In this document: in pieces, positions 1-51,257 of the stretch
Position numbering within the stretch: position 1 is the first letter of the stretch
Layout: each line of letters begins with the position of its first letter
Source: an uncultured Opitutia bacterium
Lineage (GTDB): Bacteria > Verrucomicrobiota > Verrucomicrobiia > Opitutales > Opitutaceae
Reading direction: 5' to 3'
Assembly: GCA_903902745.1 (NCBI GenBank)
Contig: CAIUWA010000027.1
Coordinates: 1-51,257, forward strand
DNA length: 51,257 nt
Notes under the pieces: generated by a model
The model's input: only the letters and a program-made list of their open reading frames with translations
Told to the model about the DNA's origin: nothing
The model's database searches: none
Made by a program: the position numbers and the translations under genes

Positions 1-303
1 CTCGATCTCGAATTTCTCGAGGGTGCCGTCGACGAGGAGCGCGACGCGTTTCTCGAGCGGCTCGGAGTTGATGATCAGCTCGCGGAAGGAGGTCTTCTCC
101 TTCTGGAAGACCGCGAGGATTTTCTGGAGGAGCGGGCGCTGTTGCGCGCGTTCCTGTGCGCCGGCTTTCAGTTCGGCACGGCTGATGTGCTCGGACTCGG
201 TGTGGGCGGGCGGATTGGCGAGTTCCGCGTCATATTGCTGGGCGGCGTCCTGCGGCTGGGAAGCCGAGGAGTCGCCGGGATGGGGATGGGATGGGACGCT
301 CAT
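1..303 (-). CDS. Ribonuclease E/G family protein, N-terminal part (cut by window edge)
   Basis: The first 101 residues of a minus-strand gene that runs off the left edge. After about 70 polar residues (start MSVPSHPHPG, rich in Q, E and A) comes ELIINSEPLEKRVALLVDG followed by TLEKFEIE. This matches the beginning of the RNase E/G catalytic core, where a short strand with 'I(I/L)(I/V)N', then 'E.RVA.(L/V)DG', opens the RNase H/S1 region. RNase E/G endonucleases process rRNA and decay mRNA. The start ATG at 303-301 lies 97 bases after the stop of rodA on the same strand; rodA and rng are also neighbours in many bacteria within the shape-gene region. The S1 domain and catalytic aspartates lie outside the window, so RNase E and RNase G cannot be told apart. 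The polar N-terminal extension is longer than in E. coli RNase G. Confidence 0.72.
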   Translation of the reverse strand, partial: MSVPSHPHPGDSSASQPQDAAQQYDAELANPPAHTESEHISRAELKAGAQERAQQRPLLQKILAVFQKEKTSFRELIINSEPLEKRVALLVDGTLEKFEIE

Positions 304-399
304 GGTGCGTGTCGGGTGGGTTGGACACGGGGACCCCCGGTGCGGCAGTCGCGGCGCAGGAAATTCCGGCAGGGCGGTCGGTAGCGCGAAAAAGGGATC

Positions 400-1644
400 T
401 CATGTGAAATCCTTCCTGAAGCGATAGACGCTCTGGACCAGTCCTTGCAGCAAGCAGCAACTAAGCACAAAGGAGCCACCGTAGCTGATAAAGGGAAGCG
501 GTATGCCCGTGATGGGCACAAGCCCGATGGTCATGGCGATGTTCACGAACACATGCACCGCGAACAGCACCGTGACGCCAAGGGCGAGCAAGGTGCCGAG
601 CCGGTCCCTTGCGAGACCGGCGATGCGTATGCCGTTGAACAACACCAGACCAAACAGGCCGAGAACCGTGAGGCTTCCCAGAAATCCTTTTTCCTCGGCG
701 ATGACCGAGAAGATAAAATCATTGTGCGCGACCGCGCGCGGCAGATAGCCCAGCTGGGCTTGGGCGCCCTGCATCCAGCCCTGGCCGGTGAGACCGCCGG
801 AGCCGACCGAGATGAGCGACTGGCGGACGTTCCAGGTGTTTTCCGTGCCCTTGGTGTCGACCTTGTCGGGGGCGATGAAGCTCACGATGCGGTTGCGCTG
901 GTAATCGAGGAGCGGCACCCAGGTCGTGACCTGGTACTTGCCCTGGTTCTCCTTGGAGTAGGAGTAATTGTGCTCGTCCATGAACCGCATGTAGTTGCGG
1001 CTGTCGAGCGCGACGATGCCCAGGATCACGAGGAACGCCCCCAAGGCCACGGCAAAGAACCGGGTGGAGAGCTTCGAGACATAGAGCATGGAAAAGACCA
1101 TCGGAGGTAACACAATCAACGACTTCAAGTCGGGTTGTCGCCAGATCAAGAACATGGGTACACCCACGGCAAGGCCCAATTTCCCCAGCGCGCCGAGGGA
1201 CTGCTGGACGGTGCCGATGGGGCTGTGGATGAGCAGGCTGGCGACCATCAGGAGCACCGCGATCTTCGCCGTTTCGGAGGGCTGGTAGTTGAAGAAACCC
1301 AGGTTGATCCACCGCTGGGAACCGCCGGACTCGAGGCCGATGCCGGGGAGCAGCACGAGCACGAGGGTCACGATGCAGCCGAGGTACAGCCAGTGGGCGA
1401 TGCTCACCCAGAACCGGTAGTCGATCAGCGAGACTGCGAGGTAGAGTGCCGCGCCGGCCCCGAGAAAGACCAGCTGCTTGATCCAGTCGTTGTGGTGCAG
1501 GGGGGACTGCAGGACGGCCGAGTAGATGAACGCCACGCCGAGGAGGCTCAGGCCGGCCATCGCCACCGGCGTCGCCACATCCCAGCGCCCGCGCGTGGTG
1601 GTTTTGAAGACGGTGAGATAATCGAGCGGCGAGCGGAGGTTCAC
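400..1644 (-). CDS. rodA: RodA, SEDS-family peptidoglycan glycosyltransferase
   Basis: A 414-residue multi-pass membrane protein of the SEDS family, which polymerises lipid II with a class B PBP during lateral wall growth. Hallmarks are QRWINLGFFNYQPSE (about 110-124), a WRQPDL segment (168-173), AHNDFIFSVIAEEKGFLG with the presumed catalytic Asp near residue 309, and the C-terminal GIPLPFISYGGS loop. QPDL is followed by KS where most RodA/FtsW proteins have G(T/S). The start is GTG at 1644-1642, overlapping the TGA of the upstream O-antigen-ligase-like gene as GTGA, so translation is probably coupled. RodA rather than FtsW is chosen because an RNase E/G gene follows and no division genes are nearby; the sequence alone would leave some doubt. 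No PBP2 or mreBCD is visible in the window. Confidence 0.9.
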   Translation of the reverse strand: MNLRSPLDYLTVFKTTTRGRWDVATPVAMAGLSLLGVAFIYSAVLQSPLHHNDWIKQLVFLGAGAALYLAVSLIDYRFWVSIAHWLYLGCIVTLVLVLLPGIGLESGGSQRWINLGFFNYQPSETAKIAVLLMVASLLIHSPIGTVQQSLGALGKLGLAVGVPMFLIWRQPDLKSLIVLPPMVFSMLYVSKLSTRFFAVALGAFLVILGIVALDSRNYMRFMDEHNYSYSKENQGKYQVTTWVPLLDYQRNRIVSFIAPDKVDTKGTENTWNVRQSLISVGSGGLTGQGWMQGAQAQLGYLPRAVAHNDFIFSVIAEEKGFLGSLTVLGLFGLVLFNGIRIAGLARDRLGTLLALGVTVLFAVHVFVNIAMTIGLVPITGIPLPFISYGGSFVLSCCLLQGLVQSVYRFRKDFT

Positions 1645-3131
1645 AACGGGACCGGAGTCTCACCGACCTGCTCCGCGGGCTGCAAGGCCGCAGGTGCGGT
1701 GGCGAGTGCCGGCGCCTCTTTCAGCCGGCCGGCATCATGGGCCATGCCCAGCACGGTCCAGAACAGCACCGCCCCCATCGGGCCCTCGAGCACCACGCCG
1801 AAGCAAGCGCTTAACCCGAGCACGCCGATCACACTCCAGAGTCCCATCGCCGGGAAATCCCACCGGCGGAAGGCCGGCCAAGCCGAGCGGGCCACCATCA
1901 CCACAATGGCCAGGAAGAGGACCAGTCCCACTCCGCCCATGCGACCGAAGACCGTCATGATCACGCTGTGCGGACTGCGCGCGGCAAAATCATCGGCGTC
2001 GGCGAGCTCGTAGTCGTTGAGGAAGCGCGCCGCCAAGTCCGCCCCGAAGCCCAGGCCGAAAACGGGCGACTGTTCCAGCGTCTCGAGCGCGACGCTGCGC
2101 CACCACACCAGGCGGAAGCGGTTGTTGTCCCCCGGGTCGCCGCTTTCGGCATTAAGATAGGAACCTCGCCCCTGAAAATCGAAAATGGAGACGGCGTGTT
2201 CATAAATGGAATAGGCCTTTGTCTCCCGCAGATCCCGGTTGCGCAGGAGAAAGACCGGCGCGGCGGCCAGCAGGGCGAGAGTGATGACCCCCGCCTGGAA
2301 GGCCAGCAGCCTTGGCCGCCGGGCCAGCAACCAAACAAGCGTGACGACGGCGATGCCCACCATGGCGGCGCGGGGCGAGTTCAGGGAAGGGGACATCAAC
2401 AGGCAGATGGCGGCGAGCAGCAGCCAGCCCCGGCCTTTCCCGGCCTCGCGTTGCGCCCAGAAATAGAAGAATCCGCCACCGAGGAACGTCGCGATCAGGT
2501 CATCCTTGTGATAAATCAGCGGCACGCCGTTCCACGTGAAAACCGTGAGGAAAAACACCGGGAACAGCGTGAAGGCCAGGCTCACGGCTGGCAGCAGCGC
2601 GAAGGCGACGGTCAGGGCCCGCCGCAGCAGCACGCGCGACGCCTCATGGCGGCAGAGCGCCTGCGCGATGAAGAAGAAGCTGGCATAGTAGACCGTCGCA
2701 AAGTCGCGCAGGGCATTGAATCCGTAGTACCGGAAATCGAGCGGGAGCCGGGCCACGCCGTAAAGCATCCAGACAAAGATGGCATAGTTCAGCCCATCGC
2801 GCGTCAGGGCGGCCGACTGCTTGAACGCCATGCGCAGGACGAGCATGGGCGCGCAGACCAGGAGGGCCGCCTCCGCCGGGAGCAGGGGAAAGTTGGGGAG
2901 CAGGAAGAGCTGGGCGAAGCCGCGGTTGCCGAGCAGGTAACCGACCAGCACGGCCGCGAGCGCCCAGGCATCCGGCAGGGGCCCGTGGATCCATTCCGCC
3001 ACGAGCCAGGCGATCACGACGGCGAGCAGGCCGGCGACAAGATAGCTCTCCTCCGCGATGCCGAACGCCACGATCACGCCCAGCGCGAGGCCGAGCGCGC
3101 CAGCGAGCCAGTAGCGCAGCCGCGGATTCAT
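1641..3131 (-). CDS. O-antigen ligase-like (WaaL/Wzy superfamily) membrane protein
   Basis: A 496-residue protein with about 11-12 hydrophobic segments and a long extracytoplasmic loop around residues 300-390. That loop carries the conserved-looking NSPRAAMVG just before it and ends with ARSPHSVIMTVFGRMGGVGL; an Arg/His-rich loop of this form is the signature of the O-antigen ligase/polymerase (Wzy_C/WaaL) superfamily. Such proteins transfer undecaprenyl-PP-linked glycans to lipid A core or polymerise repeat units in the inner membrane. It sits last in a run of glycosyltransferase and flippase genes, which supports a glycan role. The start ATG is at 3131, 42 bases after the upstream GT2 stop. 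The stop overlaps the rodA start. Ligase and polymerase cannot be separated from sequence alone. Confidence 0.72.
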   Translation of the reverse strand: MNPRLRYWLAGALGLALGVIVAFGIAEESYLVAGLLAVVIAWLVAEWIHGPLPDAWALAAVLVGYLLGNRGFAQLFLLPNFPLLPAEAALLVCAPMLVLRMAFKQSAALTRDGLNYAIFVWMLYGVARLPLDFRYYGFNALRDFATVYYASFFFIAQALCRHEASRVLLRRALTVAFALLPAVSLAFTLFPVFFLTVFTWNGVPLIYHKDDLIATFLGGGFFYFWAQREAGKGRGWLLLAAICLLMSPSLNSPRAAMVGIAVVTLVWLLARRPRLLAFQAGVITLALLAAAPVFLLRNRDLRETKAYSIYEHAVSIFDFQGRGSYLNAESGDPGDNNRFRLVWWRSVALETLEQSPVFGLGFGADLAARFLNDYELADADDFAARSPHSVIMTVFGRMGGVGLVLFLAIVVMVARSAWPAFRRWDFPAMGLWSVIGVLGLSACFGVVLEGPMGAVLFWTVLGMAHDAGRLKEAPALATAPAALQPAEQVGETPVPL

Positions 3132-3173
3132 GTCGCGACTCCATGACCGTCAGGCGAATTTGCAACCCCGGAG

Positions 3174-4022
3174 CTACCCACGTACCTGCAGCCAGAGCAG
3201 CTGGGCCACCCCGGCGGCGGCGCGGCCCGTGGCGAGGAGGCGGCCGGCCACCGGCCCGTATTTCAGGCGCTGAAAGGCGAACAGCGTGCGCCACCGGCAC
3301 GGGGATTTCGGGCTGATGAAGGCCCGCTCAAAGTTTTCGCGCCAGGTTCGCGCCGGGTCATGTAGCAGCGGCAGCGTCAGCGGCACCCGGAAGCCCGTCA
3401 AATCCGCGCGCACGGCACCGAGCACCATGGCGGGGAAGCCGGCGCGCGTGGCCGTGAGCGTGTAGGCGTTGTCGCCAAAATAATGGGGAAAACGGCGGGC
3501 ATCGGGCGGGCCGATGCGCGACCAGACGGCGCGGGGCAGGGCCACGCAAAAGCCGCTGAGGCCGTCGACCTCACAGGTTTCGCCGGCGCGAGGTGTCACG
3601 CGATTACGTCCGCGGAAGGCATTGGGCACGGCCTGGCCGGTCTCCGCCATGAAGCAGGCGGGCGCCACGAGTGGGAAGGTGGCGGCCAAGGCCTGTGCCA
3701 GCAAGGCGTCGAGGGTGCCGGCCGCCGGGAGGCAGTCGTCATTGAGCCAGATCACCGCCGGAGCGCCGCGCGCGAAGGCGTGGTTCATCCCGAGGGCGAT
3801 GGCTCCCGTCCACCACAGGTGGCCGTCGCCGCCCAGGATTTCCACCTCGGGAAATTCCGTTTGCACGGCGGCGCCGGTGCCATCGGTGGAGCCATCATCG
3901 ACCACCAGCACGGCGCAGCGCGCGAAGTCGCCGTTGGCGCGCAACCGACGCAGGCACGCGAGGGTCGTCGCACAGCGGTTGTGCACCGGGATGATGATGA
4001 CAGGGCGGAGGGGAAGACTCAC
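3174..4022 (-). CDS. GT2-family glycosyltransferase
   Basis: A 282-residue GT-A-fold transferase. VIIIPVHNR (8-16) opens the Rossmann-like fold, VVDDGSTDGTG binds the nucleotide sugar, and VIWLNDD gives the metal-binding DxD-like motif. A GLSGFCVALPR segment and a DNAYTLTATRAG segment are typical of rhamnosyl- or galactosyl-type GT2 enzymes of O-antigen clusters. No membrane helix is obvious, so the enzyme probably acts at the cytoplasmic membrane face on a lipid-linked glycan. The start is GTG at 4022, three bases after the stop of the upstream paralogue (4026-4934), which shares the same N-terminal pattern PVHNRxxTTLACLRRL. The two probably arose by duplication. Donor and acceptor sugars are unknown. 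Confidence 0.85.
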   Translation of the reverse strand: MSLPLRPVIIIPVHNRCATTLACLRRLRANGDFARCAVLVVDDGSTDGTGAAVQTEFPEVEILGGDGHLWWTGAIALGMNHAFARGAPAVIWLNDDCLPAAGTLDALLAQALAATFPLVAPACFMAETGQAVPNAFRGRNRVTPRAGETCEVDGLSGFCVALPRAVWSRIGPPDARRFPHYFGDNAYTLTATRAGFPAMVLGAVRADLTGFRVPLTLPLLHDPARTWRENFERAFISPKSPCRWRTLFAFQRLKYGPVAGRLLATGRAAAGVAQLLWLQVRG

Positions 4023-4025
4023 GGC

Positions 4026-4934
4026 CTAGGAGTGTTTGACCTCATGTTGCCACGCGGCGGAACGCGAGCCGCGCAGGCGGCGCAACCAAGCCTGCGGGAC
4101 GATCAGGCGGACCACGCTGATCAGCGCGAGCTTGAGCACCAGCCAGGCCGAGTAGGCCGCGCCTGCCAGGCCCCAGTGTCGCCAGTGGAAAATAAAATGC
4201 GCCGGTTGATGATAAAAAGATCCGGGGTGCCTCAGATGGCGCCAAAGTTCGCGGATCGGAACGTCACTGAGCAACCACGACCGGTAGTTCAAGCCGAGGT
4301 TGGGCTGCGCCGTCGCGCGACAGCTGGTGGCGAGCAGGACGGGAATACCGGCGGCGCTGGCGCGCAGGGTATAATCCGTGTCCGCGAGGCCGTGGGGCAG
4401 GTGTACGGCATCGGGCAGGCCGATGCGGCCGATCACGCTGGCGGGAAGGCAGACGAAATTGCCGTTCAGTGCGGCACACGACACGACGCCAGATTGCGGC
4501 CAGGCCAGATCCCGGAGCCCATGCCAGCCGCGGCGAAACCCTCCATAGGCGGGCCGGCTGTCGGTGGCATCAACATAGACTGCGCCCCCCACGATGGCGT
4601 GGCGGTCGCGCGCCAGCTCAACCAGCGACCTGAGCGCGTCCGGCGCGGGGAAAGTATCGTCATTCAGCCACACCACGAATTCCGCGCCGTCGGCGAGGGC
4701 CCGGCGCATGCCGGCGCAGATGGCGCCCGTCCACCACAGCTGGCCGTTGCCTCTTTCGATCTGCACGTCGGGAAACTCCCGACGCACCGCCTCGCCCGTG
4801 CCATCGGTCGAACCGTCGTCCACCACCACGATGCAGGCCCAGGCGGGCACGGCATCGGCCGTCAGCCGGCGGAGGCAGGCGAGGGTCGTCTCGCGTCGGT
4901 TATGCACCGGAATGATGACGGTGGTGCTTTTCAT
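4026..4934 (-). CDS. GT2-family glycosyltransferase (paralogue of the next gene)
   Basis: A 302-residue GT2 enzyme starting MKSTTVIIPVHNRRETT. Motifs are VVVDDGSTDGTG, LWWTGAI and FVVWLNDD (DxD-like), then GNFVCLPASVIGRIGLPD and HGLADTDYTLRASAAG, a pattern close to that of the GT2 at 3174-4022. The C-terminal 60 residues are rich in aromatic and basic residues (HPGSFYHQPAHFIFHWRHWG) and end with a possible membrane-associated stretch. The ATG at 4934 overlaps the TGA of the GT9 gene upstream by 4 nt (ATGA), which fixes this start over longer in-frame readings running back through that gene. It acts in the same operon as the flippase and ligase, so it probably adds a residue to a lipid-linked repeat unit. 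Confidence 0.86.
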   Translation of the reverse strand: MKSTTVIIPVHNRRETTLACLRRLTADAVPAWACIVVVDDGSTDGTGEAVRREFPDVQIERGNGQLWWTGAICAGMRRALADGAEFVVWLNDDTFPAPDALRSLVELARDRHAIVGGAVYVDATDSRPAYGGFRRGWHGLRDLAWPQSGVVSCAALNGNFVCLPASVIGRIGLPDAVHLPHGLADTDYTLRASAAGIPVLLATSCRATAQPNLGLNYRSWLLSDVPIRELWRHLRHPGSFYHQPAHFIFHWRHWGLAGAAYSAWLVLKLALISVVRLIVPQAWLRRLRGSRSAAWQHEVKHS

Positions 4935-6103
4935 TCGAGGGCAAGCCGGGCCATGGTTTCGTGAACGGCTGCAATCAGTTCGGCCGGCCCGATGCGAGTC
5001 AGGCAATACGGTTCGGGGTGCACGCACTGCCAGTCGCAGCCGAAGCACGGCAGCGGATGGGTCAGCCAGCGCTGGCGAGCCGAGTGGCTCCACGGGGCGA
5101 ACAAACCCGGATGCCCGCCACCCAGCACCGCCACCAACGGCCGGTCGAGCGCGCAGGCGATGTGCGCCGAGCTGCTCTCGGCGGCGAGGACCAGTGAGGC
5201 TCCCGCAATAATCCCGATCCAGCCCTCGGTCGTCTCTCCCGCCACCACGCGGCAACGCTCCCGCCATGCCGGCGGGGCCGCGGAGCGGAAAGCCTCCAGC
5301 CGGGCCGCCTGGGCCGCGCTGCCCAGGAGGATCACGGTGGCATCTGCGGGAAGGTCGCACCCGGCCAATGCGTTCCACACGGACGTGGCCGGAAGATCGC
5401 GGATGACCTCGTTGGCCAGCGGGGCCACCACCACGGTGCGCGTGAGGGGCGTCGGCCGGGTGGGCCGCAGGACCGGCGCAATTTCCTCCGGGGCGAGGGT
5501 CCGGCCCAGCACGGCACCCAACAGCAGGCGGTGGGCGGCGAGTTCGCGGGGCGCGTCCGCCTCATCCGGGCCGGGATAAGCGGCAGCGGCGGCCTCCAGT
5601 TCAAGCAGGGCGCGGTCGCCAAACGGCGCCGCCTCGAGCCACCAGCGCCGGCGGGCCGGGATGGCGCGCAGGACCAGGTCGCGATAGAACGAACGCTGGT
5701 GGCGCAGGCAGACCAGGTGCTCGCAACTGAAGCCGGTCAACGCGGCCTGCCAGGCGCGGCGGTGAGGCGCGATTTCGCGAAACAACCGGCCGGCAGCAAC
5801 GGGGAGGGCACAACAGGTGACGCCGGGAAATTCCCGCCGGGCGAATGGCTCGGCCTCGACCGAGATGACCAAGGCGCACCGTGCCTCGCCAAAATGACCG
5901 ACCAGCTTCCGGATCGCACCCGTGGCGAGGACGAAGTCGCCGATCCGGTCCAGTTTCACGATCGTGCAAGCGAAGGCCGGCACAGTGGGCGATGGTGCGA
6001 CGGGCCCGGCCATGCGCCGGGCGAGACGATCGCGCAGCCAGGTCATCCGCCCCCACTCGGGCCGCCGGACGGGGGCGGAAAGAAGAGGAGGGACCGGCTT
6101 CAT
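4931..6103 (-). CDS. GT9-family (heptosyltransferase-like) glycosyltransferase
   Basis: A 390-residue GT-B protein. IVKLDRIGDFVLATGAIRKL (about 47-66) is the N-terminal nucleotide/phosphate loop of the ADP-heptose:LPS heptosyltransferase family. The C-terminal half has ILLGS, then ESSSAHIACALDRPLVAVLGGGHPGLFAPW in two parts, the donor-site region where GT9 enzymes have D-S-G-P-x-H; here the motif reads ESSSAH. A CFGCDWQCVHPEPYCL cluster near the C-terminus has four cysteines, as in many GT9 proteins. The ATG at 6103 overlaps the flippase stop (ATGA) and its own stop overlaps the following GT2. It may add a core or repeat-unit sugar; heptose is not proven. Confidence 0.83.
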   Translation of the reverse strand: MKPVPPLLSAPVRRPEWGRMTWLRDRLARRMAGPVAPSPTVPAFACTIVKLDRIGDFVLATGAIRKLVGHFGEARCALVISVEAEPFARREFPGVTCCALPVAAGRLFREIAPHRRAWQAALTGFSCEHLVCLRHQRSFYRDLVLRAIPARRRWWLEAAPFGDRALLELEAAAAAYPGPDEADAPRELAAHRLLLGAVLGRTLAPEEIAPVLRPTRPTPLTRTVVVAPLANEVIRDLPATSVWNALAGCDLPADATVILLGSAAQAARLEAFRSAAPPAWRERCRVVAGETTEGWIGIIAGASLVLAAESSSAHIACALDRPLVAVLGGGHPGLFAPWSHSARQRWLTHPLPCFGCDWQCVHPEPYCLTRIGPAELIAAVHETMARLALE

Positions 6104-7440
6104 CCGGGAATTTTTTTCAGGGTGTGGGCGGTTTGAATGAGAATGCCAGGCAATCCCACGATGAGATAGCCCGCCGCCATCCCCGCCACCACGCCCGGCA
6201 CACCGTAGAGCCGCCCTCCCACGATCATGCACCCCAGGGAAACCAAGTGGCCGACGGTACCATAGATGGCCACGCCGCGGACCAAGCCCAGACCATTGAG
6301 GAGCATCGCGGGTGGCTGGCCCAGCAGTTGCAGGGCGAACAAACCGGCGGTGAACGCAGTCAACGCGGGCGAAAGTCCTGCCGGTGACTGACCGACCCAG
6401 AGCTGGACCAGCCACGGCATGATCAGAGCGAGCACGACCAGGCCCGGGACGAACACCAGCAGGGTCGCCCGCCACGACTGACGGTAAGCCTCGCGCATCC
6501 ACGGATAATCCTTGCGCGCATGCGCCTCGCTGTAGGCGGGCCACAGGGCGACCAGGGCCATCAGGTGCAGCTGGCTTACGAGGCCAAAGATGCGCTGGAG
6601 CAAGTTGAACGCCGTGACGGCGACCGGGCCACCGGTGGCGGCGATTATCACGGGCACACTCATGACGGCAAAGAGCGAACCGGCCTGGGGGATGAAAAAC
6701 CAGCGGCTGAGCCGGAGCAGTTCAGCGCGCTCGGCCGGGCCCGGCCGAGCCGGTGAAGGGCCGTGCCATTGCAGCCGCCGGCGCATCATCAGCCAAAGGG
6801 AGCCATTGATGAGAGCGGGCAACATCAGGGCGCAGAGGACAAGCACGAGCCAGGACCAACCCAAGCCGGCGCAGGCCACGACCACGACGAGAGTGAGGGC
6901 GCTGCTGAGAGCGGAGGCGAGATGTTGAAACCAAGGGAGCTGCACCGCGGCGGCGAGGGTCAGCCCGAGTGCCGCCGGCAAGGCAGCTCCGGCAGCTAAC
7001 GCCAGCCCGGTCAGGGCCCACGGAAGCTGGGAGGCCAGGACTGGCGATGTCACCCCCAGCAGTCCCCGCCAGTCGACCAGCCACGCCAGCAGAGCGCCGA
7101 TCCCCGCCAGGGCCAGCCCGAGTGGCAGGATCTGACGGAGACACTCGTCGGCGAGCGCCCGTAAGGCCAGGGGATCATCCCTGCCATGAGCCTGGGCCAG
7201 GAGAGTTTTCGCCCCGAGGCTCAGCCCCAGATCTCCCATCGTGAGCAGCCCCGCGATACTGGTCAGGGTCATCCACAGTCCGAAGCCCTCCGGTCCGAGA
7301 TAATGCAAGGCGATCGGGACTTGGGCGAGGGTGCAGGCAATGGAAACAATCCGTGCAACGATGCCAAATCCCGCACCTTTGCGCACGGCCTGTGAGCGCA
7401 TTTCACGATGAGGATGTGAGGCGGGGAAAGACGGTGGCAT
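6100..7440 (-). CDS. Wzx-like polysaccharide/O-antigen flippase (MOP superfamily)
   Basis: A 446-residue protein with about 12 predicted membrane helices. The N-terminus, with GFGIVARIVSIACTLAQVPI then LGPEGFGLWMTL and GDLGLSLGAKTLL, is the typical opening of the polysaccharide-biosynthesis (PST/Wzx) family in the MOP exporter superfamily. These proteins flip undecaprenyl-PP-linked oligosaccharides across the inner membrane. Two starts are possible: ATG at 7440 or ATG at 7401 (MRSQAVRKGAG). The second gives a more usual N-terminus, with the Arg/Lys-rich start just before the first helix. It lies 21 bases after the upstream GT9 and overlaps the next GT9 by 4 nt. Confidence 0.85.
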   Translation of the reverse strand: MPPSFPASHPHREMRSQAVRKGAGFGIVARIVSIACTLAQVPIALHYLGPEGFGLWMTLTSIAGLLTMGDLGLSLGAKTLLAQAHGRDDPLALRALADECLRQILPLGLALAGIGALLAWLVDWRGLLGVTSPVLASQLPWALTGLALAAGAALPAALGLTLAAAVQLPWFQHLASALSSALTLVVVVACAGLGWSWLVLVLCALMLPALINGSLWLMMRRRLQWHGPSPARPGPAERAELLRLSRWFFIPQAGSLFAVMSVPVIIAATGGPVAVTAFNLLQRIFGLVSQLHLMALVALWPAYSEAHARKDYPWMREAYRQSWRATLLVFVPGLVVLALIMPWLVQLWVGQSPAGLSPALTAFTAGLFALQLLGQPPAMLLNGLGLVRGVAIYGTVGHLVSLGCMIVGGRLYGVPGVVAGMAAGYLIVGLPGILIQTAHTLKKIPG

Positions 7441-7461
7441 CGTGGTCCGGCGCGAAGGAAT

Positions 7462-8448
7462 TCAGCCGGTTTGCGTCGGCATGTCACGCCTTGCGGCTGC
7501 GGGCGCGGGATTCTGGCCAAGCCACGCGGCTAGTTTTATCCATACGGCATCGACCTCGAGCTTGAGCAAGCAATGGGGCTCGGCGAAACGGCACGCATCG
7601 AAACAGGGCTTGTAGGGGCAGGGCGCGCCCTCGATCCACGCGGCCTGCGGGTGTTGGGGTGCGAACAACTCCGGGAGCTGCGGGCCAAAGATCGTGAACG
7701 TCGGCACGCCGAGAAGCGCGGCAAGATGGCCGGGGCCGGAGTCGTTGCCGATGAATCGGTCCGCGCCCGCAAGGGCGTTCATGAGCTGATCGAGATCGTG
7801 CAGCGAGTCGTCGAGCATCACAACGTCCCAGCCCGTGGCCCGCAGCCGCGCGGCGATTTCGGCAAAGCGTTCGACGGGCCAGAGGCGCACGGGATGGCCG
7901 GCGCCGGTATGGATGACGACGCGGCGCGTCGTGGGGGCGAGCGGGGAGCTGCGGGGTGCGAGGGACGGAAGGGACCAGCCGAGGGCGGTGGTGAGGGCGC
8001 GCCAGTGTTCGGCGCGATGGGGAAGTGCGGGGCGGGGGAGAGGCTGGGTCAGCAGCAGGCTGGAACCGGCGCGGGGAAATCCGAGGCGACGCCGGGCTCC
8101 GGCCCAGGCGAGGAGGGCATGATCGCGGGGATCGGGGCGGGCGGAGACACCAAGATCAAAGTGTCGGGCGCGCAGTGCGCGCTGTACGCGGAGGAGTTCG
8201 CGCCACGGCCAGCGATGGAGGCGGTATTTACCGCGGAAGGCGGTCCAGGGCGCGGTGAACGGCACGAGTTCAATTTCAGGCGCGAAGCGGGCGAGGAGCG
8301 GCGCGGCGTGCGGTTTCGCCAGCAAGGTGACGCGCGCGTGCGTGGCGGCGCTACGCAGAAAGGGCAGGGCCAGGGCCAGGTCGCCGAGACCCCAGAGCTC
8401 GGTGACGAGCAGGCGGGGAGGAGCGGAGTCTTGCGAAGGTTTTGCCAA
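7462..8448 (-). CDS. GT9-family glycosyltransferase, first gene of the glycan operon
   Basis: A heptosyltransferase-like GT-B protein. RLLVTELWGLGDLALALPFLR is the N-terminal phosphate-binding loop, VVIHTGAGHPVRLWPVERF the central strand and loop, and FIGNDSGPGHLAALLGVP the canonical GT9 donor motif (D-S-G-P-x-H), followed by TIFGPQLPELFAP. A C-terminal CPYKPCFDACRFAEPHCL cysteine cluster resembles that of the second GT9 at 4931-6103. The frame is open upstream to 8610, which would overlap the divergent exosortase gene. The chosen start is TTG at 8448, about 15 residues before the conserved loop; GTG at 8490 is an alternative. It is the first gene of a run of eight co-directional genes down to the RNase gene. 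Confidence 0.82.
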   Translation of the reverse strand: MAKPSQDSAPPRLLVTELWGLGDLALALPFLRSAATHARVTLLAKPHAAPLLARFAPEIELVPFTAPWTAFRGKYRLHRWPWRELLRVQRALRARHFDLGVSARPDPRDHALLAWAGARRRLGFPRAGSSLLLTQPLPRPALPHRAEHWRALTTALGWSLPSLAPRSSPLAPTTRRVVIHTGAGHPVRLWPVERFAEIAARLRATGWDVVMLDDSLHDLDQLMNALAGADRFIGNDSGPGHLAALLGVPTFTIFGPQLPELFAPQHPQAAWIEGAPCPYKPCFDACRFAEPHCLLKLEVDAVWIKLAAWLGQNPAPAAARRDMPTQTG

Positions 8449-8478
8449 GCGCGCGGAGTTAAGTTCTGAATCACGGCC

Positions 8479-10263
8479 ATGACAAGCCACACCCCCGACC
8501 CGGTCCAGGCTGCGCCAGCCGGGGCGGGGATGAATCGCGGTTGGCTGCCGGCACTGGGCTGTGCGCTGGCCGGCGCGGCGCTGTTCCAGTTTTTTGGCAA
8601 CGCGAACCACGGCTACATCGACACGTCATCGCTGTTCTACTGGTGGGGTTACCAATGGTGGAATCCGGGATCGGAAACCGAGCACGGCTGGCTGATCCTG
8701 GCGCTCAGCGGCTGGCTGCTCGCGCGCAACCTGCGCGCAAGGGGAGAGGGGCGTGGGGCTAGTGGCGACAGCGGCGATTCCCGGGCGGAAGCACCGGCGT
8801 CCGGCCTCAGGTGTCCGGCTTCCCTCTGGCCGGCCGCGGCCGCCATGGCCGGCGGGCTGGCCCTGCATGCGGTGGGTTTCGCGGTGCAGCAGGCGCGGAT
8901 TTCCATCGTCGCGCTACTGTGCTTCAGCTGGGGCGTGCTGGCGCTGGGCGGTGGGCGACCGTGGCGGCGGGCGTCGGCGTTTCCGCTGGCCTTCATGGTT
9001 TTTGCCATCCCGCTCAACGTGCTTGATTCGGTGGGCTTCTGGCTGCGGATGGGGGTGAGCCGCGCCAGTGCGGGACTCGCGCACGCGGCGGGCATCGGGG
9101 TGCTGCAAAACGGGACCCAACTGCTGGCACCCGACGGTCGCTACCAGTATGATGTGGCGGCCGCGTGCTCGGGTGTAAATTCGCTCATGGCCCTCGCGGC
9201 CCTGTCGTTGCTGGTGGGCTATCTCACCTTCCGCCCTTGGTGGCTGCGCGGCTTTGTGCTGCTGCTCTGCGTGCCATTGGCGTACCTCGGTAATCTGGCC
9301 CGCATTTCGTCGATCATTTTCGCGGCGCAGGCGGGCGGCCAGCAGTGGGGTGATGCGGCGCACACGGTGATGGGCTACGGGGTTTTCGTGATCGTGCTGG
9401 GCGGCGTGCTGGCCGTGGTCGGCCTGTTGCGCCGGTTCATTCGTCCTGGGTGGCTGGTGGATAATGAGGTGTCGGAGGGTAGGGACGAGCGGCCCGCTCG
9501 TCCGTCTGGCGACGCAGTCATGCTTTCAACGGGGAAGGAAGGGCGGGCCGCCCGTCCCTACCTGTTGGCGCTGATGCTGGCGGTCGTCCTGCTCGCCTCG
9601 GGTGAAATGGCTGCACTCGCGAAGCTAGGCGGACAGCCGTTGATGGGCGGTGCAGGCGTGCGACTGGCCAGCGGGGGCCGGGATCCGGTCGAGCTGCCGG
9701 CGTTTCTGGGCACGGAATGGATCGGCCGCGCGGCCGAGGTGAGCGCGGTGGAGCGGGAGATCCTGCCGCCGGACACCGGATTTTCGCGCAAGAGCTATGT
9801 GGCCTTTGCCGATCCGTCGCGGCAGGTATTTCTTTCCCTGGTGCTGAGCGGGCGCGACCGCACTTCGATTCACCGTCCGGAACTTTGCCTGGTGGGGCAG
9901 GGGTGGACCATTGAGAATGCGAGCCTCCATCATTTCGCGGCCCCGGGATTGACCAGGGAGAATGCATTTCCGGCCACTGTGCTGCACGTGCGGCGCGAAG
10001 TCATGACGACGGGCGGGCGCGTCATCGTGCCGCAACTGGTGGCGTATTGGTTTGTGAGCAGCGACGCGGTGGTCGCCTCGCACTGGCAGCGCTTTGCGCA
10101 CGATGCGTGGAACCGCCTCCGGCATCTGCGCGCCGACCGCTGGGCCTATGTGCTGATGCAAACCGATGCGAGTGACGGTGACACCGCCGCGCTCGCCCGG
10201 ATGCAGGCCGTGCTGGATCGGACGCTGCCGGTGTTTCAGCCGCCGCTAGCTGGAGCGCGTTGA
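8479..10263 (+). CDS. Exosortase fused to an EpsI-like domain
   Basis: A 594-residue inner-membrane protein. Residues about 18-325 form a multi-helix exosortase domain with the cysteine-protease-like triad: Cys230 in AAACSGVNSL, Arg275 in GNLARISSII and His295 in AHTVMGYG. Exosortases cut and transfer proteins that carry a C-terminal PEP-CTERM signal. Residues about 362-594 form an EpsI-type domain (IHRPELCLVGQGW at 464-476, VVPQLVAYWF-like strand) with its own membrane anchor at about 361-376. The two are joined by a charged linker (about 326-360) encoded by paired DNA palindromes. ATG at 8530 (MNRGWLP), preceded by a GGGGCGGGG stretch, may be the real start. A PEP-CTERM protein lies at 50241-51117. 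Confidence 0.88.
   Translation: MTSHTPDPVQAAPAGAGMNRGWLPALGCALAGAALFQFFGNANHGYIDTSSLFYWWGYQWWNPGSETEHGWLILALSGWLLARNLRARGEGRGASGDSGDSRAEAPASGLRCPASLWPAAAAMAGGLALHAVGFAVQQARISIVALLCFSWGVLALGGGRPWRRASAFPLAFMVFAIPLNVLDSVGFWLRMGVSRASAGLAHAAGIGVLQNGTQLLAPDGRYQYDVAAACSGVNSLMALAALSLLVGYLTFRPWWLRGFVLLLCVPLAYLGNLARISSIIFAAQAGGQQWGDAAHTVMGYGVFVIVLGGVLAVVGLLRRFIRPGWLVDNEVSEGRDERPARPSGDAVMLSTGKEGRAARPYLLALMLAVVLLASGEMAALAKLGGQPLMGGAGVRLASGGRDPVELPAFLGTEWIGRAAEVSAVEREILPPDTGFSRKSYVAFADPSRQVFLSLVLSGRDRTSIHRPELCLVGQGWTIENASLHHFAAPGLTRENAFPATVLHVRREVMTTGGRVIVPQLVAYWFVSSDAVVASHWQRFAHDAWNRLRHLRADRWAYVLMQTDASDGDTAALARMQAVLDRTLPVFQPPLAGAR
9480..9560. repeat. Pair of inverted palindromic units inside the exosortase gene
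   Basis: Two 24-nt units lie at 9480-9503 (plus) and 9537-9560 (inverted). By eye they match at 21 of 24 positions. The first has a perfect 9-bp inverted repeat around one centre base (GACGAGCGG / CCGCTCGTC). They encode the linker between the exosortase and EpsI domains (reading GRDERPARPS and GKEGRAARPY), so the element keeps the frame open. The form is like REP/BIME elements found between genes. Confidence 0.7.
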
Positions 10264-10279
10264 CCGGAGGGGTGTGGAA

Positions 10280-10337
10280 GGGGCTTTCCGCCCCGACTGT
10301 TCGCCCGGCAGACCAAGGCGCCGGGGCATAAAGCCCC
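10280..10337. repeat. Inverted repeat between exosortase and rny
   Basis: GGGGCTTTCCGCCCC (10280-10294) and GGGGCATAAAGCCCC (10323-10337) are nearly reverse complements (13 of 15), and each is also partly self-complementary. No long T-run follows either strand, so a simple intrinsic terminator is not clear; the pair may be a REP-like element or may protect the 3' end of the exosortase transcript. Confidence 0.5.
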
Positions 10338-10473
10338 GCCCGCAGTTTTCAAGCTGAGCCACGCCACCGGCCGCAACGAAGGCTTGAGCTTTCGTCCCCG
10401 GCACTTACGTTGCGGCTCCTTGACGTCAGGAAGCGCAGCCGACTTCGCCTTGCTGATCGCCGAGAGCGACCCG

Positions 10474-12000
10474 ATGGACTGGTCGCTCGCGGTGGCGCTT
10501 GTCTTGGGCGGGACCCTCGGGTTCATCGTCGTCTGGGGACTGACCCGGCAGGCCCGCCGTGTGGCCCGCGTCCAGGCGTCCGAACTCATGGGGGTGGCGC
10601 GGCGCGAGGCCGCGGTCGCCGCCGAGGAAATCAAGCAGAAGGCCGAGGCGGAAATCCAGGAACGGCGCGCCGAGGCCAACCGCGAGTTCGACCGCCGCGA
10701 GATCGAGGCGGACCTGAAGCTGCGCGAAATGCGCTCGCACGAGGAATCGCTCGCGCTGCTCGACTTCCAGTTTGAGCAGAAGCAGGAAAAACTGGCCCGC
10801 GAGAACGCTGCCGTGAAGCAGGCGCGCGATGCCATCCGGGCCCTGTCCAAGAGTGTCCGCCAGCGCCTTGAAGGCGTGGCCCACATGGACGGCGAGGAAA
10901 TCAAGAAGGCCCTGCGCGAGGAGGTCATGATCGAGTGCCAGGATGAGCTGCGCCTGCTCCGCCACGAGACGCTCGAGCGTTCCGAGCAGGACCTGCAGAA
11001 CGAGGCCAAGCGCATCCTCATCGCCGCGATGCAGCGCCTCTCCAGCAAGCCCAACAACGATATCACCGCGACGATCGTCCACCTCCCGAGCGAGGACATG
11101 AAGGGCCGCATCATCGGCCGCGAGGGTCGGAACATCAAAGCCTTCGAGGCCGCCACGGGTGTCACGCTGCTCATCGACGAGTCGCCGCAGCTCGTGCTCA
11201 TTTCCTCCTTCGACCCGGTGCGCCGGGAAGTCGCGCGCGTCGCGCTGGAGGCGCTGGTCAAGGACGGCCGCATCCATCCGGCGACCATCGAGGAATTCGT
11301 GAAGCGCGCCCAGGAGGAGATCGACCTGACCACCGAGCAGGCCGGCGAGGCCGCGGTGCAGAAGCTCGGCGTCAACGGCCTGCACCACGAGGTCATCAAG
11401 CTCCTCGGCCGATTGAAGTACCGGTTTTCCTACACCCAGAACGTCCTCGACCACTCGGTCGAGGTGGGCTTCCTCGCCTCGATGCTGGCGAGCGAGCTCG
11501 GCCTCGATCCAAACCTGGCGAAGCGCGCCGGCCTGCTCCACGACATTGGCAAGGGGATCGAGGGCGAATACGAGGGCAGTCACGCGCACATCGGCGCCGA
11601 GTTCATCAAGCGCCACGGGGAAACGGGCATCGTCGTCAACGCCGTGGCCGCGCACCACGAGGAAGTGAAGCCCGAGACCGTCTATGCCGGCCTCGTGATC
11701 CTCGCCGACACCGTTTCCGCCGTCCGGCCCGGCGCGCGCGCCGAGTCGATGACGAGTTACCTCCAGCGGCTCGAGCGGCTCGAAAAACTCGCGCTGACGC
11801 TGGAGGGCGTGCAGCAGGCCTTTGCGATCCAGGCCGGCCGCGAGATCCGGGTCGTGGTTTCACCGCAGCAGGTCACCGACGACCGTGCCCGGGAGATCGC
11901 CAAGGAACTCCGCCGCCGCATCGAGGAGGAGCTGCAGTACCCAAGCACGATCAAGATCACCGTCATCCGCGAAAGCCGTTTCACCGAAACGGCGACCTGA
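10474..12000 (+). CDS. rny: Ribonuclease Y
   Basis: A 508-residue membrane-anchored endoribonuclease that starts mRNA decay. It has one N-terminal helix (LAVALVLGGTLGFIVVWGL, about residues 5-23) and a long charged coiled coil (about 25-195). The KH RNA-binding domain carries GRIIGREGRNIKAFE from residue 211. The HD metal-binding phosphohydrolase domain has the HD pair at 356-357 in LLHDIGKG and a later AAHHEE. The length is close to the usual ~520. The chosen ATG at 10474 sits directly before the membrane helix; an in-frame TTG at 10384 would add 30 residues without family support. RNase Y next to an RNase E/G gene 10 kb away means both degradosome nuclease types may be present in one genome. 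Confidence 0.95.
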   Translation: MDWSLAVALVLGGTLGFIVVWGLTRQARRVARVQASELMGVARREAAVAAEEIKQKAEAEIQERRAEANREFDRREIEADLKLREMRSHEESLALLDFQFEQKQEKLARENAAVKQARDAIRALSKSVRQRLEGVAHMDGEEIKKALREEVMIECQDELRLLRHETLERSEQDLQNEAKRILIAAMQRLSSKPNNDITATIVHLPSEDMKGRIIGREGRNIKAFEAATGVTLLIDESPQLVLISSFDPVRREVARVALEALVKDGRIHPATIEEFVKRAQEEIDLTTEQAGEAAVQKLGVNGLHHEVIKLLGRLKYRFSYTQNVLDHSVEVGFLASMLASELGLDPNLAKRAGLLHDIGKGIEGEYEGSHAHIGAEFIKRHGETGIVVNAVAAHHEEVKPETVYAGLVILADTVSAVRPGARAESMTSYLQRLERLEKLALTLEGVQQAFAIQAGREIRVVVSPQQVTDDRAREIAKELRRRIEEELQYPSTIKITVIRESRFTETAT

Positions 12001-12008
12001 ACGGAATC

Positions 12009-12102
12009 TTCAACACAGAGGGCGCAGAGACCGCGGAGAGGACCGGTTGACTCCAAGGCGGGACTTTACTCCCTCTGCGCTCTCTGCGAACTCTGAGTTG
12101 AA
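12009..12102. repeat. CACAGAG-type inverted repeat ending at the queF start
   Basis: The left arm, about 12009-12038, contains ACACAGAGGGCGCAGAGA. The right arm, about 12071-12102, contains CTCTGCGCTCTCTGCGAACT. They pair imperfectly over about 30 nt with a loop near 32 nt. The right arm ends five bases before the queF ATG and so covers its ribosome-binding region. A relative with the same words lies at 46877-46962. This looks like a dispersed palindromic element. Confidence 0.65.
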
Positions 12103-12107
12103 CCACC

Positions 12108-12470
12108 ATGGCAAATCTGAAACTTCTCGAGACCTTCCCCAATCCCGCGCCGCGGCGCGACTACGTGATCGAGCACACGCATCATGAGTTCACGTCGCTC
12201 TGCCCGATGACGGGGCACCCGGATTTCGCCAACATCACCGTCAAGTACGTGGCGGACAAGAAGTGCGTCGAGCTGAAATCGCTGAAGCTTTATTTTCACG
12301 CCTACCGCAACGAGGGCATTTTCTTCGAGGCGGTGACCAACAAGATTTGCGACGACCTCGGCGGCGCGCTCCAGCCGCGCAGCCTGACGATCATTGCGGA
12401 CTGGAAGGCCCGCGGCGGCTTCACCTCGGTGGTCACGGCGGAGTGGCGGCCAGCGCGTCGGAAAAAATAG
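12108..12470 (+). CDS. queF: NADPH-dependent 7-cyano-7-deazaguanine reductase QueF (type I)
   Basis: A 120-residue T-fold enzyme that reduces preQ0 to preQ1 in queuosine biosynthesis. The catalytic Cys32 lies in TSLCPMTGHPDF with the general acid Asp39. The QueF signature ELKSLK (55-60) is followed by LYFHAYRNEGIFFE, giving the substrate-binding His and Glu. The size matches the short single-domain type I (B. subtilis YkvM) rather than the 280-residue E. coli type. ATG at 12108 follows a palindromic repeat by five bases with no clear Shine-Dalgarno site. No other queuosine genes are in the window. Confidence 0.95.
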   Translation: MANLKLLETFPNPAPRRDYVIEHTHHEFTSLCPMTGHPDFANITVKYVADKKCVELKSLKLYFHAYRNEGIFFEAVTNKICDDLGGALQPRSLTIIADWKARGGFTSVVTAEWRPARRKK

Positions 12471-12570
12471 CAGCAGGCTGCGGTAATGGACTCGGGCCGA
12501 ATCTTTCCACCGGACCAGATGGGCATTGCCTGAGCGATAAAAGATTCCAAGTTTGCCGGTTGATTTCCCC

Positions 12571-13368
12571 ATGGAACTAAAAGCCCTGTTCCTTGCGGTA
12601 CTCACCGCTTCCGCGGCCCTGGCCGCTGATTCCATCCCGCTCTTCAACGCCGTGCTCAACATGGGCAAGGACCAGCGCTTCGTGCTGGCCGACGCCGCCG
12701 GCACCGCCAGCGGCTGGCTGAAGCTGGGTGATGCCTACGCCGGCTACACGCTGAAGTCCTACGAGGCCGCCGCTTCCACACTCACGCTGGAGCGCGATGG
12801 CAAGACGACCAAGATCACTCTGGTTAATGGCGCGGGCGTGAAGGATGCGCCGGTGCCGACCGCGGCCACCATGGCGGATGCCCAGGAACTTTTCCGGGTC
12901 ATGCGCTTTGACGAGATGATGGGCAAGATCCTCGACCAGCAAAAGAAGGCCATGGGGTCGGCGATGCAGCAGCAGATGAATCAGCGGATGGCGCAGCTGA
13001 AAATCGCGGAGGAGGACAAGCCGGCGTTCATGGCAATGCAGCAAAAACTGTTCGACGATTCGATGAATGCGGCGATGGGTCCCGATATGATCGCCGACAT
13101 GGCCAAGATCTACAGCGAGGTCTTCACGAAGGATGAGATTGGCAGCATGGCCGCATTTTATGGCACGGTGGGCGGGCAGGCCCTGATCGACAAGCAGCCC
13201 GCGGTGCAGCAAAAGATGATGGCGGTCATGATGCCGCGCATCATGCAAAGCCAGGCGAAGGTGCAGCAGACGATGCGCGACTTCACCGCCGAACTCGCAG
13301 CGAAGCACGCGGCGGCAGCTGGCAACAGCGCTCCGCCGGCTCCCGCTCCGGCCCCGGCCAAGCCATAA
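12571..13368 (+). CDS. Exported DUF2059-domain protein
   Basis: A 265-residue protein starting MELKALFLAVLTASAALAADS, a clear Sec signal peptide with an ALA-AD cleavage site near residue 19. Residues about 30-85 form a small beta-rich part. Residues about 100-235 are helical and rich in Met and Gln (FRVMRFDEMMGKIL, then SEVFTKDEIGSMAAFYGTVGGQALIDKQP). The second part matches the DUF2059 family, whose members are periplasmic and of unknown function. A tail of Ala and Pro (APPAPAPAPAKP) ends the protein. ATG at 12571 is chosen because an upstream in-frame extension would put six residues before the signal peptide. The gene appears single; the next gene is convergent. Confidence 0.78.
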   Translation: MELKALFLAVLTASAALAADSIPLFNAVLNMGKDQRFVLADAAGTASGWLKLGDAYAGYTLKSYEAAASTLTLERDGKTTKITLVNGAGVKDAPVPTAATMADAQELFRVMRFDEMMGKILDQQKKAMGSAMQQQMNQRMAQLKIAEEDKPAFMAMQQKLFDDSMNAAMGPDMIADMAKIYSEVFTKDEIGSMAAFYGTVGGQALIDKQPAVQQKMMAVMMPRIMQSQAKVQQTMRDFTAELAAKHAAAAGNSAPPAPAPAPAKP

Positions 13369-13402
13369 GGCCAATCGCCGATGCGGTTGCTCCAAAAGGA
13401 GC

Positions 13403-13420
13403 GCGGACCTCACGGTCCGC
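13403..13420. repeat. Perfect 7-bp hairpin between convergent genes
   Basis: GCGGACC and GGTCCGC flank a TCAC loop between the DUF2059 gene and the IMPase gene, which converge. No T-run follows on either side. It may be a REP-like palindrome or a factor-independent stop of low strength. The rest of 13369-13542 shows no gene. Confidence 0.45.
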
Positions 13421-13542
13421 TGCAGGGATCTTCCGGTCGTTTAGGGAAGGTAATCGGACCGGGAGATCCGTTCTCCTTCATGGCGCAAAAACTCCGGGCG
13501 ATTGGGATAAGGCCCGGAATCCACGCGGCGCACCGGGTACGA

Positions 13543-14307
13543 CTACGGATTCAAGGCCGCAATCACCTGCGCGTGCAGGCCGGCGCTGGCGGCGACTGTT
13601 GAACTGCCGTGCACCGGATCGCGGCCCTGCCAGTCGGTGATGACGCCGCCGGCGCCGCGGACGACCGGGACCAGCGCGGCGATGTCCCACGGATTCATGA
13701 TCGGGTCGAGCATCACGTCCGCCCAGCCGCCGGCGAGGAGAAGGTAGCCGTAGCAATCGCCCCAGGTGCGGACGAGTTTCGCGCGTTGCACCAGCTGCGC
13801 ATAGGCGGCGCCATCCTGGTGTTTCGCGGGATTGAGCGGGTCACTCGTGAGCAGGGTCGCCTCCTCCAGGCGGGCCACCGCGCGACAGCGCACGGCTCGG
13901 CCGTTGAGCGTGGTGACAGTGCCGTCGCCGACCATGAGTTGCCGGAGCACGGGCTGGTGAATGCAACCGAGCACGGGCTCGCCCCGATGCAACAGGGCGA
14001 TGAGCGTGCCCCAGAGCGGGACGCCGCTGATGAAGCTCTTCGTGCCATCCACCGGGTCGAGCATCCAGACCCATTCGGCGTCGGCGCGGTCGCGGCCAAA
14101 CTCCTCGCCGATGATGCCGTGCCCGGGAAATTTCTTCGCGATGAGGGCCCGCATGAGCTCCTCCGCGCCGCGATCGGCGAGCGTCACCGGGGTCTGGTCA
14201 GCCTTCGTCTCGACCGCGAGGCCGGGCGACCCGAACAACGGCCGGATGAAATCGCCGCTGGCTTGGGCGAGTTCGAGCATGAAAGCGCGGTAGGGAGCGA
14301 GATCCAC
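13543..14307 (-). CDS. Inositol monophosphatase-family phosphatase, probably histidinol-phosphatase
   Basis: A 254-residue protein of the Mg-dependent IMPase superfamily. Motifs are GEEFG (the metal-binding Glu), LDPVDGTKSFISG (the DPxDGT metal and catalytic motif) and DPIMNPWDIAALVPVVRGAGG (the WDxAA motif). The form 'TWGDCYGYLLLA' with 'DPIMNPWD' is typical of the HisN-type histidinol-phosphatases of actinobacteria and related groups, which dephosphorylate histidinol phosphate in histidine synthesis; inositol or other sugar phosphates remain possible. The start is placed at GTG 14307 (MDLAPYRAF), preceded by AAGGGATT. An upstream GTG at 14340 would lie inside a palindromic repeat arm. Confidence 0.82.
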   Translation of the reverse strand: MDLAPYRAFMLELAQASGDFIRPLFGSPGLAVETKADQTPVTLADRGAEELMRALIAKKFPGHGIIGEEFGRDRADAEWVWMLDPVDGTKSFISGVPLWGTLIALLHRGEPVLGCIHQPVLRQLMVGDGTVTTLNGRAVRCRAVARLEEATLLTSDPLNPAKHQDGAAYAQLVQRAKLVRTWGDCYGYLLLAGGWADVMLDPIMNPWDIAALVPVVRGAGGVITDWQGRDPVHGSSTVAASAGLHAQVIAALNP

Positions 14308-14320
14308 AATCCCTTTGAAA

Positions 14321-14486
14321 CCACGAAATACACGAAACACACGAAAAATGGGTGGACCCTGATTTGGTAGGGCGAGGCGTCCCCGCCGAGCCGCGGCTCA
14401 CCGGGGGCGGTTCGCCCAACCCGCTGACGACTCCAAAATTTCCGGAGAAGCAGGATTGGATTTCGTGTCTTTGGTGTGTTTCGTGG
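14321..14486. repeat. CACGAAA-type inverted repeat spanning a divergent gene pair
   Basis: Left arm 14321-14346 and right arm 14461-14486 are each 26 nt and near-perfect reverse complements (words CCACGAAA, ACACGAAA). Between them lies a second palindromic segment including the perfect GAGCCGCGGCTC (14388-14399). The left arm begins 13 bases upstream of the IMPase start, and the right arm ends 9 bases upstream of the exonuclease start, so the whole intergenic space is repeat. Confidence 0.75.
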
Positions 14487-14495
14487 TGACGCCTC

Positions 14496-15161
14496 ATGAA
14501 TTGGACCGAACAGCCGATTTTCTTCGTGGATTTTGAAGGCAGTGCCGCCTCGGGGGTGCTGGAGTATGGCGTGGTCACGCTGCACGCCGGCCGGGTGGTG
14601 GAGGCAAAGACGCGGCTGTGCCGCGCCACGGGACGGGTGCATGCCCGGGACAGCGAAGTGCATGGCCTGCGCGCGGACGACCTTTCGATCCATGCGCCGT
14701 TTGCGAACGATTGGGATTATTTTGCTGAGCTGCGCGAGCGAGGTCCGCTGGCGGCGCACTATGCGGGCGTGGAAAATTCGCTGCTGAAATCCGTCTGGCC
14801 TTATCCGCGCAACTCGCCCGACTTTGCGCGGCCGGGCGAACGGGTCATTGACTGGGGCCCGTGGGTGGATTCGGCGCGGCTCTACGCGCAATTCTACCCG
14901 CAATTTGCGTCGGGCCGGTTGGAATCGCTGGTCGGCGCGTGCGGCCTGCAGGGCGAACTTGAGGCCCTGGCGGCCGTGCATTGTCCGCCGGACCGGCGGC
15001 GCTACCATGCCGCGCTTTACGACGCCCTGGCCGGCGCGCTGCTCCTGGGGGCGCTGGCCCGCGATGCCAAGCTGGCCGGTCTCAGTGTCATGCAGCTGCT
15101 GGCGTTCAGCACCTTCGATCCACAGAAGCGCGACGCCCTCACGCAGGAGGAATTGTTTTAA
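14496..15161 (+). CDS. DEDDh-type 3'-5' exonuclease (DnaQ-like)
   Basis: A 221-residue protein with the DnaQ exonuclease fold. IFFVDFEGS gives the ExoI motif, where D12 and E14 bind metal. SEVHGLRADDL resembles the loop after ExoI in polymerase III epsilon-like proteins. LAAHYAGVENSLL is ExoII-like, and RRRYHAALYDALAGALLL is ExoIII with the His and Asp that define the DEDDh class. It lacks BRCT, helicase or tau-binding parts, so a free-standing repair or RNA-processing nuclease is likely. ATG at 14496 follows the right arm of the palindrome. The stop overlaps the convergent MazG-like gene by 4 nt. Confidence 0.8.
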   Translation: MNWTEQPIFFVDFEGSAASGVLEYGVVTLHAGRVVEAKTRLCRATGRVHARDSEVHGLRADDLSIHAPFANDWDYFAELRERGPLAAHYAGVENSLLKSVWPYPRNSPDFARPGERVIDWGPWVDSARLYAQFYPQFASGRLESLVGACGLQGELEALAAVHCPPDRRRYHAALYDALAGALLLGALARDAKLAGLSVMQLLAFSTFDPQKRDALTQEELF

Positions 15162-15487
15162 TTTCCGACCGGCGGGGCGGCGAGACGGGCCTTGAGTTCG
15201 GTCATGGTTTTCAGAAAAGCGCGCTCCAGGTCCACCTCATAGAGTTCGGCCAGCACGAGAATGCTCCAGAGGCAGTCGGCGAGTTCGTGGGCGAGCTTCG
15301 CGTCGAGGTCGGTGGCGGGGCGCCGGCCGTCCTTCGCCATCAGGAGTTTCATCAAGTCCCCCACGTCGCCGACAAAGCCCTGGGCGAGCTCGGCGCGGGA
15401 CCACGGGCGGCCGTCGCGGCTGGTTTCATGGGCGGCATAGCGGGCGTGGATTTCCATCGCCCGACGGGTGAGTTCGGCAAGTTCCAT
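15158..15487 (-). CDS. MazG-like nucleotide pyrophosphohydrolase-type protein
   Basis: A 109-residue all-alpha protein. DVGDLMKLLMA and LAHELADCLWSILVLAELYEVDLERAF match the four-helix MazG/all-alpha NTP pyrophosphatase fold: the family pattern is ExxE ... ExxD, and here the first pair reads D-V-G-D and the second E-L-A-D. Such enzymes hydrolyse non-canonical NTPs to NMP and pyrophosphate; substrate is unknown. The first acidic pair being Asp/Asp instead of Glu/Glu is slightly unusual. It is convergent with the exonuclease gene, sharing the TTAA at their stops, and lies downstream of the Hpt gene with 25 bases between. Confidence 0.72.
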   Translation of the reverse strand: MELAELTRRAMEIHARYAAHETSRDGRPWSRAELAQGFVGDVGDLMKLLMAKDGRRPATDLDAKLAHELADCLWSILVLAELYEVDLERAFLKTMTELKARLAAPPVGN

Positions 15488-15512
15488 GGCCGTGGTTTGC
15501 CGGCGCGGCGGG

Positions 15513-15899
15513 TCAGGGTGTCCCGAGGTGGGGAAAGCGGAGCAGCAATTCGTTCAGGCCGGCGAGGAACGCTTCATTCGCGGCCTTGAGGCCGGTGACG
15601 CGGTCGGGGAGCGCCAGTGAGTTCCAATTGTGCTCGAGCTGCTGCAGATGGTGCGCGCTGGTGCTGAAGCCAAAACTGGCGACTGCGCCGCGCAATTTGT
15701 GCAATTCATGCGCAGCTTCCTTTGGGCTCACGGTGCCGGCGTTCAATTCCATCGCGGCCAGTCGCAGGCCGACATCCGTGCGCAGGGCGGTCACCATGGT
15801 CCGGTCCAGTTCCTGGTCGGTGGCGTCCCCTTCGGCAAACCATTGGTCGGCCAGCTTGGTATCGAGTATGGGGATTTGGGAATCCACCGGATCATCCAA
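15513..15899 (-). CDS. Stand-alone histidine phosphotransfer (Hpt) protein
   Basis: A 128-residue helical protein. AAHELHKLRGAVASFGF (62-78) matches the Hpt signature HxLKGxxxxxG, with the phospho-accepting His at about residue 67. Hpt proteins relay phosphate between response-regulator receiver domains in multistep phosphorelays. No kinase or receiver gene is in the window, so its partners are elsewhere. The start is uncertain: TTG at 15899 or GTG at 15887 (MDSQIPIL). It may be co-transcribed with the MazG-like gene 25 bases downstream. Confidence 0.75.
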   Translation of the reverse strand: MDDPVDSQIPILDTKLADQWFAEGDATDQELDRTMVTALRTDVGLRLAAMELNAGTVSPKEAAHELHKLRGAVASFGFSTSAHHLQQLEHNWNSLALPDRVTGLKAANEAFLAGLNELLLRFPHLGTP

Positions 15900-16132
15900 C
15901 TATGTGCCGGCTTCAACTCCAGCCTAAATGCGGCCCAGTCCGCGTGGAATACGCGGTCTTCCTGGGTTCATGATCGTGCCCCCAAACTGAATCCGCCGCC
16001 CGTTCCCAGCGGCTTTGCATCCCTGGGACAACTGGCGCCATCACGGGTCATACTGACCATGCTTGGCACAGCTGGCGCGGAAAATCCCCTCGAGACTGGC
16101 GTGGCGCGCGGTATGCGATAGACTGTGGAATC

Positions 16133-18715
<2,583 letters not shown>

Positions 18716-18756
18716 GTTGATTCTCGGAGAAACAAGCTGAGCAGCTTCGCAAGCTC

Positions 18757-18789
18757 CCGTCGGGGTACGGCTCGACCGCACCCCGACGG
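18757..18789. repeat. 10-bp perfect inverted repeat downstream of clpB
   Basis: CCGTCGGGGT (18757-18766) and ACCCCGACGG (18780-18789) enclose 13 bases. There is no T-run after it, so it looks more like a REP-type palindrome than an intrinsic terminator, though it could shield the clpB mRNA end. A stretch at about 18851-18890 (TTTGCGCCCCTGCGCC, CTTTGCGTGAAC) resembles one arm of the CACAGAG-type palindromes and lies just upstream of the decarboxylase start. Confidence 0.5.
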
Positions 18790-18895
18790 AAGGGCAAGCA
18801 CAAGGGCGCACCCCTTGGCCGACCCCGGCGACAGCACCCGAGGGTGGAAGTTTCTGCTTTGCGCCCCTGCGCCTTTGCGTGAACTTTGCAGCTTC

Positions 18896-19795
18896 ATGCC
18901 CGCCGAACCCATTCGCTACTTTGACCGCTACACGAAGGCAGTCCGGACCGAGGAGATTTACGGCGAGGGCTGGCTGCGATTCGCCTATGAGAACCCGGCG
19001 GGGCGCTTCCTCGTCTGGCTGCTGGCCCGGCGGGCTTTTTTCTCCCAATGGTATGGCCGCAAGATGAACCGGCCGGCCAGTGCGCTGCGCATCCTGCCCT
19101 TTGTCGGCCAGTACAACCTTAACACGGATGAGTTCGCGAAATCAGTTTTCGATTACAAGACGTTCAATGAGTTCTTCTACCGGGCCTTGAAGCCGGCGGC
19201 GCGGCCCATCGCGCCGGGTGAGCGGGTCGCGGTGTTTCCCGCGGATGGCCGGCATCTGGCCTTTACCGACGTGGACGCGGCGGCGGGATTTTATGTCAAA
19301 GGCATGAAATTCACGCTGGCCGAACTGCTCGATGATGCCGGGCTGGCCGCAAAATTTGCCGGCGGTGCCATGCTCATCTCGCGGCTTTGTCCGGTGGATT
19401 ATCACCGGTTTCACTTTCCCGTGGGCGGTATTCCCGGGGAGACCCGGCTGATCAACGGCTGGCTCTACTCGGTCAGCCCGGTCGCCTTGCGCCGGAACAT
19501 CGGCTACCTGGTGGAGAACAAGCGCGAGCTCACGCTCATCGAGACTGCCGCGTTTGGGACGGTGGCCATGATGGAGGTCGGGGCGACGAACGTCGGCAGC
19601 ATCAAGCAAGGTTTCGTGCCGGGCCGGGCGGTGGAAAAAGGGGTGGAGAAGGGGCTCTTTGCCTTCGGCGGTTCCTGCGTGATCACTTTGTTTGCGCGAA
19701 ATCGAATCCGTTTTGACGACGATATTGCCGCCCAAAGCGCAAAGTGCATCGAGACCTACGCGAAGATGGGGGACCGGCTCGGTGAGGCGCCGTAG
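18896..19795 (+). CDS. psd: Phosphatidylserine decarboxylase proenzyme
   Basis: A 299-residue pyruvoyl enzyme that makes phosphatidylethanolamine from phosphatidylserine at the inner membrane. FNEFFYRALKPAARPI is the family's N-terminal signature. FPADGRH carries Asp117 and CPVDYHRFHFPVGG carries His170/His173 of the self-cleavage triad. FAFGGSCVITLF is the cleavage site, where Ser260 becomes the pyruvoyl group of the alpha chain. The GGS form (instead of LGST of E. coli) and the ~300-residue length match the second bacterial/eukaryotic-like PSD group. ATG at 18896 is chosen; an upstream GTG/other start would read through repeat-like DNA. The phosphatidylserine synthase gene is not in the window. 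Confidence 0.92.
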   Translation: MPAEPIRYFDRYTKAVRTEEIYGEGWLRFAYENPAGRFLVWLLARRAFFSQWYGRKMNRPASALRILPFVGQYNLNTDEFAKSVFDYKTFNEFFYRALKPAARPIAPGERVAVFPADGRHLAFTDVDAAAGFYVKGMKFTLAELLDDAGLAAKFAGGAMLISRLCPVDYHRFHFPVGGIPGETRLINGWLYSVSPVALRRNIGYLVENKRELTLIETAAFGTVAMMEVGATNVGSIKQGFVPGRAVEKGVEKGLFAFGGSCVITLFARNRIRFDDDIAAQSAKCIETYAKMGDRLGEAP

Positions 19796-19922
19796 CCGGA
19801 GTCGTTGCCGCCGGCTCGGCTCCGCTGGCCTCGCGGGAACTGTGGCAAGGCGGGTGAGCCGATTTCCCCGCTTGCCTCCGCCAGTCTAAAATCGGCAGTC
19901 TGAAATCGAAAATTCCCAATCC

Positions 19923-20006
19923 GCTCGGGTGGTGGAATGGCATACACGTCGGTCTTAGAAGCCGATGCCGCAAGGCGTGCAGGTTCAAGTCCTGTCCCGA
20001 GCACCA
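19923..20006 (+). tRNA. tRNA-Leu (anticodon UAG)
   Basis: An 84-base class II tRNA. The acceptor stem pairs GCTCGGG (19923-19929) with CCCGAGC (19996-20002), followed by discriminator A and an encoded CCA (20004-20006). The anticodon loop CTTAGAA gives UAG, reading CUA/CUN leucine codons. A variable arm (GATGCCGCAAGGCGT region) and the T-loop GGTTCAAGTCC are present. The decarboxylase gene ends 127 bases upstream; the interval includes a GGCAGTCTGAAATCG stretch of low complexity. Confidence 0.97.
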
Positions 20007-20463
20007 GCCTTTGCCCATCGCGGCAGCGATGCAGAAGGCTGCCGCGCCGACTTGTCCGCCATAGCTTATGCGACGGCGGAAGCCCGCGTCCAGCGAGCGA
20101 AGGCGGGCTACGATTGTCGCAATGAGCTACGACCCGGCCCGGCCAGCTTTCGCCCGGAGGGGCGGTGGATCGCCCGGATCGCTATTGCCAAGTGAGGGAA
20201 TGGACATGACCGGGCTTGCGACGGTAATAACCATAACTGGTTGCGAAGGCCTGAGGCCGGGGCTTGGGACAGAAGTAAAAATAATCTTACGAAAAGCTTG
20301 TGTCATGCGTCCAAGGTCCATACCAAAAATCGAGCATGTAAAAAGTGCTCACCGTTCACCCCTGCAGTTACCACCCCCTACACCCTAGTTTTTCCATGGC
20401 ACCCCCAGTGGTGGCCATGTGATTTAGCCCCCCGGTTTATTCTTAAACCTAGTATTTATCCTC
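20007..20463. other. Non-coding interval between tRNA-Leu and the TonB receptor
   Basis: No gene is seen. About 20040-20125 is a GC-rich repeat-like segment with words GTCCGCCATAGC, GCGACGGCGGAAG and GCGAAGGCGGGCTAC that partly pair with one another. From about 20205 the DNA becomes AT-richer (GAAGTAAAAATAATC), as expected for the promoter region of the receptor. A GAGCA(N9)TGCTC hairpin lies at 20332-20350, and an imperfect palindrome (ATGGCACC / GGTGGCCAT) at about 20395-20417 could be an operator. No recognised riboswitch is apparent, and the start codon at 20464 has no clear Shine-Dalgarno site. Confidence 0.5.
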
Positions 20464-23400
20464 ATGAAAGCACCCCGTAAAACTACATCGATGAATCCCG
20501 CGGCCAGCTTGCTGACGTCCGCGTTTTTGGCTCTGCTTTGTCCCGCACTGTTGCTGGCGCAAGCGGCGCCGAGTGCAGCCACGCTGGCCAAGTACGACAA
20601 GAACAACAACGGCCGGCTCGACGCGGATGAAATTGCCGCGATGCAGGCCGACAACGCGAAGGCCGCTCAGACGCCGGTCGCCACCGCGTCGAGTTCCTCC
20701 TCTGGCGAAGTCGTGACGCTCAACCCCTTCGAGGTCGATGCGAGCAAGGACATCGGCTACTACGCTGAAAACACTTTGGCCGGCAGCCGCCTGAAGACGA
20801 ACGTCGGCGACCTCGCCAGCTCGATCACTGTGGTGACGAAGCAGCAGCTTGAGGATACCGGCGCGCTCAACATCAACGACGTTTTCCTCTATGAGGCGAA
20901 CACCGAGGGTGCCAGCACCTACACGCCGCTGTACCTCAATCGCGGTAACGCGTCGGATTTGATCGGCGGCTACAGTTCGGACAACGGTCCGTCGTTCGGT
21001 ATCGCGCAAGCCAACCGCGTTCGCGGCTTGGGCTCGGCGGACACCGCCCAGGACAATTATCCGTCCCTGCCCCGCATTGCCTTCGACAACTACAATTCCA
21101 ACTCGGTCGAAATCAACCGCGGCCCCAATTCCATCCTCTTCGGTGCCGGCGGCGCGTCGGGCGTGGTCAACCAGTCCACGACTGAGGCTGCGCTTAACCA
21201 GCAGAAGTCGCGGGTCCAAGCTCGCTTCGGCAGCTTCGGCGCCCACCGGGAAAGCATCAGCACGAATGTTCCCGTCGGCAAGAAGGTCGCCCTGTTCTTC
21301 GCGGCCTTGTACGATAACAAGGAATTCGAGCGGAAGCCTTCCTCCATCGTGACCAAGCGCCAGTTTGCGGCCATCACCATCCAGCCGTTTGCCCAGACGA
21401 AAATCACGGGCAGCTTCGAGAACTACAACGATTTCAACAACGCCCCCAACTTCAACGAGCCGCAGGATGGTGTCAGCCCATGGTTGAATGCGGGCCGTCC
21501 AGGCTGGGATCCGACGACCCAGACCATTACTTTGGCCAACGGCACCGTGTCGGGTCCCTTCCTGAGTTCGACGCTGGATCCCCGCTGGATTGCGAATCCC
21601 TCCCTGACCGTCAATGGCACGGGTGGCTTCACCAGCTCCAGCTTGGCGACCTACATTCCTGGCATCACGAGCCACGGCAACAATGTCATCTTCTTCAACA
21701 ACGGTAAGCCCCAATGGTTCTTCGCGGCCAACGGCACATCGGGTGCGGGCACGAACGGAGCGACCGCGGTGCCGGCGGTCACGCAGAGAACGGCGGCGCA
21801 GTGGGTTCTCTCGAGCATCTCGAATACCCAGTCGAGAACTGATCTAACCCCCACCCCGCCTGCGTCCACGGGTGCGAACGCCATCGCTTCGTACTTTACT
21901 CCCGGTATCACTGACAAATCCATCTACGACTGGACGAAGTACAATTACACGGGCTCCAACTACTCCCTCACGACCAATAAGACATACAAGATCGAGCTCA
22001 ATCAGCAGATTCTCCAAGGGCTGAATCTCCAGCTCGGCTGGTTCCGGCAGGAGATGACTGACTGGCAGAGCCGCGGTGTTGGCCAGACCAATGCTGCCTC
22101 GACCATCCTCGTGGACACCAACACGAAGCTGATGGACGGCCGCCCGAATCCCTTTTTCGGAGCTCCGTTCGCCTACGACAACCAGACGGACACTTATTCC
22201 AGCCCGGAGCGGAATAACAACCTGCGTGCGACGCTGGCCTACCAGCATGACTTCACCAAGGCCCAAGGCTGGAGCCGTTACCTGAGCTTCATGGGCAAGG
22301 CTACCCTTTCAGCGGTGGCGAGCCAGCAGAAGGACGTCATCAACCGCGGGCGCTGGAGGCTCTCGCTCGATGGCGGTGATCCCCGGTTCCTGCCCAATCA
22401 GAACACCGGTAACGTCGCCAACAACTTTACGTGGGCGAGCAGCGCCAATATCGAACGCGATTACTACCTGGGTGGCACGGGCTCCAATGGTCATGTTACA
22501 CAAGGTGTGAAGGCACCGCGTGAGCCGAATTTTGGCGGTCCTAACAAGCTTCCCCTCAGTTATGTGGACTGGAACTCGACCCAGACGTGGCAGACGACGG
22601 ACATGAGCTTTGACGACAATCTGTACATCGCCGGCAACGGTCAGGGCGTGACCAACAAGACCTTGGATTCGACCAGCTTCGCCTATCAAGGCAGTCTTTG
22701 GAACAACCGCATCATCCCGACGATCGGCACGCGCTATGACAAGGTGCGGGTCTTCGTCCGCAACGGCTTGGGCTTGGGGACAACCCAGACCAGCGTGGGC
22801 GGTTTCACCAAGTATGAATACACGACCACCATGGGTGCGAAACCATATGATGTTGGTGGCGCCACCAACACCAAGGGCGTGGTCGCGCGGCCGTTCAGCG
22901 GCTGGCGGTCACTCGATGCCGCCGCGGAGCGCGGGAGCTTCCTCGCCGACATGGTGCGCGGCCTGGGCTTCTCCTACAATCACTCGGACAACTTCAGCCC
23001 GCCGCAGACCCTCCAGACCGATTTCTTCAGCACACCACTGCCCAAGCCATCCGGCAAGGGTGACGACTACGGCATCCGTGGTAGCATGTTCAACAACAAG
23101 CTGTCCTGGAACCTCAACTGGTACAAGTCCACCGCCGAGCACGCCGTGTCCGATGCGGCCAACACGGCGATCGGCCGTGCGCAACGTATCGATTCCAGCA
23201 GCATGAATGTCTGGGCTCGTGAGGTGGTGCGTATTCGCAATGGCCAGGATCCGACGGACGTCAACTTCGACAATAACACCGTGTTCCCCTTAACGATTGA
23301 TCAACAGAGACAGGTCAATGCACTGGTGGCCGGACCCGAGAAAGATGCGAATGGTTTTGCGGTAAAGACGGCGTTTACGATCCCCGGCGATCCGGATGCC

Positions 23401-24234
23401 CTGCCGAACAACACCCAGGGAACCAATTCCCTCGTGTCCAAGGGCAAGGAACTGTCCCTGATCTACAACCCGACGCGTAACTGGAACATCAAGCTAACGG
23501 CCGGACAGCAGGAGTCCAGCTACAGCAAGGCTTCCGGTGAAATCACCTCCTGGCTCTTTGGTTCGGGCAACTCCCAAAAGGGTGATGGCCGCAAGAACTT
23601 CTGGGAAAATGCCGCCGCGCCTGACCTTTCGACGGTTTATACCCGGAGCAACGGCAACAAACTGTTCCTTGGAAACTTCTGGAACAGCTACGGTTACGGT
23701 GGTGATGCCAACTCCAATAACGTCGGTGCGCTCAGCACGCCGAACACCACCTACTTCGGCATCGTCGACTCCCAGCTCTACCAGCTGATCACGCTGTCGG
23801 GCACGAAGTCTCCGGGCCAGCGCGAGTACTCCTCCTCCCTGATCACCAATTATTCCTTCCAAGAGGGAAGAATGAAGGGTCTGGCAATTGGTGGTGGCTT
23901 CCGTTGGGCGGCCAACGCCATCGTCGGTTATTATGGCAACTTGGATCCCGCGACCTTCTCGCACCCGAATAGCACCACGAACACGATCTCGTTCCCCAAC
24001 CTCGGGCAGCCCTTGTACATCCCGGCGACCACCAACTTGGATGTGTGGGCTTCGTACAGCACCCGTTTGCCCGTGTTCGGCAAGAGTGTTAGGGCCAAGT
24101 TCCAGTTTAACGTCCAATCCTTGACCGAGAGTGGCGGCCTGACGCCCATTCTCTATCAATACAATGGCGCGCCGGCTACCTACCGCATCACGGATCCTCG
24201 GACGTTCTTCGTGACCACCACGTTCGACTTCTGA
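20464..24234 (+). CDS. TonB-dependent receptor with N-terminal EF-hand-like loop
   Basis: A 1256-residue outer-membrane receptor. The signal peptide spans about 1-34 (LLTSAFLALLCPALLLAQA). Residues 45-56 (DKNNNGRLDADE) form a canonical EF-hand calcium loop inside LAKYD...IAAM. The plug domain starts at VVTLNPFEVDASKDIGYY (83 onward, probably including the TonB box), with EINRGPNSILFGAGGASGVVN near residue 220 closing the plug. The rest is a 22-strand beta-barrel rich in Asn, Thr, Tyr and Ser, ending in ...TTFDF with the terminal Phe typical of barrel proteins. It imports a large substrate using TonB/ExbBD energy; no SusD partner or substrate clue is adjacent. Monocistronic, with an intrinsic terminator 39 bases after the stop. 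Confidence 0.93.
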   Translation: MKAPRKTTSMNPAASLLTSAFLALLCPALLLAQAAPSAATLAKYDKNNNGRLDADEIAAMQADNAKAAQTPVATASSSSSGEVVTLNPFEVDASKDIGYYAENTLAGSRLKTNVGDLASSITVVTKQQLEDTGALNINDVFLYEANTEGASTYTPLYLNRGNASDLIGGYSSDNGPSFGIAQANRVRGLGSADTAQDNYPSLPRIAFDNYNSNSVEINRGPNSILFGAGGASGVVNQSTTEAALNQQKSRVQARFGSFGAHRESISTNVPVGKKVALFFAALYDNKEFERKPSSIVTKRQFAAITIQPFAQTKITGSFENYNDFNNAPNFNEPQDGVSPWLNAGRPGWDPTTQTITLANGTVSGPFLSSTLDPRWIANPSLTVNGTGGFTSSSLATYIPGITSHGNNVIFFNNGKPQWFFAANGTSGAGTNGATAVPAVTQRTAAQWVLSSISNTQSRTDLTPTPPASTGANAIASYFTPGITDKSIYDWTKYNYTGSNYSLTTNKTYKIELNQQILQGLNLQLGWFRQEMTDWQSRGVGQTNAASTILVDTNTKLMDGRPNPFFGAPFAYDNQTDTYSSPERNNNLRATLAYQHDFTKAQGWSRYLSFMGKATLSAVASQQKDVINRGRWRLSLDGGDPRFLPNQNTGNVANNFTWASSANIERDYYLGGTGSNGHVTQGVKAPREPNFGGPNKLPLSYVDWNSTQTWQTTDMSFDDNLYIAGNGQGVTNKTLDSTSFAYQGSLWNNRIIPTIGTRYDKVRVFVRNGLGLGTTQTSVGGFTKYEYTTTMGAKPYDVGGATNTKGVVARPFSGWRSLDAAAERGSFLADMVRGLGFSYNHSDNFSPPQTLQTDFFSTPLPKPSGKGDDYGIRGSMFNNKLSWNLNWYKSTAEHAVSDAANTAIGRAQRIDSSSMNVWAREVVRIRNGQDPTDVNFDNNTVFPLTIDQQRQVNALVAGPEKDANGFAVKTAFTIPGDPDALPNNTQGTNSLVSKGKELSLIYNPTRNWNIKLTAGQQESSYSKASGEITSWLFGSGNSQKGDGRKNFWENAAAPDLSTVYTRSNGNKLFLGNFWNSYGYGGDANSNNVGALSTPNTTYFGIVDSQLYQLITLSGTKSPGQREYSSSLITNYSFQEGRMKGLAIGGGFRWAANAIVGYYGNLDPATFSHPNSTTNTISFPNLGQPLYIPATTNLDVWASYSTRLPVFGKSVRAKFQFNVQSLTESGGLTPILYQYNGAPATYRITDPRTFFVTTTFDF

Positions 24235-24272
24235 TCCGATTGTGCCGGTTAGAACCGGCAAGTTATTTCCTC

Positions 24273-24309
24273 AAGCTCCCCCGCCCGAACGGCGGGGGAG
24301 CTTTTTTTT
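24273..24309 (+). terminator. Rho-independent terminator of the TonB receptor gene
   Basis: A perfect 13-bp stem (AAGCTCCCCCGCC, 24273-24285; GGCGGGGGAGCTT, 24291-24303) with a 5-base loop is followed by a run of eight Ts (24302-24309). A smaller hairpin (GCCGGTT/AACCGGC, 24244-24259) precedes it. This is the clearest intrinsic terminator in the window. Confidence 0.95.
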
Positions 24310-24450
24310 GCGGTCAGGGCACAAAATTCATTTTGTGGTTGGAGGGTGTTTTTTTAACCTGCACTGAAGCCTAACCGCATGATGCCCCAAAGATCACCTG
24401 GAGAGTCGCGCACGTTATTCAGCTACCGTCTCTAGGAAGCAGGCTACCTG

Positions 24451-26010
24451 TTGAAACCCGTGAAAATATTGAAAACATCAGCGGCGCCGGGGTTCGGGCC
24501 GGCGGCATCCCCCGGAGGGTGGATTCTGCTCGGCGGTGCCGTCATTGTCGGCGCTGCGCTCGCGGTGTACGCCAACAGTTTTCAGGTTCCCTTTGTTTTT
24601 GATGATCTGACTTCCATCCCGGGCAACCCCACCATCCGGAGTCTGGGGGAGGCATGGTGGCCGCCCAAGGGGCAGGGCGCCCTCACCGTCGCAGGCCGGC
24701 CATGGCTGAACTTCACGCTGGGGATGAATTATGCGGTCAGCGGACTGGAGGTATGGAGCTACCATGCGCTCAACTTCGCCATTCATCTTCTCGCGGGACT
24801 TGCCTTGTTCGGCTTGGTGCGTCGCACCCTCGTGCGGCCACTACTGGCGCCACGGTTTGAGAGCCAGGCCTTGCCGCTCGCACTGACGATCGCGGTCCTG
24901 TGGACGCTGCATCCGTTGCAGACCGAGGCGGTGACTTATGTCATTCAGCGCGCGGAGTCGTTGATGGGATTGTTTTTCCTCGTCACGCTGTATGGCTTTG
25001 TCCGGTCGGTGGAATCACCCCGGCCGCGCTGGTGGCAGGTCGTGACGGTCGCGGCCTGCCTGCTGGGAGTCGGCACGAAGGAAGTAGCGATCATGATCCC
25101 GGTCATGGTGCTGCTCTATGACCGGACCTTCGTCAGCGGTAGTTTCCGCGCCGCCTGGCGGCAGCACCGCTGGCAGCATCTCTCGTTGCTGGCGACGTGG
25201 CTGCCGTTGTTCGCCTTCGTGGCTAGCACGGGTGGCAATCGCAGTGGCGTCTTCCATTTGACGGAAGGCGCAATGTGGGTGGGGCACGGACTGACGCAAT
25301 TCGAAGCGGTCGCCCGCTACGTCGGGCTGGCGTTCTGGCCGCATCCGCTCGTGTTCGACTACGGCGAGATTCCCCCGCCGCCCTTGGCTGCGGCCCTGCC
25401 GTGGGCGCTGCCGGTGCTGGGGCTCGCGGTGGTGACGCTGGTGGCACTGTGGCGCCGGCCGGCCGCGGGCTTTCTCGGGGCCTGGTTTTTTGGGATCCTC
25501 GCCCCGACCTGCCTCCTGCCCGCCACGCTCCAGATCATTGTCGAGCACCGCATGTATCTGCCACTGGCGGCGGTCATCACCCTATTGGTGACCGGATCCT
25601 ACCTGTTGGTGGGGCGAAGGGTCATCATCGTGTTTCTGGCCCTTGCCGTGGGCGCCGGCTGGCTGACCGTCCGGCGCAACGAAGTATATCGCAGCGAGCT
25701 CAGCCTGTGGGGCGACACGGTGACGAAACGGCCGGACAACGATCACGCCCGCATTAATTATGGCCTGGCGCTCACGAAGGCGGAACGAACCGCCGAGGCA
25801 GCGGTGCAATTTGAGGCGGCGGTGCGGCTGCAGCCCGGCAGCCTGCAGGCGCACAACAATCTGGGCAATGCACGGGCACTGGCGGGGCGATATGACGAGG
25901 CCATCGCCGAGTATGAAATCGTCCTGCGCGGGCGACCGAACGAGCCAGGGGTGATCCAAAACCTGGAGCAGGTTCGCGCGATGAAGCGGTACTACCAGCA
26001 GAAGCAGTGA
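24451..26010 (+). CDS. TMTC-like multi-pass GT-C membrane protein with short TPR tail (copy 1)
   Basis: A 519-residue protein. An N-terminal hydrophobic region of about 10-11 helices carries FVFDDLTSIPGNPTIRSL, the acidic first lumenal/periplasmic loop of GT-C transferases, and LWTLHPLQTEAVTYVIQRAESLMGLFFL, which closely follows the HP.(H/Q)TEAV...GRA.. motif of eukaryotic TMTC O-mannosyltransferases. The C-terminus (about 420-510) holds two TPRs. GT-C enzymes use lipid-phosphate sugars on the outer membrane face of the inner membrane. The start is TTG at 24451 or GTG at 24460; neither has a strong ribosome-binding site. Two paralogues follow. Substrate unknown; transferase activity is inferred from family motifs. 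Confidence 0.72.
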   Translation: MKPVKILKTSAAPGFGPAASPGGWILLGGAVIVGAALAVYANSFQVPFVFDDLTSIPGNPTIRSLGEAWWPPKGQGALTVAGRPWLNFTLGMNYAVSGLEVWSYHALNFAIHLLAGLALFGLVRRTLVRPLLAPRFESQALPLALTIAVLWTLHPLQTEAVTYVIQRAESLMGLFFLVTLYGFVRSVESPRPRWWQVVTVAACLLGVGTKEVAIMIPVMVLLYDRTFVSGSFRAAWRQHRWQHLSLLATWLPLFAFVASTGGNRSGVFHLTEGAMWVGHGLTQFEAVARYVGLAFWPHPLVFDYGEIPPPPLAAALPWALPVLGLAVVTLVALWRRPAAGFLGAWFFGILAPTCLLPATLQIIVEHRMYLPLAAVITLLVTGSYLLVGRRVIIVFLALAVGAGWLTVRRNEVYRSELSLWGDTVTKRPDNDHARINYGLALTKAERTAEAAVQFEAAVRLQPGSLQAHNNLGNARALAGRYDEAIAEYEIVLRGRPNEPGVIQNLEQVRAMKRYYQQKQ

Positions 26011-26045
26011 AACGGCCGGAAATTCGGACCGGTCGACGCCTGCCG

Positions 26046-26075
26046 TTGACTTGTTTCCGCGTGCAACAAAATATT
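26046..26075 (+). promoter_or_regulatory. Candidate promoter for copy 2
   Basis: TTGACT at 26046-26051, 18 bases, then AATATT at 26070-26075. The same arrangement (TTGACT, 17 bases, AAACAT) occurs at 28230-28258 before copy 3, with shared flanking bases. Both predicted transcription starts fall at or next to a GTG codon, which suggests leaderless translation. The -35 is strong and the -10 weak. Confidence 0.45.
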
Positions 26076-26080
26076 CGCCG

Positions 26081-26167
26081 GTGAATCCCAGACGAAGCTC
26101 CGTCCTGGCCGGTTTGATCCCCTTCATCGCGGACGTTCGTCGCGGCGCCGCCCGAAGCATCCCGTGA
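26081..26167 (+). CDS. Small upstream ORF or relic of the paralogue N-terminus
   Basis: A 28-residue reading frame beginning GTG (MNPRRSSVLAGLIPF) and ending TGA at 26165-26167. Its start resembles the N-terminus of copy 3 (MNPGKRASVLAVLV), so it is either a leader peptide or the decayed 5' end of an older copy. Its last bases overlap the GTG start of copy 2 as GTGA, which would allow coupled translation. Position relative to the candidate promoter makes it close to leaderless. Confidence 0.4.
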   Translation: MNPRRSSVLAGLIPFIADVRRGAARSIP

Positions 26168-28200
26168 TACCGGGCGGCACCCCATTGTTTTCCCCCTCGC
26201 GCCGGGCCCTCTTTCTTGCCGGTGGCGTCATCGTGCTCGCGGCCTTGGCGGCCTACGCCAACAGCTTTGCCGTGCCGTTCATTTTTGATGATGCGGCATC
26301 GATTGCGCAGAATCCCAGCATCCGGCATCTCGCGCGGTTGGGCGAGGTCCTCGCGGGTCCGCCTTGGGGCGCGCTGACGGTGAACGATCGGCCGTTGCTC
26401 AATCTTTCGCTGGCGTTCAACTACGCCGCGGGCGGCCTGCAGGTGGAGGGCTATCACGGCGTCAACCTAGCGATCCATGTTTTCGCGGGCCTGATCCTCT
26501 TTGGCGTGGTGCGACGCTCCTTGCGGCAGCCGCCGCTGGCGGCGCGCTGGGGCGAAGCGTCGCTCCCGCTGGCCCTGGGCGTGGCGCTGCTTTGGATTCT
26601 TCATCCCCTGCAAACCGAAGCGGTGACCTACGTGATCCAGCGGGCCGAGTCGCTGCTCGGCCTGTGCTATCTGCTCACGCTGTACACCTTCATTCGCGGG
26701 ACGGCCTCTCCCCAGCCCTGGCGGTGGTATGCCTTCTCCCTGATCTGCTGCACGCTGGGCATGATGGCCAAGGAGGTGATGGTTTCGGCTCCCCTCATGG
26801 TCCTGCTTTATGACCGCACCTTTGTCGCGGGCTCATTTGGCCGGGCCTGGCGTGAACGCGGGCGGCTCTATGCCGGATTGGGCTGCACCTGGCTCGTACT
26901 GGGCTGGCTGATGCTGGGCCCCGGTGGCCGCGGCCAGTCGGTCGGCTTTGAAAACGGCATTCCCTGGTATGACTACGCCCTCACCCAGTTCACCGTCATC
27001 ACGCGTTATCTCGGGCTCGCCCTCTGGCCATTCCCCCTCATTTTTGATCACGGCGGGGCGGTGGTGGAACATTCGATGGTGCTCATCGTGCCCTCGGTGC
27101 TCATCATTTTGACGCTGGTGGGCCTTACCGTGACGGCCCTGCGTCATCGGCCGGTCCTGGGATTTCTGGGCTGCTGGTTCTTCGGTATTCTGGCCCCCAC
27201 TTCCAGTGTGGTTCCACTGGCGGACACCATGTTCGAGCACCGGATGTATCTGCCGCTGGCGGCCGTGATCATGTTGGTCGCGGCCGGAGTTTACCGGTGG
27301 GCCGGCCGGCGAAGTCTCTGGCTATTTTTAACTCTCGCGGTGGCGGCAGGAATGCTGACGGCCAGCCGCAATGAGGATTATCGCAGCGAGATGGCCATCT
27401 GGCTGGATACCGTGGCGAAGCAACCGGACAATGCGCGCGCGTACAACAATCTGGGTTCCCTCTGGCTCGCGCGGGACAACCTGGCCGAGGCGGAGAGTTG
27501 TTTTGCGAAAGCCGTGCAGCTGCGCCCGACTTACCCCTCGGCGAACTATAACCTGGGCATCGTGCTGGCCCGCACCGGCCGGGAGTCCGCGGCCTTGGGG
27601 CATTTCCTCACGGCCATTCAAGTGGAGGAGGGCTTTGTCGACGCCCGCATCAATGCGGGCAACACCCTGCTGAAAATCGGCCGCGTTCCGGAGGCGATTC
27701 GGCAGTATGAAATCGCGCTTCGCCAGCAGCCGGAAATGCCGGACCTGCATTATGACCTGGGCTTGGCGCTGGACCAGCTCGGCCGGCCGGCCGAGGCCAT
27801 TCGTGAATATGAGGCCGCCGTGCGGCTGAATCCCGCATTTCTGCAGGCGCAGATCAAGCTGGCGGAGATCGCAGCCGGGAAGGGCGACATGACCGCAGCC
27901 GAGAAAATCTATCGCGATGCTCTTCGCCTGCAGCCCGGGCTCACCGACATCCATCTGGCACTGGGGGACCTGCTGGCCGGGACAAATCGTTTCCCGGAGG
28001 CAATAGAAGAGTACCGGAAGGCCCTGGCCGCGGAGCCGGGCAACCGGCATGCGCGCTTCAATCTCGGCAATGCATTACTGCTCACCGGCAGGATCGATGA
28101 TGCGATCGCGCAGTATGAGCGGATCCCGGATGTGCCTGGTGTGGCGGAAAATTTGCAGCAGGCCCAGGCCATGAAGGCGTCCTCCGGTCGGGCTCCATGA
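26164..28200 (+). CDS. TMTC-like multi-pass GT-C membrane protein with seven TPRs (copy 2)
   Basis: A 678-residue paralogue of the flanking genes. AAYANSFAVPFIFDDAASIAQNPSI gives the acidic loop (about 35-59, shown in one stretch only by its key FDD). LWILHPLQTEAVTYVIQRAE is the TMTC-like motif, and APLMVLLYDRTFVAGSF follows as in the other copies. About ten helices run to residue 400. Seven TPRs follow (about 415-660), each with the YNLG..L...GR..EA pattern. GTG at 26164 is the first usable start and overlaps a short upstream frame. It is more diverged in its membrane part from copies 1 and 3 than they are from each other. TPRs could hold acceptor proteins or partners on either side of the membrane. 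Confidence 0.74.
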   Translation: MIPGGTPLFSPSRRALFLAGGVIVLAALAAYANSFAVPFIFDDAASIAQNPSIRHLARLGEVLAGPPWGALTVNDRPLLNLSLAFNYAAGGLQVEGYHGVNLAIHVFAGLILFGVVRRSLRQPPLAARWGEASLPLALGVALLWILHPLQTEAVTYVIQRAESLLGLCYLLTLYTFIRGTASPQPWRWYAFSLICCTLGMMAKEVMVSAPLMVLLYDRTFVAGSFGRAWRERGRLYAGLGCTWLVLGWLMLGPGGRGQSVGFENGIPWYDYALTQFTVITRYLGLALWPFPLIFDHGGAVVEHSMVLIVPSVLIILTLVGLTVTALRHRPVLGFLGCWFFGILAPTSSVVPLADTMFEHRMYLPLAAVIMLVAAGVYRWAGRRSLWLFLTLAVAAGMLTASRNEDYRSEMAIWLDTVAKQPDNARAYNNLGSLWLARDNLAEAESCFAKAVQLRPTYPSANYNLGIVLARTGRESAALGHFLTAIQVEEGFVDARINAGNTLLKIGRVPEAIRQYEIALRQQPEMPDLHYDLGLALDQLGRPAEAIREYEAAVRLNPAFLQAQIKLAEIAAGKGDMTAAEKIYRDALRLQPGLTDIHLALGDLLAGTNRFPEAIEEYRKALAAEPGNRHARFNLGNALLLTGRIDDAIAQYERIPDVPGVAENLQQAQAMKASSGRAP

Positions 28201-28229
28201 ACCGGTCATCGCGCGGGCTGCCCCTGCTG

Positions 28230-28258
28230 TTGACTTGTCTCCCTGGGCTTCAAAACAT
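28230..28258 (+). promoter_or_regulatory. Candidate promoter for copy 3
   Basis: TTGACT at 28230-28235 and AAACAT at 28253-28258, 17 bases apart. The predicted start point falls on the GTG at 28265, so the message may be leaderless. The segment is clearly related to the one before copy 2 (26046-26075). Confidence 0.45.
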
Positions 28259-28264
28259 CCGCGA

Positions 28265-30382
28265 GTGAACCCCGGGAAACGAGCCTCCGTGCTGGCCGTG
28301 CTGGTCATTGGCGCCGCGGCTTTGGCTGCGTACGCAAACACGTTCCGCGCCCCGTTCACCTTCGACGACGTTTCGTCGATCTTCGACAACCCCACCATCC
28401 GCCGGCTCTGGCCACCCGGCGAGGCGCTGTCACCGCCGGGCGGCTGGGGATTTACGGTGAGTGGCCGGCCGCTGCTTAATTATTCGCTGGCGGTGAACTA
28501 TGCCGTCAGTGGGTACGAGGTCTGGAGCTACCACGCGCTCAACCTCGTGATCCATCTCCTGGCCGGACTGACTTTGTTTGGCGTGATGCGGCGCACGTTC
28601 ACCCGTCCCTTGCTGGCGTCCCGGTTCGGAGAGCCGGCCTGGCCCCTGGCCCTCGTGATCGCCGCGATCTGGACGGTGCACCCGCTGCAGACCGAGGCGG
28701 TCACCTACGTCATCCAGCGCGCGGAATCATTGATGGGGCTGTTTTTTCTCCTGACGCTTTATGGCTTTGTCCGGTCGGTGGATTCGCCCACGCCCCGCCG
28801 ATGGCAGGCGGTCTCGGTCATGGCCTGCCTGCTGGGAGTCGGCACCAAGGAGATTGCCGCCCTGGCGCCGGTTCTCGTGTTCCTCTATGACCGGACCTTT
28901 GTCAGCGGCAGTTTTGTCGAGGCCTGGCGGCGGCATCGCGGGCAGCATCTCTCGCTCGTGGCGACCTGGCTGCCGTTGCTCTGGCTGCTGGCGGGCACCG
29001 GGGGTGATCGTGGAGGCACCTTCCATTTTTCCGACGGCGCGATGTGGGTGGGGCACGGTCTGACGCAGTTCGAGGCGGTCACCCGCTATGTCGGTCTGGC
29101 GTTCTGGCCACACCCGCTCGTGTTCGATTACGGCGAAATTCCGCCGCCGCGTCTGGGCGCGGCTCTGCCTTGGGCGCTGCCGGTTCTCGGGCTCGGTGGG
29201 GCCACGCTGGTGGCGTTGTGGCGCCGGCCGGTCATCGGGTTTCTAGGCGCCTGGTTTTTTGTGATTCTCGCCCCGACCAGCCTCCTCCCGGCCACGCTCC
29301 AGATCATCGTGGAGCATCGCATGTACCTGCCGCTCGCGGCGGTTCTGGCGTTTGCGTTTGGGGCTGCAGCCAGCTGGTTCGGGTGGCGGGCGGTGACAGT
29401 TGCCGGAGCGTTCCTCGCCGTCGCGGCGGTTGGGCTGACGTTGCAGCGGAATGAGGTCTACCGGTCCGGACAGGCCTTGTGGGAGGACACCGTGGCGAAG
29501 CGGCCGGAAAACGCCCGGGCCCTCAACAATCTCGGGCTCACCTATTATAACCTTGGTCGGGTCGCCGACTCGATCGGGCTCTATGAGAAATCGCGGCGCC
29601 TTGATCCCACCGTAGCCAACACGCACTACAACCTGGGTCTCGCGCTGATGAGCTCGGGCCGGGTTTCCGAGGCGGTGGCGCCATTCGAAGAGGCGGTGCG
29701 GATCATACCGTACTTCTTCAAGGCGCATTTGAACCTCGGAACCATCCTGATGCAGCTCGGCCGGGAGCCGGAGGCGGTCGCCCACTTCGCGGAGGCGCTG
29801 CGATACGACGCCGCTCCGGCAGAGGTTTATTTCCAATACGGGTTGATCCTGGCTGAACTCAAGCGCTGGGACCAGGCTGCCGAACAATACGCCAAGGCGG
29901 TGCAGATCGATCCCGGTTACGCGGAGGCGCAGAGCAACTGGGGCACCGCGCTGCTTCGCTTGAATGCGGGGGCCGCCGCCCTGGAGCATTTCAACGCGGC
30001 CGTCCGCCTGAAGCCGGATTCGCCGGATGTGCATTTCAACCTCGGGCTGGCGCTGGCATCGCTGGGCCGCCAGGCCGAGGCCGCGGCGCAATACAGGGAA
30101 GCCATCCGGCTGAACCCGGACCACGCCGATGCCCACCTCAACCTCGGCATCACCCTGGGACAAACCGGGCAGCTCCCGGAGGCGATCGTTCATTTGCAGC
30201 AGGCCGTGCGGCTGCGCCCAAACGACGTTCGGGTGCAGTATAACACCGGATACGCCTTGGTGACGGCCGGTCGCGGCCCCGAGGCGCGACCCTACTTTGA
30301 GAAAGTGCTCCGCCTGCAGCCGGCCAATACCGCGGCCCGCGACATGTTGCGTCAATTGGGTGAGCCCACCCCGGCTCCTTGA
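28265..30382 (+). CDS. TMTC-like multi-pass GT-C membrane protein with eight or more TPRs (copy 3)
   Basis: A 705-residue protein starting at GTG 28265 (MNPGKRASVLAVLV). It shows FTFDDVSSIFDNPTI, IWTVHPLQTEAVTYVIQRAE and LYDRTFVSGSF, as in copies 1 and 2. Over the membrane region it is strikingly close to copy 1, with shared runs such as LLGVGTKE, AMWVGHGLTQFEAV and RYVGLAFWPHPLVFDYGEIPPP. The C-terminal half has at least eight TPRs (HYNLGLAL, HLNLGTIL, HFNLGLAL, HLNLGITL and so on). A start at 28235 would lie within the candidate promoter and is rejected. The gene ends 23 bases before the convergent STT3-like gene. Function inferred: membrane glycosyltransferase. Confidence 0.76.
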   Translation: MNPGKRASVLAVLVIGAAALAAYANTFRAPFTFDDVSSIFDNPTIRRLWPPGEALSPPGGWGFTVSGRPLLNYSLAVNYAVSGYEVWSYHALNLVIHLLAGLTLFGVMRRTFTRPLLASRFGEPAWPLALVIAAIWTVHPLQTEAVTYVIQRAESLMGLFFLLTLYGFVRSVDSPTPRRWQAVSVMACLLGVGTKEIAALAPVLVFLYDRTFVSGSFVEAWRRHRGQHLSLVATWLPLLWLLAGTGGDRGGTFHFSDGAMWVGHGLTQFEAVTRYVGLAFWPHPLVFDYGEIPPPRLGAALPWALPVLGLGGATLVALWRRPVIGFLGAWFFVILAPTSLLPATLQIIVEHRMYLPLAAVLAFAFGAAASWFGWRAVTVAGAFLAVAAVGLTLQRNEVYRSGQALWEDTVAKRPENARALNNLGLTYYNLGRVADSIGLYEKSRRLDPTVANTHYNLGLALMSSGRVSEAVAPFEEAVRIIPYFFKAHLNLGTILMQLGREPEAVAHFAEALRYDAAPAEVYFQYGLILAELKRWDQAAEQYAKAVQIDPGYAEAQSNWGTALLRLNAGAAALEHFNAAVRLKPDSPDVHFNLGLALASLGRQAEAAAQYREAIRLNPDHADAHLNLGITLGQTGQLPEAIVHLQQAVRLRPNDVRVQYNTGYALVTAGRGPEARPYFEKVLRLQPANTAARDMLRQLGEPTPAP

Positions 30383-30405
30383 ATCACTGGACGGCGTCGG
30401 GGATC

Positions 30406-32928
30406 TTATTTCCGCCGGATGGGAGGCACGAGGCGCTCCGCCAGCCGTTTCAACGCCGGGTCGGGCAGGTCGACGCCAAGTCCGTCGCAGAGCGAGAGCA
30501 GATCGGAAAGGGTGCCGGGCGTCAGGTGCCGCAGGCTGCGTTCGTCCACTTTTTTAACGCCCAACCGCAGTTGCTCCCGCGCGAGTTCCATCTGCTGGGC
30601 GACCGCCAGCACCACGACGAGGTGAATATGATCATCCAAAGGCAGGGAAGGTGCCTGCCGCAGCCGGGCCATGACCCCGGCCATGGCGGTAGAAAAACCG
30701 GCCGGGTCCTGACGGCGCGATTCGAGACCCGCGAGCATCACGTTGGCCGCCAGATCGTTTCCAAATCTCGCCAGCATGGGGGCGAGCTGATTGCCAGGAT
30801 CCGGCTTGCCGGTCTCGAGATAGTAATTCGCGGCGTGGGCCGCCGCTTCCGGCAGAGTCTGATCGGGCACGACTTCCCAGATGCGGACCTGCTGGCCTTC
30901 CAAGGCGCTGTGTGCCGGCAGGGTGAACGGAATCGCCCGCAGCCAGGGCGGCGGCACGGCCGAGGCCAGCAGGTTGACCATGAAGGCATCCGTGGGAAGC
31001 AAGGCGGTGTCCGGCAGGCCGCGCGACAGCTTCACCAGGCCGATTTCAAAGGCGTCCCAGGAAAAAAATACAAAGTGGGTGACGCCAAGACGCCGGACCA
31101 GCTCATGGGCGGCCTCGGCGGAGGGCGCCGCAAAGAGTGCCGCCGCATGCCGCAGGCCTTCGGCATTTTCCCAATAGAGGGTGCCCAGACCGGCGAGCCC
31201 ACCCTGCGAAACCAGCAGGGTGGTGCCCGAGGGCGAGGAGGCGACCACGACCGGATCTTGGCCTGCGCGCTGCCGCAGCCAGTGGGCCACGTCGCGCTGC
31301 GCGAGGTTCCGGATCTCCGCCGTGGTGAACTCCGTTCCCACCGACATCTGGCGGCCGGCCTCAACTATGCCCGGCACGAGCAGGAGCCCGCAAGCGGCGG
31401 CCCAGGCAAGGATCACCGGGCGTTTTTTTTCACCCTGCGCTTCAAGGAGGCGAAAGAAGACCGCAATCAGTGGCACCGATAGGGCGTAGGCCAGGCCCAA
31501 CCAGCGGATCTGGTTCCAGCCCTGGATCCAGCCCAGCACCGCCGGGCAGAACGCAAGCACGAGATGGGCCTTCGCCTCCGACCCGGTGGACCGGCGCAGA
31601 ATCATCACCAGGGCGGGAACCAGCAGCAGGACAGGCAGGCATAACGCCGCAAAATTCCAGGACAACCCATGGGAGGAGTAAAGCCGCCGCAGGCTCTGGA
31701 ATTCCGAGATGTAGCGGGTATGGAGTTGCCACACGAACGGATCAGCCACGGTGAAGGTTTTCGCCGCCGTAGCGAGAATGATGGCCGGCAACACCGTGAC
31801 CGAGGCCGCAGCGAGCGCCCCGAGGGCCCAGTCACGGCGGGACAGTGCCCGCAGGCCGCCACGGGCGGACACGGCCAGCCGGAGCAGCTCACCGCCACCA
31901 ATCCACGCGACCGCATACAGTGGATGATTGACCTCGAGGCGCAGGCCGAAATGCAACGGAAAGTATTCGATCAGATAGGCCATGACACTCACGCCACCTC
32001 CGACCAGGCCCCAGAGGCGGAAAAGTCCCGGATCGCGCATCCAGGTGAGAGGCTGCGCCTGGTTGCGCCCAATCCAGCTGGCCGCCAGCACGCCCAGCCC
32101 AAGGCCGATCAACACGGGGACCAAGGTGGCCGCGCTGATCCACAAGCCGACGCCCCCGGCCAAGGCGGATCCGGCAAACCACCATTGGGCGGCGCGCCGT
32201 TCCCGGGCATCGGCGATGGACGCGTCCGGCGCCATGGCAGGCGCGCCCGGCCCGGATCTCCCGGAACCACCAGCAGTGCGGAGGGAACCCGCCGCCATCA
32301 GCAGCACGGTAAACATGCTGCAAATGTTCACCAGTCCATGATGATCCGTGCGCCCCGGCAGAAAATCGGTGTAGAACGGGAACATCGCCACGGCGCCGAT
32401 CGTAACGACGGCTCCCGCGACGACGGAAAATCTTCGGTTCAACAAGGGGAGGAGGCCAAGCAGCCACAAGCCGAACATGACGACCCCGGAGATCAGCGTC
32501 GCCCGCTCGACCGAGATGCCGATGGGCCGCCCCGTCACGAGGTGGTCGATCCAGGCCAGAAATGCCAGCCACCAGTGCAACGGGGCCGCCCAGTGCACTT
32601 CGCGTCCCTGCGGCACATTGTCATATTCTACCCGGCGAACGCGCCAATCGCCTTGGGCGATCATCGCCTGGGTTTGCATCACCCAGTGGGCGGTGTCCTC
32701 GTCTGCCTCCGGCAACAGCATGGACCTCATGCCCTGTTCATACCCGGTGGGCGATTGTGCATCGATGGCCGGCGGATCCACCGTGACGCCGTAGCTTGCG
32801 GTCACCTGCAGGATGTGCCGGCTGCGCGCGACCGTGTCCCAGATCAGAAAGCCCATCACGACCAGCGGCACGACCAGCCGCAGGAGCCAGGAGGATCTGC
32901 CAGGCAACGCGTCGCGGTTTCCGGTCAT
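30406..32928 (-). CDS. STT3/AglB-like GT-C membrane protein
   Basis: An 840-residue protein with a first helix (about 15-33), a large acidic external loop with DEDTAHWVMQTQ (77-88) and VHWAAPLHWWLAF (111-123), then a GRTDHHG motif (192-198). About 12 helices run to residue 530, followed by a soluble C-terminal domain of about 300 residues. The order (acidic first loop, catalytic-looking D-x-x-H segment, multi-pass region, C-terminal soluble domain) resembles the STT3/PglB/AglB oligosaccharyltransferases, but the WWDYG-type motif of true STT3 is not seen. It may therefore transfer another sugar. It is transcribed toward the three TMTC-like genes. ATG at 32928 follows a GGGGA stretch. Confidence 0.62.
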   Translation of the reverse strand: MTGNRDALPGRSSWLLRLVVPLVVMGFLIWDTVARSRHILQVTASYGVTVDPPAIDAQSPTGYEQGMRSMLLPEADEDTAHWVMQTQAMIAQGDWRVRRVEYDNVPQGREVHWAAPLHWWLAFLAWIDHLVTGRPIGISVERATLISGVVMFGLWLLGLLPLLNRRFSVVAGAVVTIGAVAMFPFYTDFLPGRTDHHGLVNICSMFTVLLMAAGSLRTAGGSGRSGPGAPAMAPDASIADARERRAAQWWFAGSALAGGVGLWISAATLVPVLIGLGLGVLAASWIGRNQAQPLTWMRDPGLFRLWGLVGGGVSVMAYLIEYFPLHFGLRLEVNHPLYAVAWIGGGELLRLAVSARGGLRALSRRDWALGALAAASVTVLPAIILATAAKTFTVADPFVWQLHTRYISEFQSLRRLYSSHGLSWNFAALCLPVLLLVPALVMILRRSTGSEAKAHLVLAFCPAVLGWIQGWNQIRWLGLAYALSVPLIAVFFRLLEAQGEKKRPVILAWAAACGLLLVPGIVEAGRQMSVGTEFTTAEIRNLAQRDVAHWLRQRAGQDPVVVASSPSGTTLLVSQGGLAGLGTLYWENAEGLRHAAALFAAPSAEAAHELVRRLGVTHFVFFSWDAFEIGLVKLSRGLPDTALLPTDAFMVNLLASAVPPPWLRAIPFTLPAHSALEGQQVRIWEVVPDQTLPEAAAHAANYYLETGKPDPGNQLAPMLARFGNDLAANVMLAGLESRRQDPAGFSTAMAGVMARLRQAPSLPLDDHIHLVVVLAVAQQMELAREQLRLGVKKVDERSLRHLTPGTLSDLLSLCDGLGVDLPDPALKRLAERLVPPIRRK

Positions 32929-33032
32929 TCCCCATAGATGCTACCGCCCCTCGGCCGCAGTCAATCAAGCTTCCTCCGGCGCCTTTGGTTCACCGACCGG
33001 CTCCGGGCGACGGGCCGTCCGCCCCGCAGCTT

Positions 33033-33061
33033 TTGACCTTTGCCCCGGTCGTACGAATATC
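33033..33061 (+). promoter_or_regulatory. Candidate promoter of the symporter operon
   Basis: TTGACC (33033-33038), 17 bases, AATATC (33056-33061), of the same type as the promoters before TMTC-like copies 2 and 3. This would leave a 5' leader of about 130 bases. A second TTTTGACC word lies at 33098-33105. The interval 32929-33200 holds no gene. Confidence 0.35.
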
Positions 33062-33200
33062 TCCTTTACCCTCCGGGCGGGTCGTCTTGGCTTGTTGTTT
33101 TGACCGGTATCCCGACGATGACTTGGGCCATTGGCTTTGTCCGGATTGATCCAGCCCAAGCAGCACTTACCCCGCGCCTCCCTCCCCAACCCCCTCAGCA

Positions 33201-35231
33201 ATGATCTACGGAAGCCTCCATTTCATCGACCTCGCCATCATCCTGCTTTACCTCGGGGCGGTGGTTTACATCGGCCTGCGCGCGGCCAAGGGCACGAATT
33301 CGGAGGAGAGTTTTTTCCTCGCGGGGCGCAAGCTCGGCAAGCTCTACCAGTTCTTCCTCAATTTCGGCAACGCCACCGAGCCGCAGGGCGCGGTGAGCAC
33401 GGCGAGCTTTGTCTACCAGCAGGGCGCGCCGGGTTCCTGGCTCTCGTTTCAAACCGTGTTCATGAACCCGTACTTCTGGTTCATGAATGTCTGGTTCCGC
33501 CGCGTCCGCCTGACGACCCTCGCCGACTTGTTCGAGGACCGCTTCGCGAGCCGGGGCCTGAGCATGTTCTACGCGCTGTTCCAGATCCTCGTGGCCTGCG
33601 TCTTTCTCGGCTTCGGCAATGTCACCGCCTACAAGATCGCCTCCTCGCTCGTGGTGAAGCCCGAGGCCACTTGGACGGCATCGGATCGCGCCTCGATCGA
33701 GGGCTACCGCGACCTGAAGCAGCTGGAGAAAAGCTTCGCCGCCGGCACGCTCGCGGCGGACGCCAAACCGCAGCTGGATCTGCTGCGCGACCGCAACGCC
33801 CGCGGCGAATTGCACAGTTACATCACGGTGCTCAGTGACGTGACATTCTACACGGTCTTTTCCATCATTGTCGGAACCTACATCGTGCTCGGCGGCATGG
33901 CGGCGGCCGCGGTCAACGAGGGTCTGCAGAGCATCCTGATCATTGTGTTTTCGGCCCTCCTCATTCCGACGGGCCTGCATGCGATCGGTGGCTGGCATGC
34001 GCTCAGCCAGAAGGTTCCGGCCCGGATGTTCGACCTGCTGGGGGCAAGCGGCACGGACCAGTTCTCCCTCTGGGCGCTCGGCGGCATCCTGCTGGTGAGC
34101 ATTGTCCAGAATGCCGGGCTGAGCCACAATATGGGCATCTGCGGCTCGGCCAAGAATGAGTTCGCCGCCCGCACCGGCGTGTCGGGCAATTATCTCAAGC
34201 GGCTCATGATCATCATGTGGGCTTTTGCCGGCCTGATCGCGGTGGCCCTGTTCGGCACCGGTGGCCTCTCGGACCCGGACGCGGCCTGGGGCGCGATGTC
34301 CAACCAACTGCTCGGACCGGGGCTGATTGGCCTGATGCTCGCCGGCGTGCTGGCCGGCACGATGTCCACCCTCGCGGCCAAGGCGCTGGCGATCTCATCG
34401 CTGTTTGTGCGCAATGTATTCCGGCAGATCTGGCCCGGCATCACGCAGCAGCAAGGTGTCTTCTATGCACGCTGCACGATCGTGGCCATTCTGGCTCTCG
34501 GCACGCTCGCCGCCCTGCAGATGGGCAGCTTTTTCTCGATCATCAATATCGTGCTCACCGTTAACATTCCCTTTGGTGCGGCCGTGCTGATGACTTACTG
34601 GTGGAGGCGGACTACGGCCCCCGCCGTATGGTGCTGCGTCATCCTTTCGACGCTGGCGGTCATCGTCGTCCCCTGGACCGCCTCGAAGATTCCGGCGCTG
34701 GCGACGAATCCGGCCCTCACCCAGATGAGTACGAAGGCCGGGACGGGGGTTTATTTTGGATCGGTGGTCCACCAGCGCGAGAATGACCTCTCCAGCCCGC
34801 TCGTCGCGAAGAGCGGCCTCAACCGGTTCAACTTTGAGGCCTGGGCTTTGGGCAAGGCGGGCCTCGACGTGACGTCGCTCACGCCGAACCAGCGGTTGAC
34901 GGCCCAGCTTTTCTCCGACGGGCTTTTCCCGTTCGTGGTCATCATCCTCGTCAGTCTCGTGACCCGGCATGCCGATCCGGCGCGCGTCGCGGTGTTCTAT
35001 GGCAAGATGAAGACCCCGGTCGGTGCGACTCCGGAACTCGAGGCGGCCGCGATGGCGGAGACCGTGCGCAATCCGATGCGTTTTGAGCACACCAAGCTGG
35101 TGCCCTCCTCCAATTGGGAATTTTGCAAATGGGACCGGGTCGACGGAATTGGTTTCGTCATCTGCGTCGCCTTGTCGGCCGTGATCATCGGCATTTTCAT
35201 CGGCGCGCTGCGGATGGCTGCTGCCGGATGA
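33201..35231 (+). CDS. Sodium:solute symporter (SSS family)
   Basis: A 676-residue permease with about 13-14 helices. The N-terminus FIDLAIILLYLGAVVYIGLRAAKG and EESFFLAGRKLG are typical of SSS proteins, as are NFGNATEPQG in helix 1-2 and LAGVLAGTMSTLAAKALAISSLFV near the middle. Two long soluble insertions (about 150-200 and 500-570) make it larger than the ~500-residue average. It brings in a sugar or other organic solute with sodium. It overlaps the oxidoreductase gene by 4 nt (ATGA) and is followed by L-rhamnose mutarotase, so a deoxy-sugar or uronate-type substrate is plausible but not shown. Confidence 0.88.
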   Translation: MIYGSLHFIDLAIILLYLGAVVYIGLRAAKGTNSEESFFLAGRKLGKLYQFFLNFGNATEPQGAVSTASFVYQQGAPGSWLSFQTVFMNPYFWFMNVWFRRVRLTTLADLFEDRFASRGLSMFYALFQILVACVFLGFGNVTAYKIASSLVVKPEATWTASDRASIEGYRDLKQLEKSFAAGTLAADAKPQLDLLRDRNARGELHSYITVLSDVTFYTVFSIIVGTYIVLGGMAAAAVNEGLQSILIIVFSALLIPTGLHAIGGWHALSQKVPARMFDLLGASGTDQFSLWALGGILLVSIVQNAGLSHNMGICGSAKNEFAARTGVSGNYLKRLMIIMWAFAGLIAVALFGTGGLSDPDAAWGAMSNQLLGPGLIGLMLAGVLAGTMSTLAAKALAISSLFVRNVFRQIWPGITQQQGVFYARCTIVAILALGTLAALQMGSFFSIINIVLTVNIPFGAAVLMTYWWRRTTAPAVWCCVILSTLAVIVVPWTASKIPALATNPALTQMSTKAGTGVYFGSVVHQRENDLSSPLVAKSGLNRFNFEAWALGKAGLDVTSLTPNQRLTAQLFSDGLFPFVVIILVSLVTRHADPARVAVFYGKMKTPVGATPELEAAAMAETVRNPMRFEHTKLVPSSNWEFCKWDRVDGIGFVICVALSAVIIGIFIGALRMAAAG

Positions 35232-36466
35232 GCGCGGGAACCTCCAGCCCGGACTCCGGGGACTGGTCAGGCCTGCCTGCGGCGGGCTCTCCGGCCCGCG
35301 TCGCCCTGATCGGCATTTCGGGTTACGGGCGCATCTATCTGCAACTCGTGCGCGAGCTGCTGGACCGCGGAGCGATCAAGCTGGTGGCCGCGGTGGTCAT
35401 CAACTTGGACGAGGAGGCGCAGAACGTCGCCGAGCTGCGCAGCCTGGGTTGCACGGTCTATTCCGATTATGAGGAGATGCTCCGCCGGCACGCGGGGAAG
35501 ATCGACCTCTGCCTGATTCCCACCGGGATCCAGTGGCATGCGCGCATGACTATCGCCGCGTTGAAGGCCGGAATGAATGTGCTGGTGGAAAAGCCTCTGG
35601 CGGGCTCGCTGCGTGATATCCATGCCATCCGCGACGCCGAGCGTGCGGCCGGCCGCTTCGTGGCTGTGGGCTTTCAGGATGTGTACACTCCGGGCACCCG
35701 CTGGCTGAAGCAGCAGTTGTTGGACGGCGCCATTGGCCGGGTGCGGTCGATCCGCGTGCTGGGCCTCTGGCCGCGACCAGCCTCGTACTATACTCGCAAC
35801 AACTGGACGGGGCGCCTGCAGGTCGGGGGCGTCGCGGTACTCGATTCACCGCTGAACAACGCCTTCGGCCATTTTGCCAATTTGGCCCTGTATTTTTCCG
35901 GCGGAAGCCTGGAGGAGGTTGCCACCGCCAGCCGGGTCGAGGCGGAGCTTTTCCGCGCCCATGCCATCGAGAGTTTTGACACCGCGGTGGTCCGCGCCCG
36001 CGCCGGGGCGGACGTGGCGCTTTGGTTCGGCTTCACCCACGCCTGCCGTGAACTGGTCAACCCGGAGATTGTGATCGAGGGATCGGCCGGCCGGGCTGTC
36101 TGGTCCTACGAAAAAATCTGCACCATCAGCCCGGCCGCCGGGCCGGAGCGGTCGCATCCCCTGCCGGCCTCGATTGACACGCGGCGCGTGATGTTCACCC
36201 GGATCCTGCAGCATCTCCACGACGCCACGGTCGCGATTTGCACCACGGCGATGGCGGAGCCGCACACGGCATTGATCGAGGCAGTGCTCGCCGCGGCGCC
36301 GGTGCGCCAGATCTCCCCGGATCTCATTGATCGGATTACACCGGCCGACGGCACATCGCCCCTCCTGGCGGTGCGGGGAATCGAGGCGGCGATGCAGGCC
36401 GCAGGTCGGCAGCAAAGCCTGCTGCGCGAGATGGGGGTTGCCTTGAGTGTTGCCATGCCGGTGTGA
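35228..36466 (+). CDS. Gfo/Idh/MocA-family oxidoreductase
   Basis: A 412-residue NAD(P)-dependent dehydrogenase-like protein. [17 protein letters not shown] is the Rossmann GxxGxG-type loop (about 25-41), [10 protein letters not shown] is the EKP motif that holds the catalytic Lys of the family, and [17 protein letters not shown] continues the fold. The C-terminal alpha/beta domain has [22 protein letters not shown], matching the substrate-side D..(x)H region. Members oxidise sugars, inositols or amino sugars. ATG at 35228 overlaps the symporter stop. The rhamnose mutarotase gene follows by 25 bases, so a three-gene sugar operon is likely. Substrate unknown. Confidence 0.86.
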
Positions 36467-36491
36467 ACCGATGGGCTGGCCTCTTTCCACC

Positions 36492-36806
36492 ATGATCCGA
36501 AAAGCCTTCGTAATGAGCGTTCAGCCGGGGCAGGAAACGGAATACGCCCGCCGCCACCAGCCCATCTGGGCCGAACTCACCGCCGTGCTCAAGGCGCACG
36601 GCGCGCACAACTACTCCATCTTTCTCCACCCGGAGACCCGCCAGCTTTTTGCCTATGTCGAAGTCGAGGACGAGGCCCGCTGGGCGGCTATCGCGAAGAC
36701 CGAGGTCTGCCAGCGCTGGTGGAAACACATGGGCGACATCATGCCGGGCAACCCCGACCACAGCCCGGTGGCGCGTGACCTGAAGGAAGTCTTCCACCTC
36801 GATTGA
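36492..36806 (+). CDS. rhaM: L-rhamnose mutarotase
   Basis: A 104-residue dimeric alpha/beta-barrel protein, the same length as E. coli RhaM. Tyr18 and His22 ([10 protein letters not shown]) and Trp76-Trp77 ([12 protein letters not shown]) sit at the positions of the E. coli active site. It interconverts alpha- and beta-L-rhamnose so that the isomerase receives the right anomer. ATG at 36492 gives the family's normal start. Rhamnose isomerase, kinase and aldolase are not in the window. It also shows that the upstream symporter and oxidoreductase may handle rhamnose or a related 6-deoxy sugar. Confidence 0.93.
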
Positions 36807-36824
36807 AGTGGCACGAGGGTGGAA

Positions 36825-36885
36825 CGTGTTGACCTCAACGCGTTGCGACGAAACCGCTCCGATCCAGCGCGTTGGGGTCAACACG
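36825..36885. repeat. 18-bp inverted repeat between rhaM and the convergent glycosidase
   Basis: CGTGTTGACCTCAACGCG (36825-36842) and CGCGTTGGGGTCAACACG (36868-36885) are reverse complements at 17 of 18 positions, with a 25-base loop. Each arm is itself partly palindromic (GTTGACCTCAAC). There are no T-runs. It may act as a bidirectional barrier between the convergent genes or be a dispersed repeat. Confidence 0.65.
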
Positions 36886-36901
36886 CCCCACCAACATTCG
36901 C

Positions 36902-39076
36902 TTAGGGCAGACGATGGAGGCCTTCGGCGCGCACCACCCATGAGCCATCGCGCGGAAAGCCCGGGGCGTTTCCTTCGGGCGTGCCGCGAGCCTCGCCTGA
37001 GCCGGCGGGCGAAGGGGGGGTCCAGCCCACTGCCATCATGGCCACGGCCGAGAGGAGGGCTCCATTGCCAGGCAGATAGACCGGCAGGTCGTCGCGCTGG
37101 GGATTGTGACCGTTGGGCATGTAGTGGTTGTTCGGGCCGTCCTTGAGCAGGACGTCCACGGCGTCCTTGGGTCGGCCGAGCCGGGCCGCCGTCATCGCGA
37201 TCATCGGATAGTCCCAGCCCCAGATTTTCGCCTCCCAGTCCCAGGTCGCCAGCGTGGCATCGAGGGTGCGGCCCATGACGGCCCGATCGACGCCGTCGCC
37301 CGGCAGCATGCCCAGCGCCATCAGGAAGGAAGGATGATCGTGTCGGCTGTCCTTGTTGTCCCACGTGTCCGGAGTGGATTCGAGGGCGACATAGCGCCCG
37401 TCCTTCTGTGGCAGGGGAGCGAGATGCGTGCGCATGCGCTCCCATTCCGGATCACGCATGAGGCCCAGGCGCTCGCGCCATTGCTGCGCCATTTCCAGGC
37501 CGCGCGCCCAGTAACTGAGTTCGAAGGCCGGGTTCATGCTGGTCGCCTGGTCGTAGATTTCCTGGGCGATCCACAACGGCGGGCCGAGCACATAGCAGCC
37601 GCGGACTTCATTCCAATGCAGCATCGATGCCATGCAATCGGCGCTTTCCAGTACGAGGTCGCGATAGCGTGCCAACGTGGCGGGAGTCGGGTTGTTGCGG
37701 TAAAGCAACTCCGCGAGATGAATGACGTGTGGCTGATTCCAGATGATCAGCGGATTGCCGCCCGGGCTCTCGCGGCCGTCCGGGCCGATCATCTTGGGCC
37801 AGCGCGCCCCGCGCAATCCGCGCTCCTGCGCGAGCACCCGCGCCATGGGCAGCGACTTCACATACCACGCGAGATTCTTGTCCAGGAACGCGTCGCGGCC
37901 CCACAGCGCGAAATGCGCTGCGTGCCACCAGATCATCTCGGTGTGGTGCTTGCCGTACCACGTGCTGTCGGTAAGTCCGCTTTCCTGCGGCGGAAAATCC
38001 CCGGCGAACTGGATGGCTGTGAGATATTGCGAAAGCACCACGCGCCGCTCGAGCTCGGCCGCCCGGGGGTCCTTGCTGCCGGAAAAGTCGATCGCTCCGC
38101 CGCTGCGCCAGAATTTTTCCCACTGGCTGGTACTGGCCGCGCGGATCTCCGTGGCCGCCGGGGCGGGGGCGGGATTCGGCAGGTTCGTTTCGCCCAACGG
38201 GGCGAACGCCACGGTGAATTCAAGCACGTCGCCCGCGGCGGAGCTGATCCGAAACGCATGCGCTCCCGCCGATGCAATCTTCAGTGACAACGCCGATCGG
38301 AGATCCACGCCGTAGCTCGATGCATCCCGCGTGTGGACCAGCCGCAGGGAGTTTCCGTCTTGCGCGACGATCCTGGTCGTGTGCGTCTCCGGCAGCGACC
38401 AGTCCAGCTCCGGGTTGTTCTTGGTCTTGATGTCATGTCCGCGCGGCAGCGCGAGGCGCACCGAGAGCCGGCCACTGGTGACCAGCGGCGAGACGATGCG
38501 GATCGCCAGCACATCCTGCTCGGGATGGCACGCGACCGTCACCTTCACGGGCTCTCCCTCCAGCGTGTAGTTGCTGGTGACGATGCCCGACCAGAGGTCC
38601 AGTGTCTGGCTGATGTCATGCACCTCGCTGGGGACCAAGGTGGGTCCATCCGGCTGGTCCAGCTCGAGGCCGAGCCGGGGCAGCGGCACATCCTGGGGAT
38701 TTTCCCGCAGCCACATTCCGGCCGGCCCGTTTTGATTGGTCGGATAGCCGAGCGTCTGGCCGTAAGCGGTGAAGGGCCGGTTGGCATCCGCCAGCTTGTA
38801 GCCATTGGGATTGGCATTCTCGTGCCAGGCCCAGCGGGCGAGAGTTTCGAGCGGGATGCCCTTCTGGTGGTAGTGCTCTTCGAAGGTCTGTAGTCCCGTC
38901 ACATCCGCGGTGAACGCGAAATGGCCGTTGCCGACGGAAAGCGGTGCCCAGGGATCCAAGTGGGTCAGGCTGGGATTGTGGCGGGTAACCAGCGCTTTGC
39001 GATCGATGGGCTCGGCTCCGCTCGCCGCTGGAAGGAGGAGCGCAAAACCAAGCAGGAGGTGGGGTAGGCGGGGCAT
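36902..39076 (-). CDS. Secreted (alpha/alpha)6-barrel glycosidase-like protein (GH65-like)
   Basis: A 724-residue protein with a signal peptide (LPHLLLGFALLLPAASGAEP, cleaved near residue 21). The N-terminal beta-sandwich part opens with LVTRHNPSLTHLDPWAPLSVGNGHFAFTADVTG, read here in two pieces; 'LSVGNG.FAFTADVTGLQTF' is a phrase I associate with GH65-like and related clan GH-L proteins. The C-terminal part is an (alpha/alpha)6 barrel, with GKHHTEMIWWHAAHFALWGR and KIWGWDYPMIAMTAARLGRPKDA. A catalytic Glu is probably in the HTEM segment. It likely cleaves an outer-membrane or periplasmic oligosaccharide. The ATG at 39076 overlaps the dehydratase TGA (TGATG). Exact GH family is uncertain. Confidence 0.65.
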   Translation of the reverse strand: MPRLPHLLLGFALLLPAASGAEPIDRKALVTRHNPSLTHLDPWAPLSVGNGHFAFTADVTGLQTFEEHYHQKGIPLETLARWAWHENANPNGYKLADANRPFTAYGQTLGYPTNQNGPAGMWLRENPQDVPLPRLGLELDQPDGPTLVPSEVHDISQTLDLWSGIVTSNYTLEGEPVKVTVACHPEQDVLAIRIVSPLVTSGRLSVRLALPRGHDIKTKNNPELDWSLPETHTTRIVAQDGNSLRLVHTRDASSYGVDLRSALSLKIASAGAHAFRISSAAGDVLEFTVAFAPLGETNLPNPAPAPAATEIRAASTSQWEKFWRSGGAIDFSGSKDPRAAELERRVVLSQYLTAIQFAGDFPPQESGLTDSTWYGKHHTEMIWWHAAHFALWGRDAFLDKNLAWYVKSLPMARVLAQERGLRGARWPKMIGPDGRESPGGNPLIIWNQPHVIHLAELLYRNNPTPATLARYRDLVLESADCMASMLHWNEVRGCYVLGPPLWIAQEIYDQATSMNPAFELSYWARGLEMAQQWRERLGLMRDPEWERMRTHLAPLPQKDGRYVALESTPDTWDNKDSRHDHPSFLMALGMLPGDGVDRAVMGRTLDATLATWDWEAKIWGWDYPMIAMTAARLGRPKDAVDVLLKDGPNNHYMPNGHNPQRDDLPVYLPGNGALLSAVAMMAVGWTPPSPAGSGEARGTPEGNAPGFPRDGSWVVRAEGLHRLP

Positions 39077-40023
39077 CAGGACTTCAGCCAGGGCAGGGCA
39101 TCGAGATCAACGTTGCCGCCGGTCAGGATGATGCCGACCCGGCGGCCGGCGACCGCAAATTTCTTTTCCGCAATGGCCGCGTACGGGACGGCGCTGGAGG
39201 GCTCGATGATAATTTTCATCGTGGTCCAGATCTGCCGCATGGCGGCGACGATGGCCGCTTCGCTGACGGTGACAATGTCGTCCACGTTGGCGCGGATGAT
39301 CGGGAAATTCAGCTCGCCCAGTGAGGTGCGCAAGCCATCGGCGATCGTGTTGGCCTGCGCGGGAATGATGCGGCCCTCTTGGAAAGAGCGCCGGGCGTCG
39401 TCGGCCTGCTCGGGCTCGGCCGCGATCACCTGGATACCGGGCTGAAGCCCCTTGGCCGCAATGGCGGTGCCGCTGAGTAGTCCGCCGCCGCCCACGGGCG
39501 CAAGTATCAGGTCGAGGTCGGGGACATCCTCCAGCAGTTCGAGTGCAGCCGTGCCCTGGCCGGCCATCACCCGATAATCGTTATAGGGATGGATGAACGC
39601 GGCGCCGGTTTCGGCGAGCACGCGCGCACAGGCCTCCTCGCGGGCCTGGAGGGTGGGAGCGGAAAGGATGACCTGGCCGCCGTAGCCGCGCACGGCGGCC
39701 TGCTTCACCGCGGAGCTGTTGCTGGGCATCACAATGTGGGCGGCGACACCGCGCAGCCGGGCGGCCCGCGCGAGGGCCGCGGCATGATTGCCGGATGAGT
39801 GCGTGGCGACCCCGCGGGCCGCCTCGGCTTCACTGAGGGAGAACACGGCGTTGGTCGCGCCCCGGGCCTTGAAGGCGCCGACTTTCTGGAAATTCTCGCA
39901 CTTGAAAAAAAGCTGCGCGCCGCACGCCTCGTCGAGCCGCCGGCTGGTCAGCACCGGGGTGCGGTGGATTTTGTCGCGGATGCGCTCGTGGGCGGCCCGG
40001 ATGACGGCGAGGTCGATCGACAT
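39076..40023 (-). CDS. PLP-dependent threonine/serine dehydratase family protein
   Basis: A 315-residue fold type II PLP enzyme. The PLP Lys lies in VGAFKARGATNAV (family: SFKxRGA), followed by THSSGNHAAALA, VGGGGLLSGTAIA (phosphate loop) and a C-terminal GIILTGGNVDLD. No ACT regulatory domain is present, so it resembles catabolic threonine dehydratase or serine racemase. It may deaminate threonine, serine or a hydroxy-amino acid. ATG at 40023 (MSIDLAV) is preferred over a start 6 residues upstream. The stop TGA overlaps the glycosidase ATG, which suggests translational coupling even though the functions look unrelated. Confidence 0.86.
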   Translation of the reverse strand: MSIDLAVIRAAHERIRDKIHRTPVLTSRRLDEACGAQLFFKCENFQKVGAFKARGATNAVFSLSEAEAARGVATHSSGNHAAALARAARLRGVAAHIVMPSNSSAVKQAAVRGYGGQVILSAPTLQAREEACARVLAETGAAFIHPYNDYRVMAGQGTAALELLEDVPDLDLILAPVGGGGLLSGTAIAAKGLQPGIQVIAAEPEQADDARRSFQEGRIIPAQANTIADGLRTSLGELNFPIIRANVDDIVTVSEAAIVAAMRQIWTTMKIIIEPSSAVPYAAIAEKKFAVAGRRVGIILTGGNVDLDALPWLKS

Positions 40024-40070
40024 GGTGACTCCAGCTTGCACCGCGGAAGGCGGGCAGGCAAACTCTCCGC

Positions 40071-40451
40071 ATGGTCAAAAAACTCCTGCATACCCGGATG
40101 CGCGTGAACGACATCGAGCGCACCGTGAAATTCTATGAGAGCGCGCTCGAGCTCAAGGTGGCGCGCCGGAGCGTGTCGCCGCGCGGCGCCCAGATTGTGT
40201 TCCTCGCCACGCCGAACAGCGACGAGGAGATCGAGATCTGCCAGCTGCCCAACAGCCCCAGCGTGCAGGTACAGCCGGACTTGATGCACCTCGCGTTCGA
40301 GGTGGACAACCTGGCGGCCTTTGCGGCCCAGCTCGAAAAGAAGGGCTACAAGCTCAGCGACGGCCCGACCAAGACCAGCAGCGGCTCGACCATCGCCTTC
40401 ATCGACGCTCCCGAGGGCTATGAGGTGGAGCTGATCGAAAAGGCGAAGTGA
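40071..40451 (+). CDS. VOC-family (glyoxalase I-like) protein
   Basis: A 126-residue vicinal-oxygen-chelate protein. LLHTRMRVNDIERTVKFYESALELKV is the glyoxalase I N-terminal pattern, with a metal-binding His7. LMHLAFEVDNLAAF begins the second beta-alpha-beta-beta-beta unit with a second His, and GYEVELIEK supplies a C-terminal Glu. A lactoylglutathione-lyase activity is possible, but VOC proteins have many substrates. It is divergent from the dehydratase gene (47 bases between starts), and its GTGA overlap with the next gene suggests co-translation. Confidence 0.83.
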   Translation: MVKKLLHTRMRVNDIERTVKFYESALELKVARRSVSPRGAQIVFLATPNSDEEIEICQLPNSPSVQVQPDLMHLAFEVDNLAAFAAQLEKKGYKLSDGPTKTSSGSTIAFIDAPEGYEVELIEKAK

Positions 40452-41182
40452 ACGAGCCCGCCGCCAGTGCGTCGCGCAGCCGCTGGGCGGGAGCCTGGCT
40501 GGATGCACTGGCGTTTTGCGGCGGCCTGGCGCTGGCCTGGTACGGGGGCTGGCAGACGACCGACCTGGTCTGGAGCCTCTGGCTTTCGAGTTTGGTGGTC
40601 GGTTATGCGCTCATCGTCTGGTCAGTCACGATTCCCCTGCGCGCGCTGCTGCGGGGCCTGGCGGCCGATCAGTCTTCGACCACGGGTCCGGTCCCGCAGC
40701 TGGCGGCGGTCGGCGTGATCGGCGCCGGCACGTTGTTCGGCCTCGCATTTTTCACCGTGCACTTCGGCGGCTTTCATTTCGTCCATTCCGTGTTTCTCAA
40801 CACGTTCTTTCCCGTGACCAGCAGCCGCTCCTTTCCGAACTTGGCGGTTTATCGCATCGTGGTGGCGCGCTACTGGCTCTTCCTGCCACTCGCGTTCCTG
40901 GCGGAGCGAACTGCCTTCCGCCAGATCGATCACCCTCCACCCGACGACGGTTCGGTCACGGCCGCGGCGATCGCGCAGCGCAAGGCGCGGGACGCCAGCT
41001 CCGGCCTGATGGCGCCCTACAAGGGGGTCATCCGCATGCACCTGTTGATTTTTTTCTTCGCCTTCGCCCATTTTGCGAAGCTCGAGAACTTCGCCGTTTA
41101 TGCGGTGGTCTACGCTGTATATTTTTTCCCGTGGCGGCTGCTGCATAAAAATCCCACGGCGGACGGTGCGATCGAAGCGTAA
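40448..41182 (+). CDS. Multi-pass membrane protein of DUF6498 type
   Basis: A 244-residue protein with about 6-7 helices (DALAFCGGLALAWYGGW, LWLSSLVVGYALIVWSV, LAAVGVIGAGTLFGLAFF and so on). HFVHSVFLNTFFP and a C-terminal FAHFAKLENFAVYAVVYAVYFFPW segment are distinctive. I recall this pattern from the DUF6498 family of uncharacterised integral membrane proteins. The start is GTG at 40448, overlapping the stop of the VOC gene (GTGA). Nothing in the sequence shows a catalytic role. Confidence 0.65.
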   Translation: MNEPAASASRSRWAGAWLDALAFCGGLALAWYGGWQTTDLVWSLWLSSLVVGYALIVWSVTIPLRALLRGLAADQSSTTGPVPQLAAVGVIGAGTLFGLAFFTVHFGGFHFVHSVFLNTFFPVTSSRSFPNLAVYRIVVARYWLFLPLAFLAERTAFRQIDHPPPDDGSVTAAAIAQRKARDASSGLMAPYKGVIRMHLLIFFFAFAHFAKLENFAVYAVVYAVYFFPWRLLHKNPTADGAIEA

Positions 41183-41191
41183 TCCAATCGG

Positions 41192-42079
41192 TTACCCTTT
41201 GGCCTGGGCGGCGCGGCGTTCGCTGGCGAAGAGGTATTGCTGGGCGAGGCCGGCCAGCGGGCCGAAATGCACGCGGCCAAACTGGGTGACCTGGGCGGGT
41301 TTCCATCCGTGCAGGCCGTAGCGGGCGGCCATCGCCTTGAGGATCCACACGTCCACCGGGAAGGCCTCCAGCCGGCCGGCGCCGAAGAGCAGCACGCAGT
41401 CGGCGATTTTTTCCCCGACCCCGGGAAGCGAGCAGAGCCGGGCCTTGGCCTCGAAGTATGGCAGAGCCTCCGTTTCATCGAGCCAGCCGGGATGGCCGGC
41501 GATGAACCGGGCGGTCTGGTGAATGTAGCGGGCGCGAAAACCAAGGAGACAGGCGCGCAGATCAGCCTCGGGAATTTCGGCAAGCTCGGACCAGGTGGGC
41601 AGCCGGCGATGCCCCGGAACAATTTTTCCCCCGTGCCGCGAAGCGAGCAACGCGAGCATTTGCTTGATCTGCACAATTTGCTTTGTGGCGCTGCAGAGAA
41701 AGCCCAGCAGGGTTTCGCCGAACGGCTGGCGCAGGATGCGGAGCCCGGGAAATTCCCGCAGGCAACGGGCCAGGTGGGGGTCGCTGCGCCACGGCAGGCT
41801 GTCGACCAGGGCACCATAGTCCTCTTGCGCTGCGAAGTAGCGCGGGAGGGCCGCACCGGTGACTGTGGCCACGGCTGCCGGCGCGCGCCATTGCAGCGCG
41901 TCGTTCGTCAGGCGGACTTCGGCCGCACATCCGGCCCACAGGCCGAGCCACGAACCAGTGGGCTGGCGGTTCCAGCGGAAGGCCTGTCCGCCATCAAGAG
42001 TCTCGGCCAGCCCGGCTGCATCCCAGGGGGGCGCGAAGGCGGGGAGCGGCTGCCAGTCGGACCAAGCGGGAGCGGGCAT
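41192..42079 (-). CDS. OGG1-like HhH-GPD DNA glycosylase
   Basis: A 295-residue base-excision repair enzyme. TLDGGQAFRWNRQPTGSW matches the OGG1/AlkA N-terminal domain. The HhH-GPD domain has SLPGVGEKIADCVLLFGAG with the catalytic Lys224 and EAFPVDVWILKAM with the catalytic Asp243. In addition, GFLCSATKQIVQIKQML corresponds to the OGG1 region that contacts the flipped base. It likely removes 8-oxoguanine and nicks by beta-elimination. It is the last gene of a minus-strand run, 4 bases after the alpha-E protein stop. It converges with the DUF6498-type gene. Confidence 0.85.
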   Translation of the reverse strand: MPAPAWSDWQPLPAFAPPWDAAGLAETLDGGQAFRWNRQPTGSWLGLWAGCAAEVRLTNDALQWRAPAAVATVTGAALPRYFAAQEDYGALVDSLPWRSDPHLARCLREFPGLRILRQPFGETLLGFLCSATKQIVQIKQMLALLASRHGGKIVPGHRRLPTWSELAEIPEADLRACLLGFRARYIHQTARFIAGHPGWLDETEALPYFEAKARLCSLPGVGEKIADCVLLFGAGRLEAFPVDVWILKAMAARYGLHGWKPAQVTQFGRVHFGPLAGLAQQYLFASERRAAQAKG

Positions 42080-42083
42080 TCGC

Positions 42084-43070
42084 TCAGTTCAGCATCTTGG
42101 CGCCGTCCGTCGAGTAATTGATGAAGGTCTCCTGCACGGCGGTATGGATGCCGGCGAGCTTGAGCTGGATGTCATCGAGGTATTCATGCAGCCCGTCCGC
42201 GATCACGTCGGCGATGACGGTCCCCGCCAGCTCGTCATGCAGCTGCGCGACGAGGCGGCGGGCGGGATTGTCCGTGAGATGCGGGGCCTCGGCGGTGATG
42301 CAGTCGAGCGCGAAGCCGGCGTGGCTCACGGCATAAAGGACGCTGCGCGGGAAATTTTCGTCGCACACGAGATAGTCGACCACGTGCTCGAGGTTGAGCT
42401 GGCCGCGGCGGCTCTTGCGGAAGGCCTCGAAGCCGGAGCACGTGCGCAGCACGGCGGCCCACTGCACGATGTCGAGCGCGGAGCCGACGGCGTGCAGGCT
42501 GGGCAGGAGCGTGAAATATTTCACGTCGATGATGCGCGAGGTGTTGTCGGCGCGCTCGAGGTGGCGGCCGAGCTCGAAGAACCACCACATTTCATTGCGC
42601 GGCAGCATCGACTCGGCGATGCCGTAGAACAGCTGGATCTGGGTCTTGACGCGGGCGATGTAATCCGAGGAACCGAGCTGAGCATAACGGGTGTAGTCGT
42701 CCTCCCGCAGCTTGAGATAAAACGAGTTGATCTGCTCCCACACCTCGCTGGCGAGCTGGTCGCGGATGCAGCGGGCATTTTCCCGCGCCAGGCTAATGCA
42801 GGACAGGATGGAGCTCGGGTTCCTCATGTCGAACAGCATGAAATCGACGACCGTGCGCTCACTCACGTCATCGCCGTGGAGCTCGGTGAATTCATCGATG
42901 CCGCCGGAGACGTTCACGAGGGGCTTCCACGAGCGGGGATCATCCGCCGCCTGGCGCGACTGGAGGTCGAGCACGAGCTGGGCGTTGACATCGATGATGC
43001 GCGCGGTGTTTTCTGCGCGCTCGAGATAGCGGGCCATCCAGTAGACGAGGTTTGCGACGCGGGAGAGCAT
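42084..43070 (-). CDS. Alpha-E domain-containing protein
   Basis: A 328-residue, mostly helical protein starting MLSRVANLVYWMARYLERAENTAR, which is the characteristic opening of the alpha-E (DUF403) family. Further family words are DPRSWKPLV, FDMRNPSSILSCISLARENARCIRDQ and SEVWEQIN. The family is almost always next to a circularly permuted ATP-grasp gene and often a transglutaminase gene; a peptide-bond-forming role has been suggested, but no biochemical function is established as far as I know. Here it follows the ATP-grasp gene by two bases. No transglutaminase gene is present nearby. Confidence 0.92.
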   Translation of the reverse strand: MLSRVANLVYWMARYLERAENTARIIDVNAQLVLDLQSRQAADDPRSWKPLVNVSGGIDEFTELHGDDVSERTVVDFMLFDMRNPSSILSCISLARENARCIRDQLASEVWEQINSFYLKLREDDYTRYAQLGSSDYIARVKTQIQLFYGIAESMLPRNEMWWFFELGRHLERADNTSRIIDVKYFTLLPSLHAVGSALDIVQWAAVLRTCSGFEAFRKSRRGQLNLEHVVDYLVCDENFPRSVLYAVSHAGFALDCITAEAPHLTDNPARRLVAQLHDELAGTVIADVIADGLHEYLDDIQLKLAGIHTAVQETFINYSTDGAKMLN

Positions 43071-43072
43071 GG

Positions 43073-44566
43073 TCAGACCTTGATTTCCTCGGGGGCCTCG
43101 GGCTCGGCTTCGGCCGCGCCATCATCGGCGGCCAGCACCCAGGTGTCCTTCGAGCCGCCGCCTTGCGAGGAGTTGACGACGAGCGAGCCCTTGCGCAGCG
43201 CGACGCGGGTGAGGCCGCCGGGCATGATCTTGATCGTCTCGCCGTTCAGGATGTAGGGGCGCAGGTCGATGTGCCGGCCCTCGAGGCAGTCGCCGCAGAT
43301 GCTGGGGCAGCGCGAAATGCCGAGGGTGGGCTGGGCGATGAAATTGCGCGGATGCTCGATGATCTTGGCGCGGAACTCCTCGATCTGCTCCTTGGTGCTG
43401 TGCGGCCCCACGAGCATGCCGTAACCGCCGGCCTCGTTGACGCTTTTCACCACGAGCTTCGGCAGATTTTCCAGGATGTAGGTCATGTCCTTCGGATCGG
43501 AGGAAAGGAAGGTGTCTACATTCGGCAGGATGGCGTCCTGCCCGAGGTAGAACTTTATCATCCGCGGCACGTAGTGGTACATCGCCTTGTCATCGGCGAC
43601 GCCGGTGCCGATGGGATTGCAGAGGGCGACGTTGCCCTTGCGGTAGGCATTGACGAGGCCGGGCACGCCGAGGAGCGAGTCCTCCCGGAAGACCGTGGGA
43701 TCGAGGAAGTCGTCATCAATGCGCCGGTAAATGACGTGCACGGGCGCGAGCCCGTCGGTGCGGCGCATGTAGACGCGGTCGTCCTCCACGACGAGATCAC
43801 TGCCCTCGACGATCTCGATGCCCATCTGGCGGGCGAGGAAACTGTGCTCGAAATAAGCGGAGTTGAACACGCCCGGGGTGAGCAGCACGACCGTGGGCTC
43901 CGGCACGTGCTCGGGCGCGAGGTGCATGAGCAGGGCGAGCAGGTCGTTCGGATAGGTCTCGACCGGGCGCACGCGGTAGTCGCGGATGAGATTGGGGAAA
44001 ACCCGCTTCATGATCTGGCGGTTTTCCAGCACATACGAGACGCCCGAAGGCGTGCGCAGGTTGTCCTCGAGCACGCGGTAGGTGCCGTGCTGGTCCCGGA
44101 CGAGATCGCTGCCATTGATGTGGACGAAGAGGCCGCGCGGCATGGCGAAACCCACCATCTCGCGGCGGAAATGCTTCGAGGTCTCGACCATCTCGCGCGG
44201 CACGATGCCCTCGCGCAGGATGTGCTGCGGGCCATAGATGTCGGCGAGGAACAGGTTGAGCGCGGTCATGCGCTGGATCAGGCCGGACTCCAGGTGGGCC
44301 CACTCGTCGGCGGGCACGATGCGCGGAATGAGATCGAACGGAAAAATCTTCTCCGTGCCGCGGTCGTCGCTGTAGACGGTGAAGGTCACCCCGCGCCGCA
44401 GGAACGTCTGGTCGGCGAGCTGCTGGCGCTCGTGCAGCTCGCGCATGCCCTCGAGCCGCGAGAAGCGCTCGGCGAGACGCGCGTAATGCGCCCGTGGCTT
44501 CCCGGGGCCGGCGAACATCTCGTCGCAGAATGAGCCGAGGTCGTACTTCGCAAAAAGGTCGGGCAT
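43073..44566 (-). CDS. Circularly permuted ATP-grasp type 2 protein
   Basis: A 497-residue protein of the DUF404/DUF407 kind. [61 protein letters not shown] (read in parts) and [17 protein letters not shown] are its family landmarks. The ATP-grasp fold implies ATP-dependent ligation of a carboxylate to an amine or thiol. The gene starts at ATG 44566 ([11 protein letters not shown]), 20 bases after the small exported protein, and precedes the alpha-E gene by two bases. Its partner and substrate are unknown; the conserved pairing suggests a joint enzyme complex. Confidence 0.92.
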
Positions 44567-44586
44567 GCGGAGTGGGGCGGGAAGGG

Positions 44587-45069
44587 TCAGGGCGTGGCCG
44601 CCGGGGCGGCCCACAGGAAGCTTTGCTGGTGGGCGAGTTCGGTGCCGTCAGGTGCGCGCACGGTCAGCAGCCAGGCGACTACCCCCGTCTTCGCCCCCGG
44701 CCAGTCGGCGCCGGTGAGGCCGAGGTTGAAGGCCCGGCTGCCCGCGGGCACATCGGCCTTGAAGGCGTAGGCCCTTGGTTCCGGCGAGGCCGGGGTTACG
44801 ACCTGCAACTCAAAGGTGGCGCCCGGCAGCCCCGCGCCGGGATTATTCAAGCGCACCAGAAAATAGTACCCCTCTCGCGCCGACGGCTGGCTGCGCCGTA
44901 TAGTCTCGCCGGCGGGATTCTCCCCGCCGTTGAAGTAGGTTCCGAGCCGCTCGAAGGAGTCCGCTGTGCGGTAAGCCGGCCAGACCCGGACCACGGCAAG
45001 CGGGCTGGCGCCTACCGGCAGGGCGGAGCCAAGCAGGACCAGCAGGGAAAGGGCAAAAAGGGAGCGCAT
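44587..45069 (-). CDS. Small exported protein of unknown function
   Basis: A 160-residue protein with a signal peptide ([23 protein letters not shown], cleavage near residue 20-22). The mature part is beta-rich, with short stretches [24 protein letters not shown] and [18 protein letters not shown] that look like an immunoglobulin-like sandwich. I do not recognise the family. It lies directly upstream of the ATP-grasp/alpha-E pair on the same strand, with 20 bases between, and may be co-transcribed. ATG at 45069 is chosen because it begins the signal peptide; 21 in-frame residues upstream lack any such feature. Confidence 0.6.
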
Positions 45070-45161
45070 GGACTGAAGGTGGGCCGCCGGCAGGCGCAGC
45101 TCAAGGTTTGTAAAATGCAGGCGCCATGCCACGACACAGCCAAAGTAGTCATCCAGCAGGA

Positions 45162-46826
45162 CTAGTTCCCTTTCAATTCAACGAATTGATACCGGTGGAA
45201 GCCCAGCAGGGAAGGCACCCAGCCCTTGACCGCGGGATGGATGAGGTAGATCCGGGCGCCGTGATAGATCGGGATGATCGGCGCCTCATCGAGCAGGATG
45301 GTCTCCGCCTGTTGCTGGATGGCTAGGCGTCGCGGGGCATCGAGTGTGCCTGCGGCCTCGGCGATCAGGCGGTCATAGGCCGGGTTGCTCCAGCCGGTCT
45401 CGTTGTTGCCATTGTTGGTGGTGAACATGCCGAGAAAGGTGTCGGGGTCGACGTAATCGCCGACCCAGCGGGAGCTGGCGACCTGATAGGACAAGGTGCT
45501 CCAGTTTTGAATCCAGGTTTTCTGTTCCAGCGGGGCAATGACGATAGTGATGCCCAGTTCCCGCTTCCACATCTCCTGAATGGCCTCGAGGATGGCGCGG
45601 TGCATGTCGTCGCTCTTGATCTGCACCTCGATGGGCGCGAGGCCCTTTCCGCCGGGATAACCGGCCTCCGCGAGCAGGCGTCGGGCCGCTTCGTAGTCAT
45701 CCGGGATCGGCGCGGGTGACACATACCCGGCGGTTCCGGGTGGAACGAATTCGCCGGCCGGCATCCGGCTGCCTCGCAGGACGTTTTTGGCGATGGACTC
45801 GCGGTTGAGCGCCCGGGCCAGTGCCTGACGGAGCTTGCGGTTGTCGAGGGGCGGCTTGGTGACATTCACCCGCAGGAACAGCGTCTCGAGGAAAGGATCG
45901 ACTCGCAGTTTTTCGGGAGCCTCGGCGCGATAGGTCGCGATTTTTTCCGGGGCGAGTTCGTAGGTGAGGTGCAGCTGGCCGGCCCGGAAATTTTTTTCGT
46001 CGGTGGCGATATTGTCGTTGGGAAAGAAAATGATGCGCTGGAGCTTTCCCTGTCCGGCATCCCAGTAGGCGGGGTTGCGCTCGACGACGATGCGGGAGTT
46101 CGGCGTCCATTCCTTCAGCAGGAACGGGCCGTTGCCGACGAGATTCCCGGCGCGGGTCCACCGGGTGCCCGGCTGGTCCATCGGCCCGAATTTTTCGATC
46201 ACCGCCTGGTGAACCGGCAGCCACGTGGGGTGGGCCGTGAGCGCCAGCAACCAGGGGCACGGGGCGCCCAGCGTGAGTTGCAGCGTGCGGTCATCCAGGG
46301 CGCGCGCCCCGACTTGGGAGAAATCGGTGATCTTCCCGGCATTGAACGCCTCCGCGTTCCGGATCGCCCACATCATGGCGGAATATTCCGCGGCGAGCTT
46401 GGGCGAGAGCATGCGGTGGATGGAATAAATGAAGTCGGCCGCGGTGACCGGATCGCCGTTGGACCATTTTGCATTGGGACGAAGATGAAAGGTCCACGTC
46501 AGGCCGTCGGAGCTGGTCTCCCAGCGTTCGGCCACGCCGGGCACGGGCTGGCTGGTCTTGTCATCGATGCACGTCAAACCTTCGAACAGTGCGATCAGGA
46601 TATTTCCGTCGGTGTAGGCGACATCGACCTGGGGATCGAGGTCCTTGGGCTCGGCGCCGTTGCCGAGGAGGAGGGTCTGGGTGCGAATGCCTTCCTCGGC
46701 GGGCGTTTCGCGCTTGGTGCAGCTGGTGAACAGCAGGACGGAGGACAGGAGACAGAGGACGGGGGACGGAAGACGGAGGACGGACGACAGTGGACAGAGG
46801 GCGGAGGACAGACGGAAGCGGCGCAT
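45162..46826 (-). CDS. OppA-like oligopeptide-binding lipoprotein
   Basis: A 554-residue extracytoplasmic solute-binding protein (family 5). The lipobox LLFTSC gives lipidation near residue 37, after a signal peptide coded by heptamer-repeat DNA. Family features are GAEPKDLDPQVDVAYTDG, LFEGL, WTFHLRPNAKWSNGDPVTAADF and GNGPFLLKEWTPN, then VERNPAYWD and LEAIQEMWKRELGI. It would bind peptides for an ABC importer of the Opp/Dpp type, or for cell-wall recycling. No Opp permease or ATPase genes are adjacent, so it is an orphan. ATG at 46826 is chosen because it opens the signal peptide; the frame runs further upstream without a plausible start. Confidence 0.88.
   Translation of the reverse strand: MRRFRLSSALCPLSSVLRLPSPVLCLLSSVLLFTSCTKRETPAEEGIRTQTLLLGNGAEPKDLDPQVDVAYTDGNILIALFEGLTCIDDKTSQPVPGVAERWETSSDGLTWTFHLRPNAKWSNGDPVTAADFIYSIHRMLSPKLAAEYSAMMWAIRNAEAFNAGKITDFSQVGARALDDRTLQLTLGAPCPWLLALTAHPTWLPVHQAVIEKFGPMDQPGTRWTRAGNLVGNGPFLLKEWTPNSRIVVERNPAYWDAGQGKLQRIIFFPNDNIATDEKNFRAGQLHLTYELAPEKIATYRAEAPEKLRVDPFLETLFLRVNVTKPPLDNRKLRQALARALNRESIAKNVLRGSRMPAGEFVPPGTAGYVSPAPIPDDYEAARRLLAEAGYPGGKGLAPIEVQIKSDDMHRAILEAIQEMWKRELGITIVIAPLEQKTWIQNWSTLSYQVASSRWVGDYVDPDTFLGMFTTNNGNNETGWSNPAYDRLIAEAAGTLDAPRRLAIQQQAETILLDEAPIIPIYHGARIYLIHPAVKGWVPSLLGFHRYQFVELKGN
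46736..46816. repeat. Degenerate heptamer repeat (GGACRGA) coding for a signal peptide
   Basis: About eleven imperfect copies of a 7-base unit (GGACGGA / GGACAGA, plus strand) lie in tandem. On the minus strand they encode the hydrophobic core of the OppA-like lipoprotein signal peptide (words such as LSSVL and LPSPVL). Seven is not a multiple of three, so the unit is read in all frames, yet all give Leu/Ser/Pro/Val. Confidence 0.7.
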
Positions 46827-46876
46827 GGGTGGGACGAAAGCAGGCGTTGCACCGGGTGCCAAGACGGACGAAAACA

Positions 46877-46962
46877 TTTTTAACACGGAGGACGCAAAGG
46901 GCTCGGAGAATATCCAACCGGAAAGGTCATCTTTGTGCACTCTGCGGACTCTGTGTTAAAAA
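46877..46962. repeat. CACAGAG-type inverted repeat between divergent genes
   Basis: Left arm 46877-46899 (TTTTTAACACGGAGGACGCA...) and right arm 46940-46962 (CTCTGCGGACTCTGTGTTAA...) pair imperfectly over 23 nt. It shares words with the repeat before queF (12009-12102). It lies 51 bases upstream of the lipoprotein start and 53 bases upstream of the sigma-factor start, so it fills the shared promoter space. Confidence 0.65.
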
Positions 46963-47014
46963 TCCGAATTGGTCTAAGAAGCCGCCTGGTCGCCCGTCTT
47001 ACCCCTGAAGTTAC

Positions 47015-47554
47015 GTGAAACCCCTAGCCGCAACCTCGGAGGACAATGACCATGACCAGAACATCTGGGTCCAGACCACGGTGCGGCAGCACCAGGCCGC
47101 CCTTACCCGCTATGCCGCGCGGCTGCTCGGTGATCCCGACCGCGCGCGCGATGTCGTTCAGGACACGTTCGTCAAGCTCCTGGCTCAGTCACGGACGCAG
47201 ATCGATGGGCACGTGGTCGAGTGGCTTTTCACCGTCTGCCGTCACCGGGCGCTCGATGTGGCCCGGAAGGAGGGTCGCATGAAACGCTTCGAGGAGGGCG
47301 AGGCCGAGCGCGTGACCACCGCCGAGCCACGGCCCGGCAGCGCGCTGGAGACGGAGGAGACGAGCGCGGAGCTGCTGCGGCTCATCGGACATCTCCCGCC
47401 GAACCAGCAGGAGGTCATCCGCCTGAAATTTCAAAATGGATTCAGCTACAAGGAAATCAGCCGCATCACCGCGCTGTCGGTCGGCAATGTCGGCTTTCTG
47501 ATTCACACCGCCGTCACCCGCCTGCGCCGCGATTTCGCCACGCAGCAGCCCTGA
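47015..47554 (+). CDS. ECF-family RNA polymerase sigma factor
   Basis: A 179-residue sigma-70-like protein. Region 2 is YAARLLGDPDRARDVVQDTFVKLLAQ, with the DVVQDTF core. It is followed by VVEWLFTVCRHRALDVARKEGR. Region 4 is LIGHLPPNQQEVIRLKFQNGFSYKEISRITALSVGNVGFLIHTAVTRLRRDF, read here in pieces, a helix-turn-helix for -35 recognition. It starts at GTG 47015 and lacks extra C-terminal domains. The next gene begins 17 bases later and carries an anti-sigma-like N-terminus, so it is the likely regulator. The promoter it recognises is unknown; ECF genes are often self-activated. Confidence 0.92.
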   Translation: MKPLAATSEDNDHDQNIWVQTTVRQHQAALTRYAARLLGDPDRARDVVQDTFVKLLAQSRTQIDGHVVEWLFTVCRHRALDVARKEGRMKRFEEGEAERVTTAEPRPGSALETEETSAELLRLIGHLPPNQQEVIRLKFQNGFSYKEISRITALSVGNVGFLIHTAVTRLRRDFATQQP

Positions 47555-47571
47555 ACGAGGAGAAAACACCT

Positions 47572-50046
47572 ATGAACGAAGACCAACTTTCCCCAGAAGA
47601 TCCCCTGCTCACCGCCTACGCCCTCGGCGAGCTGGAGGATCCGGAGCGCGCCGCCGTCGAGGCCGCGCTGGCCGCCAACCCGGCGCTGCGCGCCGCGGTT
47701 GCGGAAATCCGCGCCACAGCTGCGCAGCTCGAGACGGCGCTCGCCGCAGAGACTCTGCCGGCCGCTTCCGCCGTGGTCATGCCGCATGAGCCACGCGCCC
47801 GAATTGTGCGCTTTCCCGGAGCCTATTACATCATCGGCGGCCTCGCGGCGGCGTGCTTTGCAGTCATGGTCATCCGCTATGAACCGCCGGCCCACGTCGT
47901 GGTGGCGGAAGCGGGGCAGAAGCGTTACGTCGAGATCGCGTTCGATCCGGCCGCCGGGCCGGGCGCCATGGACGAGGAACCGGGGTTGGCCAAGACGGTG
48001 GCGGCGCCCACAGTGACGGTGAATCTCGCCCCGGCCCCCAAGCCGGCGGCGGCAGATAAAACGGTGGCCTTCGTCGAGGTGGCACCGGCTGCACCGGTCA
48101 CTTCCGCGCCGCTGTTGAGCCAGTCTCTCACGAGGATGGGTGGGGCGGGGGGTGCAGTGATGCCATTGGTTGAAGCCCCTGCAACCCGTGCTTCCTTCGG
48201 TCTGGATCAGACTGCCCGTCCGGCCCCGGCCAGCCGGCAGCCGGCAGCACCCGGCGGGACCACCGGGAATGTGAAGGCGACCACGCTTTGGGCGGCGAAT
48301 ACACCGGCACCGCGAGCCGCAGAGGCGGGACGGGGAGACGTGGTGATCTTGTCGCCGTTTGAAGTCTCGGCGAACAGGGACATCGGCTACTCGGCCCAAA
48401 ACACCCTGTCTGGCAGCCGCCTGCGGACGAACGTCGGCGACCTCGCCAGCTCGATCACGGTGGTGACCAAGCAGAAGCTCGCAGATGCCGGGACGCTTAA
48501 CATCAACGACACCTTCCTTTACGAGAAAAACAAAGCCGCGCTGGAAAACGGGGCCTCGGGCCGGGGCGCCACCTGGTCGGTGCAACCCGCCGCCAACACC
48601 GAGACGTACGGCCTGCGCCAGGACAACCCGTTCATCGCGGTGGCCAGCGAGCCGCTGTCAACGTTCTCCATCGACGTGGACACCGCCGGCTATTCGAACG
48701 TGCGCCGCTTCCTGCAGGGTGGCCAGCTGCCGCCGCGTGACGCCGTGCGCGTGGAGGAAATGGTGAACTATTTCCCCTACCGCTACGCCCCGCCGGCGAA
48801 CAACCTGCCGTTCGCCGCCACCCTCGAGGTCGCCGCGGCACCGTGGGAGCCGAAACACCGGCTCGTCCGCATCGGCTTGAAGGGCCGCGAGGTGACGCAG
48901 GCGTCGCGCCCGGCGGCCAACCTGGTCTTCCTGCTCGATGTCTCGGGCTCGATGAACGCGCCCAACCGGCTGCCGCTGGTAAAGGAGTCGCTGCGCCTGC
49001 TCGTCGGCAAACTGCGGGACGACGACCGCGTGGCCATCGTGGTCTATGCGGGGGCGACCGGCCTGGCCCTGCCGTCGACCCCGGTGTCGAAGTCGCGCGA
49101 AATCCTCGCGTCCCTCGATGAGCTCCGGCCGGGCGGCTCCACCAACGGCGGGATGGGCATCCAGCTCGCCTACGACATCGCCAAGGCGAATTTCGTGACG
49201 GGCGGAGTCAACCGCGTGATCCTTTGCACGGACGGCGACTTCAATGTCGGCGTGACGGATCAAGGGGACCTGGTCCGCCTCATCGAGGAGAAGGCGAAGT
49301 CGAACGTGTTCCTGACCGTGCTCGGCTTCGGCATGGGCAACCTGAAGGACAGCACGCTCGAGCTGCTCGCGGACAAGGGCAACGGCAACTACGGCTACAT
49401 CGACTCGCGGCGCGAGGCCGAGAAGCTGCTGGTCGAGCAGGTCGGGGGCACGCTGGTAACCATTGCGAAGGACGTGAAGATCCAGGTGGAGTTCAACCCG
49501 GCGCAGGCGAGCGCCTATCGGCTGATCGGCTACGAGAACCGCCTGCTGAAGAAGGAGGATTTCAACAACGACAAGATCGATGCCGGCGAGATCGGCGCGG
49601 GCCATACGGTGACCGCGCTGTATGAAGTAATCCCGGCCGGCGCGGACGAGCCGGCGCCCACGGTGGCGGTGGATGAGCTGAAATACCAGGTGCCAAGTGA
49701 CAGGCGACAGGCGACGGGAGCCAACCCGCGTTCTGCAATCAGTAGCCCGCAATCCGCGGAGTTGCTGACCGTGAAGATCCGCTACAAGGAGCCGGCCGGG
49801 GACGAGAGCAAGAAGCTGGAGTTTCCCCTGACGGACCGCGGCGCGGCCTTTGCGGCGGCCAGCGGTGACTTCAAGTTCGCCGCGGCGGTCGCGGCCTCGG
49901 GCCTCGCCCTGCGGGAGGAACCGGCGAAGACCTCCTTGCTGGTCGATGCGGCCCGCTGGGCCGAGGCCGGCCTCAGCGACGACCCGGGAGGCTATCGGGC
50001 GGAGTTCATGGGCCTCCTGCGCCAGGCGCAGACGTTGCTGCGGTGA
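47572..50046 (+). CDS. Anti-sigma-like / TonB-plug / von Willebrand A (YfbK-type) fusion protein
   Basis: An 824-residue protein with a good GAGGAG ribosome-binding site before ATG 47572. Residues 10-60 (LLTAYALGELEDPERAAVEAALA) resemble the anti-sigma domain of ECF regulators. One membrane helix spans 84-101. A Pro/Ala-rich linker follows to about 255. Residues 257-320 (VVILSPFEVSANRDIGY...LNINDTFLYEKN) are 49/64 identical to the plug start (83-146) of the receptor at 20464. Residues about 355-420 match the YfbK N-terminal region (TFSIDVDTAGYSNVRRFL), and the VWA domain follows with the MIDAS DVSGSMN (Asp456, Ser458, Ser460). A YfbK-type C-terminal domain ends at 824. The plug has no barrel. 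It likely binds the neighbouring sigma factor and senses a periplasmic signal. Confidence 0.86.
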   Translation: MNEDQLSPEDPLLTAYALGELEDPERAAVEAALAANPALRAAVAEIRATAAQLETALAAETLPAASAVVMPHEPRARIVRFPGAYYIIGGLAAACFAVMVIRYEPPAHVVVAEAGQKRYVEIAFDPAAGPGAMDEEPGLAKTVAAPTVTVNLAPAPKPAAADKTVAFVEVAPAAPVTSAPLLSQSLTRMGGAGGAVMPLVEAPATRASFGLDQTARPAPASRQPAAPGGTTGNVKATTLWAANTPAPRAAEAGRGDVVILSPFEVSANRDIGYSAQNTLSGSRLRTNVGDLASSITVVTKQKLADAGTLNINDTFLYEKNKAALENGASGRGATWSVQPAANTETYGLRQDNPFIAVASEPLSTFSIDVDTAGYSNVRRFLQGGQLPPRDAVRVEEMVNYFPYRYAPPANNLPFAATLEVAAAPWEPKHRLVRIGLKGREVTQASRPAANLVFLLDVSGSMNAPNRLPLVKESLRLLVGKLRDDDRVAIVVYAGATGLALPSTPVSKSREILASLDELRPGGSTNGGMGIQLAYDIAKANFVTGGVNRVILCTDGDFNVGVTDQGDLVRLIEEKAKSNVFLTVLGFGMGNLKDSTLELLADKGNGNYGYIDSRREAEKLLVEQVGGTLVTIAKDVKIQVEFNPAQASAYRLIGYENRLLKKEDFNNDKIDAGEIGAGHTVTALYEVIPAGADEPAPTVAVDELKYQVPSDRRQATGANPRSAISSPQSAELLTVKIRYKEPAGDESKKLEFPLTDRGAAFAAASGDFKFAAAVAASGLALREEPAKTSLLVDAARWAEAGLSDDPGGYRAEFMGLLRQAQTLLR
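49693..49760. repeat. Low-complexity in-frame insert in the VWA protein
   Basis: GTGACAGGCGACAGGCGACG and a following CTGCAATCAGTAGCCCGCAA stretch have the look of repeats seen between genes. In frame they encode a polar stretch from SDRRQATGANPRS to SSPQSAEL between two conserved parts of the C-terminal domain, which suggests capture of repeat DNA by the gene. Confidence 0.45.
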
Positions 50047-50240
50047 AGTGGAGCGCGTGACCCCTGACGAGTCGGAGTACTGCACCATTTATGTAGGACC
50101 CGAGCTTGCTCGGGCTGATTGACTGGACCGCCAATCGCAATCACTGAGGCCGCGACCAAGGTCGGGCGCCACGTTCGGCGACATTTGGGAACAGGCGGGA
50201 AGAAAAACGGGGTCGGGCGTCCCACCCGCAAAACCGATCC
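50047..50240. other. Non-coding interval with a perfect 7-bp hairpin
   Basis: CCCGAGC-TT-GCTCGGG at 50099-50114, preceded by GTAGGA, is a compact palindrome that lacks a T-run. Nothing else was seen. It lies between the VWA gene and the convergent PEP-CTERM gene. Confidence 0.5.
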
Positions 50241-51117
50241 TTACGCGCGCCGGCGGCGGCGAGAAATCACGGCCACGGCACCAACGCCTGTGAGCAGGAG
50301 CGCCCACGTCGAAGGCTCGGGCACGGCGGTAAAGTTGAGCAACAGGCTGTGCTGGTCCAGGCTTTGGGAGAAGGTAAAAAATCCGCCGCTGAGATTATTC
50401 GTGAACCCATTAACCAAATGGAACTGGCTCGCGTTGAAGCCCGTGATGAGGCTGCCGGGCGAGGTCGCGAAGACCCACGAATAATTGGTGCCCGCGTTGA
50501 AATTGATCGCGTTCCCGGCATTGCTGCTGCTGTCGATGGAAAGCAGGTTGAAGGTGATCGTGTTGCTGCTGGCGGTCAGCGCGAGGACGCCGCCGCTGAC
50601 GGTGATAAGATCGTAGCCGGTGCCCGCGGGGCCGTTGGCGTCATAGACTTGAAAGGAAATGGCGCCACCGCTCGCCAGCGTCAGGCCCGCGCTGAAGGTG
50701 ATATTGCCGGGAGAATTGCCGGGCGAAAGCACCACGTGGCTGTCCACGGTGATCGCGGAGCCAAACGTGCCATTGCCGCCCAGCACGATGGCGGAGCCGC
50801 TAAAGGTGAGGGGATTCGTGAACGTGAGGCCCGAGCCCACGCTGATACCGCCACCGTTGAGCGTCACGCCGCCCGATCCGAACGCGCCGGCCGCGCCGTA
50901 AACGAGCATGCCTTGATTGATGGTGGTGCCGCCACTATAGGAATTGGATTGGGCCAGGGTCAGGCTGCCGGTGCCGCCCTTGACCAGCGCCGCGCCGGTT
51001 CCGGCGTCGAAATGTCCGTTGAACGTGCTATCGATGTTCTGGTTGACCGTGAAGGTCGCCCCGGCGGCGAGGAAGATTTCGGCGTTGCTCGAGCCGCCGC
51101 TGAGCCCGCCGACCGAG
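50241..51117 (-). pseudogene. PEP-CTERM / autotransporter-repeat protein, 5' end lost
   Basis: An open frame of about 292 residues with no start and a stop codon (TAG) just upstream of its first sensible residue. The C-terminus, VPEPSTWALLLTGVGAVAVI then SRRRRRA, is a textbook PEP-CTERM signal: the PEP motif, a hydrophobic helix and an Arg cluster. The N-terminal part has the passenger-type repeat GSLTLAQSNSYSGGTTINQG, then GAFGSGGVTLNGGGIS and LSPGNSPGNITFSAG, as in filamentous or adhesin-like surface proteins. The exosortase at 8479-10263 is a candidate processor. The break at about 51117 coincides with the start of a possible mobile element, so the gene may be interrupted rather than naturally short. 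An internal ATG at 50909 is not likely to be the original start. Confidence 0.8.
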
Positions 51118-51257
51118 TGTGCTAACTACCAGATGATGGGACCGGAATAGCCGGGAAATTGGGTGACACTCCATTGAGAAAAGGAGTGTTACCATGGAAG
51201 AGAAAGAGTCAGTCGAAAAGGTCAGGGCACGGGGGAGCCGAACCGGCTCCCCGCGGA
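51118..51257 (+). mobile_element. Left end of a probable insertion element (runs off the window)
   Basis: From about 51118 (TGTGCTAACTACCAG) the PEP-CTERM reading frame and its Gly/Ser/Thr composition stop abruptly. The new sequence has a short non-coding lead of 76 bases and then a new gene with a good ribosome-binding site, as at the end of an insertion sequence. The right end and target duplication are beyond the window, so this is an inference, and a family cannot be named. Confidence 0.55.
51194..51257 (+). CDS. N-terminus of a possible transposase-type protein (cut by window edge)
   Basis: Twenty-one residues are visible, MEEKESVEKVRARGSRTGSP plus R, from ATG 51194. AAAGGAG at 51180-51186 lies seven bases before the ATG and is the strongest Shine-Dalgarno site near the end of the window. 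A short basic N-terminus of this form fits the helix-turn-helix subunit of some insertion elements, but nothing else supports it. It could equally be any small protein. Confidence 0.4.
   Translation, partial: MEEKESVEKVRARGSRTGSPR

Follow-up and report, generated by a model that had tools for sequence, protein, structure and literature searches.

The genes described here lie in a stretch of 51,257 nucleotides, hereafter the window, from an uncultured Opitutia bacterium (GCA_903902745.1, contig CAIUWA010000027.1, positions 1-51,257, forward strand). A sequence-only reading had proposed three tandem plus-strand ORFs facing a convergent minus-strand ORF of 840 residues, and all four were recovered with the same coordinates and lengths; their start codons (TTG/GTG/TTG) are mechanical calls and uncertain. 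The unit extends upstream of these four genes, covering 20464-32928 and including the gene of a TonB-dependent receptor. Its features are:

20464-24234, plus strand: TonB-dependent receptor, 1256 amino acids (Plug match; homologues in the same locus of relatives)
24451-26010, plus strand: TMTC-like protein 1, 519 amino acids (GT-C-like domain and short TPR tail)
26164-28200, plus strand: TMTC-like protein 2, 678 amino acids (GT-C-like domain and TPRs; weak PMT_2 match)
28235-30382, plus strand: TMTC-like protein 3, 715 amino acids (GT-C-like domain and TPRs)
28361-28369, plus strand: FDD motif of protein 3, in the loop after the first membrane helix, equivalent to TMTC motif M1
28679-28702, plus strand: HPLQTEAV motif of protein 3, in the second external loop
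30406-32928, minus strand: STT3/AglB-fold protein (predicted model), 840 amino acids, convergent to the TMTC-like genes
32590-32622, minus strand: DNVPQGREVHW motif of the STT3-like protein, in the first external loop
32335-32346, minus strand: DHHG motif of the STT3-like protein
31219-31236, minus strand: SPSGTT of the STT3-like protein, at the place of WWDYG by sequence order, not by superposition
30430-30858, minus strand: C-terminal TPR-like domain of the STT3-like protein (family profile and fold-search matches)

The three tandem ORFs are TMTC-like, combining a GT-C-like membrane domain with C-terminal TPRs. As the earlier reading had it, FDD and HPLQTEAV are present in each, and TPR models match all three (for any one model, at most 2, 6 and 8 stretches in proteins 1, 2 and 3; Pfam TPR_2 matches protein 3 at E 2.2e-52). 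A quick tree placed proteins 1 and 3 in one young clade and protein 2 in a separate lineage. Human TMTC1-4, which belong to CAZy family GT105 and O-mannosylate cadherins, likewise have a membrane domain followed by TPRs and carry the HPLQTEAV-type motif in the form HPVHTEAV. The AF2 model of protein 3 (707 residues, pLDDT 92.0, pTM 0.84) has, by our own reading of helices and hydropathy, 11 membrane helices, as in human TMTC1-4, when two amphipathic helices are treated as juxtamembrane. The motifs of the model fall in the loops stated in the accessible part of PMC7801869, whose topology served for the comparison.

To follow the motifs through the family, we aligned 85 TMTC-like GT-C domains, among them those of the three window proteins. 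In the first external loop, the DD pair is kept in 84/85 and 85/85 domains, so that the acidic residues whose absence from homologues would have spoken against the sequence-only reading are present. In motif M4 (KE(T/Q)xxT), the K, that of TKE, is kept in 85/85 and the E in 82/85. At the place of motif M5 (DW) there is D (69/85) or E (13/85) followed by Y, not W, and at that of M7 (ERxxY) E, R and Y are kept in 82, 82 and 84 of 85 domains, the Arg standing one place later. The DD pair and the RxE, KE, D(Y) and E.R.Y motifs occupy the same loops as in human TMTC1-4, as far as the accessible part of PMC7801869 describes them. The bacterial proteins differ from human TMTC1-4 as follows: the mannose-contact motif SHKSYRP (M2) is reduced to RP, only R (82/85) and P (85/85) being kept; DUF1736 (PF08409) matches none of the three window proteins at E up to 0.5; and there are many copies per genome. 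A whole-genome search for DUF1736 gave no match, but control genomes gave none either, and the search is therefore uninformative. The likeness to TMTC proteins is borne out by the architecture, whereas the label O-mannosyltransferase, also part of the earlier reading, is not, M2 being partly kept and DUF1736 unmatched; mannose would be an unproven choice of sugar.

Profile searches gave few matches for the membrane half. PMT_2 matches protein 2 with E 1.1e-4 and 22.9 bits, under the cut-off of 26.1; at E <=0.1 it matches 10/43 TMTC-like domains, and TMTC_DUF1736 matches 1/43 (E 0.0025). A profile of 15 TMTC-like GT-C rows found no match among solved structures up to E 10, and Pfam detected PMT_2 in 2 of the same 15 rows. 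TPRs filled the lists of the fold searches with the protein 3 model, which hardly reached residues 1-287, and the GT-C fold of the membrane half is putative.

The 840-residue protein is predicted to have the STT3/AglB fold, which is that of the archaeal (AglB) and eukaryotic (STT3) oligosaccharyltransferases and of PglB; enzymes of this kind link sugar chains to proteins in every domain of life. Its AF2 model (pLDDT 93.8, pTM 0.93) aligns with AglB 3wak over 595 residues (Z 20.6, rmsd 4.3), a match that excludes, for the model, the lack of a GT-C fold that would have counted against the earlier reading. The likeness to AglB/STT3/PglB includes the C-terminal globular domain (3vu0_C, Z 10.9, rmsd 2.7, 138 aligned residues). 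The top 19 rows of VIA fold matches are AglB/OST, DPY19, or chains of OST-containing translocon entries, with a presumed identity for chain 9n9j_I. The DHHG motif that had been noted is present, as are the stretches DEDTAHW and DNVPQGREVHW. The family alignment (62 rows) demonstrated that D78 is kept in 61, D103 in 61, D195 in 60, H196 in 61, H197 in 60, E409 in 61 and R475 in 61 rows; like that of the DD pair and the K in the TMTC-like domains, this conservation goes beyond chance. From sequence order, not superposition, we take D78, D195-H196-H197, E409 and R475 to be the acidic first-loop residue, the DxD-like motif, the TIXE/SVSE Glu and the donor Arg of STT3. These are features that the family shares with AglB/STT3/PglB; in a set of 24 rows, DHH is lost in several paralogues.

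Unlike AglB/STT3/PglB, the family lacks the sequon-reading motif WWDYG in all 62 rows over the segment that corresponds to residues 540-600 of the window protein; a GTLYWEN-type stretch is conserved close to that place, and a TPR-like domain is added at the C-terminus. The family profile matches TPR chains, and residues ~691-833 match the TPRs of OGT (Z ~10, VIA fold matches), while Pfam alone finds no TPR in the window protein. With the TPR part removed, the profile matched a nucleoside transporter first among solved structures (E 0.0092, judged chance), followed by AglB C-terminal domains (E 0.014 and 0.095); DPY19 had E 5.6. With WWDYG missing from every row and a C-terminal TPR-like domain, the STT3-like family is therefore not a standard oligosaccharyltransferase. 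If the STT3-like protein were a genuine N-linked oligosaccharyltransferase with some other means of recognising the sequon, this would fit the best fold match, AglB with its globular domain, the kept DHH and TIXE-like Glu, and the match of TIGR04154 to 35/55 members at E <=0.1 (best 1.8e-17). We nevertheless hold this to be improbable, as it is at odds with the absent WWDYG, with PF02516 matching 1/55 members and not the window protein, and with the window protein's TIGR04154 score of 18.2 bits against a cut-off of 450. The STT3-like fold of the earlier reading stands; the term oligosaccharyltransferase, by the same three results, is not supported as worded.

The locus recurs in relatives, where receptor, TMTC-like and STT3-like genes were found together on four contigs (L121, L123, L124 and L126) besides the window. 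One close relative (L125, 48%) has a pair of STT3-like genes together with a relative of the receptor, and no TMTC-like gene. A giant ORF lies upstream, within 240 bp of the STT3-like gene, in 8/79 loci, and the one that was scanned belongs to the filamentous haemagglutinin family. Counting stop-to-stop ORFs, a GT2 gene overlaps the STT3-like gene or lies within 100 bp of it on the same strand in 10/79 loci; the best solved relative of the one GT2 tested is dolichol monophosphate mannose synthase (5mlz, E 6e-13). GT2 genes are also found among the immediate neighbours of TMTC-like genes (4/109, one of the four weak at 45.8 bits, vs 0/412 further genes). No DPM-synthase-like GT2 was found in the window's island. 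AglJ (TIGR04182), a model that the GT2 matches, was discarded as a marker because it is not diagnostic: 12/12 relatives match below cut-off, and 11/14 control genomes also match, 2 of them over cut-off.

These neighbours bear on another reading, in which the STT3-like protein would transfer a monosaccharide from a polyprenyl-phosphate sugar in the manner of DPY19, with the TMTC-like proteins independent of it and no joint pathway. Against the C-mannosyltransferase DPY19 the model reaches a fold score on a par with OST subunits (Z 18.6; 575 residues aligned at 9% identity), the GT2 genes next to it would point to a donor of the Dol-P-Man type, and this reading agrees with the absent WWDYG and with the 68/79 STT3-like loci that have no TMTC-like gene within <=10 kb. 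On the other hand, the direct convergent pairing of STT3-like and TMTC-like genes was observed in 5/11 STT3-bearing loci examined and again in the distant locus L190, with ~2 kb between the genes in L196, and we judge this reading quite unlikely.

The receptor was assigned from a Plug match just under the cut-off (E 6.8e-5, 23.8 vs 23.9 bits; 29.6 bits in a six-frame search). By eye, its N-terminal region has an EF-hand-like stretch and a Ser/Thr-rich linker, EF-hand models matching at E 0.05 or worse. Close members of its subfamily adjoin TMTC-like genes in 9/15 cases and do not in 6/15. Compared with other receptors, the window receptor's own subfamily stands beside TMTC-like genes in 6/9 vs 6/268 (Fisher P 1.2e-7), a test that counts orthologues which are not independent and takes the best matches listed as its TMTC-like set. 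A general link between TMTC-like genes and TonB receptors was set aside as modest: Plug occurs within 5 kb in 11/32 loci, 4.24 being expected (P 0.0017), the idea having partly arisen from the same loci, and genome G024 shows no Plug excess near TMTC-like genes (1/10 loci, 1.53 expected). The earlier suggestion of possibly one enzyme per acceptor set is not borne out; what the data give is one receptor subfamily often beside TMTC-like genes, and its member in the window is the best candidate acceptor or partner of the island enzymes.

Judged by its gene content, motif conservation, predicted STT3 fold and recurrence, 20464-32928 is, on balance, probably a periplasmic protein-glycosylation island that uses polyprenyl-phosphate sugars and selects acceptors through TPRs. 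The activity is a proposal drawn from the genes, and we infer donor, linkage, sugar, acceptor and sidedness as follows. A GT2 of the dolichol-phosphate-mannose-synthase kind, encoded elsewhere in the genome, would load sugar onto polyprenyl phosphate, and the sugar would then be brought to the periplasmic side by flipping. There, the TPR superhelix of each TMTC-like protein would hold exported proteins, and the acidic pair of its first external loop would serve to transfer the sugar to their Ser/Thr residues. The same mechanism, with an active site like that of AglB, may apply to the STT3-like protein; since a TPR-like domain is added to it and the sequon reader replaced, contact with the TPRs, and not Asn-X-Ser/Thr, probably decides which acceptors it takes. 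The TonB-dependent receptor next to these genes would be the best candidate for an acceptor.

A wider form of this proposal, possible but doubtful, is that Verrucomicrobiota have a two-enzyme, sequon-free glycosylation of surface proteins, in which multiplied TMTC-like proteins and a WWDYG-less STT3 with a TPR reader both use polyprenyl-phosphate sugars, TPRs set the choice of acceptor, and the acceptors are a dedicated subfamily of TonB-dependent receptors, joined in other parts of the phylum by giant filamentous adhesins. To our knowledge, how TMTC enzymes choose acceptors is unsolved. If the proposal holds, TMTC enzymes would have tractable models in bacteria, protein engineering would gain an STT3-fold enzyme that is not bound to the sequon, and the link to the receptor would let mass spectrometry of a cultured relative address directly which proteins are the acceptors. 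Prokaryotic TMTC homologues have been in print since 2021: full-length homologues with the domain order of the window proteins occur in many prokaryotes, e.g. AMJ42_05695, and the accessible part of that paper describes no locus, partner gene or expansion (Eisenhaber et al. 2021, PMC7801869). Among the matches listed in searches of the open-access literature there was no WWDYG-less STT3-TPR family and no receptor-linked island, and no paper was found on GT105 with Verrucomicrobiota, while the paper matched for TMTC with Planctomycetes concerns thiols; PMC4973528, which concerns OST/STT3 and Verrucomicrobiota, does not describe the STT3-like protein in its accessible part.

Alternatively, in the manner of ArnT or GtrII, the enzymes could be GT-C transferases whose products are decorated polysaccharides or lipids (exopolysaccharide, O-antigen or lipid A), the TPRs being scaffolds. 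Such a role would suit the content of window positions 400-10263, where an exosortase-DUF3485 fusion, a Wzy_C protein, a flippase-type protein and a GT2 are encoded, and the presence of ArnT among the STT3-like fold matches (Z 14.2). AglB/OST and DPY19 are better fold matches than ArnT, however, and where recurring neighbours were identified, they are proteins of surface type, namely TonB receptor, FG-GAP/ASPIC and filamentous haemagglutinin family. Moreover, in L072, the one relative in which the far side of the receptor was visible, a distant TMTC-like gene comes next there and not an exosortase locus, and we regard this alternative as unlikely. With respect to the exosortase/PEP-CTERM link, the bacterium's own genome has 5 PEP-CTERM matches.

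The four open reading frames described in the sequence-only reading were found again in the window at the same coordinates, with a TonB-dependent receptor gene upstream:

20464-24234, + strand, TonB-dependent receptor, 1256 aa
24451-26010, + strand, TMTC-like protein 1, 519 aa
26164-28200, + strand, TMTC-like protein 2, 678 aa
28235-30382, + strand, TMTC-like protein 3, 715 aa
30406-32928, - strand, STT3-like protein, 840 aa

Pfam matched TPRs in all three TMTC-like proteins and PMT_2, weakly, in protein 2. In the part of PMC7801869 used here, human TMTCs have 11 membrane helices and lumenal TPRs; their first external loop bears a DD motif, and loops 2 to 5 bear the further motifs RxD, KE(T/Q)xxT, DW and ERxxY. 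We read the predicted model of TMTC-like protein 3 (pLDDT 92.0, pTM 0.84) as 11 hydrophobic helices with TPRs after them, taking two extra amphipathic helices as juxtamembrane. Its loops 1 to 5 carry FDD, HPLQTEAV/QRAES, TKE, FDYG and EHRMYLP, respectively. A fold search with the TMTC-like model returned lists filled by TPR matches.

The sequence-only reading had named absence of the acidic residues from homologues as evidence against it. They are retained, as the motif counts demonstrate: across 85 aligned GT-C-like domains, including the window's three, the first D of FDD is present in 84 and the second in 85. Also conserved are GRP (R 82, P 85), HPLQ (H 84, P 85), QRAES (R 83, E 82), TKE (K 85, E 82), FDYG (D 69 or E 13, then Y 81) and EHRMY (E 82, R 82, Y 84). 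In a 26-row alignment with identity down to 18%, the invariant columns include D36, D37, H141, P142, R154, K197, D211 and Y356. Among the 43 domains of the 85 that were scanned, PMT_2 matched 10 and TMTC_DUF1736 one, at E up to 0.1. Across the 85 domains the membrane part varies little in length (median 404 residues), and the tail behind it ranges from 90 to 394 residues.

Searching with the membrane domain of protein 1 gave matches in at least 31 of 57 genomes, counting the window's own, with at least 10 matches in the window's own genome, 23 in G024 and 18 in G008 among the matches listed, a match split in two scoring twice. In a quick tree proteins 1 and 3 fall in one young clade (SH-aLRT 96), each with a counterpart in the congeneric genome G002, and protein 2 pairs elsewhere with another G002 protein (support 100). 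A second, distantly related set of TMTC-like proteins (L072_8, L074_8, L081_3 and L098_5; 563-720 aa) was also seen, L081_3 and L098_5 adjoining a main-family member.

For the STT3-like protein, the Pfam search matched no domain, and NCBIfam gave a weak match to the archaeal-type STT3 model TIGR04154 (E 6.1e-4, residues 104-486). Its predicted model (pLDDT 93.8, pTM 0.93) compares best with AglB 3wak (Z 20.6, rmsd 4.3, 595 aligned), followed by other AglB entries (Z 18.0-19.2), eukaryotic OST chains (15.5-18.8), DPY19 (17.7-18.6), ArnT (14.2) and PglB (13.7); Foldseek was concordant (7e9s, E 3.5e-11). Residues about 691-833 resemble TPRs in the fold comparison (Z about 10), and the family profile likewise matches TPRs. 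In an alignment of 62 rows (the window's protein and 61 of 82 listed ORFs longer than 600 aa), D78, D103, D195-H196-H197, E409 and R475 are retained in 60-61 rows; in a more diverse 24-member set several paralogues are without DHH. A WWDYG-like pattern was found in none of the 62 rows, a conserved G.GTLYWEN-type stretch lying near its expected place. The protein is thus, as modelled, an STT3 fold with catalytic-type residues, the sequon reader missing and a TPR-like domain added. We do not class it as an oligosaccharyltransferase because the defining WWDYG is absent. It may act like one, or like DPY19.

Counting the window's own, 23 of 57 genomes have STT3-like matches. Scanning named genomes gave 79 loci from the best 80 of 105 qualifying stretches, nearly all Verrucomicrobiota by record title; the exceptions are one Eisenbacteria, two Lentisphaerae and one unassigned bacterium. 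Among 11 fetched STT3-bearing loci, five (window, the congeneric genomes G001 and G002, G024 and G030) have convergent STT3-like and TMTC-like neighbours, G018 has both on the same strand with one gene between, and five show no TMTC-like gene in the stretch in view. With at most 10 kb in view, TMTC-like genes are present in 11 of the 79 loci: seven among the 14 listed first (L121-L134), four among the remaining 65. The window's grouping of receptor, TMTC-like and STT3-like genes recurs on four named contigs, L121, L123, L126 and L124, in the last of which the contig end truncates the receptor. By coordinates L121, L123 and L126 are G024, G002 and G030, and so are not additional to the fetched loci. 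In the close relative L125, no TMTC-like gene accompanies the two STT3-like genes and the receptor relative. At L190, three TMTC-like genes, all distant from the window's, lie either side of the STT3-like gene.

Plug domains show a modest excess near TMTC-like loci (11 of 32 loci vs 4.24 expected). The window receptor's close subfamily, defined by a single full-length match at E < 1e-160, has 15 members among 12 genomes searched. At least nine directly adjoin a TMTC-like gene among the matches listed (own genome G000, G002 and G015 twice each; G024, G008 and G026). Six lie away from any listed one (G000:C16:81090, G002:C58, G024:C42, G006 and G021 twice); no TMTC-like gene was found in G021 among the matches listed, and a further G021 receptor gene, matched in two pieces, was left out of the 15. 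Counted over five genomes with the TMTC-like matches listed, 6 of the 9 subfamily members lie beside TMTC-like genes, compared with 6 of 268 other receptors. By eye, 6 of 16 cluster c1 receptors have an EF-hand-like N-terminal stretch; for the window receptor, Pfam EF-hand models do not pass.

GT2 genes are candidates for donor synthesis. In 10 of 79 loci (stop-to-stop ORFs) one shares the strand of the STT3-like gene and overlaps it or lies within 100 bp, and GT2s matching a profile of that cluster make up 4 of 109 immediate neighbours of TMTC-like genes (one weak) vs 0 of 412 further genes. A GT2 accompanies receptor, TMTC-like and STT3-like genes at L124 and L126, and the latter two at L196. 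Against solved structures, one GT2 has dolichol monophosphate mannose synthase 5mlz as best relative (E 6e-13). AglJ, a model that proved not to be diagnostic, was the best NCBIfam match of two tested GT2s, below its cut-off. In the window's own genome GT2 matches lie at contig C25, and the stretch matched by the best of them contains a single in-frame stop.

The simplest account of these observations is a protein-glycosylation island that would act at the periplasmic face, fed by polyprenyl-phosphate sugars. What the analysis shows is the predicted fold, the motifs and the gene neighbours; the donor, its sugar, the linkage, the sidedness and the acceptor are our inference. Prokaryotic TMTC homologues are already mentioned in print (PMC7801869, in the part used). 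In the portions of literature searched we found no description of an STT3-TPR family that lacks WWDYG, of its members paired with TMTC-like genes or of the receptor link.

Other neighbours recur. In 8 of 79 loci (L136, L137, L139, L140, L141, L143, L163 and L164) a giant ORF is followed within 240 bp downstream by the STT3-like gene; these ORFs (cluster 9) exceed 3,100 codons unless truncated, one 173-aa contig-end fragment being counted, and the one scanned (L141) matched DUF3739 of the filamentous haemagglutinin family. Cluster c8 proteins, one of which scanned as FG-GAP/ASPIC, adjoin STT3-like genes in G015, G018 and G035. Paired c8 proteins, 1134-1235 aa where intact, were seen near STT3-like genes at L104, L111 and L115.

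Window 400-10263, some 14 kb upstream of TMTC-like protein 1, is an exosortase/exopolysaccharide-type locus; further features lie downstream:

400-1644, FtsW/RodA-type protein
1641-3131, Wzy_C protein
3174-4022, GT2
6100-7440, polysaccharide-flippase-type protein
8479-10263, exosortase fused to DUF3485
33201-36803, sodium:solute symporter gene (PF00474), then two ORFs with conserved synteny in G001 and G002 that by eye resemble an oxidoreductase and a mutarotase
50250-50327, - strand, PEP-CTERM sorting signal, one of five in the genome
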